64,000 nt of DNA. It comes from Roseobacter sp. HKCCD6576-2. Lineage in GTDB: Bacteria > Pseudomonadota > Alphaproteobacteria > Rhodobacterales > Rhodobacteraceae. The position numbers were made by a program, and so were the translations under genes. A model generated the notes under the pieces. That model had not been told where the DNA came from, searched no databases, and was given only the letters and a program-made list of their open reading frames with translations. The DNA is taken from assembly GCF_013179285.1 (NCBI RefSeq), contig NZ_WVNW01000006.1, positions 1 through 64,000 of the forward strand, written 5' to 3'. Shown one piece after another: positions 1 through 64,000 of the stretch; position 1 is the stretch's first letter; each line of letters starts with the position of its first letter.

Positions 1-2
1 AT

Positions 3-500
3 CTGAGCTCTGACAGCCTTGGGAGCTTGACGGAGGGCAACAGCGGGACGGGCTTCGCGCTGTCGATCGAGGCCGGCCAGCAGCTTGACCTTGGCTCCCG
101 ACTGTCGGTGATCCCGCAGGCACAGCTGAGCCTGTCCTCTGTCACGTTCAGTGACTTCACGAGTGAGGCGCGGGGGGAGCAGCGTGTGTCGCTGAGCGAC
201 GCGTCCAGCCAGCAGCTGCGTCTTGGGCTTGAGTTTGCGGCGCAGGATCAGGGGGCGAGTGGCCTCTATGGGATCGTGAACCTGTACCATGATTTCGGCG
301 CGGGTAGCACGGTGGAGGTGGCCGGCGCGTCGCTGACGAGCGAGAATGAGGCCTGGGCGCTTGGGGTTGGCCTTGGGGGCCGCTATGCGTGGACTGACCG
401 CGTGGACCTGTTCGGCGAGGCCTCCTATGCCACCGGGCTCGGCAACGCCGGGGATGCCAGCGCCCTCAGCGCAAGCGCAGGGCTGAAAGTGGTGTTCTAG
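3..500 (+). CDS. Autotransporter outer-membrane beta-barrel, C-terminal part (5' end outside window)
   Basis: The reading frame is open from the first bases of the window and stops with TAG at 498-500, so this is the 3' end of a longer gene. The translation alternates polar and hydrophobic residues in short strands with repeated Gly/Leu/Tyr turns, as in a type V autotransporter translocator. It ends in a terminal Phe (AGLKVVF), the usual C-terminal signal for BAM-dependent outer-membrane insertion. The passenger domain and signal peptide are not visible, so the secreted function is unknown. The gene downstream, mutL, is unrelated. The barrel assignment is fairly firm; anything more specific would be a guess. 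Confidence 0.75.
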   Translation: MSSDSLGSLTEGNSGTGFALSIEAGQQLDLGSRLSVIPQAQLSLSSVTFSDFTSEARGEQRVSLSDASSQQLRLGLEFAAQDQGASGLYGIVNLYHDFGAGSTVEVAGASLTSENEAWALGVGLGGRYAWTDRVDLFGEASYATGLGNAGDASALSASAGLKVVF

Positions 501-858
501 AGGGGCGGCCGCACAAATGGATACAGGAGCACTGCACGTGAGCGCGCTTCGGTGATGGCGGTGTACGCTGCAGACTAAATGGGCGGCGTTCTAGCCCGAA
601 AAGCAGGAGGCCGCCCTGTCGCGGTCCGTGACATCAATCATGATGCCTTACAGCACAGCGATTTTCGAGGAACACGTCGCAAGTGCAAACACAGATAGGC
701 TGCCTGCTGAAGCTCCCCCATCTCCGTCTCCAGCCGAATCACAGCACGACCAAAAGACCGACGCGCGTTGCATGTGTTCCCATATTGTTCTACAATCAAA
801 ATGCTCGCGCGGTTATCGGATCCGAGTCTGATGGCCAGCAACCAATGGGGGACCACTG
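501..858. other. Intergenic region between autotransporter and mutL
   Basis: This stretch holds no ORF that looks coding; the two short ORFs here have poor composition and no homology I recognise. A 7-base inverted repeat, GGGCGGC at 581-587 and GCCGCCC at 610-616, is too widely spaced and lacks a T-tract, so I do not call it a terminator. The mutL promoter probably lies here, but I cannot pick it out. Confidence 0.5.
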
Positions 859-2739
859 ATGACGCTCTCGGCAACTGTTGAACAGATCACGCGCCCGCAA
901 ATCCGTCAGCTTGATGACATTGCAATCAACAGAATTGCAGCAGGGGAGGTGGTCGAACGGCCAGCCGCCGCCGTGAAAGAATTAGTCGAGAACGCCATCG
1001 ATGCCGGTGCACGGCGTATCAACATCGACATCGCGCATGGTGGCAAAACGCTCATACGAGTTACGGACGATGGCTGCGGCATGACCCCGGACGATCTGCC
1101 ACTCGCTCTTGCGCGTCATGCAACGTCCAAGATCGACGGGAGCAACCTTGAAAATATTGCAACCTTCGGGTTCCGGGGGGAAGCCCTGCCATCCTTGAGC
1201 GCGGTTGGTCGGTTGATCGTGACCAGCCGAGCGGAAGGGTTCGACGCGGCTGTGCTGGCGGTGTCGGGCGGCTGCGCAGAGCCTGTGGCACCGGCAGCCC
1301 TTGGTGGTGGAACGGTGGTCGAGTTGCGCGATCTGTTTTATGCGACCCCCGCGCGGTTGAAGTTCCTCCGATCAGACCGGGCTGAAACGCAGGCCATAAC
1401 CGAGATCGCAAAGAGACTTGCGATCGCGGAGCCCGGTATCAGCTTCACGCTGCAGGATTTCAGTGGTGAAGGCGACGGCAGAGTCACATTTCGAGCCGAG
1501 GCGGAGTCAGGTGACGTTCTCGAGGCGCTCAAACATCGAGTTCAGCATGTGCTTGGCAAAGAGTTCACGGAAAACGCGTTGCCCATCGATGCGACACGGG
1601 AGGGTATGCGGCTGATCGGATATGCTGCCCTGCCTACCTTTTCTCGAGGCGCGGCCGTGATGCAGCATTTCTTCGTCAATGGTCGTCCCGTGCGCGACAA
1701 GGTTCTGATCGGAGCCCTCCGCAATGCCTATTCCGACTTTCTCAGCAGGGACCGTCATCCAGCGGCGGTCCTGTTCATCGATTGCGACCCGAAAAAGGTT
1801 GATGTGAACGTACATCCAGCCAAGGCGGAAGTGCGGTTCCGCGATCCGGGCCAAGTCCGGGGCCTTGTCATTGCCGCCTTGAAGGCCGCGCTGTCGGGGG
1901 CAGGGCACAGAGCCTCCTCCACTGTGGCGAATGCAGCGCTAGGTTCCATGAGGCCTGAGCCGACAAAGCAAGCCCGCGTCTACCAGATGCAGCGTCCGTC
2001 CGCTGGCGCTTTGCGGGCCGCTCATGCCGCGCAAGCGCCGAAGTTTCCCGAGTTAAACGATGCCGTCAGCGGCCAGATCGCAGAGGAATTTGCCGCCACC
2101 GAACCGAACTGTGAGACGGGTGCGCATGATCAGCAAAACGAGAGTCCTACGACAGAAGACCGTCCTCTCGGAGCCGCCCGCTGCCAAGTGCATGAGAACT
2201 ACATCATCGCGCAGACGCGCGATGGGATTGTCATCGTGGATCAGCACGCGGCACACGAACGCTTGGTCTACGAACGACTGAAGACACAGGCGGCTGAAAA
2301 CGGGACTGCGAGTCAGGCGCTTTTGATCCCGGAAATCATCGAACTCGGAGATGCAGAGGCTGCCCGTGTACTCGAAGTTGCGGATGATCTGAAGGCACTC
2401 GGGCTTGTCATAGAGCAATTCGGAGGATCCTCCGTTGCGGTGCGGGAAACCCCTGCCTTGCTCGGAGAGGTCAATGCGGAGGCGCTTGTGCGTGACGTAG
2501 CTGACGAGTTGATTGCAGATGGGAGCAGCGACCTCGTAAAAACTCGGATCGATGCAATTCTCAGCCGTGTGGCCTGCCACGGATCAATTCGATCCGGGCG
2601 CCGTATGCTTGCAGATGAAATGAATGCGTTGCTCCGCCAGATGGAGGCCACACCGCACTCAGGTCAATGCAATCACGGCCGACCGACCTATGTTGAGTTG
2701 AAACTGTCGGACATCGAAAAGCTATTTGGAAGAGCCTAA
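859..2739 (+). CDS. mutL: DNA mismatch repair protein MutL
   Basis: MutL couples MutS mismatch recognition to strand incision and helicase loading. The 626-residue product has the GHKL ATPase motifs of the family near the N terminus: ELVENAIDAGA, DDGCGM and GFRGEAL. A variable linker follows at about residues 340-430, then the C-terminal dimerisation domain. That domain carries the endonuclease motif DQHAAHERLVYE (DQHA-x2-E-x4-E), ACHGS and CNHGRP, so this is an endonuclease-type MutL as in bacteria lacking MutH. The ATG at 859 is about 20 residues before the conserved IRQLDDIAINRIAAGE. The gene appears monocistronic and convergent with the regulator downstream. Confidence 0.97.
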   Translation: MTLSATVEQITRPQIRQLDDIAINRIAAGEVVERPAAAVKELVENAIDAGARRINIDIAHGGKTLIRVTDDGCGMTPDDLPLALARHATSKIDGSNLENIATFGFRGEALPSLSAVGRLIVTSRAEGFDAAVLAVSGGCAEPVAPAALGGGTVVELRDLFYATPARLKFLRSDRAETQAITEIAKRLAIAEPGISFTLQDFSGEGDGRVTFRAEAESGDVLEALKHRVQHVLGKEFTENALPIDATREGMRLIGYAALPTFSRGAAVMQHFFVNGRPVRDKVLIGALRNAYSDFLSRDRHPAAVLFIDCDPKKVDVNVHPAKAEVRFRDPGQVRGLVIAALKAALSGAGHRASSTVANAALGSMRPEPTKQARVYQMQRPSAGALRAAHAAQAPKFPELNDAVSGQIAEEFAATEPNCETGAHDQQNESPTTEDRPLGAARCQVHENYIIAQTRDGIVIVDQHAAHERLVYERLKTQAAENGTASQALLIPEIIELGDAEAARVLEVADDLKALGLVIEQFGGSSVAVRETPALLGEVNAEALVRDVADELIADGSSDLVKTRIDAILSRVACHGSIRSGRRMLADEMNALLRQMEATPHSGQCNHGRPTYVELKLSDIEKLFGRA

Positions 2740-2880
2740 TGGGGTCGATTCAGACGGTGTGCCGAACCGAGCGGTGAGACATGTGAGAGCGGGTCTCCCA
2801 GGTCTTGGGTTCCGGCAAGTCTGCGTTTGCCGATGATCTGACCGAGCTGTTTTGTATTTCAGTAGATGATGATAATGCCA

Positions 2881-3552
2881 TTAAAGACCAGACGCGGCTT
2901 CCGTTACAGGCTTGAGGGATGCCATAAGGTGATGAAACTTTTCGCCTTGTACGGCAACGTGAGACCGAATTGCCGATGCGGCAGCATCCCCATCACCAGC
3001 CTCTAGAGCGGCAACGATCTCTTTGTGTTCGCCCATGGACTGACGCAACCGCCCGCGCAACCGCAACTGCATGCGTCGAAACGGCTGTAGCCGCTTGTGC
3101 AAGCCAAGGCACTCCCGTTCAAGGAAGCCGTTGCCCGACTGCCTGTAGAGGATTGCGTGAAAACGCTCGTTCTCCCCGTAATACCCATCCGCATCCCGCG
3201 CCTCGACAGCCGCGTTGCATCGATCGTTGGTTACATGCAGTTCGGCCAGTGCTGCATCGGTGATGCGCGTGGCTGCGAGGCGCGCGCAAATGGCCTCAAG
3301 CTCTGCCATAACCTCGAACATTTCCAGAAGCTCGACCGGGCCCGGCTGCCTCACAAAGACACCCCTACGCGGCACTGCCTCGACCAACCCCGAAAGCGCA
3401 AGCCGTTGCAACGCCTCTCGGATCGGTGTGCGAGAAACTTCGAACCGGTCGGCCAGTTGCACCTCGTCGAGGCGATCCCCGTCGGCTAATGTGCCATCGA
3501 AAATCATCTGTTCCAGCACTTCGGCGATTTTGTCAGCGCGGCGTACATCCAT
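2881..3552 (-). CDS. matR: GntR-family regulator (FCD subfamily), MatR-like malonate repressor
   Basis: The 223-residue protein has an N-terminal winged helix-turn-helix (DGDRLDEVQLADRFEVSRTP then REALQRLALSGLVEAVP). An all-helical FCD effector domain follows, with metal/ligand-type His residues (NERFHAILY, IRSHVAVQ). It is divergent from a malonate uptake and catabolism operon and reads away from a shared 138-base intergenic region that holds a GntR-type palindrome. This matches the matR arrangement known in rhizobia, where MatR responds to malonate. The family assignment is firm. The malonate role rests on context. Confidence 0.85.
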   Translation of the reverse strand: MDVRRADKIAEVLEQMIFDGTLADGDRLDEVQLADRFEVSRTPIREALQRLALSGLVEAVPRRGVFVRQPGPVELLEMFEVMAELEAICARLAATRITDAALAELHVTNDRCNAAVEARDADGYYGENERFHAILYRQSGNGFLERECLGLHKRLQPFRRMQLRLRGRLRQSMGEHKEIVAALEAGDGDAAASAIRSHVAVQGEKFHHLMASLKPVTEAASGL

Positions 3553-3596
3553 AGTTTGTATTTAGATATGTACATTTCAGAACGCAAGATCCTCTA

Positions 3597-3610
3597 TCTT
3601 GTATACAGGA
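3597..3610 (+). promoter_or_regulatory. Candidate MatR operator
   Basis: TCTTGTATACAGGA is a near-perfect dyad (CTTGTATACAGG) in the matR-to-TRAP intergenic region, 81 bases before the binding-protein ATG. As I recall it, the operator reported for Rhizobium leguminosarum MatR is TCTTGTA/TACACGA, which this matches at 13 of 14 positions. It also fits the general FCD pattern TTGTnnnACAA. Binding itself is inference. Confidence 0.6.
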
Positions 3611-3690
3611 CGGTTGCTCCACAAAACAAAACATGCGATAGGCTGTCAACCTCGATTGGGGAGTCGGGGATTCGTTTTGGGAGGAAACCA

Positions 3691-4671
3691 ATGAACAAAA
3701 CCTTGATTTCAAAGGCCGCCGCCCTCGCCCTGCTGGCCGGTAGTGCCTCTGCGCAGGAACTGCGCCTGTCGCATCAGTGGTCTACGCAGGACATCCGCCA
3801 CCAGGTCGCTCAGATCGTTGCGGACCGGGTGGCTGAGGCCGATGTCGGGCTCGAGATCACCATCTACCCCTCTCGCTCGCTCTTCGCCCCGCGCGAGCAG
3901 TACAACCCGCTCAGCCGTGGCCAGCTCGATATGACCGTGCTCCCGCTCAGCTACGCTGGCGGACAGCGTCCCGCCTACAACCTTACCCTCATGCCCGGTC
4001 TCGTGCGCAACCACGACCATGCCGCGCGTCTCGTCGACAGCCCCTTCATGGACCGCATGGAGGAAATCATGGCCGAGGATGACGTGATGGTCCTCGTCCA
4101 CGGCTATCTGGCCGGCGGTTTCGCCGGTGTCGATGGCTGCATCACCGGACCAGCTGAAATCGACGGCCTTCAGACCCGCGCCGCAGGCCGCGCGTTCGAG
4201 CAGATGCTGGCTGGTGCCGGCGCCTCGATCACCTCAATGGCGTCGTCCGAGATCTACAACGCGATGCAAACGGGTGTTCTGGATGCCGCCAACACGTCCT
4301 CCTCGTCCTTCGTGTCGTTCCGCATCTACGAGCAGGTGGACTGCTACACCCCCGCTGCCGACACGGCGCTTTGGTTCATGTATCAGCCGCTCCTGATGAA
4401 CAAGCCGACCTTCGACGACCTGACCGAGGAACAGCAGGAGGCCCTGATGGCCGCCGCCGCCGAGGCCGAGACGTTCTACCTGGAACAAGCCAAGGCCGAG
4501 GATACAGCATCCGTCGAAGTCTTCGAGGCCGCGGGCGTTGAGATCGCGGAAATGACTGCAGAGGATTTTGAGGCCTGGCGCGCGCTAGCACATGAAACCT
4601 CCTACGCCGCCTTCGTCGCGGACTATCCCGAGGGCCAGGAACTGCTGGATTTGGCGCTGGCCGTCGAGTAA
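3691..4671 (+). CDS. dctP: TRAP transporter substrate-binding protein (DctP family), likely malonate
   Basis: This periplasmic receptor captures an organic acid for a TRAP transporter. The 326-residue product begins with a signal peptide (KTLISKAAALALLAGSASAQ) and shows the DctP core: LRLSHQW near the mature N terminus, the central TRAAGRAFEQML segment that supplies the carboxylate-binding Arg, and SSEIYNAMQTGVLDA. The start at 3691 is preceded by GGGAGGAA and gives a clean signal peptide. An upstream in-frame ATG at 3556 would overlap the operator. The gene heads an operon with both TRAP permeases and the two malonate enzymes, so malonate is the likely ligand, as for MatPQM of Sinorhizobium. 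Ligand specificity is inferred. Confidence 0.9.
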   Translation: MNKTLISKAAALALLAGSASAQELRLSHQWSTQDIRHQVAQIVADRVAEADVGLEITIYPSRSLFAPREQYNPLSRGQLDMTVLPLSYAGGQRPAYNLTLMPGLVRNHDHAARLVDSPFMDRMEEIMAEDDVMVLVHGYLAGGFAGVDGCITGPAEIDGLQTRAAGRAFEQMLAGAGASITSMASSEIYNAMQTGVLDAANTSSSSFVSFRIYEQVDCYTPAADTALWFMYQPLLMNKPTFDDLTEEQQEALMAAAAEAETFYLEQAKAEDTASVEVFEAAGVEIAEMTAEDFEAWRALAHETSYAAFVADYPEGQELLDLALAVE

Positions 4672-4680
4672 TCCTTCCCT

Positions 4681-4709
4681 TCCGGGCCGCCCCATTGCGG
4701 CGGCCCGGA
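4681..4709 (+). terminator. Strong intercistronic stem-loop after the TRAP binding-protein gene
   Basis: TCCGGGCCGCC (4681-4691) and GGCGGCCCGGA (4699-4709) form a perfect 11-base stem with a 7-base loop, 10 bases after the dctP stop. No T-tract follows. It is therefore more likely an mRNA-stabilising or partial-attenuation hairpin, making more binding protein than permease, than a full terminator. Confidence 0.6.
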
Positions 4710-4744
4710 CCACAGGACTTTCACTAAGGCACGAGGAGGCTGGT

Positions 4745-5293
4745 ATGGCTGGCCAGAGTTCGGGCGCTGTCGCGCGCTCCGGGGACAACCCGTTTCTTAA
4801 AGGCGTGGCATTTCTGTCGCTCTTGTCGGGCTGGACCGCTGCCGCGCTGATCGTGATCTCTGTGATCATCACCTGCCAGATGATCTTTGTGCGTTTTGTA
4901 CTGAACCAGTCGACGATCTGGCAGACCGAAGCGGTCGTCTACATGATCATCGCAGCAACCATGTTAGGATTGCCATATGTGCAGTACTTGCGCGGCCATG
5001 TGAACGTGGATCTGATCCCGCTCGCGCTGCCGATGCGCCTGCGCAAGGTGTTGTTCTTCGTGACCATGACGACGGCCAGCGCAATCATTTGCATCATGGC
5101 TTTTTATTCCTTTGAGTATTGGCACATCGCGTGGGAGCGGAACTGGCGGTCCGACACGGTCTGGGGCGTGCGGCTCTGGATTCCGTATCTAGCGCTTCCC
5201 ATCGGCTTCGCGCTCTTCATCCTGCAGCTTATCGCCGACATGGTCGCCGTCGCCATCGGCGTCGATATGCCCTTCGGCTTGGAGGACGGATAA
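4745..5293 (+). CDS. dctQ: TRAP transporter small permease (DctQ family)
   Basis: The 182-residue membrane protein has four hydrophobic segments (about residues 25-47, 60-75, 95-118 and 140-165), as in DctQ subunits, and the typical YLRGHVNVDL turn after the second. It partners the large permease next to it for sodium-driven uptake. The start at 4745 follows ACGAGGAGGC. The TAA stop shares its last base with the next gene's ATG at 5293, so translation is probably coupled. Confidence 0.9.
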   Translation: MAGQSSGAVARSGDNPFLKGVAFLSLLSGWTAAALIVISVIITCQMIFVRFVLNQSTIWQTEAVVYMIIAATMLGLPYVQYLRGHVNVDLIPLALPMRLRKVLFFVTMTTASAIICIMAFYSFEYWHIAWERNWRSDTVWGVRLWIPYLALPIGFALFILQLIADMVAVAIGVDMPFGLEDG

Positions 5294-6609
5294 TGGATCC
5301 TCTTGTCCTCGGCACGCTGGTCGCCTTCTTCACCATCCTTGTCTTGTTTTCGGGCGTATCCGTCGCCACGGGGTTGCTGATCGTCTCGGCCGGTTTTCTG
5401 ACTGTCTTCGACGGGTTACGGTCCCTAGAGTTGATGCCGGAGATCATGTTGGGCAAGCTCAACAATTTTGCACTTCTGTCGATCCCGATGTTCATTATCA
5501 TGGGGGCTGCGATAGCCTCTACGCGCGCCGGGGCCGATCTCTACGAAGCGCTGGAGCGCTGGCTCACCCGCGTTCCAGGCGGCCTGGTGATTTCCAATCT
5601 TGGGGCCTGCGCGCTGTTTTCGGCGATGTCAGGCTCCAGCCCCGCGACCTGCGCGGCCATCGGCAAGATGGGGATACCCGAGATGCGCAATCGCGGCTAT
5701 CCCGACGAGGTGGCATCGGGCTCCATCGCGGCGGGCGGCACGCTCGGCATTTTGATCCCGCCCTCCGTTACCATGATCGTCTACGGGATCGCGACCGAAA
5801 CCTCAATTGGGCGGCTCTTCCTCGCCGGCGTGTTCCCCGGACTGATGCTGGTGGGTCTCTTCATGATCTGGTCGCTGTACTCGACTGCGCGGTCGGGCAA
5901 TATGCAGGTGCTCAGCAAGGTCGCCTATACTTGGAAGCAGAAATTCGAGATCCTGCCGCGCGTCGCGCCCTTCATCCTGATCATCCTGGGCGTGCTCTAT
6001 GCCATGTATGGCGGCGTCGCGACGCCGTCGGAGACCGCGGCCGTGGGCGCGCTGATGTGCCTGATCATCGCGATGATCATCTACAAACTGTGGAATCCCA
6101 AGGAACTCTGGGTCGTGCTGCGCGACAGCACCAGGGAATCGGTGATGATCCTGTTCATCATCGGTGCCGCGGGTGTGTTCAGCTTCATGCTCAGTTCGCT
6201 CTTCATTACGCAGGCCATCGCCGAGTGGATCGGCACGCTCGACGTGAACCCATGGGTGCTGATGTTCGCGGTGAACATCTTTCTGCTGATCGCCGGCTTC
6301 TTCCTGCCGCCCGTGGCCGTGATCCTGATGGCCGCCCCGATCCTTTTGCCGATCATCACGACGGCGGGGTTCGACCCGATATGGTTCGCGGTGATCCTGA
6401 CGATCAATATGGAGATCGGGTTGATTTCGCCACCGGTGGGTCTGAACCTATATGTGATCAATGGCATTGCACCCGAGATCAAGCTGAAGACGATCCTTAA
6501 GGGCTCCTTGCCTTACGTAGCCTGCATGGTGATCGCGATCATCATCCTATGCTTCTTTCCGGGCATTGCCACTTGGTTACCTGACGCCGTGATGGGACCG
6601 CAGATATGA
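5293..6609 (+). CDS. dctM: TRAP transporter large permease (DctM family)
   Basis: The 438-residue integral membrane protein has about 11-12 hydrophobic segments and DctM hallmarks: FALLSIPMFIIMG, FSAMSGSSPATCAAIGKMGI, and SIAAGGTLGILIPPSVTMIVYG. The C-terminal EIGLISPPVGLNLYVING is also typical. It forms the transport channel with the DctQ subunit. The ATG at 5293 overlaps the dctQ stop, and the TGA at 6607-6609 overlaps the ATG of the decarboxylase gene, so transport and catabolism are in one transcript. Confidence 0.95.
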   Translation: MDPLVLGTLVAFFTILVLFSGVSVATGLLIVSAGFLTVFDGLRSLELMPEIMLGKLNNFALLSIPMFIIMGAAIASTRAGADLYEALERWLTRVPGGLVISNLGACALFSAMSGSSPATCAAIGKMGIPEMRNRGYPDEVASGSIAAGGTLGILIPPSVTMIVYGIATETSIGRLFLAGVFPGLMLVGLFMIWSLYSTARSGNMQVLSKVAYTWKQKFEILPRVAPFILIILGVLYAMYGGVATPSETAAVGALMCLIIAMIIYKLWNPKELWVVLRDSTRESVMILFIIGAAGVFSFMLSSLFITQAIAEWIGTLDVNPWVLMFAVNIFLLIAGFFLPPVAVILMAAPILLPIITTAGFDPIWFAVILTINMEIGLISPPVGLNLYVINGIAPEIKLKTILKGSLPYVACMVIAIIILCFFPGIATWLPDAVMGPQI

Positions 6610-7877
6610 CAATTCTCAATGACCTCCTATCCACCGTATTCGAGCGCCGCCCACGCTGGGGCCGGGTGACGCGGGACGACCGTCCCTTCGAGGCACTGAC
6701 CGCCGACCTGATTGGAGCTACGGGCGAGATATCGGGCATGAATGTGGCCCGTGTGATCCTGGAGCGCTTCGCCGCCTCGGACGACCAGGAGAAGCTCAGC
6801 TTCTTCCGACATCTCGCGACCGGGATGGCGATTGAGCCCGCTCAGGTGCGCGCCGCGCTCGATGCCTACGAAGCCGGGCAATCCAAGGCCAGCTACCGCG
6901 CCTTCACGACCGCCGCCGAGCCGCCCCGGCAGGAACTCATCCGCCGCCTCAACCAGGTACCGGGCGCCACAAAGGAACTGGTTGCCATGCGCGCCGACCT
7001 GCTCCGGTTGAGCCGTGGCGAAGCGTCATTGGAGGCGCTGGACCTCGATTTCCGTCACCTTTTCTCAAGCTGGTTCAACCGCGGTTTCCTCGTGCTGCGC
7101 CCGATCAACTGGGAAAGCCCAGCCCATATCCTCGAGAAGATCATCGCTTACGAGGCCGTCCACGCTATCGACAGCTGGGAGGACTTGCGCCGCCGGGTGG
7201 AGCCTGTGGATCGGCGCTGCTTTACCTTCTTTCATCCCGCAATGCCCGACGAGCCGCTGATCTTTGTCGAGGTTGCCCTTACAACGGGGATCGCCGGGTC
7301 CGTGCAGGCCGTCCTGTCGGGCGAGCGCGATATGCTCGCCGCCCAGGACGCCGATACGGCCGTGTTCTATTCGATCTCGAACTGCCAGGCAGGGCTGGCC
7401 AGCATCTCTTTCGGTAATTCTTTGATCAAGCAGGTCGCGGCCGATCTCTCGACGGAGCTGGCGGGGTTGAAGACCTTCGTGACTTTGTCACCCATCCCGG
7501 GACTTACTGCCTGGATGGAAGCCCATGCCCCTGACGCCGACCGTGAAGACGATGATTGCTTGCGCGCATTTGCGGCGCGTTATCTCACAACGGCCAAGCG
7601 GCCCGATGGCCTGCCGCTCGATCCCGTAGCGCGCTTCCACCTCGGCAACGGCGCCGAGGTGCACCGTGTGCATGCCAAGGCCGACGTCTCCGAAAAGGGG
7701 TTACGGCAGTCGGGCGGCGCGATGGTCAACTACCTCTACGATCTCGGCAGTGTGGCGCAGAACCACGAGCGCTTCGCCACCTCCTACGAAATCGCAGCCT
7801 CGTCCGAAATCAGAGCGCTGGCAGCAGTCGCAGAAAAAGCCGTCGAAAAAGAGGCCGACCGGCGGGCTAACGTGTAG
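6606..7877 (+). CDS. matA: Malonyl-CoA decarboxylase
   Basis: The enzyme decarboxylates malonyl-CoA to acetyl-CoA and CO2. The 423-residue product matches the family throughout: a helical N-terminal half, then the GNAT-like catalytic half with HPAMPDEPLIFVEVALTTGI, FYSISNCQAGLASISFGNSLIKQV and TLSPIPGL. The conserved catalytic-type Ser and His residues (NCQAGLASISFG; FHLGNGAEVHR) are present. It overlaps the dctM stop by 4 bases (ATGA) and is followed by the synthetase. Malonate is activated by MatB and decarboxylated here. Confidence 0.95.
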   Translation: MTILNDLLSTVFERRPRWGRVTRDDRPFEALTADLIGATGEISGMNVARVILERFAASDDQEKLSFFRHLATGMAIEPAQVRAALDAYEAGQSKASYRAFTTAAEPPRQELIRRLNQVPGATKELVAMRADLLRLSRGEASLEALDLDFRHLFSSWFNRGFLVLRPINWESPAHILEKIIAYEAVHAIDSWEDLRRRVEPVDRRCFTFFHPAMPDEPLIFVEVALTTGIAGSVQAVLSGERDMLAAQDADTAVFYSISNCQAGLASISFGNSLIKQVAADLSTELAGLKTFVTLSPIPGLTAWMEAHAPDADREDDDCLRAFAARYLTTAKRPDGLPLDPVARFHLGNGAEVHRVHAKADVSEKGLRQSGGAMVNYLYDLGSVAQNHERFATSYEIAASSEIRALAAVAEKAVEKEADRRANV

Positions 7878-7887
7878 GAGCAACTCA

Positions 7888-9411
7888 ATGACAAACCCCT
7901 TGTATGACCGCCTTTTTGGCGCACATGCAGGCAACGGCGCGACCTTCCTCAAGCTCGCGGACGGCGCGGAGTTATCCTACCAGGCGTTCCTCGAAACCGC
8001 GGCGCGGTTTGCCCACGCGCTCGTCGCAATAGGCCTCGGCCCGGGTGATCGTCTGGCCGTACAGGTCCACAAGTCACCGGAGGCGCTTGCGCTCTACGCT
8101 GCCTGCGTTCAAGCCGGAGTGATCTTCCTTCCGCTCAACACTGCCTACACTGTCGATGAACTGTCCTATTTCATCGAGAACAGCGGCGCGCACGTGGTTG
8201 TTTGTGACAAGACCGCCCGCGCAGCACTTGCCCCCATTGCAGACCGGCTGTCTGCCCGGATAGAAACGCTGAACGCCGATAGCTCCGGTAGCCTGCCATC
8301 GGTAGCAAAAGGTATGCAAGGCGCATTCCCCACGGTGTCGCGAGACACGGATGATCTGACGGCCTTGCTGTATACGTCCGGCACGACGGGGCGGTCCAAG
8401 GGCGCTATGCTGACCCAGGGAAATCTGCTGTCGAACGCGGAGACGCTGATGGAGTTCTGGCGTTTCACTTCCGACGATGTGCTTCTGCACGCGTTGCCGA
8501 TCTTTCACACACACGGACTCTTCGTGGCCACAAACGTCACGCTTGCCGCGGCCGGCTCCATGATTTTCCTGCCGAAGTTCGACACCGACACAATGATTGC
8601 GAGCATGCCCGAGGCGACGACTATGATGGGCGTTCCAACATTCTACACTCGGCTTCTGTCGGATCCTCGGCTGACCCGCGATCTTGTCGGACACATGCGC
8701 CTGTTCATCTCGGGCAGCGCACCACTCCTGATTGAAACCCATGAGGAATTCGAAGCTACAACAGGGCACAGGATACTAGAACGCTATGGAATGACCGAGA
8801 CCAACATGAACACCTCAAACCCCTACGAGGGAGAGCGGCGTGCTGGCACTGTAGGTTTCCCCCTGCCCGGCGTCGAACTGAAGATCAGCGATCCGACGAC
8901 CGAGGCAGCGCTGCCGCAAGGTGAGATCGGCCAGATCGAGGTGCGCGGGCCCAACGTGTTCAAGGGATACTGGCAGATGCCCGAAAAGACCGCGGCCGAA
9001 CTCCGCGAGAACAGGTTCTTTATCACCGGGGATCTGGGCCGGATCGATGCCGATGGCTACGTGCATATCGTCGGGCGCAACAAGGACCTGATCATCTCGG
9101 GTGGCTACAACATTTACCCCAAGGAAATCGAGTTGATCCTTGATGATCAACCTGGCGTCCTGGAGAGCGCGGTCATCGGTGTACCGCATGCTGACTTTGG
9201 AGAAATGGTGCTGGGCCTGATCGTGCCCGCGCAGGAGGAACGCCTGAATCTCGATGCCATCACCGAAGCCACGGCCAAGACGCTCGCTCGCTTCAAGCAG
9301 CCCAGAAAGCTGATTCAGATTGATGAACTGCCGCGAAACACGATGGGTAAGGTGCAAAAGAACATCTTGCGAGAGCAGTATTCGGAACTCTTCGAGCCGT
9401 CGCAACCCTAG
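7888..9411 (+). CDS. matB: Malonyl-CoA synthetase (AMP-forming)
   Basis: This adenylate-forming ligase makes malonyl-CoA from malonate, ATP and CoA. The 507-residue product has the ANL-family motifs in order: LLYTSGTTGRSKGAML (A3), RYGMTETNMN (A5), TGDLGRIDADGYVHIVGRNKD (A7/A8) and a C-terminal NTMGKVQKNILRE with the catalytic Lys (A10). The start at 7888 follows TAGGAGCAACTCA. It is the last gene of the malonate operon. A decayed IS110 element begins within about 20 bases of its stop. Confidence 0.95.
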   Translation: MTNPLYDRLFGAHAGNGATFLKLADGAELSYQAFLETAARFAHALVAIGLGPGDRLAVQVHKSPEALALYAACVQAGVIFLPLNTAYTVDELSYFIENSGAHVVVCDKTARAALAPIADRLSARIETLNADSSGSLPSVAKGMQGAFPTVSRDTDDLTALLYTSGTTGRSKGAMLTQGNLLSNAETLMEFWRFTSDDVLLHALPIFHTHGLFVATNVTLAAAGSMIFLPKFDTDTMIASMPEATTMMGVPTFYTRLLSDPRLTRDLVGHMRLFISGSAPLLIETHEEFEATTGHRILERYGMTETNMNTSNPYEGERRAGTVGFPLPGVELKISDPTTEAALPQGEIGQIEVRGPNVFKGYWQMPEKTAAELRENRFFITGDLGRIDADGYVHIVGRNKDLIISGGYNIYPKEIELILDDQPGVLESAVIGVPHADFGEMVLGLIVPAQEERLNLDAITEATAKTLARFKQPRKLIQIDELPRNTMGKVQKNILREQYSELFEPSQP

Positions 9412-9415
9412 CAAC

Positions 9416-10422
9416 TTTGTCTCTTCGCTGAGTTGAAGTTGCCAGGGTTTGCCGGATTTGATGATCGCGCTTGCGATTGTGATCAACCTTCGTGCGATAG
9501 CGACAGTGACGAGCTTGTGCGGCTTGCCACGTTCTTTCAGACGTTTGGCTACAGGCTTCAGAGCTGGATTGTGGCGGGCGGCTGTAAGAGCAGCCTGAAA
9601 CAGCACCTGCCGGAGTGACTGCCGCCCGCCCGCGATAGCTCTTTTGCCGCGCATGGTACCACTGTCATGTGGCATCGGTGCGAGGCCGGTCATGGCGGCG
9701 GCCTCGCCAGCCGTCATGCGGCCGAGTTCGGGCATTTCCGCAATCAGGAGCACCGCAGAAACGGGTCCGGTTCCTGGAACGGATAAGAGCAGCTTCGCTC
9801 TTTCTGCGGACCTGTCGTCCTGAGCGATAGCGACCTTTATCTGACTTTCGATATCGCGGACTTGGCTGTCCAGCAGGGCTTTAAGATCATTGTCCATACC
9901 TTCGACATCAGCCGCAACGCCTTGCTTCCTACGTGCTGCGACCTGGGTGGCAAGCCGTTTGGGCATATCGACGATCTGCGCGCGACGCGTTGTCAAAGTT
10001 CTGAGAATGCGTCGTTTTTCGTTCGGCAGCCGCCGTCCTGCCTCTGGTCGGAACTGCAGGAATTGGGCAATGAGTTCCGTCCCTCTCGTGACACCGCTTC
10101 GCGATGCACTGCCGGGCAACGATCAATCATGTCCGTCTTCGCGCGCGAACCTTTCGACTTTGCAAAGGCTTTGATCTGGGTTGGAGGAAGCTGTCTGGCA
10201 TCGATGTCCGCAGCCACGAGCATTGTCCACAAAGCCCACACCTGCCCCGGTTGCCTCGAAGCCGATCTCAACCGGGGCAGGTTGCTTCCGAATAATCGAG
10301 ATCAACTCCTCACGCCCCTCCGCCGAATTTACCAACCGGAATCTGGTTCCTTCGGGCAGACAAAACCCGTCAAGCCAATCTCGCGACACATCTATGCCGA
10401 CTATGGGTTTTGCTGATATCAT
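9416..10422 (-). pseudogene. IS110-family transposase, broken by two lesions and lacking its own stop
   Basis: IS110 transposases are DEDD-type recombinases. Three frames are needed to read this one. Residues from the ATG at 10422 give PIVGIDVSRDWLDGF, with the first catalytic Asp, to FEATG. A frameshift near 10247 moves the match to the next frame (ARQLPPTQIKAFAKSKGSRA, then KTDMID). A second lesion near 10110-10145, apparently a small insertion, moves it again to ELIAQFLQFRPEAGRRLP. The C-terminal domain follows with LLSVPGTGPVSAVLL and MTGLAPMPHDSGTMRGKRAI. The last frame has no stop before it runs antisense into matB, so the right end is probably lost as well. The element is not expected to be autonomous. 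Confidence 0.85.
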
Positions 10423-10446
10423 GTCACTCTCTCTTTCTTATACTTC

Positions 10447-10590
10447 GCGGCCCCACAAACGGGCCGCCATCAACTGTCCGAGACGGTGAAGAGAGGTGGG
10501 ATCAGCCTGCTAGAAAGCGTGGTCAGACCACAAGGTGTTCAGCGCTGTATCCCACCCCGTCGCCGGACCTGGCCGGGACCGGCGACGGGG
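10447..10590 (-). ncRNA. Candidate bridge RNA in the left end of the IS110 element
   Basis: Read on the minus strand, the non-coding leader of the transposase holds three nested or tandem folds. The first is a perfect 12-base stem (10579-10590 with 10555-10566) with a 12-base loop. The second is a perfect 8-base stem (10549-10556 with 10496-10503) closing a 45-base loop, inside which GTGGTC/GACCAC (10519-10531) pairs again. The third is a perfect 7-base stem (10461-10467 with 10447-10453) with loop CACAAAC on the plus strand. The first two stems share two bases and would have to adjust. A 5' hairpin followed by large internal-loop hairpins, directly upstream of the transposase, is the plan of the IS621 bridge RNA. 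Guide sequences cannot be verified from one copy. Confidence 0.5.
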
Positions 10591-10600
10591 AAGACTATAG

Positions 10601-10898
10601 CAGAGAAGAGACACATAAGGGGTTCAGTCCCGGCATCTGGTGGCCTACTGATCCACATCTTCGTGATCAGGCCCTATTGTCACACTGCCAGACCTTGGCG
10701 CGACTGCAACTCATTTGCAAGATTTTTAGCATTCTCTGGTGAATACTCAATTGTTGGCGCGCGACGCGCTCTAGGGGGGCTCAAGCTGCGTCATGCCCGC
10801 GGCTATTCATTTCTGTTTAACTTGCTGGCATAGCTCCGTGATCGAATCCATCGAGTGTTCCCCCGCTCTGTTTTTATTGCGTGTTCATATCATGGATG
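10601..10898. other. Non-coding stretch between IS110 remnant and conjugation module
   Basis: I see no credible gene here; the short ORFs on the plus strand have no coding character. The stretch lies beyond the 3' end of the minus-strand tra operon and could contain lost parts of the island or its boundary. I could not find a repeat matching the other island edge near 46850. Confidence 0.4.
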
Positions 10899-11615
10899 TC
10901 AGCTTTCAGGTAACGAAGATGGAGCCCTGCTGGCCGATCTTGTCGCGCGCAAAACGTCAGACAACAGCGTGCGATTGCGGTCTTCGTTGACATCTTGCTC
11001 CAGGAACGTGTCGAGCTCAGCCGCAACCCGCCGCACCAATGGATCAAACGTATACCGATCAAGCACCCAGGCGCCCAAAAGGATCAGTCGGCGGGTGCGC
11101 AGTTTTCGACGCTGTTCTGTTTCCCTGGGGCCGGGCGCGGAGGGGTGAAGGTCTACCATATCATTCTGTTGTGCACCTTCGAAGAACGGTGCCAAGAGCG
11201 CGATATTGGCCGTAGCGATGCCTTTGTCTGGATGACACCATAGAAAGGCTCGAACCTCTTCCTGAATGGACGCGTGTAACTCGGGTTTGTGACGGCATTG
11301 GGCGACGATGAATGCCCCCAAAATAGCCTTCCGACGCGCATCGTCAGCACGGAGGTTTCGGGCGAGACGGCCCCGGCGTGCTCCGAGAGTGGACAAGGTT
11401 GAATATGCCCGGTTTGGGTTTGCGTCTATTGCGATCCGAACCATCTCGTGGATCTCGGATGTCTTGAACCGCAATCGGAAGAAGCCTTCTTTCTCTGCAG
11501 CGCGGATCAAGCGGCGTTCTTCGCGTGTCTTCACCCGCTCGATCTCAGCCTCAGTATCCGCGAGCTTGTTCCTCGGGTCCTTTTGGGGCCGTTTCCTGCG
11601 CGTCTCTGAGGTCAT
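10899..11615 (-). CDS. TraC/TraD-like conjugation accessory protein
   Basis: The 238-residue protein is soluble and very basic. Its N-terminal third (KLADTEAEIERVKTREERRL then IRAAEKEGFF) resembles TraC-type relaxosome proteins. Two later segments, about residues 93-125 and 174-205, resemble each other and TraD-type proteins, with the pattern RR..(I/L)LGA(F/W)....P.L.....E(V/L)..FL. This suggests an internal duplication. The ATG at 11615 was chosen over an upstream in-frame ATG because it precedes the family-like segment; it overlaps the traF 3' end by 65 bases. The gene is the last of the minus-strand tra operon. A role in relaxosome assembly is inferred, and no relaxase is visible nearby. 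Confidence 0.5.
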   Translation of the reverse strand: MTSETRRKRPQKDPRNKLADTEAEIERVKTREERRLIRAAEKEGFFRLRFKTSEIHEMVRIAIDANPNRAYSTLSTLGARRGRLARNLRADDARRKAILGAFIVAQCRHKPELHASIQEEVRAFLWCHPDKGIATANIALLAPFFEGAQQNDMVDLHPSAPGPRETEQRRKLRTRRLILLGAWVLDRYTFDPLVRRVAAELDTFLEQDVNEDRNRTLLSDVLRATRSASRAPSSLPES

Positions 11616-12006
11616 CTCGTGTTCCCTTGATTTGAATAAGCGGCCGCCACCAGCCGGTAATTTCACCCGGTAGGATGGGTCCCAGGATCCGGCTATCGAG
11701 GGCGCGGTGGGTATCGCCTGCGACCAGAACAATGCCGTCCGCTGCGCGGCTCTGTACCCGCTTCAGGATGCCAATGCCGTCCGGGTGATCGCGGGAGCAG
11801 AACCACTCGTAGTAGGGGGCGTTGCGATGGCGATCCCCGAGACAGAATGTGACGTAGCTGGCTGTTTCAGGCGCTGACGCAACGTAGAGCCCGCGCGGCA
11901 CCGATGTTGTGGCATTGCCGATCAGGAGACCAATTCCGGCCGCAACCCAGACCAGACCCAATACGGTCGCGATGGCACAGGAGGGCAGGACTGCGGCGCG
12001 GGTCAT
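11551..12006 (-). CDS. traF: TraF-like S26 peptidase for pilin/conjugation maturation
   Basis: This membrane-anchored serine/lysine peptidase of the signal-peptidase S26 class processes the conjugative pilin in RP4-type systems. The 151-residue product has an N-terminal membrane helix (about residues 7-30), a Ser motif TTSVPRGLY, a Lys motif GILKRV, and the family ending LDSRILGPI. The start at 12006 is coupled to the upstream stop by an ATGA overlap. The catalytic residues are in the expected order, so activity is likely. The VirB2-like protein of the same module is its plausible substrate. Confidence 0.85.
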   Translation of the reverse strand: MTRAAVLPSCAIATVLGLVWVAAGIGLLIGNATTSVPRGLYVASAPETASYVTFCLGDRHRNAPYYEWFCSRDHPDGIGILKRVQSRAADGIVLVAGDTHRALDSRILGPILPGEITGWWRPLIQIKGTRDDLRDAQETAPKGPEEQARGY

Positions 12007-13025
12007 GTGTGCTCCAGCGTCACGTGATCGGGACAGGGACAACTGATGGCCGGACCAAGCGGGATCCCAATCGGGCTGACCGGTTGCCGAAAGAGGCGGT
12101 GGTGCCCGCGCAAGGTGTCGATCCAGACAGCGGCGGGCCAATAGGACAGCGGGATGTATCGCCCGAGGCCTCCCGGATCGGCAGCACGGTTATCTATCGG
12201 GATCTCAGGCCAGGCGTCGAAGAACCCGGCGACGCAGGGGATCTCAGCCGTCGACTTCAGTCCCTGCAACCAGTCTTCGCTGCCGACACGTATCACGTTC
12301 GCAGCAAGAAAGAGCCAGGCACCACTTACGCCCGTACGATGTTCGAAGACCAGACGCTTGGGATGATCCGCAGGATAGGGGCCAAGATCCTTCGGGAGCC
12401 ACAGGGCCGAGGGCTCTTCGCCGGAATGGAACTGCGGACGGTCCTCTGAAGCAGGAATGCCGTTTTGCAGAGGATCGTAACGGTCGCCGCCGGGCGGCAG
12501 ATCCGCAGCCATAGGCATGATGCGTTTGATCAGGTCAGCATGGGTCTGGCGTTCCGGGGTCATCCAGTCGGGGGCGAGAGGGGCCGTGCCCCGCAGGCGT
12601 GTCGAGATGCGCCTCATCCCCCAGGCGATGGAGCTCTCCCGGCGCCGGGCCCGCTTTGCAGCAAAGACCTGATAGCGATCTGCAGGATGGCTGAGATACC
12701 AATCCAGCCTGTCCAAGAGTTTCAGGAGGGGGGATCGGTAGGACAGATCCTGGGGGTGGGGCAGGAGCTTCCAGGTCCAGGGGGCGAGGTTCACCGGGAT
12801 GCCGGCGTGGGCAGGCGGTCGGCGCTTGATCAGTCGGTTGAGCACCGATCCGCGTCGCGTCCCGGCGGGTGGATCTGAAAACACCAGAGTATCGGCGGGC
12901 AGGCCCGGCCGGATCCATGTGGATCTCTCCGCCGCTTCCTGTTGACGGGGGACAAGAGATCCTGGCTGGTCGATCCTACGATCTTCGCTTGGGCTGTCCA
13001 TCTTGCATTCCTTGGATCGGCTCAT
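12003..13025 (-). CDS. Unassigned conjugation-module protein
   Basis: I do not recognise this 340-residue protein. It has no signal peptide or membrane helix. It is rich in Pro, Arg and Trp and has several well-spaced aromatic motifs (APWTWKLLPHPQDLSYRSPL, DRLDWYLSHPADRYQVF, IPLSYWPAAVWIDTLRGHH). It lies between the coupling protein and the TraF peptidase, joined to both by ATGA overlaps, so it is almost certainly translated and part of the same function. A cytoplasmic role alongside the coupling protein is possible but not shown. Confidence 0.75.
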   Translation of the reverse strand: MSRSKECKMDSPSEDRRIDQPGSLVPRQQEAAERSTWIRPGLPADTLVFSDPPAGTRRGSVLNRLIKRRPPAHAGIPVNLAPWTWKLLPHPQDLSYRSPLLKLLDRLDWYLSHPADRYQVFAAKRARRRESSIAWGMRRISTRLRGTAPLAPDWMTPERQTHADLIKRIMPMAADLPPGGDRYDPLQNGIPASEDRPQFHSGEEPSALWLPKDLGPYPADHPKRLVFEHRTGVSGAWLFLAANVIRVGSEDWLQGLKSTAEIPCVAGFFDAWPEIPIDNRAADPGGLGRYIPLSYWPAAVWIDTLRGHHRLFRQPVSPIGIPLGPAISCPCPDHVTLEHT

Positions 13026-15619
13026 AGAGGCAGGTGTGGTTCAGGATCGGTCGGATCATCCGCGCTGCCATCTGTGTCCTGAGATCCGGGTTTCGGACCA
13101 AAAAGCATCGCCAATCGCTCATCGATCTCCTCCGGTTGGCGTCCCATGAGCGCTGCGATCGCGGCCGTGCTTTCAGCATTCTCGACATGCACTCTGAGCT
13201 CCTGGTCATCCGCGTCTGACCAACTCGCAACGGAGATCTCGGGCTTGTTTTGGGCCGCATCGAACAGATCGGCTTGTTGGATCTCTTTGGTCGACTGCGG
13301 CACTCTGTTCTTCGCCTGAACGTCAGGGGGTTCGTTCGGTCTTTTTCCGGTCTTCTCGCGGTCGCGCTCTTCAGGACCACCGGCCCCGGTCGCTCGCGCA
13401 ACTTTGGTAGCCGCTTCCGTTTCGCGATCTTCACGGTTGGATCGTGTGCTGACAAAGCGGAGTGTTTTGTTGCCGCTGGCTTTTGAGGCCTGGGCGCCAT
13501 CCGGGTCTCCCTGCCGCGGATCTCCGCCCGGAGCTCCGGTGTCTTGGCCCCTGCCTTTGGTGTTCGGTCGGTCGGTTCTGCGACGGCCGGCCTCTTGTGG
13601 TTCCACTTGCTCTATGGAGATCTTCTTCAGCACTTTGCTCCGGCGTTTCACGGCTGCCAATTCGTCTGCCACGGCCTCCGGTGTTTGCACCCGATCGGCC
13701 ATATCGCGACGGGTGAAATACACCGCCTTGCTGGCCAGGATGGGCGCCGACCGACGTGTCATGATCACCTGTCCATGAGCCGGCAACTGTCCGATCTCTG
13801 CGGCGGTCATGAGGGGCACCTCGCGCAACTGTTCGCGTTCGGATTCCGATGTGCTGCCGCGCATGGGGGACCACAGATCGCGTGAACTGGACGCATCGGC
13901 CGTCACGATACGCAACGTGTGGCGGCCGAGCATTTCGGAGAGATCGGACGCGTTGCGCCGGCTGCCCAAGGCGCTGATGATCCGGGCTTCACAACTGTCG
14001 AGCCAGGCATCGGCCCCGGCCGGTCCGCCCCAGGCTTTTTCGAGCTGGCCGAGGCTCTGGTAGATCAGCATCAGGTGCATGCCGATCGAGCGGCCCGCAT
14101 CCCGGATGTGCAGGAGTTCGGTCATGCCTTCCAGCACCCGGGCTTCATCGATCAGAAACAGGCGACGTGCCCGTGGTCGATCCGGTTGCTCAAGGAGTTC
14201 CGCGACCACCATCATGCCGCCGAGCAACAGGCGCGGGAAAGACGAGAAGTCCATTGCCGCGCTCGCCGGAAGGTTGATGTAGATATCCGTGTCTGGATCG
14301 AGGGCTGAAAGGTGTTCTACGGGTGACTTGGTTGAGTGGCCGAATTGGGCCACATCGGGAAATCGAAAGAGCGCCAGCTTGTTGGACATACCCTTGATGA
14401 CGCCGGGCCAGGTCCGCTCTTCCAATGCAGCCATCCCAAGAAGCTCATCACGGACGAATGCCATATCGTGCTTCGAGGCGTATTCGATTGCTTCGGAGAT
14501 GACTGTGTCTCTGCTGCGGTTGATAAACCGGGAAATCTCCATCGCTACATTTGGGCTTCTTTCCTCCACAAAATGTGCCGTCAGTGCCGCGAAGAGGTTC
14601 ACAGCCATCTCGTGGAAATACTCGCTATTGTCTGAGCGCCATTGCCCAAGCGGCATGAGTGTCTTGGCCATGCGCAGATAGACGGAGGGGGCCAGTGGTG
14701 CGAGCGGGGCGATCATCTTGAAGGGATCGAACCCGCTATCGGCATCGATCAGGACCGATTTGTATCCCATTCGCGCGCGCTCATGGCGCGTGCGGGCATA
14801 GAGATCGCCCTTGGGATCAAACACGACCAGCGGCCCTGCATAATTGAGGATGTTCGGAATGACGAGACCGGCAGTCTTGTAGCCACCTGACGCCGCAAAC
14901 ACGATCACATGGCCATTGCCCACGGCGGGATCGAGGGTGATCAGGTGGCCCTTGCCTTGTCGCCCCCAGGATCGCGCGACATTGGGATCGAAATTGGGGG
15001 AGTCCCGCAGGGGATCGGTGTGCTCGCCGATCACAATACCTCCGGGGTGATGGAAGCGTTTGCGCACATCGCGCTGACTGGCCCATTCCGCCTTGGTCAA
15101 TCCTGGCCGATCGCGGGTGCCGCGGGTATCGGCGCCGATCATGCCCCGGCCTGCGCGTTCAAACCATTTGAACACAGCCATCGTGAAGCGGGCCGCCACG
15201 AAGCAAGCGGCCAGTACCATGATCAGAAAGCCCGTCGCCGCATTGAAGGTGAAATCACTGGTGTAGTGGTAATCGAAGACGAGCGATCGGATCCAATCCA
15301 CCGCATCATCGAACACCCAGAGGGCCTGCCAGCCATCCTCCGTCCGCCACGGCCGAACCGCGTAGAGGACAAGACCCGGCACCCAGAGGATCCACATATG
15401 TGGTCCCCGTTCGTCCATCGTATAGGCTGCCACATGGGCCGCTGCGGCCGGCAGAAGGCAGACGGCGATGAGCCAGGGATCGAAGTGATCACGGTTGATG
15501 ACCTGACCAAGCCAGAGCTGGCGCAGGGCCAGAAACCCGATGGCGGTGATGAGGGCCACGGCGCTGAACCAAGCGAGAAACCTAGCGAAGGCACGAAGGC
15601 TGGATCGCGTGTCGATCAT
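13022..15619 (-). CDS. traG: Type IV coupling protein TraG/VirD4
   Basis: This hexameric inner-membrane ATPase feeds the DNA-relaxase substrate to the secretion channel. The 865-residue product has N-terminal membrane helices (about residues 12-33, 45-65, 75-90 and 125-148). A P-loop AASGGYKTAG follows at about 242-251, in the TraG form that ends in K-T. VVFDPKGDLYARTRH comes next, then the Walker B strand RRLFLIDEARVLEG. The C terminus beyond about residue 650 is a low-complexity, charged tail rich in Arg, Glu and Gln. It starts with an ATGA overlap on traB and ends with one on the next gene. Confidence 0.95.
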   Translation of the reverse strand: MIDTRSSLRAFARFLAWFSAVALITAIGFLALRQLWLGQVINRDHFDPWLIAVCLLPAAAAHVAAYTMDERGPHMWILWVPGLVLYAVRPWRTEDGWQALWVFDDAVDWIRSLVFDYHYTSDFTFNAATGFLIMVLAACFVAARFTMAVFKWFERAGRGMIGADTRGTRDRPGLTKAEWASQRDVRKRFHHPGGIVIGEHTDPLRDSPNFDPNVARSWGRQGKGHLITLDPAVGNGHVIVFAASGGYKTAGLVIPNILNYAGPLVVFDPKGDLYARTRHERARMGYKSVLIDADSGFDPFKMIAPLAPLAPSVYLRMAKTLMPLGQWRSDNSEYFHEMAVNLFAALTAHFVEERSPNVAMEISRFINRSRDTVISEAIEYASKHDMAFVRDELLGMAALEERTWPGVIKGMSNKLALFRFPDVAQFGHSTKSPVEHLSALDPDTDIYINLPASAAMDFSSFPRLLLGGMMVVAELLEQPDRPRARRLFLIDEARVLEGMTELLHIRDAGRSIGMHLMLIYQSLGQLEKAWGGPAGADAWLDSCEARIISALGSRRNASDLSEMLGRHTLRIVTADASSSRDLWSPMRGSTSESEREQLREVPLMTAAEIGQLPAHGQVIMTRRSAPILASKAVYFTRRDMADRVQTPEAVADELAAVKRRSKVLKKISIEQVEPQEAGRRRTDRPNTKGRGQDTGAPGGDPRQGDPDGAQASKASGNKTLRFVSTRSNREDRETEAATKVARATGAGGPEERDREKTGKRPNEPPDVQAKNRVPQSTKEIQQADLFDAAQNKPEISVASWSDADDQELRVHVENAESTAAIAALMGRQPEEIDERLAMLFGPKPGSQDTDGSADDPTDPEPHLPL

Positions 15620-16812
15620 GGGGCACCCTCCGCGGTGGACGTGTCCTTCAGGAGAAAGCCTCGTGTGGTTTCAGCATGGACGACCTCTGCTCCGATCAGA
15701 CCCACCATGGCGCCCGCCGACTTGTGCCGGAGATGCCAAACGGGGAGGGGATGAAAGGCCGTGTCGTTTGACAGCACGACAAAAGGCGCATCATGTGAGG
15801 AGCGATCCAACAGATGGGGCAGCCATATCCAAGGTAGAAAGGCCTCCAAACAGATCATGATCCGCCCATCAAACGGGTCATCGCTGGTGTCTGGTGGCGA
15901 GACGGCTGGTTCCATCCGGCTCCAGGTTCCCGTGACCGTCGGAATGCCCATCACGGCACGATAGATCGGACGAGGACTCCCAAACTCGTTGCAGACTTTC
16001 GGGTCAAAGCGCCAGACGGCGCCGCGACGCGTATCGCGATAGGGTTCGGAGACGCCAAGGAAGAGTGTCAGGTCCTTGTCGCGCGCCGCTCTGCACCAGA
16101 AGGCGGTGGCGCTGCGGTCTTCGGCGTCGAAAACGGATTCCCCAAGCACCGCCGTCGCGCCTTGCGGGAGCGCGTCGCGGATCAGGATCCAACCCACGCG
16201 TTCGGTCACGGTGATGGGTTCCGCAACCGTGCTCCAGCCCGCGCCCCCGGTCTGCACGGATTGATCCGTGTTGGCAAGGTGGACGAGTGCATAGATTCCG
16301 ATCAAGGCCATCAAACTGGCGGCAGTGTTCGGCACGTGCGCGCAGTACCGCGCCAGCTCCAGAAGCGCGAAGAGGGCCAATACGCCCACCAGCCCGAACA
16401 GGCCTGCACCGGGCAGGCTGTCCGCGAGCGGGAGCAGGGGGGAGGCCGGGAAAAACGGGATCAAGGTCAGCGCGATCACGAAGCCGGTGATCCCGACGCG
16501 CCCGGCCATGATTCCACCCAGGATCAACAGAAGACCGGCTCCAAGCATGACAGGAACGGCCATCCAGCCGATCCCGATCAAGCCCCAGGCGCAGACCAGC
16601 ACTGGTCCAAAGAGATAGCCTGCGGCTGCCCCTTGCCGCGCGTTTCGCGTACCAAGGATGATCGCAGCAACAAGGGACGCGCCGGGGATCCAGAGCGGTA
16701 CATCCGGATAAAAGATCACGGGCACCCATGTCACGAGCGCGAAGAGGAAGAGCACCGGCGCGTGTATCCGCATGGCCCAACCGGGCGCGGTATCAGAAGT
16801 ACCTGCCGTCAT
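15616..16812 (-). CDS. traB: TraB-like conjugation membrane protein with nitrilase-fold C-terminal domain
   Basis: The 398-residue protein has about eight hydrophobic segments in the N-terminal half, then a periplasmic CN-hydrolase-like domain. The domain shows a Glu motif AVLGESVFD, a Lys region RDKDLTLFLG and a Cys motif IMICLEAFLPW, the order of the nitrilase triad. This is the plan of Agrobacterium TraB and of apolipoprotein N-acyltransferase. The start at 16812 was preferred to 16842 because it gives the ATGA coupling seen at most junctions here. Its precise role in conjugation is unknown; acylation of a module lipoprotein is a possibility only. Confidence 0.8.
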   Translation of the reverse strand: MTAGTSDTAPGWAMRIHAPVLFLFALVTWVPVIFYPDVPLWIPGASLVAAIILGTRNARQGAAAGYLFGPVLVCAWGLIGIGWMAVPVMLGAGLLLILGGIMAGRVGITGFVIALTLIPFFPASPLLPLADSLPGAGLFGLVGVLALFALLELARYCAHVPNTAASLMALIGIYALVHLANTDQSVQTGGAGWSTVAEPITVTERVGWILIRDALPQGATAVLGESVFDAEDRSATAFWCRAARDKDLTLFLGVSEPYRDTRRGAVWRFDPKVCNEFGSPRPIYRAVMGIPTVTGTWSRMEPAVSPPDTSDDPFDGRIMICLEAFLPWIWLPHLLDRSSHDAPFVVLSNDTAFHPLPVWHLRHKSAGAMVGLIGAEVVHAETTRGFLLKDTSTAEGAP

Positions 16813-17915
16813 GCCGCCAGCCCCGATCTGGACACCAACCATGCGGCGGCCACAGCGTCCTGCACCGCCATCAGGCCCGCCCGGCGGTGGGTATCGTTGA
16901 AGTCCTTCTTGCTGCCCGATGGCTCAGGCGGCATCGCGATCCAGAGTTCGCAGCCGCGCCTGGCATGGTGGACCACGGAGCGCCAGAAGGCCCGGCCGGC
17001 CTTACTGTCCGGCGCATCCTGGTCCGGGGCCAGGACGATGGGCCGATCTGTGGGGAGAGGGGCCCGACTGAAGAAGGACGCGCCAAAGAGGGCCCAGGTT
17101 TCGACCCCGGTTGCGAGCCATAAGGACAGTGCCGTTTCTGGCCCTTCAGCTGCGATCAGACGATTGCTGTCTACACGGGCCGGAAAGCGGGCCGGATATC
17201 CGGCAAGAGAGCCAAAGGACGGCTTTGCGACTTCGCACCGGGCGCGCGTTCCATCGGAATTGATCAGGATGCGCTGGCCGCCCTGAATGCGCCCGGCGTC
17301 GTCTGTTCCCCAGACCACAAGTGCGGCGTGCTCGGGATGCCTGACATACAGCCTTGGCACGGGGGGTGCAAAAGACAGGCCCTCAGCGGGCCATGCCGTG
17401 ATGCCACGGGAGGTGAGGTAGGTTTCTGCCGGTGTCGTATCGATCGGGCGCGACGCGCTGCGGAGCGCGGCCACAAGCATCTTGCGATAGGCTTGCCTCC
17501 GGGCTTCCTGGTCCGCCTCCCGCTTGGAGCTCGCATCGTAGGCGCCACTATGGGGAACGGGCGTATCCGCAACCGATGCAACGCGGGCGGCCGCCTCCAC
17601 GACCTTTGGGAAGTCCTGGCGCGCAGAGTGCAGGCCACAGAATAGAATGGCCACGAGATCGAAGAGATCACCACCTTGATCCGCCGAATGGTCGAACCAC
17701 AGACCCCGCTCCTTGCCCTTCATGGTCATCGCAATGGCTGCGTCCTCCTTGGCCCGCCAGACTGTCCCGCTGCGGCGTTCCGGGGGGCCGAAAGCTTTCT
17801 CGAACAGATCCTCAGCGCGCTTTGCGAGTTCGGGCCGAACCGTGTCGGCCGAAATCGACCGAGACCGCCGGGGGGGATACGGCCTCCCGCGCTTTCTGAG
17901 GTTAATCGACGGCAT
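16809..17915 (-). CDS. Toprim-domain DNA primase-like protein
   Basis: The 368-residue protein has an N-terminal DNA-primase-associated region (RAKEDAAIAMTMKGKERGLW, HSADQGGDLFDLVAILF). A Toprim fold follows with the conserved Glu in LIAAEGPETALSLW and the Asp pair in IVLAPDQDAPDSKAGRAF. Such proteins accompany plasmid and ICE transfer genes and probably prime the transferred strand. I chose the ATG at 17915 because the long upstream extension would lie antisense to the lysozyme gene. It overlaps that gene's 3' end by 14 bases and traB by 4. Confidence 0.85.
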   Translation of the reverse strand: MPSINLRKRGRPYPPRRSRSISADTVRPELAKRAEDLFEKAFGPPERRSGTVWRAKEDAAIAMTMKGKERGLWFDHSADQGGDLFDLVAILFCGLHSARQDFPKVVEAAARVASVADTPVPHSGAYDASSKREADQEARRQAYRKMLVAALRSASRPIDTTPAETYLTSRGITAWPAEGLSFAPPVPRLYVRHPEHAALVVWGTDDAGRIQGGQRILINSDGTRARCEVAKPSFGSLAGYPARFPARVDSNRLIAAEGPETALSLWLATGVETWALFGASFFSRAPLPTDRPIVLAPDQDAPDSKAGRAFWRSVVHHARRGCELWIAMPPEPSGSKKDFNDTHRRAGLMAVQDAVAAAWLVSRSGLAA

Positions 17916-18675
17916 AAGGATCAAAGCCCCATTCATGAACGGAGGGTGTGAGGCTGTTGGCTTGCGCCGCCCCGCGCATCGCCGCTCGGACATCCTGGCG
18001 GTTAAGACGGATGGCGCCGAAGGCCAGCACTTCGGAATCCGGCACAGGCGCCTGCGCGACCGCGGCGCGGACCGGTGGAAGCACGACAGGCCCTCCGGCA
18101 ATCACCGCCAGCACAGCTTCAGGAGATGTGAGTGCGCGGTTGCCTGCAGTCCCGCGATAGACCGATCGACCACGATTGGGCCCGGTCAGAAGGGGCAGGG
18201 CGGCCCAGATGCCCGCCAGACAGTTTCCGAACCGGACGTGTTGCGCCGGGGGGCCGGGATCACCGCATTCGGCAATCAGGAGCCGCGCCAGACGATCCTG
18301 CATGGCCGGGTCAAAGCGCGCGGAGACATCGAGATTGTGTCGCTCGATCAGGCCGGTCAGGGTGCCATAGATGATCTGGTACCCGCCAGCGGCGGTGGAG
18401 ATCGCGCCTGCGCGGCGCACGTGTTGCTGCCAGGCCACCACCTCGGCCAATGTCATTTGCGTCAATGGGTGCGGTGGCGGGATCGGAATGCGCCGCTCGT
18501 AGTCATCATAGCCGCGTGGAGCTTCATGCGCCCGAATGAAGGTCAGGAGATCCGTCGTGACGCCAGGCGTGGCCTGTGCGCCACCAAGGCCAAGACAAAG
18601 TGCAAGGGCTGTCACGCTTGCAAAAATGTGGATCCCGTTCATGCGCACCCGAAATGTCTGACCCGTTGATCGCAT
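17902..18675 (-). CDS. Secreted lysozyme-like muramidase of the conjugation module
   Basis: The 257-residue protein has a signal peptide (hydrophobic HIFASVTALALCLGLGG) and a lysozyme-like domain. The catalytic-type Glu is in RAHEAPRGYDDYE, and the glycan-binding STAAGGYQIIYGTL follows, as in phage-lambda-type endolysins. It would cut peptidoglycan so that the secretion channel can be assembled, the VirB1 role. The ATG at 18675 follows AGAGGTCAAG. The domain is clearly paralogous to the N-terminal part of the adjacent fusion protein. The C-terminal 60 residues are not part of the domain and have no motif I recognise. Confidence 0.8.
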   Translation of the reverse strand: MRSTGQTFRVRMNGIHIFASVTALALCLGLGGAQATPGVTTDLLTFIRAHEAPRGYDDYERRIPIPPPHPLTQMTLAEVVAWQQHVRRAGAISTAAGGYQIIYGTLTGLIERHNLDVSARFDPAMQDRLARLLIAECGDPGPPAQHVRFGNCLAGIWAALPLLTGPNRGRSVYRGTAGNRALTSPEAVLAVIAGGPVVLPPVRAAVAQAPVPDSEVLAFGAIRLNRQDVRAAMRGAAQANSLTPSVHEWGFDPYAVD

Positions 18676-18684
18676 CTTGACCTC

Positions 18685-20013
18685 TTATTCTTGTGTGACG
18701 ATCTGCATGGCGGTGCGCGGCAACATCCAGAGCAGGACAACCATCACCACATCGAGCAAGACCATCCCCATGGCCGCGGCCGGCGGAAACAGCTCGGCCC
18801 GCATCATCCAGGCGAGATCGATAAAGACGCCAATGACGAGCAGGACAGCCATGATGGCGAAGCCAGACGCCACCAGGGACCGGAGGTATCGACCGGAAAT
18901 GCCGGTGGTCTCACGGAGCCCCCCAAACGCGATGCTGAGCAAGCCGGCGGCTCCGATCAGGAGCAGCCGAAAGCTCCAGTAGACGATGGCGGCAATCTGC
19001 AGGGCCAGCATGAGTTGAATGAACAGCGCGGTGACCTGAACCTGTGCCTGGATCAGGAACGGATAGGAGGCGAGGCCTTCAAAGAGCGAGTAGACCAGCG
19101 CCATGCGGGCGGCCGCAAAATCCGACAGGGCGAACGATCCTCCGTCCGACTGCACAAGGGACCGCGCCACGCCGTCGATCATGTCGACAAGGGCCAGAGG
19201 CTCCATGAGAACGATCATGCACAGCAGCACCACACCGAAGCGGAACACGAGACTCGAAAACCCACCCGGCAGGGAGCGTGATCCAATGGCCCACTGGCCG
19301 CCGCGCAAAACAAGATCGACCAGGAACAGCGTGAGCAGCATGCCGGAGGCGGCCGCGGCGACAGGTATAAACAGGGTCATGGCGGTTTCGACCATCTGAT
19401 CGAGCAACCGATCCCATTCAAATCCGATGCGGACCCCGCGCCGGATCGTGTCGGCCTCCTGTTGAACGTCAGCAACAGCGATGTCGCAGGAGAGGACACC
19501 CATATAGGTGTCGGCGCTGACGAGCGAATGATTGCCCGCGAACCCCTCATAGACCGATGCGCCTGCACCGGGCCCGCTGACACGCGGCAGGGCGGCCCAG
19601 ACCCGCGCGATGCGATTGGCGGTCTCAGGGGACGCATCGCCGTCGCGATAGCCGGTCTCGCGAAGCAGATGCCGTCCGAGACGATCCTGGGTGGCCGCAT
19701 CGAAGGTGTCCGATCGCGAGACGATGCCCTGATCGACTAGACCTTGAAGCGTGCCCCGAATGATCTGGTACTGGCCAGCCGCCGATGACACGGAGCCTGC
19801 GCGCACGGTGCTGCGTTGCCAGTCCAACACCTCACCTACTGACATCGTTGTGATGGGCCGTGGGGGGTGCGTGCGGACCCCATAATAGACCGTGTCGTAG
19901 CCGCCCGGCGCTTCCAGAGAGCCGATGAGCTGCAGCAGGGTGTCTTCATTGCAAGCCCGCGCCGAGAGGGCGGCAAAAACCGACAGGAGGAACGCCAAGC
20001 TGATCGATTTCAA
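18685..20013 (-). CDS. Lysozyme-VirB6/TrbL fusion protein
   Basis: The 442-residue product joins two secretion functions. After a signal sequence (ISLAFLLSVFAALSARA), about residues 20-180 form a lysozyme-like domain (SLEAPGGYDTVYYG, SVSSAAGQYQIIRGTL). About residues 205-442 form a polytopic VirB6/TrbL domain with at least six hydrophobic stretches (TLFLVDLVLRGGQWAIG, LLLIGAAGLLSIAFGGLRET, LVASGFAIMAVLLVIGVFI). I find no in-frame ATG; the best start is TTG at 20011-20013, just before the signal peptide. The frame upstream of it is antisense to brnTA. A separate TrbL also exists in the operon, so this one may form part of the channel while opening the wall around it. Confidence 0.75.
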   Translation of the reverse strand: MKSISLAFLLSVFAALSARACNEDTLLQLIGSLEAPGGYDTVYYGVRTHPPRPITTMSVGEVLDWQRSTVRAGSVSSAAGQYQIIRGTLQGLVDQGIVSRSDTFDAATQDRLGRHLLRETGYRDGDASPETANRIARVWAALPRVSGPGAGASVYEGFAGNHSLVSADTYMGVLSCDIAVADVQQEADTIRRGVRIGFEWDRLLDQMVETAMTLFIPVAAAASGMLLTLFLVDLVLRGGQWAIGSRSLPGGFSSLVFRFGVVLLCMIVLMEPLALVDMIDGVARSLVQSDGGSFALSDFAAARMALVYSLFEGLASYPFLIQAQVQVTALFIQLMLALQIAAIVYWSFRLLLIGAAGLLSIAFGGLRETTGISGRYLRSLVASGFAIMAVLLVIGVFIDLAWMMRAELFPPAAAMGMVLLDVVMVVLLWMLPRTAMQIVTQE

Positions 20014-20094
20014 AACGGTGGAGAGGCTAATGCAGGGCCAGCGGTTCAATTTTACGTGTGTATATTTATTGATCCGGTTCTTAAGAGCGTCTAT

Positions 20095-20391
20095 ATGGAA
20101 TCTGTGAGGATTGAGTTCGACGAGGCGAAGCGGGTTGCCACCCTGAACGAGCGTGGCTTGGATTTCCTCGACGTCGCGCATCTGGACTGGACGACCGCAC
20201 TGACTGCCCAGGACGCTCGGAAGACCTATGGCGAGCTTCGGTTCGTCACGATCGGCCTGATAAATGCGCGTCTGTGTGTCGTTGCGTGGACGCAACGTGA
20301 GAGTGCGCTCAGGGTGATCAGCCTGCGCAAAGCCAACAAGAGAGAGATTGCGAGATATGACACATTCTGGACCCCCAAAGCCTCTGATTGA
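20095..20391 (+). CDS. brnT: BrnT-family ribonuclease toxin
   Basis: The 98-residue protein fits BrnT: IEFDEAKRVATLNERGLDF, a central LRFVTIGLINARLCVVAWTQR and a C-terminal ISLRKANKREIARYD. BrnT is a RelE-fold toxin that cuts RNA. It is encoded just before its antitoxin and overlaps it by 35 bases. The pair is on the plus strand inside an otherwise minus-strand operon, between virB10 and the lysozyme-VirB6 fusion. An AT-rich stretch at 20046-20095 probably contains its promoter. Confidence 0.9.
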   Translation: MESVRIEFDEAKRVATLNERGLDFLDVAHLDWTTALTAQDARKTYGELRFVTIGLINARLCVVAWTQRESALRVISLRKANKREIARYDTFWTPKASD

Positions 20392-20590
20392 TGCGGATGG
20401 AGAAGTCACCGAGTTGGGAGAGGCCTTTTTTTTAAGGGCCCGGCCTGGACGTCCGGCATTGCCGGTTGGGGAGAAGCGCGAACGCGTGAACCTGATGCTG
20501 GACCCGGAACTGCGCGCCGCGGCCAAGGCGCGGGGTCTCAATCTCAGCGAACGTGTCAATGCCCTTCTGAGAAAAGACTTGGGGCTGTAG
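20357..20590 (+). CDS. brnA: BrnA-family antitoxin
   Basis: The 77-residue protein carries a C-terminal ribbon-helix-helix region (RVNLMLDPELRAAAKARGLN then LSERVNALLRKDLGL) typical of BrnA. BrnA binds BrnT and represses the shared promoter. The ATG at 20357 was chosen over a TTG three codons upstream. The toxin-first order and overlapping frames are usual for this system. It may stabilise the island. Confidence 0.9.
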   Translation: MTHSGPPKPLIDADGEVTELGEAFFLRARPGRPALPVGEKRERVNLMLDPELRAAAKARGLNLSERVNALLRKDLGL

Positions 20591-20651
20591 GCTCTAAAGG
20601 GCGCAGGCTGCCGAAACCGGCGCGCAACCTGATGTTCTGAGACCGCTCCTA

Positions 20652-21791
20652 TCACCGCGCACGCCTCGGCTGTGCGGGCAGTTGCATGTCGCGTTCCACG
20701 GCGACGTTGAGCAATGTACCGGCATTAACGCGAAACCGCGTCCCGCGCGCCAGGAGGTCGCCAAGATGCTGATCGGTCACGCGGGAGGTGGCGCTGCCGG
20801 TGGCAGCGCGGGCCAGATAGGCCAGATCCCCATCGGGTTGCGGATCCGATCCGGTGATGATCTCGGTCGCGTTGCCGGCGAGATCGAAGAGCACCGAGGC
20901 GCCAAGCGCAGTCCAGAACCCGCTTGAGCGCCGCCCCTGAACCCCACTCATCGCATCGTCACCAATGGCGCCAAACCCCGTCACATCGAGGGGCGTCCCG
21001 TCAGCCAATCTGAGATCCGTCCAGGTTATGAAGAGACGTTGCTGGCCGGCAGCTGCATTGCTGCCGTAGGTCCCGACCAGTGTTGCCCCGCGCGGGATCA
21101 ACAGATGCCCGCCGGTGAGGCTGTCATAGACATCGCGATTGACCGTGGCGCGCACGAGGCCGGGCAGGCCCGAGTCTATCGGTGACATCAGCACCGCCGG
21201 GATCACCGCCCCCCGGGCCAGGAGATGTGTCGGCGGACCGCTTTGCGGTTGTTGAGTGGGTGCGGGTGCCTGTGTCGCATCGGAACCGGTCACGCTGTCC
21301 CCCGGTGGGGCGGCGAGTTGTGGGATGGTGCCGGTTGTCTCGGCCGCAGATCCTCCTTCGGGTGCTGCCGGAGCCGGGGCGGGATCTGAGCGTGCGACCA
21401 GCGCCGCGGGTTCCTCGACAGCCGGTGTGAGGGGCGAGTCTGCCGCCAACCTGGCGCGCTCCCCCAATCTCGCTTGCTCCGTCGTGGCTTGCTCCCGCAC
21501 AAGTTGCAACCTGCGCTCCGTCTCCGGGTCGATCGGCGGGGTGTTCGGGGTGGCCGAGGCGGCCGGGACCGGCGCGGGCGCGGGTAGAGGGGCGTTGTCG
21601 ATGCCAAGCGCATCGACGCGCCGCGTCAGATCCCCCGGTTCCAGATCGACCGGCGCAACCTGTCGGTCTCCCAGAAGCGGTGTGAGCGTGACACCGCCGA
21701 GGAGACCCAGAACCAGGGCGGCGGCCACAAGGAAGAGGGTGGGGCCCAAGCTCCGGCCGGTCAGCGGCCCGTTTGTGTTCGGGGCACTCAT
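20652..21791 (-). CDS. trbI: TrbI/VirB10 secretion-channel protein
   Basis: VirB10 spans both membranes and links the ATPases to the outer-membrane pore. The 379-residue product has one N-terminal membrane helix (about residues 17-37), a long Pro/Ala-rich periplasmic linker (to about 190), and the conserved C-terminal barrel domain with LLARGAVIPAVLMSPIDSGL, LLIPRGATLVGTY and TRFRVNAGTLLNVAVERDM. It is joined by ATGA to the VirB8 gene upstream. Its 3' end is followed by brnTA on the other strand. Confidence 0.95.
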   Translation of the reverse strand: MSAPNTNGPLTGRSLGPTLFLVAAALVLGLLGGVTLTPLLGDRQVAPVDLEPGDLTRRVDALGIDNAPLPAPAPVPAASATPNTPPIDPETERRLQLVREQATTEQARLGERARLAADSPLTPAVEEPAALVARSDPAPAPAAPEGGSAAETTGTIPQLAAPPGDSVTGSDATQAPAPTQQPQSGPPTHLLARGAVIPAVLMSPIDSGLPGLVRATVNRDVYDSLTGGHLLIPRGATLVGTYGSNAAAGQQRLFITWTDLRLADGTPLDVTGFGAIGDDAMSGVQGRRSSGFWTALGASVLFDLAGNATEIITGSDPQPDGDLAYLARAATGSATSRVTDQHLGDLLARGTRFRVNAGTLLNVAVERDMQLPAQPRRAR

Positions 21792-22465
21792 GACAGTCTC
21801 ACGAGATCGAAGTCTTCGATGATCATGCCAAGCGGGTTTTCCAGCAGAAGACGATCATCACGAACCGTGCGTTGTCCAAGCACGAAGGTGGCCTGATAGC
21901 GCTGTATCGGTTCACTTTGTCCTGACGAACGATCGCGCCGTGTCTCGGTCCATTCGACCAGCCAGCTGCGCCCCCCGACCAGGACCACCGAGGCCACGAC
22001 GATGTCGACGGAATAGGTCTCCGCCGTCCGAAACGGTGAGGTTGCCGGATCCCGCGCCCATTCGATGATCTTGCGGTCAGCGGCCGAGTTCTGTTCCAGG
22101 AAGTACTGGATGCTGCGCAGCCGGCCTTCCATCACTGATCTGTCGGTGGAGACAGAGCGCCAATCCCGCACGAAGGAGGACAAGGTGTATCGGATCACCG
22201 GGTCTGGCCAGTCACGGATCTGGCGAGGCGACAAGACCGGTTGTGGGCGCCCGAGGGTATCGACGGCCACGATATAGGGCACGTATTCGGAGCGGACCGC
22301 CGCCCAGATGCCGAACGCGATCGTGACGCTTGCCAGGGCAAGACTGCCAAACGCGATGCGGCGCCAGTTGTCGCGTTCCTGCGCCAGCGATCCGTGCTGG
22401 CGTTCCCAGGCCCGTCGCGCCCGCTCCTCGGGGCGCACGGGGACGGTATCAACCTGATCACTCAT
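21788..22465 (-). CDS. trbF: TrbF/VirB8 inner-membrane protein
   Basis: The 225-residue bitopic protein has a short cytoplasmic N terminus, a membrane helix at about 40-60 (IAFGSLALASVTIAFGIWA) and a periplasmic NTF2-like domain ending in LLLENPLGMIIEDFDLVRL. VirB8 nucleates channel assembly through contacts with VirB9 and VirB10. The ATG at 22465 overlaps the trbL stop by 4 bases, which decides against the longer frame. Confidence 0.92.
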   Translation of the reverse strand: MSDQVDTVPVRPEERARRAWERQHGSLAQERDNWRRIAFGSLALASVTIAFGIWAAVRSEYVPYIVAVDTLGRPQPVLSPRQIRDWPDPVIRYTLSSFVRDWRSVSTDRSVMEGRLRSIQYFLEQNSAADRKIIEWARDPATSPFRTAETYSVDIVVASVVLVGGRSWLVEWTETRRDRSSGQSEPIQRYQATFVLGQRTVRDDRLLLENPLGMIIEDFDLVRLS

Positions 22466-23592
22466 TCCTGGTTCCCCCTTGGACCGGATCGCATGCGCTC
22501 CATGACCGCGCTCCCGATCTGTCCGCGATTCGCGATGGTTCCCCAATCAAGAGAGGTTTGACCGGCACCTCGGGCCATCGAGCTGGCCATGCTCATCGCG
22601 CCGGAACCCTTGGCCGCGAGCGCGCCGGCTGCCCCGCCGACCAGAGCGCCGCCCGTGGCCGCAACACCTGTCGTGGCGGTGGTTGTTGCCGTGCTTCCGA
22701 CCTTGGCGCCAATGGCCTCGGACGCGCTGGAGCCACCGGCCGCTCCGGCGATCAGGCGCTCAAGCGTGGAGGGCAAGGTCAGGACCAGGATGACACTGAC
22801 GATCTGCAGGAGAAGAACCGCCATGACGCTCTCGGGCCCCGTGCCATCGGCCCGCGCCAGGGTCAGGGTGATCTCCTGCGTGGCATTGATGATGATCAGG
22901 AGACCCATCAGGCGGAAGCCTTTGCCGACCAGCATCAGGACATAGGAGGTGGCGATCTGCCGGGTCTCTGACAGTCCGGCAAAGCCGAGCGTGATGATGC
23001 CCGCAAGGCCAACAAGGTAGAGTTCCGCATAGATCACCACGACCATGGCGACCTGTATGGCGAGCACGATGATCGCGACGACGGCCGCGATCAAATAGAA
23101 ATAGGTCGACGGTTGCCGGAACCGCATCTCGCCGAGCCATGAGGTTGCCCGCGAAAACCCGTCGCGGACCAGATCGGAGGGTGTGATCACGGAGCTTCCA
23201 TCGACGCTGCCAGCAATGTCCACGGCCGTCGCGGCGAGCCAGTCAACGATTTCCGGAACGATGGTTGCGAAAAGCCAGACGAGGGAGACGATGCCGATCG
23301 TATAGACCATCGGCTGTGCAAACTCATCGAGGCCCTGGCCCTGGATTGCCCATTTGCCACCGCGCCAGACAAACTCGATCAGCAAAAACCCCAACAGGAT
23401 CTGTTGCGCGCGCTGGCCAAGTGTGTCGCCAATGCGGTCAAGGGTGTTGGCCATGTTCTCGATGGCATTGTCGAGGGCGCCGCCCGCACCGGAAGGTTGT
23501 GCGAATGCGGGATCGGCAAGGGCCACAAGCAGACCCACCGCGGTGGCGGTAATCCCGAACCGGATCAACAGGGGGTGTGCAAGAGCCCGCAT
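22462..23592 (-). CDS. trbL: TrbL/VirB6 polytopic channel protein
   Basis: The 376-residue protein has a signal-like N terminus (LVALADPAFAQ), an amphipathic segment with LGQRAQQILLGFLLIEFVWR, five or more membrane helices between about 60 and 285, and a C-terminal tail rich in Ala, Gly and Thr. This is the plan of TrbL, the inner-membrane part of the translocation channel. The start at 23592 lies one base after the trbJ stop. It is the second VirB6-like protein in the operon, after the lysozyme fusion. Confidence 0.92.
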   Translation of the reverse strand: MRALAHPLLIRFGITATAVGLLVALADPAFAQPSGAGGALDNAIENMANTLDRIGDTLGQRAQQILLGFLLIEFVWRGGKWAIQGQGLDEFAQPMVYTIGIVSLVWLFATIVPEIVDWLAATAVDIAGSVDGSSVITPSDLVRDGFSRATSWLGEMRFRQPSTYFYLIAAVVAIIVLAIQVAMVVVIYAELYLVGLAGIITLGFAGLSETRQIATSYVLMLVGKGFRLMGLLIIINATQEITLTLARADGTGPESVMAVLLLQIVSVILVLTLPSTLERLIAGAAGGSSASEAIGAKVGSTATTTATTGVAATGGALVGGAAGALAAKGSGAMSMASSMARGAGQTSLDWGTIANRGQIGSAVMERMRSGPRGNQE

Positions 23593-23593
23593 C

Positions 23594-24490
23594 TCAGTTT
23601 CCGATCCCGAAGATCTCGTTGAGGGAGCGGCCGCCGCCCGCGTCGCGGAGAGACTCGAGGGTCTCATGCACCTCCCGCTCCTGCAGGCGCTCCGCGGCCT
23701 CCTGCCGGTCGAGATCCCCAAGAACGCGGCTCCAGGCAATTGCGGTCTGTTCCGCTTGCGTGGCTGTCAGGGTGCGCAGATCGTTCAGTTGGCGTGCCAT
23801 GGACGCTGCCATGAGATTGGCGCCCTGCAGAACCTGCATTTGTCCGACCTCGCTGCCGAAGCGCGATTGCACCGCATCGATCAGGTTGGCTTCATTCTCC
23901 ACGGCGTCGAGGGAGAATTGGGATTGCCGCAGGTTGGTTTCCAGGGCGGCATTCCAGCGGTTGTTCCAGTCCGTATAGCTCGTGGCGATATCGATCCGAT
24001 CAAGCCCGCGGCGTTCGAAATGCGGATCGGTGATCAGATCCGAGCGCAGGAACTCATCGAGCTGGACCCCCGATTGCACGAGACCGCCAACCTCATCCCC
24101 GATCTCGCGCAGCCGCAGGATGGGGCTGAGCACGTCTCCGAGCATCTGCTCGGGCAGTTGCTCAATGTTCCGGCGCATGAGCCGATACGAGTCGATCTGC
24201 GTGTGGAGTTGCTGCGCCTCGGTGGCGAGGCTTTCGACTTCGGTGGCGAGGCTCCGGCTTTCGAGCCTGGCGATCGAGGCAAGTTCCAGGTAGTTCAGTA
24301 TTTGCGTCCATTCGGTCGCCACACCCGTTCCACCTGCGCCAGCATGGGCTGCGCCTCCGGATCCCATGAGATCGGGAGCCAGAAAGCAGGTCGAAAGCGC
24401 CAGCGCGAAAAGCACCCGACCGTGAGGGTGTTGCGCTTCTTTACTCGGCCGCGCTCGCCCTGCGCAGATCGATATTGCCGTCCGTGTCAT
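23594..24490 (-). CDS. trbJ: TrbJ/VirB5-like secreted pilus component
   Basis: The product is a mostly helical periplasmic protein (AAHAGAGG, then WTQILNYLELASIARLESRS and long heptad-like segments to NEIFGIGN), as in TrbJ, a minor pilus-tip or channel component. The ATG at 24490 gives 298 residues but overlaps virB4 by 50 bases. A GTG at 24415 would remove the overlap and leave the hydrophobic signal LFALALSTCFLAPDLMG close to the N terminus, so the start is uncertain. Confidence 0.85.
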   Translation of the reverse strand: MTRTAISICAGRARPSKEAQHPHGRVLFALALSTCFLAPDLMGSGGAAHAGAGGTGVATEWTQILNYLELASIARLESRSLATEVESLATEAQQLHTQIDSYRLMRRNIEQLPEQMLGDVLSPILRLREIGDEVGGLVQSGVQLDEFLRSDLITDPHFERRGLDRIDIATSYTDWNNRWNAALETNLRQSQFSLDAVENEANLIDAVQSRFGSEVGQMQVLQGANLMAASMARQLNDLRTLTATQAEQTAIAWSRVLGDLDRQEAAERLQEREVHETLESLRDAGGGRSLNEIFGIGN

Positions 24491-26837
24491 GGTAGAGATC
24501 CTCCGTCCAGAACTCAGGGTGGGTGGCCGCCCTCGCCAGCGCCGAGGCGCTGTGCTCCGATCCGGTTCGGCCAAGGATGGATAGGGCGGCAGGCCCCATC
24601 GGCAGACTGATGATGCGTCGGCCATGGGGTTGCATGAGGTAGAGGTCGCACTTGGGCTGAATGCGCGCCACGATGTCGATCTGCGCAGGCTCAAGGCCGA
24701 GATCACTGTATTGCGTTCGCGTGGCCCGTGTTTCGGCTTCCGGGTTCGGCAGGAAGATACGTGTCGGGCAACTCTCCAGGAGATCGGCCGTGATCTCGGC
24801 CCGGGCCGCATCAGCAACGGATTGGGTCGCCATGACCACGGCGATGTTGTTCTTGCGCCCTTCCTTCAGCCAGGACCGCAGGCGACGGACAAAAAGATCA
24901 TGGCCGAAGAAGGACCAAGCTTCGTCCAGCACGATGAGCGTCGGTCGACCGTCAAACCGCGCTTCCGTCTCGGCAAACACATAGTCGAGTGACAGGATCC
25001 GGACGGCCTCGCTGGCTTCCAGCATCGTATGGGTCTCGAACACGGTGAACCGGGACTGGCCAAGCGTGGCGGCGATATTTGCCCCGTCTTCATCGAAGAG
25101 GCCGGCCAAAGGCCCCTCGATCCAGGCCATGAGCACCTGCCGCAGGGCTTTGTCCTGCACAAATTCCCAGATCCGTTGCAGCGAGGCCGCCGGAGCGCCC
25201 GCATCACTGGCCGCCCGGGTCAGGCCCGAGAGGGCGGCCCTCAGTTCCGCCGCCTGATCCGGGGAGGGTTTGCCATCAAGGCCCATCTCCACCAGAGCGG
25301 TGAGCCAATCGAGACCCCATTGCTCGCCGAGGCGCGGCAAATGGGCGAGGGGTGCGATCCCGGTGCGCCCGGCGATACCTGGCTCGAGAAAGGCGCCCCC
25401 CATGGCCTTGCAGGCATGGGCGATCGAGCGCTGGCGGTCGAAATAGATGACCTGGGCATCCGGGTAGCGCAGCCATCCCGAGACGATCTGACCAAGCAGG
25501 ACCGATTTACCGGCCCCGGTCGGTCCGAAGATCAGCGTATGACCGACATCCCCATGATGGAGATTGAGGTGAAACCGCTCTCCGGTGCGCGCCCGCGCAG
25601 GCAACAAGGCCCATGTCTCTGGCGGCAGGCGAGGGGAGGGGCAGACGGGGCTACCTTGCCAGATGCCGCGCACCGGCATCAGATCCGCCATGGCTTGCGC
25701 GCGCATCAGCACCCGCCGTTCGTTGATGTCGATATGTCCGGGCAAGGCCGACAACAGGGCCGGCAAGGCGTTCCCGGTCTCATAGCGGAGCCGGTAGGCG
25801 GCATCATCGGCCGCCGCTTCCAGGATAGAAATGGCGTCGTTCAGGCCCCCGTCACCTTCGGCACGGGTTGCATGCAGGATGAATTGAGATGAATACCAAC
25901 CATGGCCTTCCTCTCCCCGTGACAGCCGCGCCAGCACGCCTTCGAGGCTGCCGGCCATCTGATCGCCATAGCGATCGCGGCGGCCATGGCTCTGGCCGCC
26001 GATATTCGCCATGAAATCGGCCGCAGCCTGCGTCCAGAACCGTTGCTGCCTGCGCACCTCGGCGCGGGCCGTGCGATTAGACAGGGCCTGGTAGCGCGTG
26101 ACCCATGTGAAGGGCAGTGGAAGGCTCTGGAACCGCTCCATGGGCAGGAGATCGTAGCGATTTGGCAGGCCCTCCAGCGACAGGATGGCCACGGAGCGGC
26201 CGTCGATCTGCAGACCCCCGGCGCGAGACGGTTGCCGAACATCGGCCCCAAGGAGACGATCGAGGCCCACCGGCAGATCATCGGGTCCGAACCTCGGCGC
26301 GGGGCTGCCCGGCGCAAGCAGGCCCGAGAGCGCTTCGCAAAACGGACAGGGGGCACTCACATGGGCCGGGCGAAGCCGGTCAAAGACCAAGGCAGATTTA
26401 AACCGGCTTTCCAGGCGGGTGCATTCCTGATCGAGGCGGGCGAGATCCTTTGACAGATCCCCATCATCGGAGGGCTGCAGGGAGAGGAAGACAAAGAGCC
26501 GATCCTCCCAGGTATCACCGCCATCGGCCAAGAGGAAATGCGCCTCCAGCGCCAGCAAATCGAGCGCGGCCTGGCCGGTTTCGCGCGGGATGTCGTCCGG
26601 ATCCGGGCGCCAGGGGCGACGGTTGTAAACCACCCACAGCGCTTCCCCGTCTGTCATCCCGCTCAGGGCAAAGCCAAGGTGGCGCAGACGTCCGGCCACA
26701 GCGTTCGGTTCCATGCTCTCCGTGTCGATGCCACTGACCTGCCATCCGGCCAGCAGGCTACGATCCTTGCAAAGCATGACACCCGGCGCGACCAGGACCT
26801 CCCAATTGAGGATGTCTATGAAGCGACGCACCGGCAT
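24441..26837 (-). CDS. trbE: TrbE/VirB4 secretion ATPase
   Basis: VirB4 is the large ATPase that powers pilus assembly and DNA transfer. The 798-residue product has the CagE/VirB4 N-terminal half, then the motor domain with Walker A GPTGAGKS (about 438-445), Walker B PTLIVLDEAWSFFG (about 632-645) and RNNIA/VVMATQSVADA-type arginine and sensor segments (KNNIAVVMATQSVADA). The ATG at 26837 overlaps the stop of the lipoprotein gene by one base (TGATG). No inactivating change is seen. Confidence 0.97.
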   Translation of the reverse strand: MPVRRFIDILNWEVLVAPGVMLCKDRSLLAGWQVSGIDTESMEPNAVAGRLRHLGFALSGMTDGEALWVVYNRRPWRPDPDDIPRETGQAALDLLALEAHFLLADGGDTWEDRLFVFLSLQPSDDGDLSKDLARLDQECTRLESRFKSALVFDRLRPAHVSAPCPFCEALSGLLAPGSPAPRFGPDDLPVGLDRLLGADVRQPSRAGGLQIDGRSVAILSLEGLPNRYDLLPMERFQSLPLPFTWVTRYQALSNRTARAEVRRQQRFWTQAAADFMANIGGQSHGRRDRYGDQMAGSLEGVLARLSRGEEGHGWYSSQFILHATRAEGDGGLNDAISILEAAADDAAYRLRYETGNALPALLSALPGHIDINERRVLMRAQAMADLMPVRGIWQGSPVCPSPRLPPETWALLPARARTGERFHLNLHHGDVGHTLIFGPTGAGKSVLLGQIVSGWLRYPDAQVIYFDRQRSIAHACKAMGGAFLEPGIAGRTGIAPLAHLPRLGEQWGLDWLTALVEMGLDGKPSPDQAAELRAALSGLTRAASDAGAPAASLQRIWEFVQDKALRQVLMAWIEGPLAGLFDEDGANIAATLGQSRFTVFETHTMLEASEAVRILSLDYVFAETEARFDGRPTLIVLDEAWSFFGHDLFVRRLRSWLKEGRKNNIAVVMATQSVADAARAEITADLLESCPTRIFLPNPEAETRATRTQYSDLGLEPAQIDIVARIQPKCDLYLMQPHGRRIISLPMGPAALSILGRTGSEHSASALARAATHPEFWTEDLYHDTDGNIDLRRASAAE

Positions 26838-27310
26838 CAAGGACGGCTCGCATAGGTGTCAGGAGCGAGATCCTGCACGCTGACCGCTGATGCCGCGATA
26901 ACGCCGGTACGGACCGGACTGTAGGATCGGCTGATCCGCAGGCTTTCGCCGATGCTGGCCACGGCCGAGACCGTATCGGCATCGATCCGGTCAATGCGGA
27001 TGTCGAAGGAGGCGCCGCCAAGGCCCATCTCATCGATCCGGAATCCAGCCTGACGGAGATAGTCCAGCGCATGGCGTTCGCACTCATTGGCCCGGGACGG
27101 AGCGAGAAGGACGGTCTGGCGCAGCGACACCCGGTTGTGGATCTCGCGGGCCATGTCAAAACCGATGGCGCAGTTCTGCGCGTCCGTCAGGCGCGCATCC
27201 CCAAACACGAAGCGGTTTTCCCCGAAGTTCGACGCGGACATGAAGAGCGTGTTCCCAGGGGTGCATCCCATGACCAGAAACAGGGTTGAGAGGAGGGCCG
27301 CCTTGCGCAT
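26837..27310 (-). CDS. trbH: TrbH/VirB7-like lipoprotein
   Basis: The 157-residue protein begins with a lipoprotein signal ending in the lipobox LVMGC (Cys at about 16). The mature part is compact with no other membrane segment (FRIDEMGLGGASFDIRIDRI). Its place between VirB9 and VirB4 genes and its size match TrbH, an outer-membrane lipoprotein that stabilises the core complex. The family match is by position and lipobox rather than strong sequence recognition. Confidence 0.75.
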   Translation of the reverse strand: MRKAALLSTLFLVMGCTPGNTLFMSASNFGENRFVFGDARLTDAQNCAIGFDMAREIHNRVSLRQTVLLAPSRANECERHALDYLRQAGFRIDEMGLGGASFDIRIDRIDADTVSAVASIGESLRISRSYSPVRTGVIAASAVSVQDLAPDTYASRP

Positions 27311-28569
27311 CAGTCGCGGCCTCCCCGGATGCGGATGCGGGTGCGCCCGGCCTGCAACCAGATGTCACGAATGACCCGATCGGCCACCAGGCGTGTGCCA
27401 CCCCGCGTCACACGCGTGTTCAGGGCGGCATTGCTTTCGCCCGGACCTCCCACGATGGCGGGCAGTTCGCCGCGGTAGTCGGGATGCAGATCGATATAGG
27501 TTCGCTCCCCATCGGAGAAGACGCGCACCGGGCGGAAGGGGGCCCGCCCATCGATCCGGAAGCTGAAGTTCAGCTGGTCTGCTTCCAACGCCCCTGTGCT
27601 TGTCTCAACGCCCCGTGCGGCCAGGCGGGCCTGCCGGGCGTCTTCGGCCGCCCGGGCCGCGGCAGCCGCGGCTTGGGCCTCTTCGCGTTCCTCGGCCGCA
27701 CGGGCGGCAATCGCCTCCGCGATTTGTTGTGCTTCCGTGTCCGGATAGTGGAAAGACAGGATCGGCGTGTGGATCGACGGATCATTGACGAGCGTGATGG
27801 TGTAGAGGCGGCGATCGGTTGGGATCACGATATTGGTGCTGCTGGCGTCGTCGGCTGGCTTGATCTCCAGAACGATGGTTTCCGGACCGCTGCCCTGGAC
27901 TTTCGCGGCCACTTGCCAGCGGACCGCATCTCCCCAGGAGGGCGTATCGGTCAGCTCTTCGCCGGGTTCGAGTTCGATGTAGCAGACCGTCAGAGGAGAG
28001 CAGAACGCGGTGGGGATCGACTCGCCAAAAGTGGTGACGACCCGGCCAGCCTGTCCGAGTGTAACCGGTCCGGTGCGGTCTCCCCATGCGGCGGAGGCTT
28101 CCCGTGTGCGCCCGGCCTGATCCAATGGGGCAGGGGTGGGCGTGCCGCCCTGCACAAGCTCTGCGAGCCATTCAGTGTAGCCGAGGGTGGTCAGACCTGT
28201 GGCCACGGCCAGCCGCCACAGCTCCGCCAGCATGTCCTGAGGGTCGCTGGATACAGGAGTAGTTGCGGGCGGCGCAGGAGGTGCGAGCGGTTCCGGTGGT
28301 GCCAGAACGTCCGGGGCGGGTATAACTGTCTCTACAGAGGAGCCCGGCGCGGGGGGCTCTGCCTGCATGGCGGGTGGCGTGATCTGAGGCTCCTCGCTTG
28401 CACCGGGTATGGCGTTGAGCAAGTCAGTACCGATCCCGGGCACATCAGATGGCTGCGCCGCGGCGTCCAAGCCCATTGCGACCGCAATCCCGATACAGAG
28501 GGCAGCAGGGATCCGGCGGACAGGACCGGCAGAGCAGGCGAGTTGTGAAGACCACCGACGTCGCATCAT
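27310..28569 (-). CDS. trbG: TrbG/VirB9 outer-membrane core protein
   Basis: VirB9 forms the outer-membrane layer with VirB7 and VirB10. The 419-residue product has a signal peptide, a Pro-rich segment to about residue 110, the conserved N-terminal beta domain (FCSPLTVCYIELEPGEELTD, TNIVIPTDRRLYTITL) and the C-terminal beta domain (FRPVRVFSDGERTYIDL). An Ala/Glu-rich helical linker at about 285-320 (REEAQAAAAAARAAEDARQA) joins them and is unusually long. The ATG directly abuts the trbC stop. Confidence 0.93.
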   Translation of the reverse strand: MMRRRWSSQLACSAGPVRRIPAALCIGIAVAMGLDAAAQPSDVPGIGTDLLNAIPGASEEPQITPPAMQAEPPAPGSSVETVIPAPDVLAPPEPLAPPAPPATTPVSSDPQDMLAELWRLAVATGLTTLGYTEWLAELVQGGTPTPAPLDQAGRTREASAAWGDRTGPVTLGQAGRVVTTFGESIPTAFCSPLTVCYIELEPGEELTDTPSWGDAVRWQVAAKVQGSGPETIVLEIKPADDASSTNIVIPTDRRLYTITLVNDPSIHTPILSFHYPDTEAQQIAEAIAARAAEEREEAQAAAAAARAAEDARQARLAARGVETSTGALEADQLNFSFRIDGRAPFRPVRVFSDGERTYIDLHPDYRGELPAIVGGPGESNAALNTRVTRGGTRLVADRVIRDIWLQAGRTRIRIRGGRD

Positions 28570-29001
28570 TCAGTGCGCCTCGCGGTCTGAGGTGGGTCGC
28601 GCAATCCCGGTGATCGGGTCCTGCGCCATAACGACTGTTTGGCTGCGGTCTGTCACAACGTCCGGGGGGAGGGTGACGCCCCTGTTGCCGCCAAAGAGGT
28701 TCCCGAGCACCGTGTCCGCCAGGATCACGATGCCGCCCGCCACAACGATGATCGGCAGGCGGCGCGCAAAGCCGTTGAACTCGCCGCCAAGAGCAAGGAT
28801 TCCGACCGAGACCACCAGCGCGACGATCACAACCATGTAGGCGAACGGTCCGGTGATGAAGTCCACGAAGTTGGTCAGAGGGCTGTCGAAGCCGAAGATG
28901 TCGTCCCCCGCCAACGCGGGTTGTGACGTCATCAAAACCACCAGAAGCCCGGTGAAGAGGGGGGATGTGGGAACGCAGCGCGTGCCGTCACGACTTGACA
29001 T
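28570..29001 (-). CDS. trbC: TrbC/VirB2-like pilin
   Basis: The 143-residue protein has an N-terminal signal (LLVVLMTSQPALAGDD) and two hydrophobic helices (FAYMVVIVALVVSVGILALG; RRLPIIVVAGGIVILADTVL), the VirB2/TrbC pilin plan. A polar tail of about 35 residues follows and may be cleaved. The ATG at 29001 overlaps the virB11 gene by 14 bases. The TraF peptidase in this module is a plausible maturation enzyme. Confidence 0.88.
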   Translation of the reverse strand: MSSRDGTRCVPTSPLFTGLLVVLMTSQPALAGDDIFGFDSPLTNFVDFITGPFAYMVVIVALVVSVGILALGGEFNGFARRLPIIVVAGGIVILADTVLGNLFGGNRGVTLPPDVVTDRSQTVVMAQDPITGIARPTSDREAH

Positions 29002-29908
29002 AAGCAATCTCCATTTTTGGGGGATGTCCGGGTTGACGTTGCGCCATGTGGATCGAGGTCAGCTCGGGATGTGCATGGCCACGCTTGAGAAAGACGATCA
29101 TGTCGGTGGCCTGTAGCAGGATCGGCACGGGGTCCGTGGTCAGCACTTCGCTGGCCAGCAATTGCAGCCGCGGCATTACCTCTGGTGCAGAATTGGCATG
29201 CAGCGTCACGAAGCCGCCGGGATGGCCCGTGTTCCATGCCTTGACGAGGGTCATGAGTACCTTGCCTTCGCGCACCTCGCCCACGACGATACGATCAGGC
29301 GCCTGCCGTAGAGCAGAGACCAGCAGGCGGTCCATGCTGATCGTGTCGCTGGTCATTAGTGCCACCGTGTTGGCCAGTGGCGACCGGATCTCCGCTGTGT
29401 CTTCGATGGTGATAAGCCGGGTCTGGGGTTGCGTTGACGCCAGATGACGCAGGCACCCATTGAGCAGCGTGGTCTTGCCCGATCCGGTTGCCCCCGCGAT
29501 CAGTATGTTCGCCTTGTCGGCGATCGCGGCCTCAATCATGTCGCGCGGTTCGCGATCCGGAATGCACTCCTCAAGCGTGAACACCTGGTCGGAGTGCCGG
29601 CGGATCGAAAAGCAGGGCCCATCCACAACAGGGGGCAAAAGCGCTTCCACGCGATGCGGCGTGCCTGGTATGCGGCCCGAAAAGATCGGCACATCCGTGG
29701 TGACTCCGGTCCCGGTCATGGTGGCGCACCAGCGGATGAAATGCTCAGCGCGGTGCCGATCCAGCTGACCCCAACGCGCGGGATCTGCACCGAAGCGTTC
29801 CACATAGACCGTGCCGCAGGGATTGGCGCTGATCTCCACGACAGCCGATTCGGACAGAACGTCGGAGAGCGAACCGAGGATCTGGGGCAGGGAGGTTGCG
29901 CCATTCAT
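28988..29908 (-). CDS. trbB: TrbB/VirB11 secretion ATPase
   Basis: This hexameric cytoplasmic ATPase of the VirB11/PulE class switches the VirB machine between pilus assembly and DNA transfer. The 306-residue product has Walker A GATGSGKT (about 139-146), an Asp box (LITIEDTAEI), Walker B-type DRIVVGEVREG and the His box (GHPGGFVTLHANSA). It begins with an ATGA overlap on the upstream small membrane-protein gene. Confidence 0.96.
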   Translation of the reverse strand: MNGATSLPQILGSLSDVLSESAVVEISANPCGTVYVERFGADPARWGQLDRHRAEHFIRWCATMTGTGVTTDVPIFSGRIPGTPHRVEALLPPVVDGPCFSIRRHSDQVFTLEECIPDREPRDMIEAAIADKANILIAGATGSGKTTLLNGCLRHLASTQPQTRLITIEDTAEIRSPLANTVALMTSDTISMDRLLVSALRQAPDRIVVGEVREGKVLMTLVKAWNTGHPGGFVTLHANSAPEVMPRLQLLASEVLTTDPVPILLQATDMIVFLKRGHAHPELTSIHMAQRQPGHPPKMEIAYVKS

Positions 29909-30063
29909 GGCGCTGCCTCCGCTGATCCGGTCTGGCCCTGCGGAGCATCGGTCGCGACCACCGTGAACCAGTGATTTACATCATCCAGAGACACGATGAC
30001 AGCAAGGACAATTGCGGCCGCGATGGCGAGCAAGGCATAGTCTGACCAGTTCAGGTCGGACAT
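29905..30063 (-). CDS. Small single-pass membrane protein heading the trb operon
   Basis: The 52-residue protein has one membrane helix (about residues 9-26, ALLAIAAAIVLAVIVSL) and a short polar C terminus. It is not a family I recognise. It is the first gene of the minus-strand operon, coupled by ATGA to virB11, and lies where a VirB1- or VirB2-type gene is often found, but it resembles neither. Translation is supported by the overlap. The function is unknown. Confidence 0.65.
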   Translation of the reverse strand: MSDLNWSDYALLAIAAAIVLAVIVSLDDVNHWFTVVATDAPQGQTGSAEAAP

Positions 30064-30179
30064 CACAGGCCTCCCTTCAGAGAAACCTTGCAATGCGGGC
30101 CCGATTGGCGGGACATTGCTGGAACGGGACCGCGGCATGCGATCCGGAGAGCCGTCAGCACACGAGGAGCAGACCCGAG

Positions 30180-30623
30180 ATGACCGACGATTCTGGCCAG
30201 ACCATCCCTTACGGCGTCCTCGACGAGGCCCTGATGCGGCCGCCGCTGGTCCTCGGCTGTGAGCGTGTGCCCTTTGTCATCACCATTGGCATCAGCGCCT
30301 TTGCGACGGTTGTCGTGTTCGGTCTGACGCTGAGCGGGCTTTTCGCCGGCATCCTTCTGGCTCTGGCTGGGATCAGCCTGTTGCGGCGCCTGACCAATTT
30401 CGATCCGCTCTTCTTTGCCACCCGCATCGAGGCGGCAAAGTATCCCCGCCATATGCCTGATGTTCTGCCGGACACCGCCTTGCCGCTGCACCTGCCCTTC
30501 GTCGGATATGAAGACCCGCCAAGCAGAAGCGAGGTGTCCCTGGCCCGGACGAGCGTTGCGGTCGCGCTCCTGATCATTCTGACCTTGATCCTCACCGCGC
30601 TGGTGCCCATGATCACGCTCTGA
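30180..30623 (+). CDS. trbD: VirB3/TrbD-like inner-membrane protein, divergent from the trb operon
   Basis: The 147-residue protein has the VirB3 signature LMRPPLVLGCERVPF followed by a helical hairpin (ISAFATVVVFGLTLSGLFAG, ILLALAGISLLRRL) and NFDPLFFATRIEAAKY. A third hydrophobic segment ends the protein (SVAVALLIILTLILTALVPM), making it longer than a typical VirB3 of about 100 residues. VirB3 works with VirB4. In canonical trb operons it sits between virB2 and virB4, but here it is alone on the plus strand. The start at 30180 follows GAGGAGCAGACCCGAG. Confidence 0.85.
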   Translation: MTDDSGQTIPYGVLDEALMRPPLVLGCERVPFVITIGISAFATVVVFGLTLSGLFAGILLALAGISLLRRLTNFDPLFFATRIEAAKYPRHMPDVLPDTALPLHLPFVGYEDPPSRSEVSLARTSVAVALLIILTLILTALVPMITL

Positions 30624-30627
30624 CAGA

Positions 30628-30837
30628 TCACCTGTGCGCATTGGTCTGCCCCCGCTTGTCCTCGATTCGCTGGAGCTCCTGCGGTGAAAGAGGCTTGCCC
30701 CGCTTCTCCAGGCCACCGAACAGGATGCTGACATCGCCGTTGTCGTGAGCACGCGCGCGCAGGCCTCCAATCAGCCGCCCGGCGAACGGGCTGACAATCG
30801 CGGCCGTCCTGGGCGCGGATTTGGGATCCGAGATCAC
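30628..30837 (-). CDS. Small hypothetical protein coupled to the nuclease gene
   Basis: The 69-residue soluble protein (ISDPKSAPRTAAIVSPFAGR at its start, GGLEKRGKPLSPQELQRIED later) is not one I recognise. The start is a GTG at 30835-30837 that overlaps the nuclease TGA (GTGA), with GGAGGGG just upstream, which argues for real translation. It converges with virB3, four bases away. The function is unknown. Confidence 0.6.
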   Translation of the reverse strand: MISDPKSAPRTAAIVSPFAGRLIGGLRARAHDNGDVSILFGGLEKRGKPLSPQELQRIEDKRGQTNAHR

Positions 30838-31325
30838 CTGACGCCCCTCCGCCAGTCCCAAGGCGCAACAAACCGGCCCTGCCATAGCCCACGGCGGGCG
30901 TTCCGGGCCGCCACTTCCTGGGGCACAAAGTCTGTCGAGAACCGCCGATAGGCGAGGGCATGACCTTCCGACACAAGCCACGCGTTGAGATTGACCCCAC
31001 CCGCGTGACACACGGCCAGGTATCGCCCGTAAAGGTCCCGCCCGCGGGTTTCGCAGCTGATCGATTGGGTTCCGATCCGGGCCTTGAGTTGCTCCCCGGC
31101 GATGCGGCCACAGGGATAGGCGCGGCCGGTGGCATCATCGCAATACTGACGGGCTTCGGCTGCATCGATGCCATAGAGGCTGATCTCCACAGAGCCGAGG
31201 ACCAGGCGGTCGCCGTCCTTGACGTTCGCTTGACCGCGGAGGACCTGATCACCCGCTGCTGGCAAGGCGAGGCAGGTCATCACCGTCAGAGCCAGGCTGC
31301 CAGTTATGTTTCGCAACGGGGTCAA
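30834..31325 (-). CDS. Secreted thermonuclease (SNase-fold) protein
   Basis: The 163-residue product has a signal peptide (TGSLALTVMTCLALPAAG) and a staphylococcal-nuclease OB-fold domain: VKDGDRLVLGSVEISLYGID, AAEARQYC, GRDLYGRYLAVC with the catalytic-type Arg, and LNAWLVSEGHALAYRRF. Nucleases of this kind are frequent in ICEs and conjugative plasmids. The best start is a TTG at 31323-31325 overlapping the upstream TGA (TTGA); an in-frame ATG at 31280 would cut the signal peptide. A periplasmic or secreted location is inferred. Confidence 0.8.
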   Translation of the reverse strand: MTPLRNITGSLALTVMTCLALPAAGDQVLRGQANVKDGDRLVLGSVEISLYGIDAAEARQYCDDATGRAYPCGRIAGEQLKARIGTQSISCETRGRDLYGRYLAVCHAGGVNLNAWLVSEGHALAYRRFSTDFVPQEVAARNARRGLWQGRFVAPWDWRRGVR

Positions 31326-31522
31326 ACCTGATCCCCATCGGTGGGCTTTGGCGGGAAGGCCAGCAACTCGGTCGCCCCAACCGGGAAGTCCAGCTTGATG
31401 GTGAAGAAGATCTCGCCGCTCTCGCGCTGCGTGTTTTCGAACATGACCCCAACGCGACGATAGCGTGTGGTGCCATCCTTGCCGGTGATGGGAACCGAGA
31501 TCGGGTAGTGGGTGGCCATCAT
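31322..31522 (-). CDS. DUF736-family protein
   Basis: The 66-residue protein is a short beta-rich DUF736-like protein (TTRYRRVGVMFENTQRESGE, FFTIKLDFPVGATELLAFPP). DUF736 genes are common next to conjugation genes in alphaproteobacterial islands, but the function is unknown. The ATG at 31522 is preceded by AAAGGATCACC. It heads a three-gene minus-strand operon with the nuclease and the small hypothetical gene. Confidence 0.75.
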   Translation of the reverse strand: MMATHYPISVPITGKDGTTRYRRVGVMFENTQRESGEIFFTIKLDFPVGATELLAFPPKPTDGDQV

Positions 31523-31578
31523 GGTGATCCTTTCGTTGCAGGTGGTGGTGTTTCATATAACCATTTGAAAAAATGTAA
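31523..31578 (-). promoter_or_regulatory. AT-rich promoter region upstream of the DUF736 operon
   Basis: The gap between the pilus operon's 3' end and the DUF736 gene, with the adjoining 31579-31620, is far more AT-rich than its surroundings (runs such as AAAAAATGTAATTAAAAATG on the plus strand). A promoter for the minus-strand DUF736 operon is likely here, for example around TTATAT at about 31555-31560. I cannot assign -35 and -10 with confidence. Confidence 0.35.
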
Positions 31579-32115
31579 TTAAAAATGTCCGAGAATATAG
31601 ATTATGTTAAATTTGGACATCATGGCGAAGCGGCTTTCAGGCCAAAGACCAACGCCGACACGGCCTATGAACACCGGGATCGCGGCCGCCATTGCGGGCA
31701 CCGCAGCCGGATACGTCGAGCGAAAGGCCCGTTTGCCGCGCGCCACGCTGTAGGACACGCTGATCAAGGCCCCGAAGAACACGAACAGGGCCAACAGGAG
31801 CGGCGTGAAGAGCGGTCCGCCGATCACACCAAGCAGCGCAAAGAGACCGATGTCGCCCAAGCTGATGCCGGATGGACGGACCAGCCGTACCACCATCGCG
31901 GTTACGCCCACCAACGCTCCCACGGCGAGCGAGATAACGGCGCCATGAGGGTCCTCGACACCCCATATGACAAAGAACGCGAGCGCGTTGATCCACAGCA
32001 TCAGGGCTGGGTCGATCTCGAACCGGGTTGCGTCATCCCAGGCAATGCAGATCATGAGCATCCCGGTGACGAGTGCTGCGCATATCATGACGATGTCGGT
32101 AAACCCGCCTACCAT
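31579..32115 (-). CDS. pilU: A24 prepilin peptidase (PilU-like)
   Basis: This aspartyl membrane protease cleaves prepilin leaders. The 178-residue product has about six hydrophobic segments and both catalytic Asp motifs: AWDDATRFEIDP near residue 27 and ISLGDIGLFALLG near residue 87. It lacks the N-terminal methylase cytoplasmic loop, like CpaA/TadV and R64 PilU. The last dozen residues (SKFNIIYILGHF) are encoded in an AT-rich stretch unlike the rest of the gene. It is the last gene of the pilus operon, and its substrates are presumably the three prepilin-like proteins upstream. Confidence 0.85.
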   Translation of the reverse strand: MVGGFTDIVMICAALVTGMLMICIAWDDATRFEIDPALMLWINALAFFVIWGVEDPHGAVISLAVGALVGVTAMVVRLVRPSGISLGDIGLFALLGVIGGPLFTPLLLALFVFFGALISVSYSVARGKRAFRSTYPAAVPAMAAAIPVFIGRVGVGLWPESRFAMMSKFNIIYILGHF

Positions 32116-32297
32116 GCCGGTTCCTTTCTTAAACCCAATCTTGCGATTGAATGGGCGGGCCGCAGCTTGAAGGACTGGAGATTTAGTCCGACGGCCCGCC
32201 CCTCACAACGCCGCCTCATCCACGAAAGCGACGTCGGAGACCGGGATGAGAATGGCCGGGATCCGGACAAGCATCGTTGACGTTCTGCGACGCTCAT
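32109..32297 (-). CDS. Doubtful small ORF between pilus genes
   Basis: A 62-codon ORF starts with an ATGA overlap on the upstream gene, preceded by GGGAGGG, and overlaps the peptidase gene by 7 bases. That spacing suggests translation. However, its composition is poor (Arg/Ser-rich, no domain), and another frame inside the same stretch reads MLVRIPAILIPVSDVAFV with better codon usage before an early stop. This may be a decayed gene or a very short peptide gene. Confidence 0.3.
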   Translation of the reverse strand: MSVAERQRCLSGSRPFSSRSPTSLSWMRRRCEGRAVGLNLQSFKLRPAHSIARLGLRKEPAW

Positions 32298-32665
32298 TCG
32301 ATAGCCCTCCCGGATCCTGGCCGACCTGCCCCATTTGATGGGGGGCTTTGTTCGGTGCCGCTTGGGTTCGGCTGGAACAGGGCCGGCAGCTGCCCGCAGA
32401 TGGGGGCGAGCAATGTTGTCGTGCAGGTTGCGATATGGCGGCGCTGTCGCAACGCGCTTTCGGGATCGACGCGGGCGGCCCGAAGAAACTCGCCCTGCCA
32501 GATAGTCAGCTCGCGCAAGGTTTCGAGATCCCGCTCCAGGCGGTCGATCTCGATGGCGAGCGCGCTTCGCACATCCGCATCTCGCGGGTTGGTCTGAGCC
32601 TGCGCGGCCGCCCCAAGACACAGGGTGAGCACCAGCACTTGATATGCGATCAGACGGATCACCAT
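32294..32665 (-). CDS. Small secreted protein of the pilus operon
   Basis: The 123-residue protein has a signal peptide (LIAYQVLVLTLCLGAAAQAQ) and a short helical mature part (LAIEIDRLERDLETLRELTI) with two Cys in TCTTTLLAPIC that could form a disulfide. I do not recognise the family. It overlaps the PilV-like gene upstream by 7 bases, so it belongs to the pilus transcript. Confidence 0.6.
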   Translation of the reverse strand: MVIRLIAYQVLVLTLCLGAAAQAQTNPRDADVRSALAIEIDRLERDLETLRELTIWQGEFLRAARVDPESALRQRRHIATCTTTLLAPICGQLPALFQPNPSGTEQSPPSNGAGRPGSGRAIE

Positions 32666-33807
32666 TGTCCCCCCGCCCTCCCGCCTGCGTCGGCACCGCT
32701 GTTGTGGTTCTGCACGAAGAGATCGATCACGACGAGGCGGTTCCTGAAGCGGCCGTGAGAGGCCGTGAACTCATCTGCCTCAAGCACACGGAACGAGCCC
32801 TGATTGGCGTCCATCTCGCGGGCCCGCAGCGTGCCTGACACCATCACATCCCCGTCGAACTCCAGGTCTCCGGCGCTGACACTGCCCACCGCATTAAATG
32901 CGCCAGCAACATCGACATCCCCACCGACGCTCAAGGTGCCACTAATGTCCGTGGCACCACGGGCCACCAGCGTCTCGATCTCCGCTCGTCCGCTGACGGA
33001 CATGTCGCCAAGAACGGTCAGTCCGCCCTGGATGGTCGGATTGCCGGTCAGTCTCCCGACGCTGACTTCATCGACCATCAGGATCCCTGCTCCGGTGAGT
33101 TCATGGCCCCCGAGATCAAGGTTTGTGGCCATGCGGTTGGCATCCGGACAGCCCGGCACCGGGATGCGGTGCAGATAGGCGGAACAGGCGACGCCGGTAT
33201 AGACATGGGCTAGCGCCACCAGATCACCGCAGAGCAACCCGCTATCGGCCGCAAAGGCGTTTTCCACATCGACCAGCACGTCCGGGCCAATGATTGTCAG
33301 CGCCCCATTGATCTCCGCCACGACACCCACGCCGGACACTCCGTCCTCCTCGGCCACAAGGGTGCGGGGGATGGTACTGGCAGTTCCGGTTGCGGTCTGA
33401 CAGGCGTCATAGTCCGGCTCGAATGCACGGGCGGCCACCATGATCTGACCAGCCCCGGTGTCGATCAGCGTGAGATCCATCTCACGGTGGCGAAACGGCG
33501 TTGTGTCCAGTTGTGTTGGAGACCAGAGGCCCGCCGCTTCCAGGGTGCTGAACAGCACATCTCTGGTCTCCCCTGTAACGGGTTGGCGGTTGGTGATATC
33601 GCCTTCCAGCCAGAGTCGGCCGGCCCGGGCGAGATCAGATACCGCGCGAGCTTCGGCCGCCATGACCTTGCGCTCCACCCAGGTGGAGGACAGTTGCGAT
33701 CCGATCAGAACCATGAAGGACAGCACTGCCACGGCCAGCAAGGTGTCGAAGAGACCCAGACCACGCCTCGCCCGACGGGGTATGCGCTTCAGCACGAGGT
33801 TGCTCAT
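32659..33807 (-). CDS. PilV-like minor pilin/adhesin, copy 2
   Basis: The 382-residue protein starts with a short basic leader and a type IV pilin-like helix (RRARRGLGLFDTLLAVAVLS), with a likely cleavage after Gly16. The body includes VACSAYLHRIPVPGCPD, NLDLGGHELTGAGILMV and a repetitive, beta-helix-like run from about residue 240 (GGLTVLGDMSVSGRAEIETL, GTLSVGGDVDVAGAFNAVGS). This resembles R64 PilV, the tip adhesin that selects recipient cells. No shufflon recombination sites or recombinase are visible. The ATG overlaps copy 1 by ATGA. Confidence 0.75.
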   Translation of the reverse strand: MSNLVLKRIPRRARRGLGLFDTLLAVAVLSFMVLIGSQLSSTWVERKVMAAEARAVSDLARAGRLWLEGDITNRQPVTGETRDVLFSTLEAAGLWSPTQLDTTPFRHREMDLTLIDTGAGQIMVAARAFEPDYDACQTATGTASTIPRTLVAEEDGVSGVGVVAEINGALTIIGPDVLVDVENAFAADSGLLCGDLVALAHVYTGVACSAYLHRIPVPGCPDANRMATNLDLGGHELTGAGILMVDEVSVGRLTGNPTIQGGLTVLGDMSVSGRAEIETLVARGATDISGTLSVGGDVDVAGAFNAVGSVSAGDLEFDGDVMVSGTLRAREMDANQGSFRVLEADEFTASHGRFRNRLVVIDLFVQNHNSGADAGGRAGGQW

Positions 33808-35096
33808 TGGGGCCTCCCCAGATCATACGTCCTCCCGAGAGTCAGAACTTCGGGCCGGAGGTTGTTGACCCTGGGGATGTCTTGAACGAAGCCGTTTCGA
33901 GCCACGAGGCAGCCCGCGTGCACGCTGTTCGGGGCGCAGGAGACGTCCAGCGCCTGGAAAGCCGCGGTGTCAAAGACCGTGAGCAAGCTCCAGCTCGGCA
34001 CATTTGTGGCAGCTGTCAGATCGAGATCCCCGCCCGCGCAGCCGCCCAAGGCATCGGGCCGACAGGCCAGCAGCGAGGGGCGTACACCGGGGGCGGGCGT
34101 CACGGACAGCCTTGCCGTCACCGAGACATTTGCCGCAGCGGTCAGTCCTGCCCCGGTTCCTTTCGTGAGCAGAGACCCCTGCATCGCCATGCCGCCCGGT
34201 CCGACTTCGAGACCGCTGCGCAGCGTTAATTCGTGGTCCACCGACAGAAGAGCCGTCTCTAATCCGTCCGCGTTGGGAAAGGTCAGCGAGCCGTCCAGAT
34301 GCAGCGCATCCGCGGGCGTGCCATTGCGATCACCTGGCCGCAGAGAGGGCAGTTCGGCTGTCTCTGCCGCGACGCGGGATGTGTTCTGAATATCGTATCC
34401 GCCGAGATCCAAATCTGTGGCCATGGGCAGAGCCAGCCCATTCGGATGCGGGCTGCGTTGCACGACCGTCGGATTGATCCGTGAGAACACCCAGGCGGGG
34501 ACCACCAGATCCCGGTTCGGATCGATGTTGAGATCCGCGACGCTCTGCACCGTGTCCATGAGCGTTTCGTTGAGCGGGGACAAGGCGGCCATACGGCTGG
34601 CGACCTCATCGCGCAGAACCTGGTCCACCTCCGTCTCGGGGCGCAGCACAACGATCCCGAACACGTCCCCATCTGAACCGTCGCCATTGACGGCCGCGAT
34701 CAGGGGCGTGACGGACCAGGCGCTTGGGAGCCGGTGCCAGGTGGTCACGGCACCATGGCCCTGCAAGTCTGCGATTTCGTCGGACGCCAATCTGCGCGCC
34801 GTGGCACCGTTCGGGGTGTCAAACCCGTCTGTGCGGCTAACCGCGTGCACCCAATGATGTAATCCGTAGCCGGAGACCGATGCGGTCTGCACAATGAGAT
34901 TTGCCTGGGCCGCGCGTATCTTGCGCGCCTCATCGATCTGCCAACCCAGGAGCGCGACAGACGCGACCACGGCAATCATAAGCACCATGGCCAGGCTCGC
35001 AAGGCCGCGACGGTGGCGCCGTGGCCAGGACCGGCCCGCAGGGGTGGGCAATGTGTCTGCCGTAGGTAATCTGGCGTTCATCATGACGTGGCTCAT
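33804..35096 (-). CDS. PilV-like minor pilin/adhesin, copy 1
   Basis: The 430-residue protein has a 31-residue basic leader ending in GRSWPRRHRRG and then a hydrophobic pilin-like helix (LASLAMVLMIAVVASVALLG). The body has PilV-like features (DLDLGGYDIQNTSRVA, a repetitive region with TARLSVTPAPGV) and Cys pairs near the C terminus. It shares the leader length and motif with the adjacent pilin but lacks a Glu at position +5 after the Gly. The start at 35096 lies 4 bases after the pilin stop. With copy 2 it gives two potential tip adhesins in tandem. Confidence 0.75.
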   Translation of the reverse strand: MSHVMMNARLPTADTLPTPAGRSWPRRHRRGLASLAMVLMIAVVASVALLGWQIDEARKIRAAQANLIVQTASVSGYGLHHWVHAVSRTDGFDTPNGATARRLASDEIADLQGHGAVTTWHRLPSAWSVTPLIAAVNGDGSDGDVFGIVVLRPETEVDQVLRDEVASRMAALSPLNETLMDTVQSVADLNIDPNRDLVVPAWVFSRINPTVVQRSPHPNGLALPMATDLDLGGYDIQNTSRVAAETAELPSLRPGDRNGTPADALHLDGSLTFPNADGLETALLSVDHELTLRSGLEVGPGGMAMQGSLLTKGTGAGLTAAANVSVTARLSVTPAPGVRPSLLACRPDALGGCAGGDLDLTAATNVPSWSLLTVFDTAAFQALDVSCAPNSVHAGCLVARNGFVQDIPRVNNLRPEVLTLGRTYDLGRPQ

Positions 35097-35100
35097 GGCA

Positions 35101-35739
35101 TCAGCTGCGATAGACAATCCCGACCCGATCATCGGTGCCGCCGTCACAGCCGGCCTGGATCTCGGCGGGTGTATCGAAGGCCTGGATGGCCGCATCCGTG
35201 GTCATCGCGGTGAAGGTATCGGTTGGATCCCCGAGCACTTGGATACCCACCACCGTGTTGTTGTTCAGGAAGCTCTGCGCGATCGACTCGCAAGCCGCTT
35301 CCGGCAGGTCTGCCACCACGATCCAAAACCGGTTGCCGGAGGCGACACCCGTGCCGGGGGTTGCGCCCCCGCCCGCGGCGATCAGGCCCCCCCAGGGTGT
35401 CACGATCACATCCGTGCCGCCTTGCGACTGGATCGCGTTGCTCGGCATGCCTGTCACGACCACGCCACTCATATCGGCATCGAACTGCGGCAGCGTCGCG
35501 TAGATCTGCCGAATCCGGTTCTCGGCCACACCGATCAGAAGCCGCGCCTGCTGCGCCCGGACGTTGTTGTTCACGACCACGGCCGTGGCGACAATGCCGC
35601 TGATCACCACCGCGGCGATCGCGACGGTCAACAGCACATTGACGAGACCGCGACGCCGTCGCCGCGGCCAGGGGCGTCCGCCGCCCGCCGGGATCCGTGT
35701 CCCGGCCCGCGGGTGGGTATTGAAAGCGGCGTCTGTCAT
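35101..35739 (-). CDS. pilS: PilS-like major type IV pilin
   Basis: The 212-residue prepilin has a 31-residue leader ending in GRPWPRRRRRG, then a pilin helix (LVNVLLTVAIAAVVISGIVA) and a globular domain with a Cys pair (about C175 and C200) that may close the D-region. R64 PilS also has a long leader. The ATG at 35739 is preceded by GGAGATACAAGA; the in-frame codons upstream are not needed. It follows the PilR gene and would be cleaved by the PilU-like peptidase. Confidence 0.8.
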   Translation of the reverse strand: MTDAAFNTHPRAGTRIPAGGGRPWPRRRRRGLVNVLLTVAIAAVVISGIVATAVVVNNNVRAQQARLLIGVAENRIRQIYATLPQFDADMSGVVVTGMPSNAIQSQGGTDVIVTPWGGLIAAGGGATPGTGVASGNRFWIVVADLPEAACESIAQSFLNNNTVVGIQVLGDPTDTFTAMTTDAAIQAFDTPAEIQAGCDGGTDDRVGIVYRS

Positions 35740-35786
35740 TCTTGTATCTCCAATGTCAGGTGAGAGTGTCGTCCGCATGGTCATGC

Positions 35787-36926
35787 TCAGAACCCTCCCC
35801 GGTTGATCTGATCGACAATCGGCAGGGCGATCGACATGAGCGCGAGCATCGCGGCCGAGATCAGGACAAGCAGCGTGACGTTCAGAACGGCCATGGCCGA
35901 CCGGACGGTTTCCTCTGCCCGGTCCAGCCAGCGATCCAGCACATCGCCGATGCGGTCGATGCCGCCGGGCTTGTTCCAGAGCGTGCGCAGCACTGCAACA
36001 AGCTCCAGCGTCGGAAAGCCCTGCCCCGCCATCAGGGAGGCTTCGCCCAGGTTGTTGCCGGCGGCCGTGTAGCACCGCGCCAGCGCGCGAATGCGGGACC
36101 TGGCATAGGGTGGCGCGGCCTCGGCCATGCGGTTGATAAGCTGCGTGGTGATCGGCTGACCGGCACGGCCATATTCAACGAGGGCAAAGAGGAACCCTGA
36201 CCCCGCCTGCAGGCGGGCCAGCGAAAACGGCGGCACCCGATCCGCCGTGCTGCGACCCAGGCCGGTCCAGAAGTAGACAAGGCCCGACAGGCAGGTGGCA
36301 AGGACCCCGATCCAGATCGCCAGTGCGAGCGGATTGGCAGCAAAGGCGATGGTTGATCGCACGATCCAGCCCTGGAAGGGCGGCAGTGCATCAAAGCTGA
36401 TCACATTGGCCAACGAGGGGAGAAGAGAGAGCCCGAAGAAGAGCAGAAGACCAATGAACCCGAAGGCCAGGAGCAGCGGCAGGGCCACCGCGCCCCAGAT
36501 GGCCTTGCGCATGCGCATCTGGCTTCGCAGAAGGTGGGCAGCGGCCCCGAGGAGCGGCGCTGGATCCTGCATACCCAGACCGTCAAAGAGGATGCGTTCC
36601 GTCGGGCCGCAATAGGGGACCAAGCGATCCGAGAGCTGACCGGCGCCGAGCCCCGTGCGAATGTCGCGCAAGGCGGCTGCAACGAGTTTGCGGCCCTGCA
36701 ACTCATAGCCTTGTGCCACCGCATCGATCATGCGGCCAAGATCCTCTCCCGAACCGGCAAGGACATCTGCGAGGAGTTGCCAGACCTCGGCGCGTTGGCG
36801 TGCCCCGAAGGCCGTCCGGCGCAGCATCAGTTGGATCGGGGACTGCGTAATTGGGGTCTGCACACCCGACCCGCGCGAGAGGCCTCCCATGAGCCGCAGC
36901 TTCAGACTAGTCAGAGCGTCCATCAT
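35787..36926 (-). CDS. pilR: PilR-like pilus inner-membrane platform protein (GspF family)
   Basis: The 379-residue protein has the GspF/PilC layout: a soluble helical N-terminal domain, two adjacent membrane helices (about 145-170 and 195-220), a second helical repeat and a C-terminal helix (LLVLISAAMLALMSIALPIV). It anchors the assembly ATPase and pilus base. It starts with an ATGA overlap on the ATPase gene. Confidence 0.88.
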   Translation of the reverse strand: MMDALTSLKLRLMGGLSRGSGVQTPITQSPIQLMLRRTAFGARQRAEVWQLLADVLAGSGEDLGRMIDAVAQGYELQGRKLVAAALRDIRTGLGAGQLSDRLVPYCGPTERILFDGLGMQDPAPLLGAAAHLLRSQMRMRKAIWGAVALPLLLAFGFIGLLLFFGLSLLPSLANVISFDALPPFQGWIVRSTIAFAANPLALAIWIGVLATCLSGLVYFWTGLGRSTADRVPPFSLARLQAGSGFLFALVEYGRAGQPITTQLINRMAEAAPPYARSRIRALARCYTAAGNNLGEASLMAGQGFPTLELVAVLRTLWNKPGGIDRIGDVLDRWLDRAEETVRSAMAVLNVTLLVLISAAMLALMSIALPIVDQINRGGF

Positions 36927-38599
36927 GCGGCGGCCTCCCTCGAACCGGATGAGGCGCCAGCCTCGCTATCGCTTTGCCTGTCATCCGCCGTCTCGGCCGC
37001 AAGGGACCGATTGGTGATATCCTCGAAATCGACCTCGCCCCGGGCCACCAGTTTCTGCAGGCGCTGTTCCACCGTGATGCCGCCCAGGCCGCCCTCCGAG
37101 ACCGGGCGAAGCCAATGCTCCTTCGCGCCGCGCGCATCACGCGCCTCCACAAAGCCGCGATAGGTGTCATCGAGCTTGATGAACTCGGCCGTGGCGCGCT
37201 TCCGGCTCAGGCCCGCCCAGGCTGTGCGCGCGGTTTCGCCATCACGGCCGGCCAGACAGGTTGGGCATCCTGCCCGGTTGCGCAGCTTCGGGGTGGCCGT
37301 GGGATCCCCGGTCCAGTCCGCGATGATGCGTCTCTCCGCCCCCATGGCCGGACGGGCGCAATCCTGACACAGGATCGGCACCAGCGTCTGGCGCAGGATC
37401 AGGTTGATCACACCGGGCTCGGCAAGCTCCTTCGGATCCACGCCAAGCGAGATCAGCCGGAAGAGCACGGCATTGGCCGAAAAGCTGTGGATCGTGGTGA
37501 AGACCTTGTGGCCTGAAATCACGAATTGCATGATCTCCCGGCAGTCATCGGCCGTGCGGATCTCCGAGACCATGCCGAAATCCGGCGCCGAGCGCACGAA
37601 GGTCTTCAACACCCTGGTGAAGGATTGCTTGCGCTCCTCACCGACCGAGCCACCTTCGACCGGCATTTGCACGATCCCGTCACCCTCGATCGGGTATTCG
37701 ATCGGATCTTCAATTGTCATGATCGACACGCGACCGTCCCGCTCCTGGTAGAGCCGTTCGAGCTGGCGCACGAGTGTCGTGGATTTGCCGTCGCCGGTGG
37801 ATCCGCCGATGATCACGAGGCCATTGTCCGACACCCGTTCTTCGGCCAATGCGTCCAGCACATCATCATCAAGGCCCAGATCCTCGATACGCCCGGCCTG
37901 GCGGTCCCCGGTGGTGTAGATGAACCGGCCCACGAGGAAGTCGTGACCGTCGCCATGGGGGGCTTTCTGGAACCGCATGGCCGCCACCGACTGGGGCAGA
38001 TCGATGCGGCGCTCCTGCCCGATCGAGAAGGGTTGGTGTTGACCGGCCTGCTGCGCGGAAGCGCCATCCCCATAGTCCCGCCGATCATAGAGAAACGCGA
38101 TGGCTTCCATCGCCTCGCTCAGCTGCCATTGTTCGCCATGGGTGTATTCCGCAGCGCCAAGCTTGAGGCGCAGCACCGCGTGGTCACTGCGAATGATCAG
38201 TTTGAAATCGGAGGCCTTCTGCGCCGCGGCCTCGCGGATGGTCTGCAGGATCCGCCGCGCGCCCGGTGTTGGGGGCGCTCCGTCGCTATGCGCGGCCAGC
38301 CCGTTCATATGCGAGATCTCGGCCACCGTTGCCGCCCGCCGATCTTTTACAGGCGGCAGATCGAAGCGCTTGCGCAGGTCCTCAAGCTCTTCAGTGATCG
38401 CGATGTTCGCCCGGTCGCGCACGAAGAGATACGAGCCGGTCTCGGTGATGGCGCAGACCCGGCGAAAGGCCTCACTGCCGACGATCAGGGCCCCTTGCGT
38501 GTTGACCGGCGGGCGCGGTTTCGGCGGGCTCAGGCGCTCAAGGAGACTGCGCCACGCGCGCTGACCGCGCTGTTGCAGGGCATCGGTGGGACCCTTCAT
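36923..38599 (-). CDS. pilQ: PilQ-like pilus assembly ATPase (GspE family)
   Basis: The 558-residue protein powers thin-pilus extension. It has a GspE-type N-terminal region, Walker A GGSTGDGKST (about 265-274), an Asp box (SIMTIEDPIEYPIEGDGI), Walker B-type FGMVSEIRTADD, and a His box (GHKVFTTIHSFSANAVLFRL). A Cys pair-Cys pair metal site follows (ILCQDCARPA; GCPTCLAG), as in PilB-like ATPases. It is paralogous in function to, but clearly different from, the VirB11 ATPase. The ATG at 38599 overlaps the preceding stop. Confidence 0.93.
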   Translation of the reverse strand: MKGPTDALQQRGQRAWRSLLERLSPPKPRPPVNTQGALIVGSEAFRRVCAITETGSYLFVRDRANIAITEELEDLRKRFDLPPVKDRRAATVAEISHMNGLAAHSDGAPPTPGARRILQTIREAAAQKASDFKLIIRSDHAVLRLKLGAAEYTHGEQWQLSEAMEAIAFLYDRRDYGDGASAQQAGQHQPFSIGQERRIDLPQSVAAMRFQKAPHGDGHDFLVGRFIYTTGDRQAGRIEDLGLDDDVLDALAEERVSDNGLVIIGGSTGDGKSTTLVRQLERLYQERDGRVSIMTIEDPIEYPIEGDGIVQMPVEGGSVGEERKQSFTRVLKTFVRSAPDFGMVSEIRTADDCREIMQFVISGHKVFTTIHSFSANAVLFRLISLGVDPKELAEPGVINLILRQTLVPILCQDCARPAMGAERRIIADWTGDPTATPKLRNRAGCPTCLAGRDGETARTAWAGLSRKRATAEFIKLDDTYRGFVEARDARGAKEHWLRPVSEGGLGGITVEQRLQKLVARGEVDFEDITNRSLAAETADDRQSDSEAGASSGSREAAA

Positions 38600-39420
38600 G
38601 GTGTGCCCTCCCCTGCCCCATCCGGCATCGTGAAGGACCATTGACTTTGCCCGGGCGCGGAGGGATCCCCCGCCTCGACCCATGGCAGGTCGGCCCCGGA
38701 TCCGCCGCCCTGTGGCCGCACCTGTACGACCTCTGCAGCAACCCGCACCACCTCGAACCCGTTTGGAAGGCGGTCACCGGCCGAGACGATTAGGGGCGGG
38801 CTGCTGTCCCGCACCCATTCGAAGATCGCGTCTACCGCAGTTGTACCACCCTCCTCGGAGATCACGGTCTCCTGTTCCACGCGGATCCGATCCGAACGCT
38901 GCAGTCCGGCGCGCCATCCGCCATCGCCCGCGCGGGCCGTGAACAGCACATGCCACCGCATCTCGGGCGGGCTGTCCACGATCTCCGCCGTGCCGATGTC
39001 CTCGATCAGGGGGTTTGCTTCGATCAGTTGATCGACGGTCTCGGAAAGCGGGGTGGTCACAAGCTCGGGTGGCATCGGATCGGGAAGCGCGGCAGGTGGG
39101 TCGGGAAAGACCGGCGGCGGCGGAGCAACCGGCGAGAGATATGACGCAACGGCCTCTTCCAGTTGACCATAGGCCAGCAGGAACTCGGAGATGGCTTCTG
39201 CGCGGGCCGTGCAGTAGCGCAGCACCTCTTCTTCCACGGCGGCTGCTTCCAGCGCATCGATCTCGAACCAGGCGGCGCGCAAAAGCTCGGCCGGGCAGGT
39301 GCCAAGTGTCTCGGCGATCGACCGGGCATCACTGGCGCCAAGGGCACGGGACTGCGACAGCGCCGGCCCGGTAGCGGTGACAGTAACTGCGACAATGAGG
39401 AAGACAGAGGCGGGTCTCAT
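38596..39420 (-). CDS. PilP-like periplasmic pilus protein
   Basis: The 274-residue protein has a signal peptide (VFLIVAVTVTATGPALSQ), a helical N-terminal half with Cys residues, a Pro-rich linker (about 97-115), and a C-terminal beta domain (IRVEQETVISEEGGTTAVDA, LPNGFEVVRVAAEVVQVRP) resembling the GspC/PilP homology region. It lies directly before the pilus ATPase with an ATGA overlap, which is the R64 pilP position. The assignment is by fold impression and position. Confidence 0.6.
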   Translation of the reverse strand: MRPASVFLIVAVTVTATGPALSQSRALGASDARSIAETLGTCPAELLRAAWFEIDALEAAAVEEEVLRYCTARAEAISEFLLAYGQLEEAVASYLSPVAPPPPVFPDPPAALPDPMPPELVTTPLSETVDQLIEANPLIEDIGTAEIVDSPPEMRWHVLFTARAGDGGWRAGLQRSDRIRVEQETVISEEGGTTAVDAIFEWVRDSSPPLIVSAGDRLPNGFEVVRVAAEVVQVRPQGGGSGADLPWVEAGDPSAPGQSQWSFTMPDGAGEGTP

Positions 39421-40163
39421 GGTGCCTCCCCCGGCTCAGAAGGGGCGTTATAGAGACTGCTGACCAGCTCGACATACACACGGCCATCGGCATGCTCGAT
39501 TAGGATGGTTTCGCCTTGTGATATCCAGCGCGCGGCACCCGTCACACCCGTTGGCAAACGCACCTGGCCCGTCACGTCGAATTGGCTTCCGACGGGCAAA
39601 CCACCAACGGGACGGGACAAAGGAAGGCTCAGAAGCAGGTCATAGGCAATGGCCAGATGATGCCGCTGCGGCAGGGCTTCAAGTGTGGATCCCACCGGCA
39701 ACGCCTCGACAGGCCCGTGATCCTTGCGAAGCTCAATCCGGGCATCGCTTCCGGTGCCGACCCGCCAAACCGTGCCCCTGGGTATGACGCGGGCACCGGC
39801 ACTCTCTTCGAGTGTCTCGGCCTCAAGCGCCCAGAGCAGGGACAGGGGCGCATAATAGACATAAGGGCCGAACACATCGCCAAACGCATGACCTTCCGGA
39901 AGATCAACCTGAAACGGTTGGCCACTGATCGCCTGCAGCTCCGCTTCCACTCGGTCCACCCATGCGGTATCTGCAAAGGCGGGCCGCACCCAGAAACCGG
40001 GCAGTACCAAGGTCAAGGCAAGGCAATGGCGCACCGGGCGTATCCACGCGCGAAGCGTCTGGATCGCGTCTTCGCGACCTGACGATACCCGTTTCAGAAC
40101 CTCGGGAAGGCTGACGGCGAGGCCGCCGCCCTCCCCCGCCGTTATGGCTGTTCGGTCCCTCAT
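39417..40163 (-). CDS. Unassigned secreted protein A of the pilus locus
   Basis: The 248-residue protein has an internal signal-like helix (about residues 42-60, HCLALTLVLPGFWVRPAFA) and a beta-rich mature part (HAFGDVFGPYVYYAPLSLLW, VIPRGTVWRVGTGSDARIEL). I do not recognise it. Its start at 40163 is fixed by an ATGA overlap on the gene upstream. It presumably acts in the periplasm with the pilus machinery. Confidence 0.6.
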   Translation of the reverse strand: MRDRTAITAGEGGGLAVSLPEVLKRVSSGREDAIQTLRAWIRPVRHCLALTLVLPGFWVRPAFADTAWVDRVEAELQAISGQPFQVDLPEGHAFGDVFGPYVYYAPLSLLWALEAETLEESAGARVIPRGTVWRVGTGSDARIELRKDHGPVEALPVGSTLEALPQRHHLAIAYDLLLSLPLSRPVGGLPVGSQFDVTGQVRLPTGVTGAARWISQGETILIEHADGRVYVELVSSLYNAPSEPGEAP

Positions 40164-40861
40164 TCGTAAGCTGCCATGGCGTTTGGCGTCACCAGATCCG
40201 GGCGTTGAATGCGGCGCCCGGGGTTCTGAGTAACCAAGGCGTGATAGGTGGTGGCGGTCTGCGCGCTGTTGACGCCAACACCCAAGGAGGCCGCGGACGG
40301 GAAATCCGGGCACAGGGTCCAGGTCACCGCCGGAAGGCGCTGCTGAAGGTGGCCAATATTCCAATCCCACCAGCCAGCCCGATCTCCCGTATACCAGATG
40401 ATCCGACCAGATTGCGCGTCATAGAGCGGGCTGAGACCGGGCAAGTCAGTGTCAGCGGCGTGAATGTTTGGGTTGAAGCTTGGGATAAGCTCCCCGGTTC
40501 TCTGGCGCCGCAATTCGGCGCGCCATTCGTGATGTGCTGTAAACCGACCTTCGTCATCCAGGCTGCACCAGACATACTGACCGTCCGCCCCGATGAAGAT
40601 GATCTTGAGCCCCTCTTCACCCGGCAGGTGATGGTCCAACCGTGAGATCATGACGGTGTCGCCAAAGAGGGCTCGGAAGTGCTTGGCTTGCACGTTGCCC
40701 GGCGGCAGCAGGTAATTGAGCTGCCTGTCTTCGGCCAAAGCGGCCTCAACTTGCGCCCACCCTTCGGCAAGGGTGGTGGGAACAGGGTCTTGGGCGACGG
40801 CCGGCGCGGTTGTTGTCATGAGGCCAATGCTGGCCAGGGTCTTCAGAATAGAACTCTGCAT
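40160..40861 (-). CDS. Unassigned secreted protein B of the pilus locus
   Basis: The 233-residue protein has a signal peptide (LASIGLMTTTAPAVAQ) and a mature domain rich in Trp and His (VWCSLDDEGRFTAHHEWRAE, IIWYTGDRAGWWDWNIGHLQ). I do not recognise a family. The ATG at 40861 follows a strong ribosome site, GAGGAGGATCCACATA, and is 37 bases after the preceding gene, one of the few non-overlapping junctions in this locus. Confidence 0.65.
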   Translation of the reverse strand: MQSSILKTLASIGLMTTTAPAVAQDPVPTTLAEGWAQVEAALAEDRQLNYLLPPGNVQAKHFRALFGDTVMISRLDHHLPGEEGLKIIFIGADGQYVWCSLDDEGRFTAHHEWRAELRRQRTGELIPSFNPNIHAADTDLPGLSPLYDAQSGRIIWYTGDRAGWWDWNIGHLQQRLPAVTWTLCPDFPSAASLGVGVNSAQTATTYHALVTQNPGRRIQRPDLVTPNAMAAYE

Positions 40862-40898
40862 TATGTGGATCCTCCTCAGAGCGGGTTGGAGCGGTTGA

Positions 40899-42914
40899 TC
40901 ACCACCAGCCGCCGCCACCGCGACCTCCACGACCACCTCTGTTGCCACGCCCACCTCTATCGCCACGGTCGCTTCTGTCGCGTCCGCCTCGATTCGCGCG
41001 TTCTCGGCTTGGCAGGTCGCGATCACTGCTGACGATATCGCCACGGTTCCGCGTTTCGTTGTTCAACTCGACATCGGCACGGCCGTCCCCATCGGTGTCA
41101 ACGCCAAAACCACCGCCCCGACCGCCGTTGTCGCCTCCGCCGCCTCGCCGGCAGTTGTCAGATACGACCCGCCAGGCGCTCTCGCTGATGCGGCGATACT
41201 TCGGCTCGTCAGCAATCGTCTCATCAATCCAGTTGCGGCGACCCCACGTGATGTCGCGTTCCAGAATTCGGCACCCTGAATTACGTTCGGTCTCGGTCCA
41301 GGGCTCTTCGACCCAACACAGGTTGGCCTCGAACCCAAAGGTTGGGATGACGGTGCGCTCATCCCTGCGCGTAGGCAGGACAGGGTTCGCGTAGTGCCGG
41401 TGCCAAACGGTCCAGGAGCGCCCTTCCCGGATCAGGCCGTTCTGTCCAGCCGGGCACCTCACGGCACGTGTTTCCTCGTGCGGGGTGGGAAGCAGGATGT
41501 AGCACTGATCCTCGATCCATTCGACGGTGTAATCGGATATCTTCCAATGGTCCGGGAAGTCGTACCGCACCCGATGCCCGGTCCGCGTGCCCTCCGGGAA
41601 TTTGGAGCTATGGGTGACCATACAGCTGTCCACCGGGAAAGTGGTTTCCGTGACAATCCCCCCGATCCCGTCTGGCGCCTCACCGGGTTCGCAAAACAAG
41701 GAGGGCGGGTTGGGCTGCGGCGTCTGTTGTTGTCCGGCAAGGGTCCAGGTGCCATCCCCGTTGATCGGCAGAAGCACCACCTCGATCTGTTCTTCCGGGG
41801 CGGCGGTCAGCGGCGCGCGGTGCTCCCGGAACCGGAACGAATAGTGCGTCCGCCCGTAGACCTGCTCTCCGGTCCACTCCATTGTATAAGGCTCTTCGCA
41901 TTCCGCGATCTCGAGTACATCACGTTCCTCCGGCGGTCGGCAGGTGTTCTCGATCACGACCCACCCGTCATTCTTGGCCACACCCTCGTGTGTCAGCGGG
42001 ACCGGATTGCCTGCCGTATCAACAAAGACACCCCGCCAGGGATGCCGCGCCTCCCGCGTATAGCCGACCTCTTCAAGGTTGGTGCAGGCCAGGACGCGAA
42101 CCTTGCGGCTTGGTCGAACGCTGGCCCGGGTCTCCATAGTGAGGTGAGGCTCAGGGATCGCATCCGCCCAGGGCGATCCGGACAGATTCCCCATACAGTC
42201 CATCGGCGCTAATTCGTGACCATCAGTTCGGCGCAGAAGAGGGGCATCCGTGGTCCCTGCTGTCACCACAGGCGCCCGTTCGGCGCCCGTTTCGCCATCT
42301 CGATCATCGAGCCAGGCCGCCACCGCGCGCTGCACCATCTCGGGGGTCCAGCGTTCGCCAAGGGTGGCATTGTCCATCCAGGTCAGCACTTGCCAGCTCC
42401 CCCCGGCAAATGCGTCCCGGACACCGCAGACCGCAACGGAAATCCCCCACTCTTCCGGCACCACCCCGGTGTCCGCCAGAACCCCGTTTCGCCAGGTATC
42501 GACTGCCCGGTTGAACCACGTGCCGCGTTGATAAGTCTCCGCCAGCTCCGCGATGAATTGCAGATCGGCCTGGTTCGGGCGCCACTCGGCCACCGGCAGC
42601 CCGGCGTCCATATGGGCCAGAAAGCTGTTCAGAAGCGGTGGCGGCAGCTCGTGGAGGGCCCGGGCCACACGGTCGCGCACGGTTTCCAGGAGTGCGGCAT
42701 GGTTGAGCGCCGTCGTGCGGTCGGCTTCACAGAGCGCCTCGCGCTCCCCGCGCCAATCCAGAATGATTCGGCCATCCGGTGCCCGGCGCGGCACGTCGCA
42801 GTCGATCCCGAGATCTCCACCCGCAACGGGGTTGATTTCCTGCGCGTAAGAGAAGACGGGCACGACCGTCAGGGCCGTGGTCAAGAGAAGCCTGCTGAGA
42901 CGATGGCCGATCAT
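40899..42914 (-). CDS. Large secreted protein with Ca-binding-like motif and RGG-rich tail
   Basis: The 671-residue protein has a signal peptide (LLLTTALTVVPVFSYAQ), many Cys and Trp residues, and a motif that recurs loosely (YTMEWTGEQVYGRTHYSFRF; YTVEWIEDQCYILLP; WTVWHRHYANPVLP). From about residue 587 the composition changes sharply: a run of Gly/Arg, then DTDGDGRAD (about 606-614), which looks like a calcium-binding DxDGDGxxD loop, then an Arg/Gly/Asp tail ending in GGRGGRGGGGWW. I do not know the family. Position suggests a surface or periplasmic partner of the thin pilus. It starts with an ATGA overlap on pilO. Confidence 0.7.
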   Translation of the reverse strand: MIGHRLSRLLLTTALTVVPVFSYAQEINPVAGGDLGIDCDVPRRAPDGRIILDWRGEREALCEADRTTALNHAALLETVRDRVARALHELPPPLLNSFLAHMDAGLPVAEWRPNQADLQFIAELAETYQRGTWFNRAVDTWRNGVLADTGVVPEEWGISVAVCGVRDAFAGGSWQVLTWMDNATLGERWTPEMVQRAVAAWLDDRDGETGAERAPVVTAGTTDAPLLRRTDGHELAPMDCMGNLSGSPWADAIPEPHLTMETRASVRPSRKVRVLACTNLEEVGYTREARHPWRGVFVDTAGNPVPLTHEGVAKNDGWVVIENTCRPPEERDVLEIAECEEPYTMEWTGEQVYGRTHYSFRFREHRAPLTAAPEEQIEVVLLPINGDGTWTLAGQQQTPQPNPPSLFCEPGEAPDGIGGIVTETTFPVDSCMVTHSSKFPEGTRTGHRVRYDFPDHWKISDYTVEWIEDQCYILLPTPHEETRAVRCPAGQNGLIREGRSWTVWHRHYANPVLPTRRDERTVIPTFGFEANLCWVEEPWTETERNSGCRILERDITWGRRNWIDETIADEPKYRRISESAWRVVSDNCRRGGGGDNGGRGGGFGVDTDGDGRADVELNNETRNRGDIVSSDRDLPSRERANRGGRDRSDRGDRGGRGNRGGRGGRGGGGWW

Positions 42915-44275
42915 GGCCGGGCTCCTTTGGGGTCAAACAGAGTGGTGGGGACGAGCCGGGTAAAATCGGTCCGCAGATCGAGGGTGACCATGCCAGTATC
43001 GCTCTGCAGCCGGATCGGGCTTAGCTCCGGCACCGTTTCGAGGCGGGCGAAGATCCGGTCCGCACGGGCGGGTGCTCTCACCGAGACGCCATCGGGAATG
43101 GGTCGAACCGAACCGGGCTGATCCGCCCAGAGGGCTTCCACTTGCGCGGCCAGGCGTCGATTGCTTTCAACGGGGTTTTCCGGCTCGACGACCTGCGCGA
43201 GGGGGACGGACCGCAGCTGCCACAACAGGATGTCGCCCCCGAGGCGGCGTTCGCCATGGGTCCAGTCCGACAGAACCTGCTCGGCCGCGCGATTGGCCAG
43301 GACGGTATTGATCTGACCGGACGGAGCATAGCGCTTCCACACCACCATCTGCAAATCGCGCCCGCCCTCGGGGCGCGTGGCGTTCAGATCGGATCGCGGC
43401 ACGGTTCCGTCCGTCACAAATCCGTCCAGGGCACAGCCCTCCGTTTCGATGCGCCACCCGACGATACGGGGCCACCAGCCTTGCAAAGTGTCGGTGCAGC
43501 GCGTGGCGAAGCTTCCCGCGGCCGGTGCGACACGCACCATAGGGGTTTCCACCACGGATTCCGGCCGCTGTGTCCCTACGATCAGAACCGGCAGCAACGT
43601 TGCGGCCAAAACCAGGCTGCCAACAAGCAGACCCCCGAAGGCCAACCCGCGCCCGCCAACGCTCGGTTGCGGCGCAAAGACCGGATCGAGTGGATCCGGA
43701 TCCGGCAGCGTGACGCGTTCGATCGGGATCGCGTTGTCGTCGCCAAGCGCCAGCTCGTCGATGATCGACCTAATCCGCGCTCTCAGTTTCGAGGTGAGAT
43801 CCGCCCTGCCCTGCGCCATGGCCAGTCCGGCCAAAGGCATGGTGGAAGCAATACCCTTCACCGCATGGCAGAGATCATCCACCTCGGCGAAGACGTCCTC
43901 TGGACCGAACAGCGGCCGATGCGTCAGGCCATTGGGTCCGGGCATCAGTTCGGCCATGGCCAGCCAGTAGCCCGGGCCGTCCGCGCCCGACACATCCGCC
44001 AGGAGCATCCAGACGCCATCAAGCGCGTCGATGGCCGGCGCCTTTGCGAGTTCATTGGCCATGGCTATAAGCAGCGACCGGGCACCTTCCGCCTCCATGT
44101 CGGTTGGGAGTTGTGCGCGGTGGCGGGCATGGCGCAGTTCCATACCCGGTTGCCCGATGACCGGCAGCGAGAATTGCGGTTCCCGTTCCCAATTGAGCCC
44201 GACCAGAAGCCGCGATCCGTCGGGCAGCGTCACGTCCCGCAGAGCAGGCACGAAGGTGGGAGGGAACTCGGTCAT
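42911..44275 (-). CDS. pilO: PilO-like pilus assembly protein
   Basis: The 454-residue protein has a cytoplasmic N-terminal half, one membrane helix at about 210-235 (AFGGLLVGSLVLAATLLPVL), and a periplasmic C-terminal half with a Cys pair (ATRCTDTLQGWW; ETEGCALDGF). This matches R64 PilO, which lies next to the PilN secretin. The ATG at 44275 overlaps the pilN TGA by one base (TGATG); a GTG three bases upstream would also be possible. Confidence 0.75.
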   Translation of the reverse strand: MTEFPPTFVPALRDVTLPDGSRLLVGLNWEREPQFSLPVIGQPGMELRHARHRAQLPTDMEAEGARSLLIAMANELAKAPAIDALDGVWMLLADVSGADGPGYWLAMAELMPGPNGLTHRPLFGPEDVFAEVDDLCHAVKGIASTMPLAGLAMAQGRADLTSKLRARIRSIIDELALGDDNAIPIERVTLPDPDPLDPVFAPQPSVGGRGLAFGGLLVGSLVLAATLLPVLIVGTQRPESVVETPMVRVAPAAGSFATRCTDTLQGWWPRIVGWRIETEGCALDGFVTDGTVPRSDLNATRPEGGRDLQMVVWKRYAPSGQINTVLANRAAEQVLSDWTHGERRLGGDILLWQLRSVPLAQVVEPENPVESNRRLAAQVEALWADQPGSVRPIPDGVSVRAPARADRIFARLETVPELSPIRLQSDTGMVTLDLRTDFTRLVPTTLFDPKGARP

Positions 44276-45762
44276 CACCCACGCCCTCCCGATGGAATGA
44301 GCGTTGGGCGCACCAGCACCACCATGCGGATCTTCTGCTGCGCTGCATTACGTGCACCGCCGATCCCCATGCGGCGCAGCGGACCAAATCCGCTATCGCC
44401 CACCGACGCGACATTCTGCTCGTATCCCGACAAGACGAGGGTTTCGCCGGGCGCGAGGACCGTCTGGTTGCGCATGCTGCGATTATCGACTGTCGGGGTC
44501 TGGATGCCGCTGCGGGCTTCAACATCCTCATCGAATCCCCGGAAGGCGCGTTGGGTCATCGTGAGCGCCAGTTGAATGCGGCGCGGGCCCACCAGCCGCG
44601 GCAGGGCCGCTATGCTGATACCGGTCTCCAGCTCGCCAATCTCGAAGCTCTGCGTGGTCTCATTGGTGTCGTCATCGGTTTCCGTGGTGACGCTGCGCAC
44701 GAAGCTGCGCTCCTCCGTCAGGCTGATCGGAGACATAACCCCCGACTGCCCGACCGAATTAGCAAGACGGTAGTCGACGACGGATCGGTCCCTTGCGAGA
44801 GCGCGGAAGTCCAGATTGGACGCCCCGCGCGACAGCACGAGCCCACCGGATGCCTCGCCCGCAGCGGCCGCGGCCAGCGTGGTCGTCACGCTGCCGACAT
44901 TCCCCGAGAGATCGACACCCACGCCAAACTCATCTGCACGATCGGTGTCGACAAAGTAGACCGCGACTTCCAGACCGATCCGCATCGCCGCAGTGGCTGC
45001 CACGTCCTCGACCACCTGCCCCACGACTGCTTGAACTGAGGGTGGTCCGAACACTTCGACCCGCCCCGCTTCCGGGGACAGTGTGACCCGTGCGGGCGAC
45101 GGCGCGAGGGGTGCCAGCCGCCGCTCCAGATCCGCCCAGGGATCGAGGCTGCGGGTGGTGGACACGCTCACGCCACTATTGCCGCTGGAGGGCGTGTCGC
45201 TGATTTCTGTACGCCCAAGCGGCAGGGCAATCCGCCAGGTCCGCCGCACCATGCGATCAATGGTGATGATCTCGCCATCATAGGACCAACCGACATCCAT
45301 GCGAGCGGCCAGCCGATCGAGGAAGCTCGACAAGGCGCCTTCATGCCGGGCGTTCATGCGTGTGCCGATCGGCACACGCACAATGTTGCCGTCTTCCAGT
45401 ACATAGCGTGTGCGGATATTGACGGGAATATCCGTTGCGGCCGTGATCGTCGTGGCAATGGTCTGGATATCGGTCTGTCCGGGCAAAGCTACGACAAACC
45501 CGCGTGCACTTTCCACCCGCGCTGGCAAAGGATGACCCGACACCGAGCCACGATCGACCTCGACCGCCGATCCGTAGAAAGGCCGGTCCTCCTGCAGCAC
45601 CTCGCCGCGCAACACGGCCTGCATGCGCTTGCGTTCGGCCGCCGTCAGCTGTCGGCCCTCCTCCAAGCCCTCCACGGCATCGCCGCGGATCCCGATGTTG
45701 CAGGCCGAGAGGCCGATCACCATGGCCAGAAGAACGGAACCGGACATTGCGAGACGTCTCAT
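44275..45762 (-). CDS. pilN: PilN-like outer-membrane secretin lipoprotein
   Basis: The 495-residue protein is a lipoprotein (lipobox LSAC at about 18-21). It has secretin N domains (VALPGQTDIQTIATTITAAT, RVTLSPEAGRVEVFGPPSVQ) and a C-terminal secretin domain (GELETGISIAALPRLVGPRR, QTVLAPGETLVLSGYEQN). It forms the pore through which the thin pilus leaves. It is coupled by ATGA overlap to the PilL-like gene and overlaps the start region of pilO by one to four bases. Confidence 0.9.
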   Translation of the reverse strand: MRRLAMSGSVLLAMVIGLSACNIGIRGDAVEGLEEGRQLTAAERKRMQAVLRGEVLQEDRPFYGSAVEVDRGSVSGHPLPARVESARGFVVALPGQTDIQTIATTITAATDIPVNIRTRYVLEDGNIVRVPIGTRMNARHEGALSSFLDRLAARMDVGWSYDGEIITIDRMVRRTWRIALPLGRTEISDTPSSGNSGVSVSTTRSLDPWADLERRLAPLAPSPARVTLSPEAGRVEVFGPPSVQAVVGQVVEDVAATAAMRIGLEVAVYFVDTDRADEFGVGVDLSGNVGSVTTTLAAAAAGEASGGLVLSRGASNLDFRALARDRSVVDYRLANSVGQSGVMSPISLTEERSFVRSVTTETDDDTNETTQSFEIGELETGISIAALPRLVGPRRIQLALTMTQRAFRGFDEDVEARSGIQTPTVDNRSMRNQTVLAPGETLVLSGYEQNVASVGDSGFGPLRRMGIGGARNAAQQKIRMVVLVRPTLIPSGGRG

Positions 45763-46628
45763 AGGGGCCCTCCGAGACGCAGCACTTTATTGGGGTGGGT
45801 GCGGACCCGCGGCGGTACTCCGCCATGGCCAAGCCCGCGGATTAGCTCGGCGACGGCTTCTTCGAACTCGCCTTGGATCTGAACCGGAACCTGCAGGCGC
45901 CATGAGTCGTGTGTGTCGATCAGGACCGTCCAACCCGCCGCCTGGCCCCACCGCAACAGGATGTCGTCCAGAAACTCGCCTTGGCCGGCCGTCCAGATCG
46001 GTGCAGGAGGCGCTGGCGGAGCGGCTGGTCCAGACCCCAGGCGTGGCACGATGGCGGGGGCAGGATGTTCACCCTGCCTTTCCACCACCGGCCCGCTCAC
46101 AGGCGCCACCTGATCCGAAGCGGTGGGAGAGAACACTCCGGATCGGCCCCCGAAGAGGGTTGCCCAGAGACCGTTGCGGGGGCGTACCGCTTGGGGGTCT
46201 TGGGGTGTAGTGACCCCCTGCCCCACCCCGGACGAGGGATGGCAGGGGAGCATGATGGACCGTCCGATCGCCAATCCCACGGGATCAAGGTCAGGATTGG
46301 CGGCCACAATCTCTTGCCAGCGCGATGCAGCGCCCAGATGGCGGGCTGCAATCTGGGCCAGGGTCTCACCGTCAGCGATCACATGACGGCAGGTTTGGTC
46401 AGCCGTTGTATTGGGGGCGCTCTGCGGCGGGGGTGTTGGGGTTTCAAGCACCTGCGGCGTTTGTTCGGGTGCTTCAGTGTTCCGCACCAAGGGCGGCGCA
46501 TAGAGACGCCAGTCCGGACATTGGATCAGCTCACCGACATTCGCACTGTGCTGCCCGGCAAGGGCCGACACCGGAGCCACCAGGAGGGAGATAACGAAAG
46601 CAATGGCCGACCTGAGGCTGGATGTCAT
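45759..46628 (-). CDS. pilL: PilL-like protein with LysM and TcpQ-type domains
   Basis: The 289-residue protein has a signal peptide (IAFVISLLVAPVSALAG), a LysM peptidoglycan-binding domain (about 80-130, HVIADGETLAQIAARHLGAA), a Pro-rich linker, and a C-terminal TcpQ/PilL domain (about 215-285, LLRWGQAAGWTVLIDTHDSW). Such proteins escort the secretin and anchor it to the wall. It is the first gene of the pilus operon, so the promoter should lie in 46629-46846. The ATG at 46628 was chosen because it starts the signal peptide. Confidence 0.8.
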   Translation of the reverse strand: MTSSLRSAIAFVISLLVAPVSALAGQHSANVGELIQCPDWRLYAPPLVRNTEAPEQTPQVLETPTPPPQSAPNTTADQTCRHVIADGETLAQIAARHLGAASRWQEIVAANPDLDPVGLAIGRSIMLPCHPSSGVGQGVTTPQDPQAVRPRNGLWATLFGGRSGVFSPTASDQVAPVSGPVVERQGEHPAPAIVPRLGSGPAAPPAPPAPIWTAGQGEFLDDILLRWGQAAGWTVLIDTHDSWRLQVPVQIQGEFEEAVAELIRGLGHGGVPPRVRTHPNKVLRLGGPL

Positions 46629-46846
46629 ACTGTCAGGATGAAGCAGCCGATGAAACGATAGACCCGTACGGCCCGCAAGGAGCAGGCTGAATTCATTGCA
46701 GATATCAGAGGTTTTTTTATCAAGCACTTAGGGTCAACCAGTTCGAATTCCACCCAATGCTAGAACCAGGGGCCATCTTGGGGAAATTCCAAAATCCTAT
46801 GCTTGGATAGACACCCGCTATGACTAGGGCTGCGCGTATCTGACTG
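46629..46846. other. Island junction and pilus operon promoter region
   Basis: This stretch has no gene. It must contain the promoter for the minus-strand pilus operon and, near 46847, the point where the ABC ATPase coding frame is lost. A run TTTTTTT at about 46712-46718 is the only conspicuous tract. I see no tRNA end or clear direct repeat to define an attachment site. Confidence 0.4.
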
Positions 46847-47146
46847 TCATTGTGTCCACGCGCCCATAGCCACAAGATCGCGGACCCGTAAAGGGAAGTG
46901 GGGGTCGAACTCAGTCATCTGCGCGAGGTAGCGAATCTCCGACGGAAGGCCGTTTGGCCAAATCAGTTTGCCCGCCAGCGGCTCCATTAGGCCCAGGAAC
47001 ATCTTTGCGAAGGTGCTTTTGCCTAATCCGTTCGCACCCAAAACGGCAAGTGTCGCACCCCGCTCGACATCCATCGACAAGCCCCGGAAAAGCGTCAAGC
47101 CCGGATAGCCAAGCGATAGATTGCGGATCTCAAAAACACTGGACAT
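46847..47146 (-). pseudogene. Truncated metal-type ABC transporter ATPase
   Basis: Only the first 99 codons remain. They encode the N-terminal half of an ABC ATPase with Walker A GANGLGKST (37-45) and the Q-loop region YLAQMTEFDPHFPLRVRDLV, of the Zn/Mn/cobalamin uptake type (ZnuC, AztA or BtuD relatives). The signature motif, Walker B and the rest are missing, and the frame ends in TGA right after the family match stops. The simplest explanation is loss of the 3' part at the island boundary. It lies downstream of a cobalamin riboswitch. Confidence 0.8.
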
Positions 47147-47293
47147 TCAGAGCACAGCCAGGATGCAAACCCGCAAAGCAGTAGACGCGCCGAGGGCACA
47201 TCCAACCAGGGACGTGATGCTCATGTTGGTGAGGCAGAAGCCTTGTTGTGCTTGGCTTATCGCAAGCCCGTCTTGATCGTTCGCATCGCACAT
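47147..47293 (-). CDS. Short ORF between riboswitch and truncated ATPase
   Basis: A 48-codon ORF starts at 47293 after AAGCGGAGGCACCT, a good ribosome site, and its TGA directly abuts the ATPase ATG. The C-terminal half is hydrophobic (SITSLVGCALGASTALRVCI). It could be a small membrane protein or the fused remnants of a deleted transporter gene. Just upstream, a stronger ribosome site (GGAGGG) serves only an 8-residue ORF (MFDAATAH), which looks like another remnant. I do not recognise either. Confidence 0.4.
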   Translation of the reverse strand: MCDANDQDGLAISQAQQGFCLTNMSITSLVGCALGASTALRVCILAVL

Positions 47294-47404
47294 AGGTGCC
47301 TCCGCTTCAGCAGGGCATTGAGATACGGCGATGTCAGTGCGCAGTTGCAGCGTCGAACATGTTTGTTTCCCTCCAGGACACCCCGACTGGGTCAGTTAAT
47401 CTCG

Positions 47405-47605
47405 AGATGACAGGTCTCCTGACTCGCGGATCGTCTCTTTCCCGAACCTTCCGTGGCACCTCCAACCAAGTTGCCCAGTGGTTTTCTCGGGGTCGCTCAC
47501 CGCTTACAGTTGCGGGGGCAGTCACGGAATTGGTGCCTATCGGCTATACCCCACCGTGTTCCCATTTCATCTCGCCGACTCAGCGGCCTTTGAGAACCAT
47601 CAGGA
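47405..47605 (-). promoter_or_regulatory. Cobalamin riboswitch
   Basis: Read on the minus strand, the order of conserved elements is that of an adenosylcobalamin aptamer. It shows GGTTCTC at the 5' side, then GAGATGAAATGGGAA, GCCGATAGGCACC, and the core CCCCCGCAACTGTAAGCGG (47500-47518). GCCACGGAAGG follows, then the 3' element GTCAGGAGACCTG (47411-47423). It points toward the 8-codon and 48-codon ORFs and the truncated ABC ATPase, so it probably once controlled a cobalamin or cobalt uptake operon. On/off control is likely at the ribosome site near 47365-47372. Confidence 0.92.
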
Positions 47606-47740
47606 CGGCCTGATGCTTTCTAAGTGAAGTGGTCAATGGCCCAAAAGACCGCCAGCTAAGACAACACGGTTTCAGAGAAAGTCGGGTTTGTCTGGCGTCA
47701 CAGCAGGATTATGAGGGCACTTGCTCCACGGCAGCGGCCC

Positions 47741-48637
47741 TCAGGCGGACGCCTTTTCTTTCCCTCTGCTTTCAGCAGCGGCGATCAACGCGCCGCCTAA
47801 GACCAGAGGGGCGGCCCAAATGAATGCAGTTGAAAGTGGCAGCCGGAAAATGAACAAGTCGGCAATGAGTGGCCAAAGAAGTGCGACATATTCGAACGGG
47901 GCCAATCGTGAAGCTTCTGCAAACCGGAACGCCAAAGTCATTGCGATATGGGCAAATCCCCCAAACAGCCCAGCCGCGATGAGGAGCAACATAGTCTCGG
48001 CTTCCGGCACGGCCCACCCCCAAGGCACGGTAAGCAGAGCGCCGATCATAGATGCGAGAACAAAATACAGGGCAATCGCACCAGGGTTTTCTGTCTTGTT
48101 CAGGTTGCGTACCATGATCAAGGCGAGCGCCGTGAAGGCAGCGGATAACAAGCCTATTGCAAAGCCAATCAATCGCGCGCGGTCCGACACACCGCCTTGC
48201 AGCTCTGGCCAAACGAGAACCACAACTCCAAGGAAGCCAAAGGCAAGCCCGCCAACCCGCCAAATCGTCAGACGTTCAGACAAGATGACGACCGCTGCCA
48301 CGGTCATCAGCACTGGCGCAAGCTGTGCCACCAGTATCGCTTCCGCCAAGTTTAGTCGCGCCACCGCCGCGAAGGACGTGAAGAGCGCCAGAGCGCCAAA
48401 AGCCGAACGGATAAAGTGAGCGCCCGGCCGCTTCGTCGCCAGTCCGCTTGGAAACTCTCCCCTGATCCATAAGAACAGCACCAACGGGATAAGAGCGAAA
48501 AAGGAACGAAAGAAGACGATTTCGCCCAATGGGACGTCTTCACTCACCGCCTTGACACAGACGAACATGCCTGCCCCCAAAAGGCCCGACAGAATGCGTA
48601 AGCCGATCCCGAAGGATGGAAGATCACTGCTACTCAT
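47741..48637 (-). CDS. EamA/DMT-family exporter at the end of the metal/metallophore transporter operon
   Basis: The 298-residue protein has ten hydrophobic segments in two EamA repeats (FVCVKAVSEDVPLGEIVFFR; ALIMVRNLNKTENPGAIALY), the drug/metabolite exporter plan. The ATG at 48637 overlaps the upstream permease stop by 8 bases, so it is co-translated with an ABC importer. In Pseudomonas opine-metallophore loci an EamA protein exports the metallophore that a partner system re-imports. That parallel makes a small-molecule export role attractive, but no biosynthesis gene is seen here. Confidence 0.85.
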   Translation of the reverse strand: MSSSDLPSFGIGLRILSGLLGAGMFVCVKAVSEDVPLGEIVFFRSFFALIPLVLFLWIRGEFPSGLATKRPGAHFIRSAFGALALFTSFAAVARLNLAEAILVAQLAPVLMTVAAVVILSERLTIWRVGGLAFGFLGVVVLVWPELQGGVSDRARLIGFAIGLLSAAFTALALIMVRNLNKTENPGAIALYFVLASMIGALLTVPWGWAVPEAETMLLLIAAGLFGGFAHIAMTLAFRFAEASRLAPFEYVALLWPLIADLFIFRLPLSTAFIWAAPLVLGGALIAAAESRGKEKASA

Positions 48638-49427
48638 GATTCTCCGCCTGATCCGCCAAGGCATCCCGCAAGGCGTCGCCAACGAGATTGATCGCCAAGA
48701 CACAGGTCACCACAGCCAAGCCTGGCCAAATCATTTGCAACGGTGTCGACCTCATATGCACGCGCGCATCGAGCAACATCGTGCCCCATTCCGGTGTCGG
48801 CGGCTGAACCCCAAACCCGAGAAAGCCAAGGGCAGAGATGCCGAGGATAGCGCGGGCAAACATACCAGTCCAAACCACTGTCAAAGAGGGCAAAAGTGCG
48901 GGCAAATAGTGCCAACGCGCAATCGACAGAGACGATAGACCGGCCAGTTGCGCCTGAACCACATAGCCTCGGTTTTGAACGGTCAATCCAATCCCCCGGG
49001 CAACGCGCGCGTAGCGCATCCATCCCGTAACGCTCAGCGCGAAGATCAGGCTCCATATCCCGGCTCCCATCAACCCTGCAATGACAACTGCAGCGACCAA
49101 ATCCGGGAAGGCCAGGAACGTATCTGTTGTGCGCATGACAAGCCAATCAGCGATCTTGCCACCCAATGCTGCGGCAAGCCCGATGATCGTACCGACAACA
49201 AGTCCAATCACAGAAACGATAAACGCCAATCCCAGAGACCACTGGGCCCCATGCAGGAGTCGCGACAGGGTGTCTCGACCAATAGCATCTGTCCCGAGCG
49301 GGAACTCAGCGCTTGGGGCTGAAAGCCGTGCCGGAATGTTGATTGCGGTCGGGTCGTAAGGGGCAAAGAGCGGCCCAATACCAGCAATGGATAGGAGAAC
49401 AAGACCAAGGATTATCAAACTACGCAT
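48630..49427 (-). CDS. Nickel/peptide-type ABC permease (NikC/DppC-like)
   Basis: The 265-residue permease has an N-terminal helix, the DppC-family segment LGTDAIGRDTLSRLLHGAQW, and the EAA loop with its conserved Gly (VQAQLAGLSSLSIARWHYLP). It forms the pore with the NikB/DppB-like subunit. The ATG at 49427 overlaps the upstream TAG by 8 bases and is preceded by AGGTGG; a GTG at 49436 is an alternative. It is the fifth gene of the operon. Confidence 0.88.
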   Translation of the reverse strand: MRSLIILGLVLLSIAGIGPLFAPYDPTAINIPARLSAPSAEFPLGTDAIGRDTLSRLLHGAQWSLGLAFIVSVIGLVVGTIIGLAAALGGKIADWLVMRTTDTFLAFPDLVAAVVIAGLMGAGIWSLIFALSVTGWMRYARVARGIGLTVQNRGYVVQAQLAGLSSLSIARWHYLPALLPSLTVVWTGMFARAILGISALGFLGFGVQPPTPEWGTMLLDARVHMRSTPLQMIWPGLAVVTCVLAINLVGDALRDALADQAENHE

Positions 49428-50358
49428 CGCGTCCACCTATCCTCGGGTCGATCAGCCTGTAGATCACATCAATCAGGAGGTTGACGGTCACAAAAAGAAC
49501 CGCGGTCAGTACAACAACTGCCTGAACCTGTGGGAAATCCCGCGTTTCGATCGCGTTGACCAGAAACGTGCCAAGACCGGGACGACCAAAAATCACTTCG
49601 ACCATCACGACCCCTTCCAGAAGGAAGGCCAATTCCAATCCGAAGACCGTGATCACTGGTACAGCGGCATGAGGAGCGACGTGATCTCGTCCGATCGCGC
49701 GGGCTGAAACGCCACGGCGCTTGAGCGCTGGCAAAAATGGCTGACCACGCGCTTCGAGAATGCCGGATCGGATGATCCGCGTCAGCGACGCCGCCACACC
49801 CAGACCCAACGTCATTGCTGGAAGGATTGCATGGGCAGGTGTGCGGGCCCCCATCGCCGGCAGCCAAGCCAAATGGACGGCAAACAAAAGGATCAACAAA
49901 AGCCCAAGCCAATAGGCTGGGATCGCCGCCCCCAGCGAGGCAACAGCCACCGCTATACGGTCAATCCACCCACCCGGGTTATTTGCTGCGACCACGGCCA
50001 GCGGAATCGATACCACGAGCCCAATGGCAAGCCCGGCAATCGCCAGCGGGAAGGAATGTGCGATCGCTGCTACGAGATCTGGCCCAACCGCCCGCCCGTT
50101 CACCACGGAATACCCCAAGTCGAAACGAAGCAGTGGCCCGAGCCAGTCCCAGAATGCGGTCCAGAACCCTCGGGTCAAACCGGCCTCTTCCCGCACTTGG
50201 TTGATCACCTCCTCTGTCAGAAGGGCATCAAACCGCGCCATAGCAATGACTTGGGCGGGGTCACCCGGAGCATTCCAGAGGAGACCGAATGTGATGATGG
50301 CTGTTCCAGCCAGAACGAAGACGGCTCGCAGGAGCAAGCCCAGAATTCCGGCAATCAC
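49420..50358 (-). CDS. Nickel/peptide-type ABC permease (NikB/DppB-like)
   Basis: The 312-residue permease has six hydrophobic segments, the DppB-type N terminus (FGLLWNAPGDPAQVIAMARF) and a C-terminal EAA-containing region (LKRRGVSARAIGRDHVAPHA; LEGVVMVEVIFGRPGLGTFL). The start is GTG at 50356-50358, overlapping the ATPase stop (GTGA). It pairs with the next permease. Confidence 0.88.
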   Translation of the reverse strand: MIAGILGLLLRAVFVLAGTAIITFGLLWNAPGDPAQVIAMARFDALLTEEVINQVREEAGLTRGFWTAFWDWLGPLLRFDLGYSVVNGRAVGPDLVAAIAHSFPLAIAGLAIGLVVSIPLAVVAANNPGGWIDRIAVAVASLGAAIPAYWLGLLLILLFAVHLAWLPAMGARTPAHAILPAMTLGLGVAASLTRIIRSGILEARGQPFLPALKRRGVSARAIGRDHVAPHAAVPVITVFGLELAFLLEGVVMVEVIFGRPGLGTFLVNAIETRDFPQVQAVVVLTAVLFVTVNLLIDVIYRLIDPRIGGRDA

Positions 50359-51080
50359 GTCGAAACCTCCAAAGCACCGAGTGAAATGGCCGCGTCACGC
50401 AACTTCCGGCCGTAATCCGATCCCGGCGCCCGCGCAAAACCGTCAGGTGTCGCCACCTCTTCAATTCGACCAGCCCTCAGAACCGCGATTTCGTCAGAGT
50501 GGGCAACGGCATAGCCCAGATCATGCGTGACGATCAAAGCCGCGAAACCCTCTTCACGCTGCAAATCAGCGATAAGCCGAGCGGTGTGCTTTTGCGTGAT
50601 CGCATCAAGGGCAGAGAGCGGTTCGTCAAACAACACCAGCGGTGACGCCGCAATCAAAGCCCGAAGGATACCAACTCTTTGCGCTTGGCCGGTGGACACC
50701 TGCCTCGGACGTCGGTCAAGGATGTCAGGGGCAAGCTCAAGACCATCGCAGAGCCGGTTGATACGCGCTTGTACCGCATCGTACGTCTTCACCGCTAGCG
50801 GCTCTAGAACAGAGTGACGCAAAGTGAGCGTCGGATTGAAGGCTGACCTTGGCTCCTGCATTACCAATGCAGGGTGGCAAGCGCGAACCGGCGCATTCGC
50901 CCAGGTAACGTCACCCGATTGGGGCTTTAGAAAGCCTAGGATCGTCGCGATAAGCGTCGATTTTCCAGCGCCGCTTTCGCCGACCACAGCCAGTGTCTTC
51001 CCCGGCGCTAGCGACAGAGAAACGTCCTCCAAGGTGACCTTAGCTCCCCGCCTGACCGAAACTCTGTCAACCCTCAGCAT
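50355..51080 (-). CDS. ABC ATPase, NikE-like
   Basis: The 241-residue ATPase has Walker A GESGAGKST, a Q-loop (LVMQEPRSAFNPTLTLR), a variant signature VSTGQAQRV, Walker B LVLFDEPLSALD and the switch His (ALIVTHDLGYAV). It lacks the roughly 80-residue C-terminal extension of Dpp/Opp ATPases, like NikE and CntF, which favours a metal or metallophore substrate. The ATG at 51080 (7-base overlap with the preceding gene) has a better ribosome site than the ATG at 51095. Confidence 0.88.
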   Translation of the reverse strand: MLRVDRVSVRRGAKVTLEDVSLSLAPGKTLAVVGESGAGKSTLIATILGFLKPQSGDVTWANAPVRACHPALVMQEPRSAFNPTLTLRHSVLEPLAVKTYDAVQARINRLCDGLELAPDILDRRPRQVSTGQAQRVGILRALIAASPLVLFDEPLSALDAITQKHTARLIADLQREEGFAALIVTHDLGYAVAHSDEIAVLRAGRIEEVATPDGFARAPGSDYGRKLRDAAISLGALEVST

Positions 51081-51757
51081 GGCAGTTCCATCCAATTTCG
51101 ATGAGCCGCTAGAGCCTTGGCTGGCGCGGTTGCTGGATTGTGCAGAAGGTCATCGGTGGCAGCCCGTTCCACAAGTTGACCGTCATGCATGACCATCAAC
51201 TTGGACACCCGTCGTGCTGCAAGCCCAAGGTCATGGGTGATCAGCACCATTGCAGTCTGTCGTCCCTGTAGATGGCGCTCGAGCAGATCCATGCTTGACG
51301 CAGCGACAATGGGATCAAGTGCCGAAGTCGGCTCATCAAGAACAACAAGCTCCGGCTTTCCGATCAATGCCATGGCAATGACAAAACGCTGCTGCATACC
51401 CCGGCTCCAGCCCCAGGGACGCTTCTGCAGATCTCCACCCTCGATCTTCAATGCCGAAAAGATCGAGCCTTTGTCGGCGGCGCCAAGCTCCAACCCTTGT
51501 GCCTTCTCCGCCTCACGCCAGTGGAAAGCCATGCTCCGAAGCGGATCCAAGGCTTCATCGGGATTTTGCGGCACAAACGCAACCGCATGACCGCGCTGCC
51601 GCAGATCATCCACCAAAGCATGGCCAAGCGTCGACTTCCCAGAGCCAGAAGACCCAACCAAACCAATTCGGTCGCCTGGCTCTATGTCGATTGATGTCGG
51701 ATGAAGAATGGTCCGGCCTGAGCGCACCGCACTCAGGTCAGAAACTGTGAGGGTCAT
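51074..51757 (-). CDS. ABC ATPase, NikD-like
   Basis: The 227-residue ATPase has Walker A GSSGSGKST, a Q-loop (FVPQNPDEALDPLRSM), a degenerate signature WSRGMQQRF in place of LSGGQ, Walker B LVVLDEPTSALD and the switch His (MVLITHDLGLA). It is short, as in NikD/CntD, and forms a heterodimer with the NikE-like subunit. The ATG is coupled to the binding-protein stop by ATGA. Confidence 0.88.
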   Translation of the reverse strand: MTLTVSDLSAVRSGRTILHPTSIDIEPGDRIGLVGSSGSGKSTLGHALVDDLRQRGHAVAFVPQNPDEALDPLRSMAFHWREAEKAQGLELGAADKGSIFSALKIEGGDLQKRPWGWSRGMQQRFVIAMALIGKPELVVLDEPTSALDPIVAASSMDLLERHLQGRQTAMVLITHDLGLAARRVSKLMVMHDGQLVERAATDDLLHNPATAPAKALAAHRNWMELPC

Positions 51758-53277
51758 TCTGTCAACGTCGTCTCATGGGTGACCCAATATGTCTCAGTCG
51801 GGTGAACGGCATAACCTTCCAACCCAGGCACCGAAACACTGACCTGACTCACGTGGAAGACAGGGATTAGCACGGCTTCTGCAGCAATGATCTCCTGAAC
51901 ACGGTCGAAGATGCCCTCGCGCTCCGCTTGGTCAAAGGTGGTGCGCCCCGCGGCAAGCAACTGATCAAGCTCTGTGTTGGCGTAGCCGCCAGGGTTTGAG
52001 GCGCCTTCTGAAGACAGCAGAGTTTCCAAAACGGCGCCCGGGTCGCCTTGCGGCGTGGTAATCCAGGCCTGCAGGAAGAGATCTGCTTCACCCTCAGCAA
52101 TTAAGTCGCCACTGGCACCCCATTCGCCGACACGCACATTTGCGGCAACACCAATTGCTTGCAGAAAGGCTTGGGTCAGTTCGGCCGTGGGCGGCAATGC
52201 GGCCCGGGAAGAATAGGTCACGATGTCAATTTCAAGTGGCGCGCCATCGAGCATCCAGACACCGCCTTCTTTGACGGCTCCAGCTGCAGCCAGAAGCTCT
52301 TCTGCACGCACGGGGTCATAGGTAGGCTCGACATCGGTCGCCCACCCCATTCCGGCGGGGAAAACCGTCCCGGCAGGCTCGCCGCCGACACCAGACAAAA
52401 CAGCGTCGACCACCCCTTGGCGATCAATTGCCAACGATACAGCTTGGCGGATGAGCGGGTTCGCCATCGGACCAGAACGCGCATTGATCGTGTAGAAGTA
52501 GAGCCGTGCCGTCGGGGCCGCAAAACCTTGCGCCCCGGTTTCCACGATCCGGGCGTAGTCAGCTTCGGGATAATTGATCACCAAGTCGATCTCTCCCGCC
52601 TCAAAGGCCAATGCTGACGCACTCGGGTCGGGAACGACCACAACCCGGATTTCCGCGAGACCTGGTATCCCCAGTCGGTAGTTGGAATTTGCCTCAACGC
52701 GATAAAGCTGCTCAGGGATTGCTTCGCGGAAGATATAGGGGCCAGTTCCATTGATTGGGAAAGCGGCGGAAACCGGACCAACGATCGCGATACCAGGTTC
52801 GGACAACGACCACGGAAAAGCCGCGTTTGGGGTATTGGTTTCGAATACAACGACACGTTCCCCCTCAACCTCCATACTGGCCAGATCAAGAAGGTTTGCA
52901 ATCCGTGCATTATGGCCCGGGTGCCCCTCTTCTGAAATCGGCGCAATCGCGCTTACGACAGCCTCCGCTGTCACAGGTGTGCCATCATGGAACACGAGCC
53001 CATCGCGGAGCGTCAGACGCCAGATTGTGGGGGAGGATTGCGCGATGCTCTCGGCAAGCCGGGGGTAGAGGTTCAACTCATAGTCGATCCCCATCAGCGT
53101 CTCGGTTACACCGGTCTGGTTCGACATCCAGCCATTGTAGCTTGCGCGGGGATCCGGCACTTCGGCGGTTGGGCCAAAACCAACGGAGATGCTTAGGCTG
53201 CCTTCTTGCGCAGCGAGCGGCATGGGGGAGCCAAAGGCCAAGAGCGCGGCACAAGTCAGCCGGGACAAAAGGGACAT
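51754..53277 (-). CDS. Family-5 substrate-binding protein, NikA/CntA-like
   Basis: The 507-residue periplasmic receptor has a signal peptide (LTCAALLAFGSPMPLAAQ) and the SBP_bac_5 layout: ETLMGIDYELNLYPRLAES, WRLTLRDGLVFHDGTPVTAE, a hinge region with GTGPYIFREA and NPLIRQAVSLAIDRQGVV. The family binds peptides, nickel complexes or opine metallophores. Short NikD/NikE-type ATPases, an EamA exporter in the operon and a Zur-like promoter element point to a metal or metallophore ligand. This is inference. It is the first gene of the operon. Confidence 0.85.
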   Translation of the reverse strand: MSLLSRLTCAALLAFGSPMPLAAQEGSLSISVGFGPTAEVPDPRASYNGWMSNQTGVTETLMGIDYELNLYPRLAESIAQSSPTIWRLTLRDGLVFHDGTPVTAEAVVSAIAPISEEGHPGHNARIANLLDLASMEVEGERVVVFETNTPNAAFPWSLSEPGIAIVGPVSAAFPINGTGPYIFREAIPEQLYRVEANSNYRLGIPGLAEIRVVVVPDPSASALAFEAGEIDLVINYPEADYARIVETGAQGFAAPTARLYFYTINARSGPMANPLIRQAVSLAIDRQGVVDAVLSGVGGEPAGTVFPAGMGWATDVEPTYDPVRAEELLAAAGAVKEGGVWMLDGAPLEIDIVTYSSRAALPPTAELTQAFLQAIGVAANVRVGEWGASGDLIAEGEADLFLQAWITTPQGDPGAVLETLLSSEGASNPGGYANTELDQLLAAGRTTFDQAEREGIFDRVQEIIAAEAVLIPVFHVSQVSVSVPGLEGYAVHPTETYWVTHETTLTE

Positions 53278-53844
53278 TGGAATTACCTTTAGGTTAAAGA
53301 TCGTTTCTGGTGTGTGTTGATGCCTATCGCGACCTACTCGTCACGCGTCGGTGCTGATCAGTGGTTTTGCGTGCCCATCGTCAAAGGAAAAAAGACCTGC
53401 CGGTGGGTGACAATCCTCATTCAATTGAAAGGCCTCGAAGCGCGTTTCTGATCGCGCAACATACTGAATTATAGGCTCTCCGCAACATGAATGTTACATG
53501 ATAACGTTCAAAAGTATGCGCAGGCCGTTGCCGCACTCTGTCACGACCTCTCGATCCTTGGACGAAGGATAGACAACATCGCTCAGCATTTGAGACGACT
53601 GTCTCGTCAATGGAGTTGACGCAAGTTGGACCGGTTCATACCGAAGAGATCACTTCTTGTTCCAAGACTTTGACAGATGTCAGCGCTCCGGCAGAGATTG
53701 GTCTCTATGACCCGATTGAACTCTTTACCTTCGGCGCAGAGTTCAAGACCGAGAGCAGCCCTTCAGCAGTGCTCGGCAGACTGTCGACCATTGGCACCGA
53801 CCGTCTCGCGGCGAGACCGCTGGGCGCATCCCATCAAAGACAGA
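53278..53844. other. Intergenic region between metal-transporter operon and cobF
   Basis: This 567-base stretch holds the transporter promoter (see the regulatory entry) and a long leader of about 180 bases before the binding-protein ATG. A small hairpin GTCTCG-CGG-CGAGAC at 53803-53817 lies about 28 bases beyond the cobF stop; no T-tract follows it. Short plus-strand ORFs here do not look coding. I find no second riboswitch. Confidence 0.5.
53468..53508 (-). promoter_or_regulatory. Promoter with Zur-like inverted repeat upstream of the NikA/CntA-like operon
   Basis: On the minus strand a perfect -10 box TATAAT lies at 53468-53473. About 16 bases upstream, AATGTTACATGATAACGTT (53490-53508, plus-strand reading) forms an inverted repeat with arms AATGTTA and TAACGTT, one mismatch, around a 5-base centre. 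This is the geometry of alphaproteobacterial Zur boxes (AATGTTA-n5-TAACATT-like), and it would cover the -35 region. Regulation by Zur or another Fur-family protein is inferred. Confidence 0.5.
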
Positions 53845-54579
53845 CTAGACCTTGCGCAACAGGTAGGTATCCATAATCCAGCCATGCTGAGCCCGCGCTC
53901 GTGCGCGGGCCGCGACGATCCGTGGGCCAGCCTCTGCCAATGGACCCGACTCAAGCACCTGTTCCTTCATACCAAGGAACCCGCCCCACCAGATTTGCAG
54001 GTCCTCCGGCGGTAGATCTTGGAAACTACAAGCGCCATCTAGCATAACAACAATTGTCTCAGCACCCTCTGGCCAGCCGTGGTCGCGAAGGCGGCGACCG
54101 GTGGTGACCGTCACAGCACCGTTCACCGTGTTGAAAGGAATGGCGTGGGCCGCCGTTAGAGCCTGCAGAGACGTGACGCCAGGGACCACACGGAGTGAGG
54201 GTTTGGGCGCCAAGCGCGCGGCGATGCGCAGTGTAGAGTCGTAAAGGCTCGGATCCCCCCAAACAAGGAGCGCGACAGGGCCCTTAGGATCGGCGTCTAC
54301 AATGCTCTCAGACCAGATGCGGGCAATGTCGTCGTGCCAGCGGTCGACACTCTCGGCATAAGGCAGCGTCTCGTCTCGAACCGGCATGTCGAACTCAACA
54401 ACGTGGGCCGTGCTGCCACTTTCAGCTAGGATGGCGTGGCGGAGCTCAGCGAGATCCGCCTTGTCGGGCCCTTTGCGGGGAACCAGAACCAAGGACGCGT
54501 CGCGAAGCGCCGCTTGAGCTTCTCGCGTGACGTGATCCGGGTTGCCGGTCCCGATGCCAATGAGCCAGAGCTCAATCAT
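53845..54579 (-). CDS. cobF: Precorrin-6A synthase (deacetylating), CobF
   Basis: CobF methylates C-1 of precorrin-5 and releases acetate, a step found only in the oxygen-dependent pathway. The 244-residue product has the SAM-binding GIGTGNPDHVT near its N terminus, LLVWGDPSLYDSTLRIA and a C-terminal WWGGFLGM characteristic of CobF. The start at 54579 overlaps cobA by 8 bases (ATGATTGA) and removes an unneeded extension. It is the last gene of the cob operon. Confidence 0.95.
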   Translation of the reverse strand: MIELWLIGIGTGNPDHVTREAQAALRDASLVLVPRKGPDKADLAELRHAILAESGSTAHVVEFDMPVRDETLPYAESVDRWHDDIARIWSESIVDADPKGPVALLVWGDPSLYDSTLRIAARLAPKPSLRVVPGVTSLQALTAAHAIPFNTVNGAVTVTTGRRLRDHGWPEGAETIVVMLDGACSFQDLPPEDLQIWWGGFLGMKEQVLESGPLAEAGPRIVAARARARAQHGWIMDTYLLRKV

Positions 54580-55303
54580 CGGAATCGCCGTCGGCAAGTG
54601 GACCATAGAAGATTAGGGCTGGTTTGTCGCCAATCCTTTGCGCCAGCGTCTCGGCCAATTGGGACACGGTGCTCCGCATGGAGCCTGCCTCCGGTGTGCC
54701 CACAGCTTCGGACAGCATCGCAGGTGTGTCGCCGGGCAGCCCATTTGCGATCAACGCTTGGGCCAAAGCCGGGAATGTGCGTTTTCCCATAAAGATAACG
54801 GTACAGGCGGTCGGATCGGCGAGAGCATTAAGGTCAAGGTCTTCTGGCAACTTCCCAGAGGAATCATGGCCTGTCACAAACTGCACCCGTCGCGCGGTCA
54901 AACGCCGTGTTAGGGGCATGCCTGCCGCAGCAGCGGCCGCAAACGGAGAGGCAACGCCGGGTACGATTTCGAAGGGAATGCTGGCCTCGCGCAAGGCAAC
55001 CAGCTCCTCCTCCAACCGGCCAAAAAGCCCGCCATCGCCGGATTTCAGGCGGACAATCTGGCCGCCGGTATTCGCATAGTCGACCAGAAGGCGGCTTACG
55101 TGATGCTGCCGGGGGGATGGGCGCCCGGCCCGTTTGCCGACCCCAACCAAGTCCGCGCCCGGTTTGGCATGAGACAGGATCGGTCCAGCGGACAAATCGT
55201 CGTAAAGGATCGCATCGGCCCGCTTCAACCGATTGACGGCCTTCACGGTCAAAAGCTCCGGATCACCCGGACCAGAGCCAACGAAACTGACGAACCCCGT
55301 CAC
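54572..55303 (-). CDS. cobA: Uroporphyrinogen-III C-methyltransferase
   Basis: CobA makes precorrin-2, the entry to the corrin branch. The 243-residue product has VGSGPGDPELLTVKA, YDDLSAGPIL, the SAM loop RLKSGDGGLFGRLEEE (usually GGDPFVFGR) and PLTRRLTARRVQFVTGH. There is no fused CysG dehydrogenase domain. The start is GTG at 55301-55303, overlapping the cobB stop by GTGA. It acts first in the pathway though it is near the operon's end. Confidence 0.95.
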   Translation of the reverse strand: MTGFVSFVGSGPGDPELLTVKAVNRLKRADAILYDDLSAGPILSHAKPGADLVGVGKRAGRPSPRQHHVSRLLVDYANTGGQIVRLKSGDGGLFGRLEEELVALREASIPFEIVPGVASPFAAAAAAGMPLTRRLTARRVQFVTGHDSSGKLPEDLDLNALADPTACTVIFMGKRTFPALAQALIANGLPGDTPAMLSEAVGTPEAGSMRSTVSQLAETLAQRIGDKPALIFYGPLADGDSDD

Positions 55304-56625
55304 GCGTCCTCTCCAGCGATGAGGTGGAAAAAAGTGCCCGACACGGGACCACGCTTTGATCCGCTTTCGGGGACGGGGTTACCATCCGCATCCGCAACCT
55401 TTGCGAGCGGCGCATCCGGTTGTTCGAGAATGGTGGAGTAGTGAAACTCATGCCCGCGCAGCGCGGTGCCCACAGGCAGGCCTGGCATGGGTTGTTCCAA
55501 CACTGCCCGACGATAGCCAAGATGAAACTTTCGCTTCTCGTAGGAGGTCACGAGCCCGAGAAGGCCAGCCATCCTGTGATGTGTCCCCTCTTTGTCGATG
55601 AGAGCCTCACCCAGCGCCATGTAGCCCCCGCATTCCCCATGCACCGGCTTGGTCTCGGCGTGTTTGCGGAGCCCGTCGAGAAACTGCGTGGCGGACGCGA
55701 GCTTACCTGCGTGAAGTTCAGGATAACCTCCAGGAAGCCAAACCAGATCGGCATTAGGGTCGGGTGTTTCATCGGCCAGAGGAGAGAAAGGAACGATCTC
55801 GGCGCCTCCGGCACGCCAGCCCTCCAACAGGTGCGGGTAGGTAAAGGAAAACGCCGCATCCTGTGCCAGAGCGATGCGTTGTGCGGGTGGCTTTGGGAGA
55901 TGACCGGCTTGTCCAACTGGCCGGCCTTGAGCAGCAGCGCGGAGGGCGCTCAGATCGACATGCTCCCGCAGAAAGGCCGCATATCCAGCAATGGCGACTT
56001 CAAGGTCAGGATGTTCCACTGCTTGAACCAGGCCCAAATGCCGCTCCGGCAAGCTGAGATCGCCGCGTCGCGGCAACGCCCCAAGAACTGACAAACCCGC
56101 GCGCTCCATCCCGAGTTTCGTGAGCCGTTCATGGCGCGGGCTGGCGACGCGGTTCAGAATCACGCCTGCGATAGGAAGCTCCGGGTCATATTGCGCGAAG
56201 CCAAGGGCGGTTGCTGCAGCCGACTGTGCTTGCCCGCTCACATCCAAAACCAGCACCACAGGCCAACCCATTATCTTCGCAGTTTCGGCGCTGGAGCCAA
56301 AGCCAGTGCGCCCGCGCGTGGCGACCCCGTCAAACAGACCCATGGATCCCTCTGCCACACAGATATCAGCATCTGTGGCCTTTGCCGCGATGGCGGCGCG
56401 CAAATGGTTGTCCATGGCCCAGGTGTCGAGATTGAAAGAGGCCCGCCCGGTGGCCGCCCGGTGAAACGCGGGATCGATATAGTCTGGCCCGGACTTGAAG
56501 GGTTGTACGGCCAGCCCATCGTAGGACAGCGCTCGGAGAAGGCCGAGCATGACAGTTGTCTTGCCCGTGCCTGACGCAGGTGCTGACACCAGCAGACCAG
56601 GCGGAGACGCAGTCTCAATCATCAT
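55300..56625 (-). CDS. cobB: Hydrogenobyrinic acid a,c-diamide synthase, CobB
   Basis: CobB amidates side chains a and c with glutamine and ATP. The 441-residue product has a P-loop [20 protein letters not shown] in a dethiobiotin-synthetase-like N-terminal domain and a class I glutaminase domain with the nucleophile in [14 protein letters not shown] and a C-terminal His (GHEFHYSTI). The start (56625 or the adjacent ATG at 56622) overlaps cobM by about 8-11 bases. It supplies the substrate for the CobN cobaltochelatase. Confidence 0.95.
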
Positions 56626-57409
56626 CTTCGCTCCATTCTGCCCAAGGGCTATCCGCCGTTTGTGGGCGATAGCGGCGGTCGTAATCCGCGGCGTAAAGTC
56701 GGCTCTCCGCGAAATCGGATTGCCCCAAAGCTGGTCCCACCAGGATTAAGGCCGTGCGCTCAATGCCGTCTGGCAACAAACTACAGATGTTGGCAAGTGT
56801 GCCGCGGATGATGCGCTCATCCGGCCAACTGGCACGCCAAATGATCGCAACGGGGCACTCAGGCCCGTAGTGGGGCGTTAGATCCACCATAACCGTCGAA
56901 AGGTTCTGAATCGAAAGGTGAATAGCAAGCGTTGAACCCGTTGCGCCAAAGGCGGCGAGCGTTTCGCCATCTGGCATCGACGAAGCGCGACCCGGTGTCC
57001 GGGTCAAAACGACAGATTGCGCGACCCCAGGGAGGGTCAATTCGGCGCCAAGTGCTGCCGCGCCAGCCGCGAACGAGGGCACCCCTGGGGTCACAGTATA
57101 GGCAATGCCCATTTCAGTGAGCCTGCGCACTTGCTCGCCCATCGCAGACCAAACAGACAGATCCCCCGAGTGGAGCCGCGCGACGTCGAGACCCGCCGCC
57201 TCTGCTGCCGAGATTTCGGCCATGATGGCCTCCAGATCAAGCGGCGCGGTATTCACGATGCGCGCGTCTGCAGGGCAATGAGAGAGAACAGCCTGCGGCA
57301 CCAAGGATCCGGCATAAAGGCACACCGGGCAGCGCGCGATCAGATCCCGCCCCCGGAGCGTCAATAAATCCGGGGCACCTGGACCAGCGCCGATAAAATG
57401 CACGGTCAT
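56615..57409 (-). CDS. cobM: Precorrin-4 C11-methyltransferase
   Basis: CobM adds the C-11 methyl group to give precorrin-5. The 264-residue protein shows the class III methyltransferase motifs [38 protein letters not shown] and [20 protein letters not shown]. Its ATG overlaps the cobE stop by ATGA. Confidence 0.95.
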
Positions 57410-57774
57410 GTTCCATTCCCTTCCGCAAGCGCACAGGTCGCCATACCGTCGCTTGAGATCGCCCTCGGCCCGAGGAGCCGTGCCCCAGCCCCCGCCGCGG
57501 CTAGCGCCGCGGCTTCTGCAACACTCCCGGTCCCACGTGCGGCGGCTGACGCCCGCGACTGTGTGAGGGTTTGCTGCTCCACAAGCGCGGCAACACTGAT
57601 CGAGTGTGTGTCGAGACTTGCAGACGTTGCGAAGGCTTGGAAGACGTCTGTTTGCGCTTTATCCGCTGCAGTCGCAGCGACCAGGGCTCGACCAGGACCG
57701 CCAGACCGCGTGAAGGCATCAAGGAGGCTCTCTGGCGCTGCCGCCAAACGAAACCCAAACCCGGCCACGATCAT
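57406..57774 (-). CDS. cobE: CobE (CbiG C-terminal-like) cobalamin biosynthesis protein
   Basis: The 122-residue protein corresponds to CobE, similar to the C-terminal domain of Cbi[35 protein letters not shown] and a [15 protein letters not shown] segment. CobE binds corrin intermediates, and its role in the aerobic pathway is not settled. The ATG at 57774 gives the ATGA overlap seen elsewhere; an ATG at 57789 is also in frame. It lies between cobL and cobM. Confidence 0.85.
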
Positions 57775-58982
57775 AGCACGACCCGCCATTGCACCACCGG
57801 ATAGGCCGCTTTCCACCCGCGTTTTATCCCGAGCGCTGCCGCATCAGAAAGCGCAATTCGCATCAAATTGCCGCCCAAACGCTCGGACCACGTGGAAAGC
57901 AGCGCCTCGGATTCCAATGTCACGGCATGGGCAACAAGCCGCGTTCCTGGCGAAAGCCGGGTTGTTAGGTCTGTGAGCAGAGCCTCTGAAAGGCCACCGC
58001 CGATGAAGACCGCATGCGGCGGCGGCATGCCATCCAGATCTTCCGGTGCGCTGCCTTCGATAACGCGCAAACGATCAACACCCAAACGCTCTGAATTTGC
58101 GCGAATACGCGCTGCGCGGTCGAGGCGAGGCTCAATACTCAAAGCTTCGGTGGTGGGATGAGCAAGCAGCCACTCAATCGCAATGGACCCTGAGCCACCG
58201 CCAATATCCCATAGTGTTTCAAACGGTTTGGGGGCAAGAGCCGAAAGCGCCAAGGCGCGAATTGGACGTTTGGTGATCTGACCATCGGTCTCAAAAAAGC
58301 TGTCGTCGATGCCATGGGTCGCCGAAATCGTGCCTCCGGGCCCTGCGACTGAAACGGCCACCGCAACAGGATGCGCAAAGCTTGTATCCGGCAGAGCCTC
58401 GGCCTTTGCCTTGGTGAGACGCTCGCGCGGGCCGCCAAGTGCCTCTAGGATGATCAGATCGCTTGAACCGAACCCCTCTTGGGCGACGTAGCGCGCCAGG
58501 CTTGCGACGGCATCGCCATCGCGCAGGAGCAGAATGCACCGCACACCGGGGGCCAAATGCGGCTTAAGGCGCGAAATCGGCACCGCATGGAGCCCAAGGC
58601 AAAGCGTTTTTTCCAGCGACCAGCCAAGCCGAGCTGCGGCAAGGGAAAACGTCGAAGGCCCCGGCAACGCCTGCCAGTCATCTGGGTCCAAGTCCTTGGC
58701 GATGACAGAACCTGCGCCAAACCAGAACGGATCGCCCGAGGCCAGCACCACGACCTTTCTGTCACACTGGCCGTAAAGCATGGGCAGTCCATCTGCGAAG
58801 GGAACGGGCCACTCGATGGTTTCGGCCTGCAGACCGGTTAGCAAATCCAGATGGCGCTTGGCTCCCATCACCACCTCCGCTTGCACGAGTGCATCGCGAC
58901 TTGCAGTGGGGAGCCCGTCCAGGCCATCTTCGCCCAGGCCCACGATGATGAGCCATGCCTTTTTCGACGGAGCCTCAGCCAT
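57771..58982 (-). CDS. cobL: Precorrin-6Y C5,15-methyltransferase (decarboxylating)
   Basis: CobL is a fusion of two methyltransferases (CbiE and CbiT in the anaerobic pathway). It methylates C-5 and C-15 and decarboxylates the acetate on ring C. The 403-residue product has the CbiE-like half (IIVGLGEDGLDGL; LASGDPFWFGAG) and the CbiT-like half (WDIGGGSGSIAIEWLL; AVFIGGGLSEALL). The ATG at 58980-58982 sits in CCATGG and shares two base pairs with the cobK ATG on the other strand. Confidence 0.95.
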   Translation of the reverse strand: MAEAPSKKAWLIIVGLGEDGLDGLPTASRDALVQAEVVMGAKRHLDLLTGLQAETIEWPVPFADGLPMLYGQCDRKVVVLASGDPFWFGAGSVIAKDLDPDDWQALPGPSTFSLAAARLGWSLEKTLCLGLHAVPISRLKPHLAPGVRCILLLRDGDAVASLARYVAQEGFGSSDLIILEALGGPRERLTKAKAEALPDTSFAHPVAVAVSVAGPGGTISATHGIDDSFFETDGQITKRPIRALALSALAPKPFETLWDIGGGSGSIAIEWLLAHPTTEALSIEPRLDRAARIRANSERLGVDRLRVIEGSAPEDLDGMPPPHAVFIGGGLSEALLTDLTTRLSPGTRLVAHAVTLESEALLSTWSERLGGNLMRIALSDAAALGIKRGWKAAYPVVQWRVVL

Positions 58983-59736
58983 GGCGCTTAATCCTTTGAT
59001 CCTCGGCGGTACCACCGAAGCGACGGCGCTCGCGCGCGCCGTGGCAGAGCGAAACCAGAACGCCACGGTATCCTTTGCGGGACGGGTCGAGCGCCCCCTC
59101 CGTCAGCCCTTGCCGCAACGCGTAGGGGGTTTTGGGGGCGTGGCGGGGTTGGTGCAATATCTTCAAGCGCACCAAATTACCCATGTGATCGACGCAACGC
59201 ACCCGTTTGCGGTGCAGATGAGCCGAAATGCCGTTGTCGCCTGTGCAGAGGCTAGCGTTCCATTGACAGCGCTCACCCGCCCCGCTTGGACGCCCGTCAC
59301 AGGCGACAATTGGGAGCACGTCCCGGACATCGCAGGCGCTGTTGCTGCGCTGAATAGGCCGAGCAAGCGGGTCATGCTGGCGGTGGGGCGCATGCATCTT
59401 GCTGACTTTGCGCCCAATCCCCAGCACAGCTACCTCTTGCGTCTCATCGACCCACCGGCCGAGCCGCTTCCGTTTCCGGATGCCGAAGTGATCTTGGATC
59501 GAGGACCCTTCGATGCCGCCTCGGATCAACGGTTGATGCAAAGCCGCGGGATAGAGCTTGTGGTCTCGAAGAACTCCGGCGGGACTGGCGCTTACGCCAA
59601 GATCGCTGCGGCACGGTCTCTGGGCGTTTCGGTCTTGATGATCGACCGGCCTTTGCCACCCCCACGGCACGAGGTCCACGACGTTCCAGCGGTGTTCGAT
59701 TGGCTGGCTCATTCCGGCACTGCCCTTGGGGTGTAG
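58981..59736 (+). CDS. cobK: Precorrin-6A reductase
   Basis: CobK reduces precorrin-6A with NADPH. The 251-residue product begins with the nucleotide-binding LILGGTTEATALARAVAER and has THPFAVQMSRNA, RVMLAVGRMHL-like (KRVMLAVGRMHLADF) and a C-terminal VVSKNSGGTGAYAKIAAARS, all typical. It is the only plus-strand gene in the cob cluster. Its start codon overlaps that of cobL head to head, and its last 28 bases overlap the end of cobJ tail to tail, so its promoter must lie inside cobL. Confidence 0.95.
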   Translation: MALNPLILGGTTEATALARAVAERNQNATVSFAGRVERPLRQPLPQRVGGFGGVAGLVQYLQAHQITHVIDATHPFAVQMSRNAVVACAEASVPLTALTRPAWTPVTGDNWEHVPDIAGAVAALNRPSKRVMLAVGRMHLADFAPNPQHSYLLRLIDPPAEPLPFPDAEVILDRGPFDAASDQRLMQSRGIELVVSKNSGGTGAYAKIAAARSLGVSVLMIDRPLPPPRHEVHDVPAVFDWLAHSGTALGV

Positions 59737-60464
59737 ACAATCGGTGCTGCGTCCACGCGCTCAATGATCCGTGTGGCCGACGAGCCAATGAGAACAACGG
59801 TGCGCATATCGGCTTGGTTTGGTGACGTGTCTTCCAACCGTACGACGCTCAGCTTCTCTTCCAGTGTCGCGACGGCGCGGGCGAAGATCAACACACGTGA
59901 GGGTTCGCAGATCTCTCGCAACAGTTTTAGGGCCTCACTCATGCTTTTTGGGCGCGCTTTTGAGCGGGGGTTGTAAAGGGCGATTGCAAAATCCGCCTCA
60001 ACCGCGAGGCGTAACCGTTTTTCGATCAATGACCATGGTTTGAGGTTGTTGCTGAGGTTAATGGCGCAAAAGTCATGACCGAGCGGCGCGCCCGCCCTAG
60101 CTGCGGCGGCCAGCATCGCGGTAATGCCTGGCAGCACCCGGATATCGACGCTTCGCCACGCTGCCGGACCGGCCTCTACGGCCTCATAAACCGCCGCTGC
60201 CATCGCAAAAACACCTGGATCGCCGGAACTGACGACCACCACCCGGCGGCCCTCGAGCGCCATCTCCAAAGCATGACGCGCGCGATCAAGCTCCTCGCGA
60301 TTGTCGGTCTCATGGCGCATTAAGCCTTGGCGCTTCGGCACGCGCCTTACGTAGGGAATATAGCCCACCACATCGGTTGCGTCGGCCAGCGCAGCCGTCA
60401 CCTCCGGCGTGACCAAAGTATCGCTTCCGGGGCCGAGCCCCGCTATCACCACCCATCCGGTCAA
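59709..60464 (-). CDS. cobJ: Precorrin-3B C17-methyltransferase
   Basis: CobJ methylates C-17 and contracts the ring. The 251-residue protein has IAGLGPGSDTLVTPEV, VVSSGDPGVFAMAAAVYEAV, HDFCAINLSNNLKPW and ALYNPRSKARPKSMSEAL, the CobJ set. The start is TTG at 60462-60464, overlapping the cobI stop (TTGA). Its 3' end overlaps cobK on the opposite strand. Confidence 0.95.
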   Translation of the reverse strand: MTGWVVIAGLGPGSDTLVTPEVTAALADATDVVGYIPYVRRVPKRQGLMRHETDNREELDRARHALEMALEGRRVVVVSSGDPGVFAMAAAVYEAVEAGPAAWRSVDIRVLPGITAMLAAAARAGAPLGHDFCAINLSNNLKPWSLIEKRLRLAVEADFAIALYNPRSKARPKSMSEALKLLREICEPSRVLIFARAVATLEEKLSVVRLEDTSPNQADMRTVVLIGSSATRIIERVDAAPIVYTPRAVPE

Positions 60465-61195
60465 GGGCGCCGACCCTGTCCATGAACCATTACGATCGAA
60501 AAGTACGGCGACGCTTTATCGCCTGCTTCGGCGAGCGGAATAGCCCGTTCTTCCGTCATACTGGCGCACTCGACAAGCCAAGCATGATCGAGCTTGCCTG
60601 CTGATGACAGGGCGTGCCGCACCTTTGGCAAATTGCGCCCAACCTTCATCACGACAATTGCATCCGCGTCTTCCATGCGGCGGATCAGGTCGTCTTCTCG
60701 CATCGTTCCTAAGAGGACCGTCAGAACATCATCACCCCAAGTGATGGGAACATCGGTGGCCGTCCAAGCAGCAGACATGCCCGTGATAGCCGGAACGACG
60801 CGCACGGAGACCTCCTCCTTTAAGCGGATATGGAGGTGCATGAAGGAGCCGTAGAAGAATGGATCCCCCTCGCACAGAACCACAACATCTTCGCCGGATT
60901 GTGCGAGGCCCTTCAGGCGCGCGGCAATCTCGGCGTAAAAGCCTGAAAGGCAGGCATTGTAGCTTGGATCGTCGAGCGGAATTTCGGTTGTGACGGGGTA
61001 TTCCATCGGGATTTCGATGACGTCCTGCCGCAGCATACCCTCAATGATAGATCGGGCGCGTCCTGGGCGGCCAGCTTTGCGGAAAAAGGCCACATGTTTT
61101 GCGCCACGCACCAGGCGGTCAGCGCGCACGCTCATCAGGTCGGGATCCCCAGGACCGAGCCCTACGCCCCAGATCGTGCCGGGACTGCGCGTCAT
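60461..61195 (-). CDS. cobI: Precorrin-2 C20-methyltransferase
   Basis: CobI converts precorrin-2 to precorrin-3A. The 244-residue product has VGLGPGDPDLMSVRADRLV, VVLCEGDPFFYGSFMHLH and AITGMSAAWTATDVPITWGD. The start at 61195 overlaps the cobH stop by ATGA, which excludes a longer N-terminal extension. Confidence 0.95.
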   Translation of the reverse strand: MTRSPGTIWGVGLGPGDPDLMSVRADRLVRGAKHVAFFRKAGRPGRARSIIEGMLRQDVIEIPMEYPVTTEIPLDDPSYNACLSGFYAEIAARLKGLAQSGEDVVVLCEGDPFFYGSFMHLHIRLKEEVSVRVVPAITGMSAAWTATDVPITWGDDVLTVLLGTMREDDLIRRMEDADAIVVMKVGRNLPKVRHALSSAGKLDHAWLVECASMTEERAIPLAEAGDKASPYFSIVMVHGQGRRP

Positions 61196-61821
61196 TCCGC
61201 GCGGCTCGCGATGGCGTTGATGGCGGCGACTGTGATGGCACTCCCACCCAGTCGGCCCTCTACAATGACACATGGTGCCGGTTGTGCCGCCCAAAGCGCC
61301 TCTTTTGATTCCGCAGCCCCAACAAAGCCGACCGGGCATCCGATGATGGCCGCGGGCCGCGGGCAATCGGGATCTTCTAGCATCTCCAGGAGGTGAAAAA
61401 GCGCGGTCGGTGCGTTGCCGATGGCCACAAGGCTGCCGTCCAGATGCGGACGCCAAAGCTCTAAGGCGGCGGCGGATCGTGTGGTGCCCAGACGCTGTGC
61501 CAGGTCAGGAACGTCTGGGTCGTGGAGAGTGCAGAGCACGGGGTTATCCGCCGGCAGGCGCTTTCGTGTGACACCTTCACTAACCATCCGCGCGTCGCAA
61601 AGGATCGGGGCTCCGTTTTGCAAAGCGGCCCGCGCGTTGGCGGCCATGCCCGGCGAAAACCGTACATGTGCCTCAAGCCCAACCATCCCCGCGGCGTGGA
61701 TCATGCGGACCGCGACCTGCTCTTCGTCTGAGCTGAACCGTGCGAGGTCAGCCTCGGCTCGGATCGTCGCAAAGCTCTCGGCATAAATCGCCGCGCCATC
61801 TGTCTCGTAGCTGTAAGGCAT
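61192..61821 (-). CDS. cobH: Precorrin-8X methylmutase
   Basis: CobH moves the methyl group from C-11 to C-12 to form hydrogenobyrinic acid. The 209-residue protein carries the conserved His at about residue 42 (VRMIHAAGMVGL), PILCDARMVSEGVTRKRL, and the GxxPxG segment IIGCPVGFVGAAESKEAL. It starts two bases after the cobG stop. Confidence 0.95.
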   Translation of the reverse strand: MPYSYETDGAAIYAESFATIRAEADLARFSSDEEQVAVRMIHAAGMVGLEAHVRFSPGMAANARAALQNGAPILCDARMVSEGVTRKRLPADNPVLCTLHDPDVPDLAQRLGTTRSAAALELWRPHLDGSLVAIGNAPTALFHLLEMLEDPDCPRPAAIIGCPVGFVGAAESKEALWAAQPAPCVIVEGRLGGSAITVAAINAIASRAE

Positions 61822-61823
61822 GG

Positions 61824-62987
61824 TTATCCGCTGATGATGTCCGCCACCTGCCCAGGAGCGATCCCTCGGCGGATAGGGTCATCCCACGGCGCGCCCTCTC
61901 TGACAAGGTCGAAGCCACTTGCCTGCGCAACCAGCGTCACATCGGCAGCCCCACGATGCGCACAGCCCTTCGCGCAGCCGGATACGTGAAGGGTCATGTT
62001 GTCTGGGAGGTGGGGCACCAAAACGCGCGCCAGATCCCGTGTCTCGGCGTTGGCCTGGGGGCAGCCCGGCGCGCCGGTACACGCCTGGACCCGGAGCAGT
62101 GGGTGCAGCGGATCTGTAATGAGTGTCTCTGAATGGATGGCCTTTGCGCTGTGCAGCCCTGGCAGAAACACCATCCGCCACGGGGTAATGTGCAGGGACA
62201 CGTCGATCTCAGCGAGCGTTTGGAAGTCGTGCGATGTGAGTTGGCCAAACGCTGCCGCGACAATCAGGCCTTCCGCCCTTGGGCCCGGTTTAGGATCGGG
62301 GGCGGCTGCGTTTGGGTAGCTGTCACCGGCAAGCTCTGGCGGGAGGGTGATACCAGACGCCAGATGGCGCACTATCCTGCCTCGGCCGTCCTCCCCAACT
62401 CCGCCGGAGGAGATAAACCACCGGGTAAGTTCAAGCGCGCGCTCGGCGGCATCTGCGGCGCTTGCTGCGCGCATGCCTGTCGGTTGCCCGTCGGCGCGAA
62501 GGATCAAGTCTCCATTGCAAGCTTCGATGCGGATATCGCCGCTGATACCGGTGAGATGCCGCTCCGGTTCAATATCGATCACAAAGCCGAATTTGGATGG
62601 CAACGGCGCAAAGGCCTCGTCCCGAAGCCCCGCCTGAAGCGCGACTGCGATTTGGCTCTGCGCGTCGTCCGGCCTTGCCCCAAAAGGATTAAGAACGAGG
62701 TTTCTCCGCGCCTCCAGATTTGGATCGCCATCCAGCAGGCCAAGACGCCAAAGGTCATTCAACAAAGGACCGTGGGACTCGTCTGTGACACCGCGCAGTT
62801 GCAGATTGGCGCGGGTCGTAAGGTCAATCAGGCCGTTTCCGTGGATCTCAGCCGCTTGCGCCAAGCCGCGCGCCTGATCCGGTGTCAGCACCCCCAGGTA
62901 TGGCCGCACCCGCACCACCAATCCATCGCCCGAGGCCATCGGTCGATACGCGCCAGGGCACCACCCCTTAATCGCGGGGGCGCTCAC
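61824..62987 (-). CDS. cobG: Precorrin-3B synthase (CobG), siroheme-type monooxygenase
   Basis: CobG uses oxygen to make precorrin-3B and marks the aerobic pathway. The 387-residue protein has a nitrite/sulfite-reductase-like fold with repeated domains and the iron-sulfur/heme motif split as [19 protein letters not shown] and [11 protein letters not shown] (Cys spacing 5 and 3). The start is GTG at 62985-62987, overlapping the cobN stop by GTGA; upstream in-frame codons lie inside cobN. Confidence 0.95.
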
Positions 62988-64000
62988 CGGCCGACCTCTA
63001 ATGGCGCGGCTTTCATTTCGGACAGGATGGAGTTCCGCCTGGATTGCCAAAGGCCTGCTGCGTGAAGCTCTGTAAACCGTGCTCGCATGGCGGCAAGGGC
63101 GTCCGGGTTCGCGTCCTGCAAGAACGCTGTCACACCGTCGTCGCCAAGCGTCGCATCCCAAAACTGGTTAAAGAGATGTGGCCCGACAACGCCCGCCAAA
63201 TGCGCAAAGGCAGCCATGTTTTCGAGGGTTGCTGCGATCTCTGCCGCGCCTCGAAAGCCGTGGCGGCGCATACCTGCAATCCAATCTGCATTGGCAGCGC
63301 GGGCTTGGACAACGCGGGCAATTTCTTCTGTGAGTGCGCGTGCGCGCGGAGTTGAGGGATCGGTGTTATCAAAATGGTACAGCTTGGCTGCACCGCCAGC
63401 GACCTTTTGGGCCGCGGCAAACCCTGCCTCATGGCTGGCATAATCCTCGGCCAAAAGCAGATCGGTTTCAGGCAGATCCTGCAGATGGACGAAGGCGTCC
63501 GCCTGGGCCACGCGGGCCTTTATCCCGCCGACGTCGCGGCTTTGCCGCTCTCCATCCAGCGCCCAGCTGGACGCTGCGATCCAAGCCTCCCCTGCCGCAC
63601 GGCGACCATCCTCGGTGTAGTCACCAAGTGACGGCCCCATGCCGAGCCCGAAGTCACCAGGCGCAGGTCCGTAGACGCGCGGCTGTTCTTGCCCGACATA
63701 TGGGTTCCAATCCTCGGCCTCATCCCGCGCGGCCAAAGACCGAACGGCCTGCTGGAAGAGCGCCGATAACGTGGGAAAGACGTCGCGAAACAGCCCCGAG
63801 ACCCGGAGCGTCACATCAATCCTGGGGCGGTCCAACTCAGCAATGGGCACCACCTCGATGCCAGACACCCGTTCTGATCCTTCGTCCCAAACCGGGCGCG
63901 CACCAAGAAGCGCCAGTGCCATGGCAAACTCTTCGCCTGCCGTCCGCATGGTCGCTGAGCCCCAAAGATCGACAATCAAACCACGCGGCCAGTCCCCTTC
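62984..64000 (-). CDS. cobN: Cobaltochelatase subunit CobN, C-terminal part (5' end outside window)
   Basis: CobN is the large subunit of the ATP-dependent chelatase that inserts cobalt into hydrogenobyrinic acid a,c-diamide, together with CobS and CobT. The visible 338 codons are the C-terminal quarter of a protein usually near 1,200-1,300 residues, with [40 protein letters not shown] and [20 protein letters not shown]. The frame is open to the window edge. It is coupled to cobG by GTGA and is probably not the first gene of the operon. Confidence 0.95.

Follow-up and report, generated by a model that had tools for sequence, protein, structure and literature searches.

TrbN of P-type systems is grouped with VirB1 (SLT/GH23), and the Gram-positive hydrolases PrgK and pIP501 TraG are membrane-held. 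No T4SS channel subunit with a peptidoglycan cutter of its own is known to us. The R endolysin of phage lambda is a lytic transglycosylase of the GH104 family, with E19 as its catalytic residue. The time and place of wall opening in the assembly of a T4SS are not settled, VirB1 being thought to act early and as a free enzyme. In the available text of PMC12624023, VirB1 acts first and the stalk comes after the outer-membrane complex. For the R388 VirB6, only helices 1 and 2 are described as seen in the membrane, and helix 1 is presented as a strong candidate for pilin recruitment (PMC9259494, available text). The N-terminus of VirB6 is given as periplasmic in Agrobacterium and Helicobacter and as cytoplasmic, by gold label, in R388 (PMC4182333, available text).

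We analysed a stretch of 64,000 nucleotides from Roseobacter sp. HKCCD6576-2 (contig NZ_WVNW01000006.1, positions 1 to 64,000), hereafter referred to as the window. In a sequence-only reading of this DNA, one frame had been described as a secreted lysozyme-like domain joined to a polytopic VirB6 domain, with the remark that VirB1-type hydrolases and VirB6 are normally separate. The fusion of a lysozyme-like and a VirB6-like half is real, and we describe below its two halves, its occurrence in other genomes and the part that it might play in a conjugation machine.

The fusion gene and its operon

The frame at 18685-20013 of the reverse strand runs through 442 residues without a stop or frameshift. 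Other intact copies were found in L005 (Ruegeria atlantica), in L006, L007 and L010 (one MAG), in L011 (a second, related MAG) and in G029; L010 agrees with L007 in its fusion and its neighbour proteins and is not counted separately, giving six intact fusions in four lineages (the window, R. atlantica, G029 and the two related MAGs). Neither a stop nor a frameshift, either of which had been named as speaking against the sequence-only reading, lies between the halves in the window or in the five other intact copies. These five align with the window protein from end to end, with 50-54% identity, so the fusion is not due to chance. A hydrophobicity scan of the window protein showed a hydrophobic N-terminus, followed by soluble residues (22 to about 213) and six hydrophobic segments. 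With the TrbL matches given below, this bears out a polytopic VirB6-like domain following a lysozyme-like one in a single chain. The layout of the gene, as predicted, is as follows.

18685..20013, minus strand: fusion gene (442 aa), with signal peptide, GH104-like lytic transglycosylase domain and VirB6-fold domain; start codon uncertain
19954..20013, minus strand: predicted signal peptide (residues 1-20), a hydrophobic stretch with cleavage possible before C21
19483..19953, minus strand: GH104-like domain (residues 21-177), from phrog_90, hhalign, 1am7 and pLDDT
19912..19914, minus strand: codon of E34, aligned with E19 of lambda R
19426..19482, minus strand: linker (residues 178-196), mostly one helix in the model
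18688..19425, minus strand: VirB6-fold domain (residues 197-442), placed on R388 TrwI residues 2-271 by Foldseek and VIA-align

The candidate starts are TTG codons at 20013 and 20049, and no Shine-Dalgarno sequence was seen at either in the window; the open frame extends as far as a GTG at 20655, which overlaps the stop of trbI. The L005 fusion starts with an ATG overlapping the trbI stop. Signal-like N-termini were recognised by hydrophobicity in the four fusions scanned (window, L005, L006 and G029), and their counterparts are aligned in the other intact fusions.

The neighbouring genes of the window are listed below, with the families that they matched.

13022..15619, minus strand: TraG/VirD4 coupling protein (PF02534, 1.3e-48)
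16809..18101, minus strand: DUF7146-Toprim primase-like gene, ORF bounds, overlapping the free lysozyme gene (PF23639, 2.1e-13; PF13362, 1.8e-10)
17902..18675, minus strand: free secreted GH104-like paralogue (257 aa), directly downstream of the fusion, with AGAGG before its ATG
20095..20391, plus strand: BrnT toxin, between trbI and the fusion (PF04365, 6.3e-21)
20348..20590, plus strand: BrnA/CcdA-like antitoxin (PF07362, 6.6e-5; PF14384, 1.4e-4, under cut-off)
20652..21791, minus strand: TrbI/VirB10 (PF03743, 1.1e-37)
21788..22546, minus strand: TrbF/VirB8 (PF04335, 2.2e-30)
22462..23739, minus strand: ordinary TrbL/VirB6, ORF bounds, true start probably inside (PF04610, 2e-12; TIGR02783, 4.7e-31)
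23594..24817, minus strand: TrbJ/VirB5, ORF bounds (NF010416, 1.8e-25; TIGR02780, 7.2e-23; under cut-offs)
24441..26840, minus strand: TrbE/VirB4 (NF010447, 9.2e-108, under cut-off)
26837..27310, minus strand: small lipoprotein-like gene in the VirB7 position, named from its position, with matches in L005, L007, L009, L011 and L012
27310..28569, minus strand: TrbG/VirB9 (PF03524, 3.2e-37)
28570..29007, minus strand: TrbC/VirB2 pilin (PF04956, 1.1e-9)
28988..29908, minus strand: TrbB/VirB11 (PF00437, 4.1e-36; TIGR02782, 1.5e-76)
30012..30623, plus strand: VirB3/TrbD-like gene, divergent from the operon (PF05101, 1.2e-6)

Judged by its family matches, the operon is a full Trb-type set, in the order TrbB, TrbC, TrbG, lipoprotein-like gene, TrbE, TrbJ, TrbL, TrbF, TrbI, fusion and free lysozyme, followed by the DUF7146-Toprim gene, a protein without a family match and TraG/VirD4. 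The small lipoprotein-like gene matched no family in Pfam or NCBIfam. The TrbL gene at 22462-23739 is the ordinary VirB6 that had been noticed in the operon from the sequence alone, and beside it lie a free wall cutter and one predicted, from sequence and model, to be tethered. The free paralogue has 41% identity with the enzyme half of the fusion; with an enzyme of the same family encoded next door, the fusion is not replacing a missing hydrolase.

A brnTA pair stands at this site, in the same orientation, in L006, L007, L009 and L011 as well; L005, G029 (L043) and L012 gave no match to BrnT or BrnA. Its insertion may have cut a translational coupling of the fusion to trbI.

Several other features of these loci were recorded. 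Adjoining the trb operon, 30834-46727 holds a type IVb pilus-like cluster (a weak prepilin peptidase, a T2SSE ATPase, a secretin and a TcpQ-like protein). An IS110-type transposase at 8815-10422 (PF02371 at 4e-17 for 8815-10119) lies beside genes with weak TraF and TraD matches; its part 10123-10422 resembles the N-terminal part of an IS110 transposase by eye and had no Pfam match. No MobA/MobL or PF03432 relaxase match was found in the window. Giant MobA/MobL relaxase frames are present at L110:633-12320 (minus strand, 3895 aa), L111:1364-12313 (plus strand, 3649 aa) and L112:4846-15393 (minus strand, 3515 aa); L110 and L111 are on contigs bearing the G636 and G029 fusions, and L112 is on another contig of the window's genome. 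The two of these frames scanned with Pfam, L110 and L112, carry helicase/AAA domains and DUF7146, and L110 also carries Toprim. VirD4/TraG is fused in frame to a DUF7146-Toprim primase domain at L005:11531-15697 (plus strand, 1388 aa) and L043:5331-9380 (minus strand, 1349 aa), these being two separate genes in the window.

The enzyme half

Residues 22-175 matched the PHROG endolysin family phrog_90 (2e-16). In hhalign, the enzyme half was aligned with lambda R with a probability of 96.3 (E 1.9e-9), E34 falling on E19 of R and the R motifs GYD, S-AG-YQ, QD and WA-LP being brought into register; LEAPGGYD and SSAAGQYQII, the motifs singled out in the sequence-only reading, are both present and aligned to those of lambda R. 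An hmmsearch of the PDB with a 32-row enzyme-domain profile found the lambda lysozyme chains 3d3d and 1am7 at 3e-4. The whole-chain model had a pLDDT of 78, with the blocks of the enzyme half mostly at 90 or above, and in VIA-align this half gave Z 10.7 to 1am7 (134 aligned, rmsd 3.7) and Z 11.6 to a cyanophage baseplate protein. PDB 11mn chain A, a '66 kDa protein', matched the enzyme-half profile at 6.7e-7, better than lambda lysozyme did.

Foldseek of the whole-chain model gave no lysozyme among the 14 matches listed, and neither the enzyme half nor the relatives tested matched a lysozyme family in Pfam or NCBIfam. With phmmer against the PDB, the fusion protein had no match and the free paralogue had one only, at E 0.4. 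No SLT domain was found in the fusion or the free paralogue in Pfam or NCBIfam at E up to 1, and an SLT/VirB1 identity of the enzyme half is thereby ruled out. The sequence-only reading is right as to a lysozyme-like domain with its Glu, but the comparison with VirB1-type hydrolases needs correction, since the domain goes with the lambda R family rather than with SLT/GH23. Every intact fusion, six in all, retains E34, and so do 38 of 39 family rows with a residue at that position (41 rows in total). Loss of catalytic residues together with absence of the fusion from other genomes, which had been named as a ground for abandoning the idea, was thus not seen, the Glu being kept in the five other copies. 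On profile and model evidence, the enzyme half is a lambda-endolysin-type (GH104) lytic transglycosylase domain with predicted activity.

The VirB6 half

Residues 202-440 matched TIGR02783 (TrbL) at 5.8e-7, below the cut-off of the model, and residues 201-439 have 28% identity with the TrbL of the same operon (1e-21). The scores of the window VirB6 half lie under the cut-offs, with 13.8 against 25.9 bits for PF04610 and 29.2 against 128.85 for TIGR02783, and G636 (24.1) and G029 (21.4) also fall under the 25.9-bit cut-off of PF04610. When the VirB6 half was folded alone (pLDDT 67.8), the eight best Foldseek rows were all TrwI (E 4.3e-5 to 1.6e-2), and VIA-align gave Z 14.6 to TrwI over 238 residues, the best unrelated row reaching 9.8. 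With the whole-chain model, TrwI was again first in Foldseek, but with E values of 0.13-1.9, and the second half had Z 11.8 to TrwI and 10.1 to a designed helical protein. Because a common arrangement can bring helical bundles to a Z of about 13, more weight is given to the ranking of the rows and to the sequence relationship with TrbL than to Z by itself. Alignments A3 and A4 were left out of the full-length fold, the TrbL rows of A3 having fallen partly on the enzyme half and A4 having given lower identities, and helices 1-2 of the VirB6 half were modelled with low confidence (pLDDT about 55). Since the structural alignment starts at TrwI residue 2, the enzyme stands ahead of a complete VirB6 core. 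From its sequence and its model, we conclude that the VirB6 half is a diverged TrbL paralogue with a predicted complete VirB6 fold.

The number of residues past the last hydrophobic segment is 11 in the window, 14 in L005, 9 in L006 and 41 in G029. The three TrbLs scanned have more than 100 residues after the matching segment, and this long C-terminal tail is missing from the four fusions scanned. After the signal-like segment, five segments were counted in the window TrbL and the L012 TrbL, and six with a weak seventh in the L005 TrbL. A GKxFKLM-like stretch of the five TrbL rows of alignment A6 is absent from the VirB6 half in that alignment. Lacking both the long tail and this stretch, the VirB6 half might serve for anchoring or docking and stay outside the stalk.

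Helices 1 and 2 behind the enzyme are joined by a loop with charges of +3/-1 in the window, +3/0 in G029, +2/-1 in L005 and +1/-2 in L006. A positive loop, as in the first three, would be consistent with an enzyme in the periplasm, a loop in the cytoplasm and a VirB6 body lying mostly in the periplasm, the arrangement described for R388 (PMC9259494, available text); the L006 loop does not support that topology.

Occurrence in other genomes

One genome per species, for 84,980 species, was scanned with six exact peptide patterns, and 9 loci were confirmed. Besides the intact fusions of L005, L006, L007, L010 and L011, these include L008, L012 and L013, with an enzyme half and no VirB6 half, and L009, where the fusion is frameshifted inside its VirB6 half. 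In a truncated copy, G636:C8, the enzyme half and linker are kept at 82% and no VirB6 half was found by tblastn, the profile having run slightly past a TAA. G306:C260 was rejected as a fusion: the profile reached the VirB6 half with two TGA, and tblastn showed the enzyme half only.

Full-length matches were obtained in 2 of 394 genomes of the family draw (own genome and G029), 2/390 of the order draw (own and G636), 2/147 close relatives (own and G029), 1/385 of the class draw (own) and 2/394 of a second family draw (G636 and G029). The draws overlap, the E limits ranged from 1e-20 to 1e-30, few candidates were scored per genome, and the L005 contig is one of G636, with the same length and proteins.

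The fusion was matched by 35 of 72,556 plasmid records and 134 of 50,697 phage records, none over 80% of the query. The VirB6 half had no match in plasmids at E up to 0.1, and no TrbL relatives were confirmed in viral contigs. As a control, the enzyme-domain profile was run against 38 TrbL loci of a phylum draw (30, and 8 more having long frames, out of 88 listed places spread over 58 of 269 genomes); it matched none of them, and 3 of 3 fusion loci. In ten of these TrbL proteins, Pfam gave no other domain with an E of 0.001 or less. Fusions of this kind are rare and, within the genome, plasmid and phage searches made, known only from Rhodobacterales.

The order trbI, fusion, free lysozyme is shared by the window, L005, L006, L007, L011 and G029. 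The survey of other islands proposed with the sequence-only reading thus recovered the fusion in three other lineages, in frame, with its Glu and in the same place of the trb operon. The L012 operon is without a fusion, which shows the fusion to be dispensable.

Relatives of the enzyme half were also seen near mobF and a gene for a T4SS DNA-binding domain in L030, L032 and L033 (Maritalea, Pukyongiella and Phaeobacter plasmids), two of them being annotated as glycoside hydrolase family 104. GH104 enzymes may serve as the VirB1 of several alphaproteobacterial systems.

Conservation and origin of the two halves

Between the window and the other fusion-bearing loci, identity is 69-77% for the enzyme half, 39-43% for the VirB6 half, 40-46% for the ordinary TrbL and 54-66% for the free lysozyme. 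Few stretches of the operon are as well conserved as the enzyme half, which only parts of TrbG equal (75-80% to the window over 64-105 residues in L007, L011 and L009; 65% over 331 in L005). Among distant pairs, the VirB6 half has changed at a higher rate than the enzyme half. By NG86, dN/dS is 0.105 for the enzyme half and 0.079 for the VirB6 half between L006 and L011, and 0.147 and 0.165 between L007 and L011; between L006 and L007 it is 0.733 for the enzyme half, uninformative at a dS of 0.008, and 0.293 for the VirB6 half. NG86 values are quoted because YN00 failed in at least one half for 14 of the 15 pairs, and in between-lineage pairs dS was about 0.8 or more, or undefined. Both halves are under purifying selection in the closest informative pairs.

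In a 16-row tree, the VirB6 halves formed one clade against ten TrbLs (100/100), with a long stem (2.12). The rows were chosen, and L093, L094 and L046 are absent, having no TrbL at E 1e-3. The enzyme halves formed one clade of eight among 41 rows (99/96), in a tree whose rows were likewise chosen and include 7 of 32 viral loci. Because the halves of the fusions cluster among themselves, separately from the free lysozymes and from the TrbLs, a recent duplication of the neighbour genes is ruled out. The trees, which cannot prove it, fit one origin, with the halves inherited together since. The window TrbL groups with that of L012 (95/93); since the L012 operon is without a fusion, there has been loss or horizontal exchange. 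In the enzyme-profile alignment A5, the near-invariance of FDAATQD partly reflects the way the loci were picked, by exact peptide patterns (six in the genome scan, two in the viral scan).

Possible role of the fusion

We propose that the protein is a secreted, inner-membrane-tethered lytic transglycosylase of a conjugative T4SS, a VirB1-like activity tied to VirB6; judged from sequence and model, the chances of this are about even. The fusion probably ties wall cutting to the site of machine assembly, and cutting at the channel itself, as suggested in the sequence-only reading, may be part of this. Under this proposal, the signal peptide would export the enzyme half into the periplasm, the VirB6 half would dock at the stalk base, where it would be a minority subunit next to TrbL or lie against it, and peptidoglycan would be cut along the path of the stalk and pilus. 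Such a chain would amount to a VirB1 joined covalently to VirB6, with the free paralogue as the usual diffusible VirB1 substitute. Against this role speak the separation of the fusion from trbI by brnTA and the lack of a visible Shine-Dalgarno sequence in the window, the missed TrbL cut-offs and the missing tail, the L006 loop, the low model confidence for helices 1-2, the damaged copies and the L012 operon without a fusion, and an R388-like cytoplasmic VirB6 N-terminus, if valid here, would speak against a periplasmic enzyme. With a hydrolase borne by a VirB6-like subunit, the site of cutting would be set, and a test by single-residue change or gene removal could show whether cutting is needed at stalk or pilus insertion too.

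With VirB1 acting first and the stalk following the outer-membrane complex, a VirB6-tied enzyme would act later than the free one. In a tentative elaboration, which we think somewhat unlikely to be right as it stands, the wall is opened in two steps: the free GH104 enzyme would make a first gap for the outer-membrane complex, and the VirB6-borne GH104 domain, in a minority stalk subunit next to the likely pilin-recruitment helix, would act at stalk or pilus insertion.

An alternative is that the VirB6 half is a membrane anchor only, a relic TrbL fold that keeps the enzyme at the inner membrane near the machine and is never in the stalk. It would account for the missing TrbL tail, for the missing GKxFKLM-like stretch, which the five A6 TrbL rows keep, and for the faster divergence of this half in distant pairs. 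This appears doubtful to us: one helix would suffice for a bare anchor, the model still covers the whole TrwI fold, the 39-43% identity resembles that of TrbL itself, and dN/dS is low in the informative close pairs. Cleavage of the exported chain, giving equal amounts of a free lysozyme and of a second VirB6-like subunit, is improbable. The linker of about 20 residues is less conserved than the enzyme half, and Agrobacterium VirB1 is processed to VirB1*; however, the next gene already makes a free paralogue, and no conserved protease site was seen by eye in the aligned linkers. We give still less credence to a decaying passenger without a role of its own, with the free lysozyme and TrbL doing the work: damaged copies in L009 and G636:C8, the absence from the L012 operon and the lack of a visible Shine-Dalgarno sequence in the window would suit it, but six intact copies persist in four lineages, E34 is kept in every one of them, and the close pairs that are informative have low dN/dS values. 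An assembly or sequencing artefact joining two genes is ruled out, since the halves meet at the same point and in the same frame in R. atlantica, G029 and the two MAGs as they do in the window.

Comparison with known systems

The enzyme half resembles lambda R in fold, in profile match and in the position of E34 on E19. However, lambda R is a free lysis enzyme, whereas the domain of the fusion has a signal peptide and is joined to a membrane subunit of a conjugation machine. The VirB6 half is like R388 TrwI/VirB6 over the whole fold in the model, and like the P-type TrbL through its sequence relation to the TrbL of the operon; it differs from both in its N-terminal enzyme, in the lack of the long C-terminal TrbL tail and in being a second copy beside an ordinary TrbL.

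The expected role, the opening of peptidoglycan for the machine, is that of VirB1 (PMC12857230, PMC12624023, available text). VirB1, an SLT/GH23 enzyme, is described in these sources as soluble in the periplasm, whereas the fusion belongs to another family and is predicted to be membrane-tethered. Extended VirB6 proteins, such as RvhB6 of Rickettsiales, likewise add an extra soluble part to a VirB6 core, and several VirB6 copies per system are common to them and to the operon described here (PMC12857230, PMC2653234, available text). The window fusion has their feature of at least five hydrophobic helices with a large hydrophilic domain, six segments following soluble residues 22-213. However, in the available text of these sources the extra parts are central, C-proximal or flanking and no wall-cutting function is named for them (PMC12857230, PMC2653234), whereas the extra domain of the fusion is N-terminal, not central or C-proximal, and is a recognisable enzyme. 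The Gram-positive VirB1-like hydrolases PrgK and pIP501 TraG are also multidomain wall-cutting proteins of T4SS, but the domains given for them in the text available to us are hydrolases (SLT, CHAP, MUR, LytM), and a fusion with VirB6 is not described there. No VirB6-lysozyme fusion was found in the open-access literature, as far as its available text goes, which does not prove absence elsewhere. The free and the fused enzyme together suggest that one family of conjugative elements has acquired a phage-type lysis enzyme in two forms.
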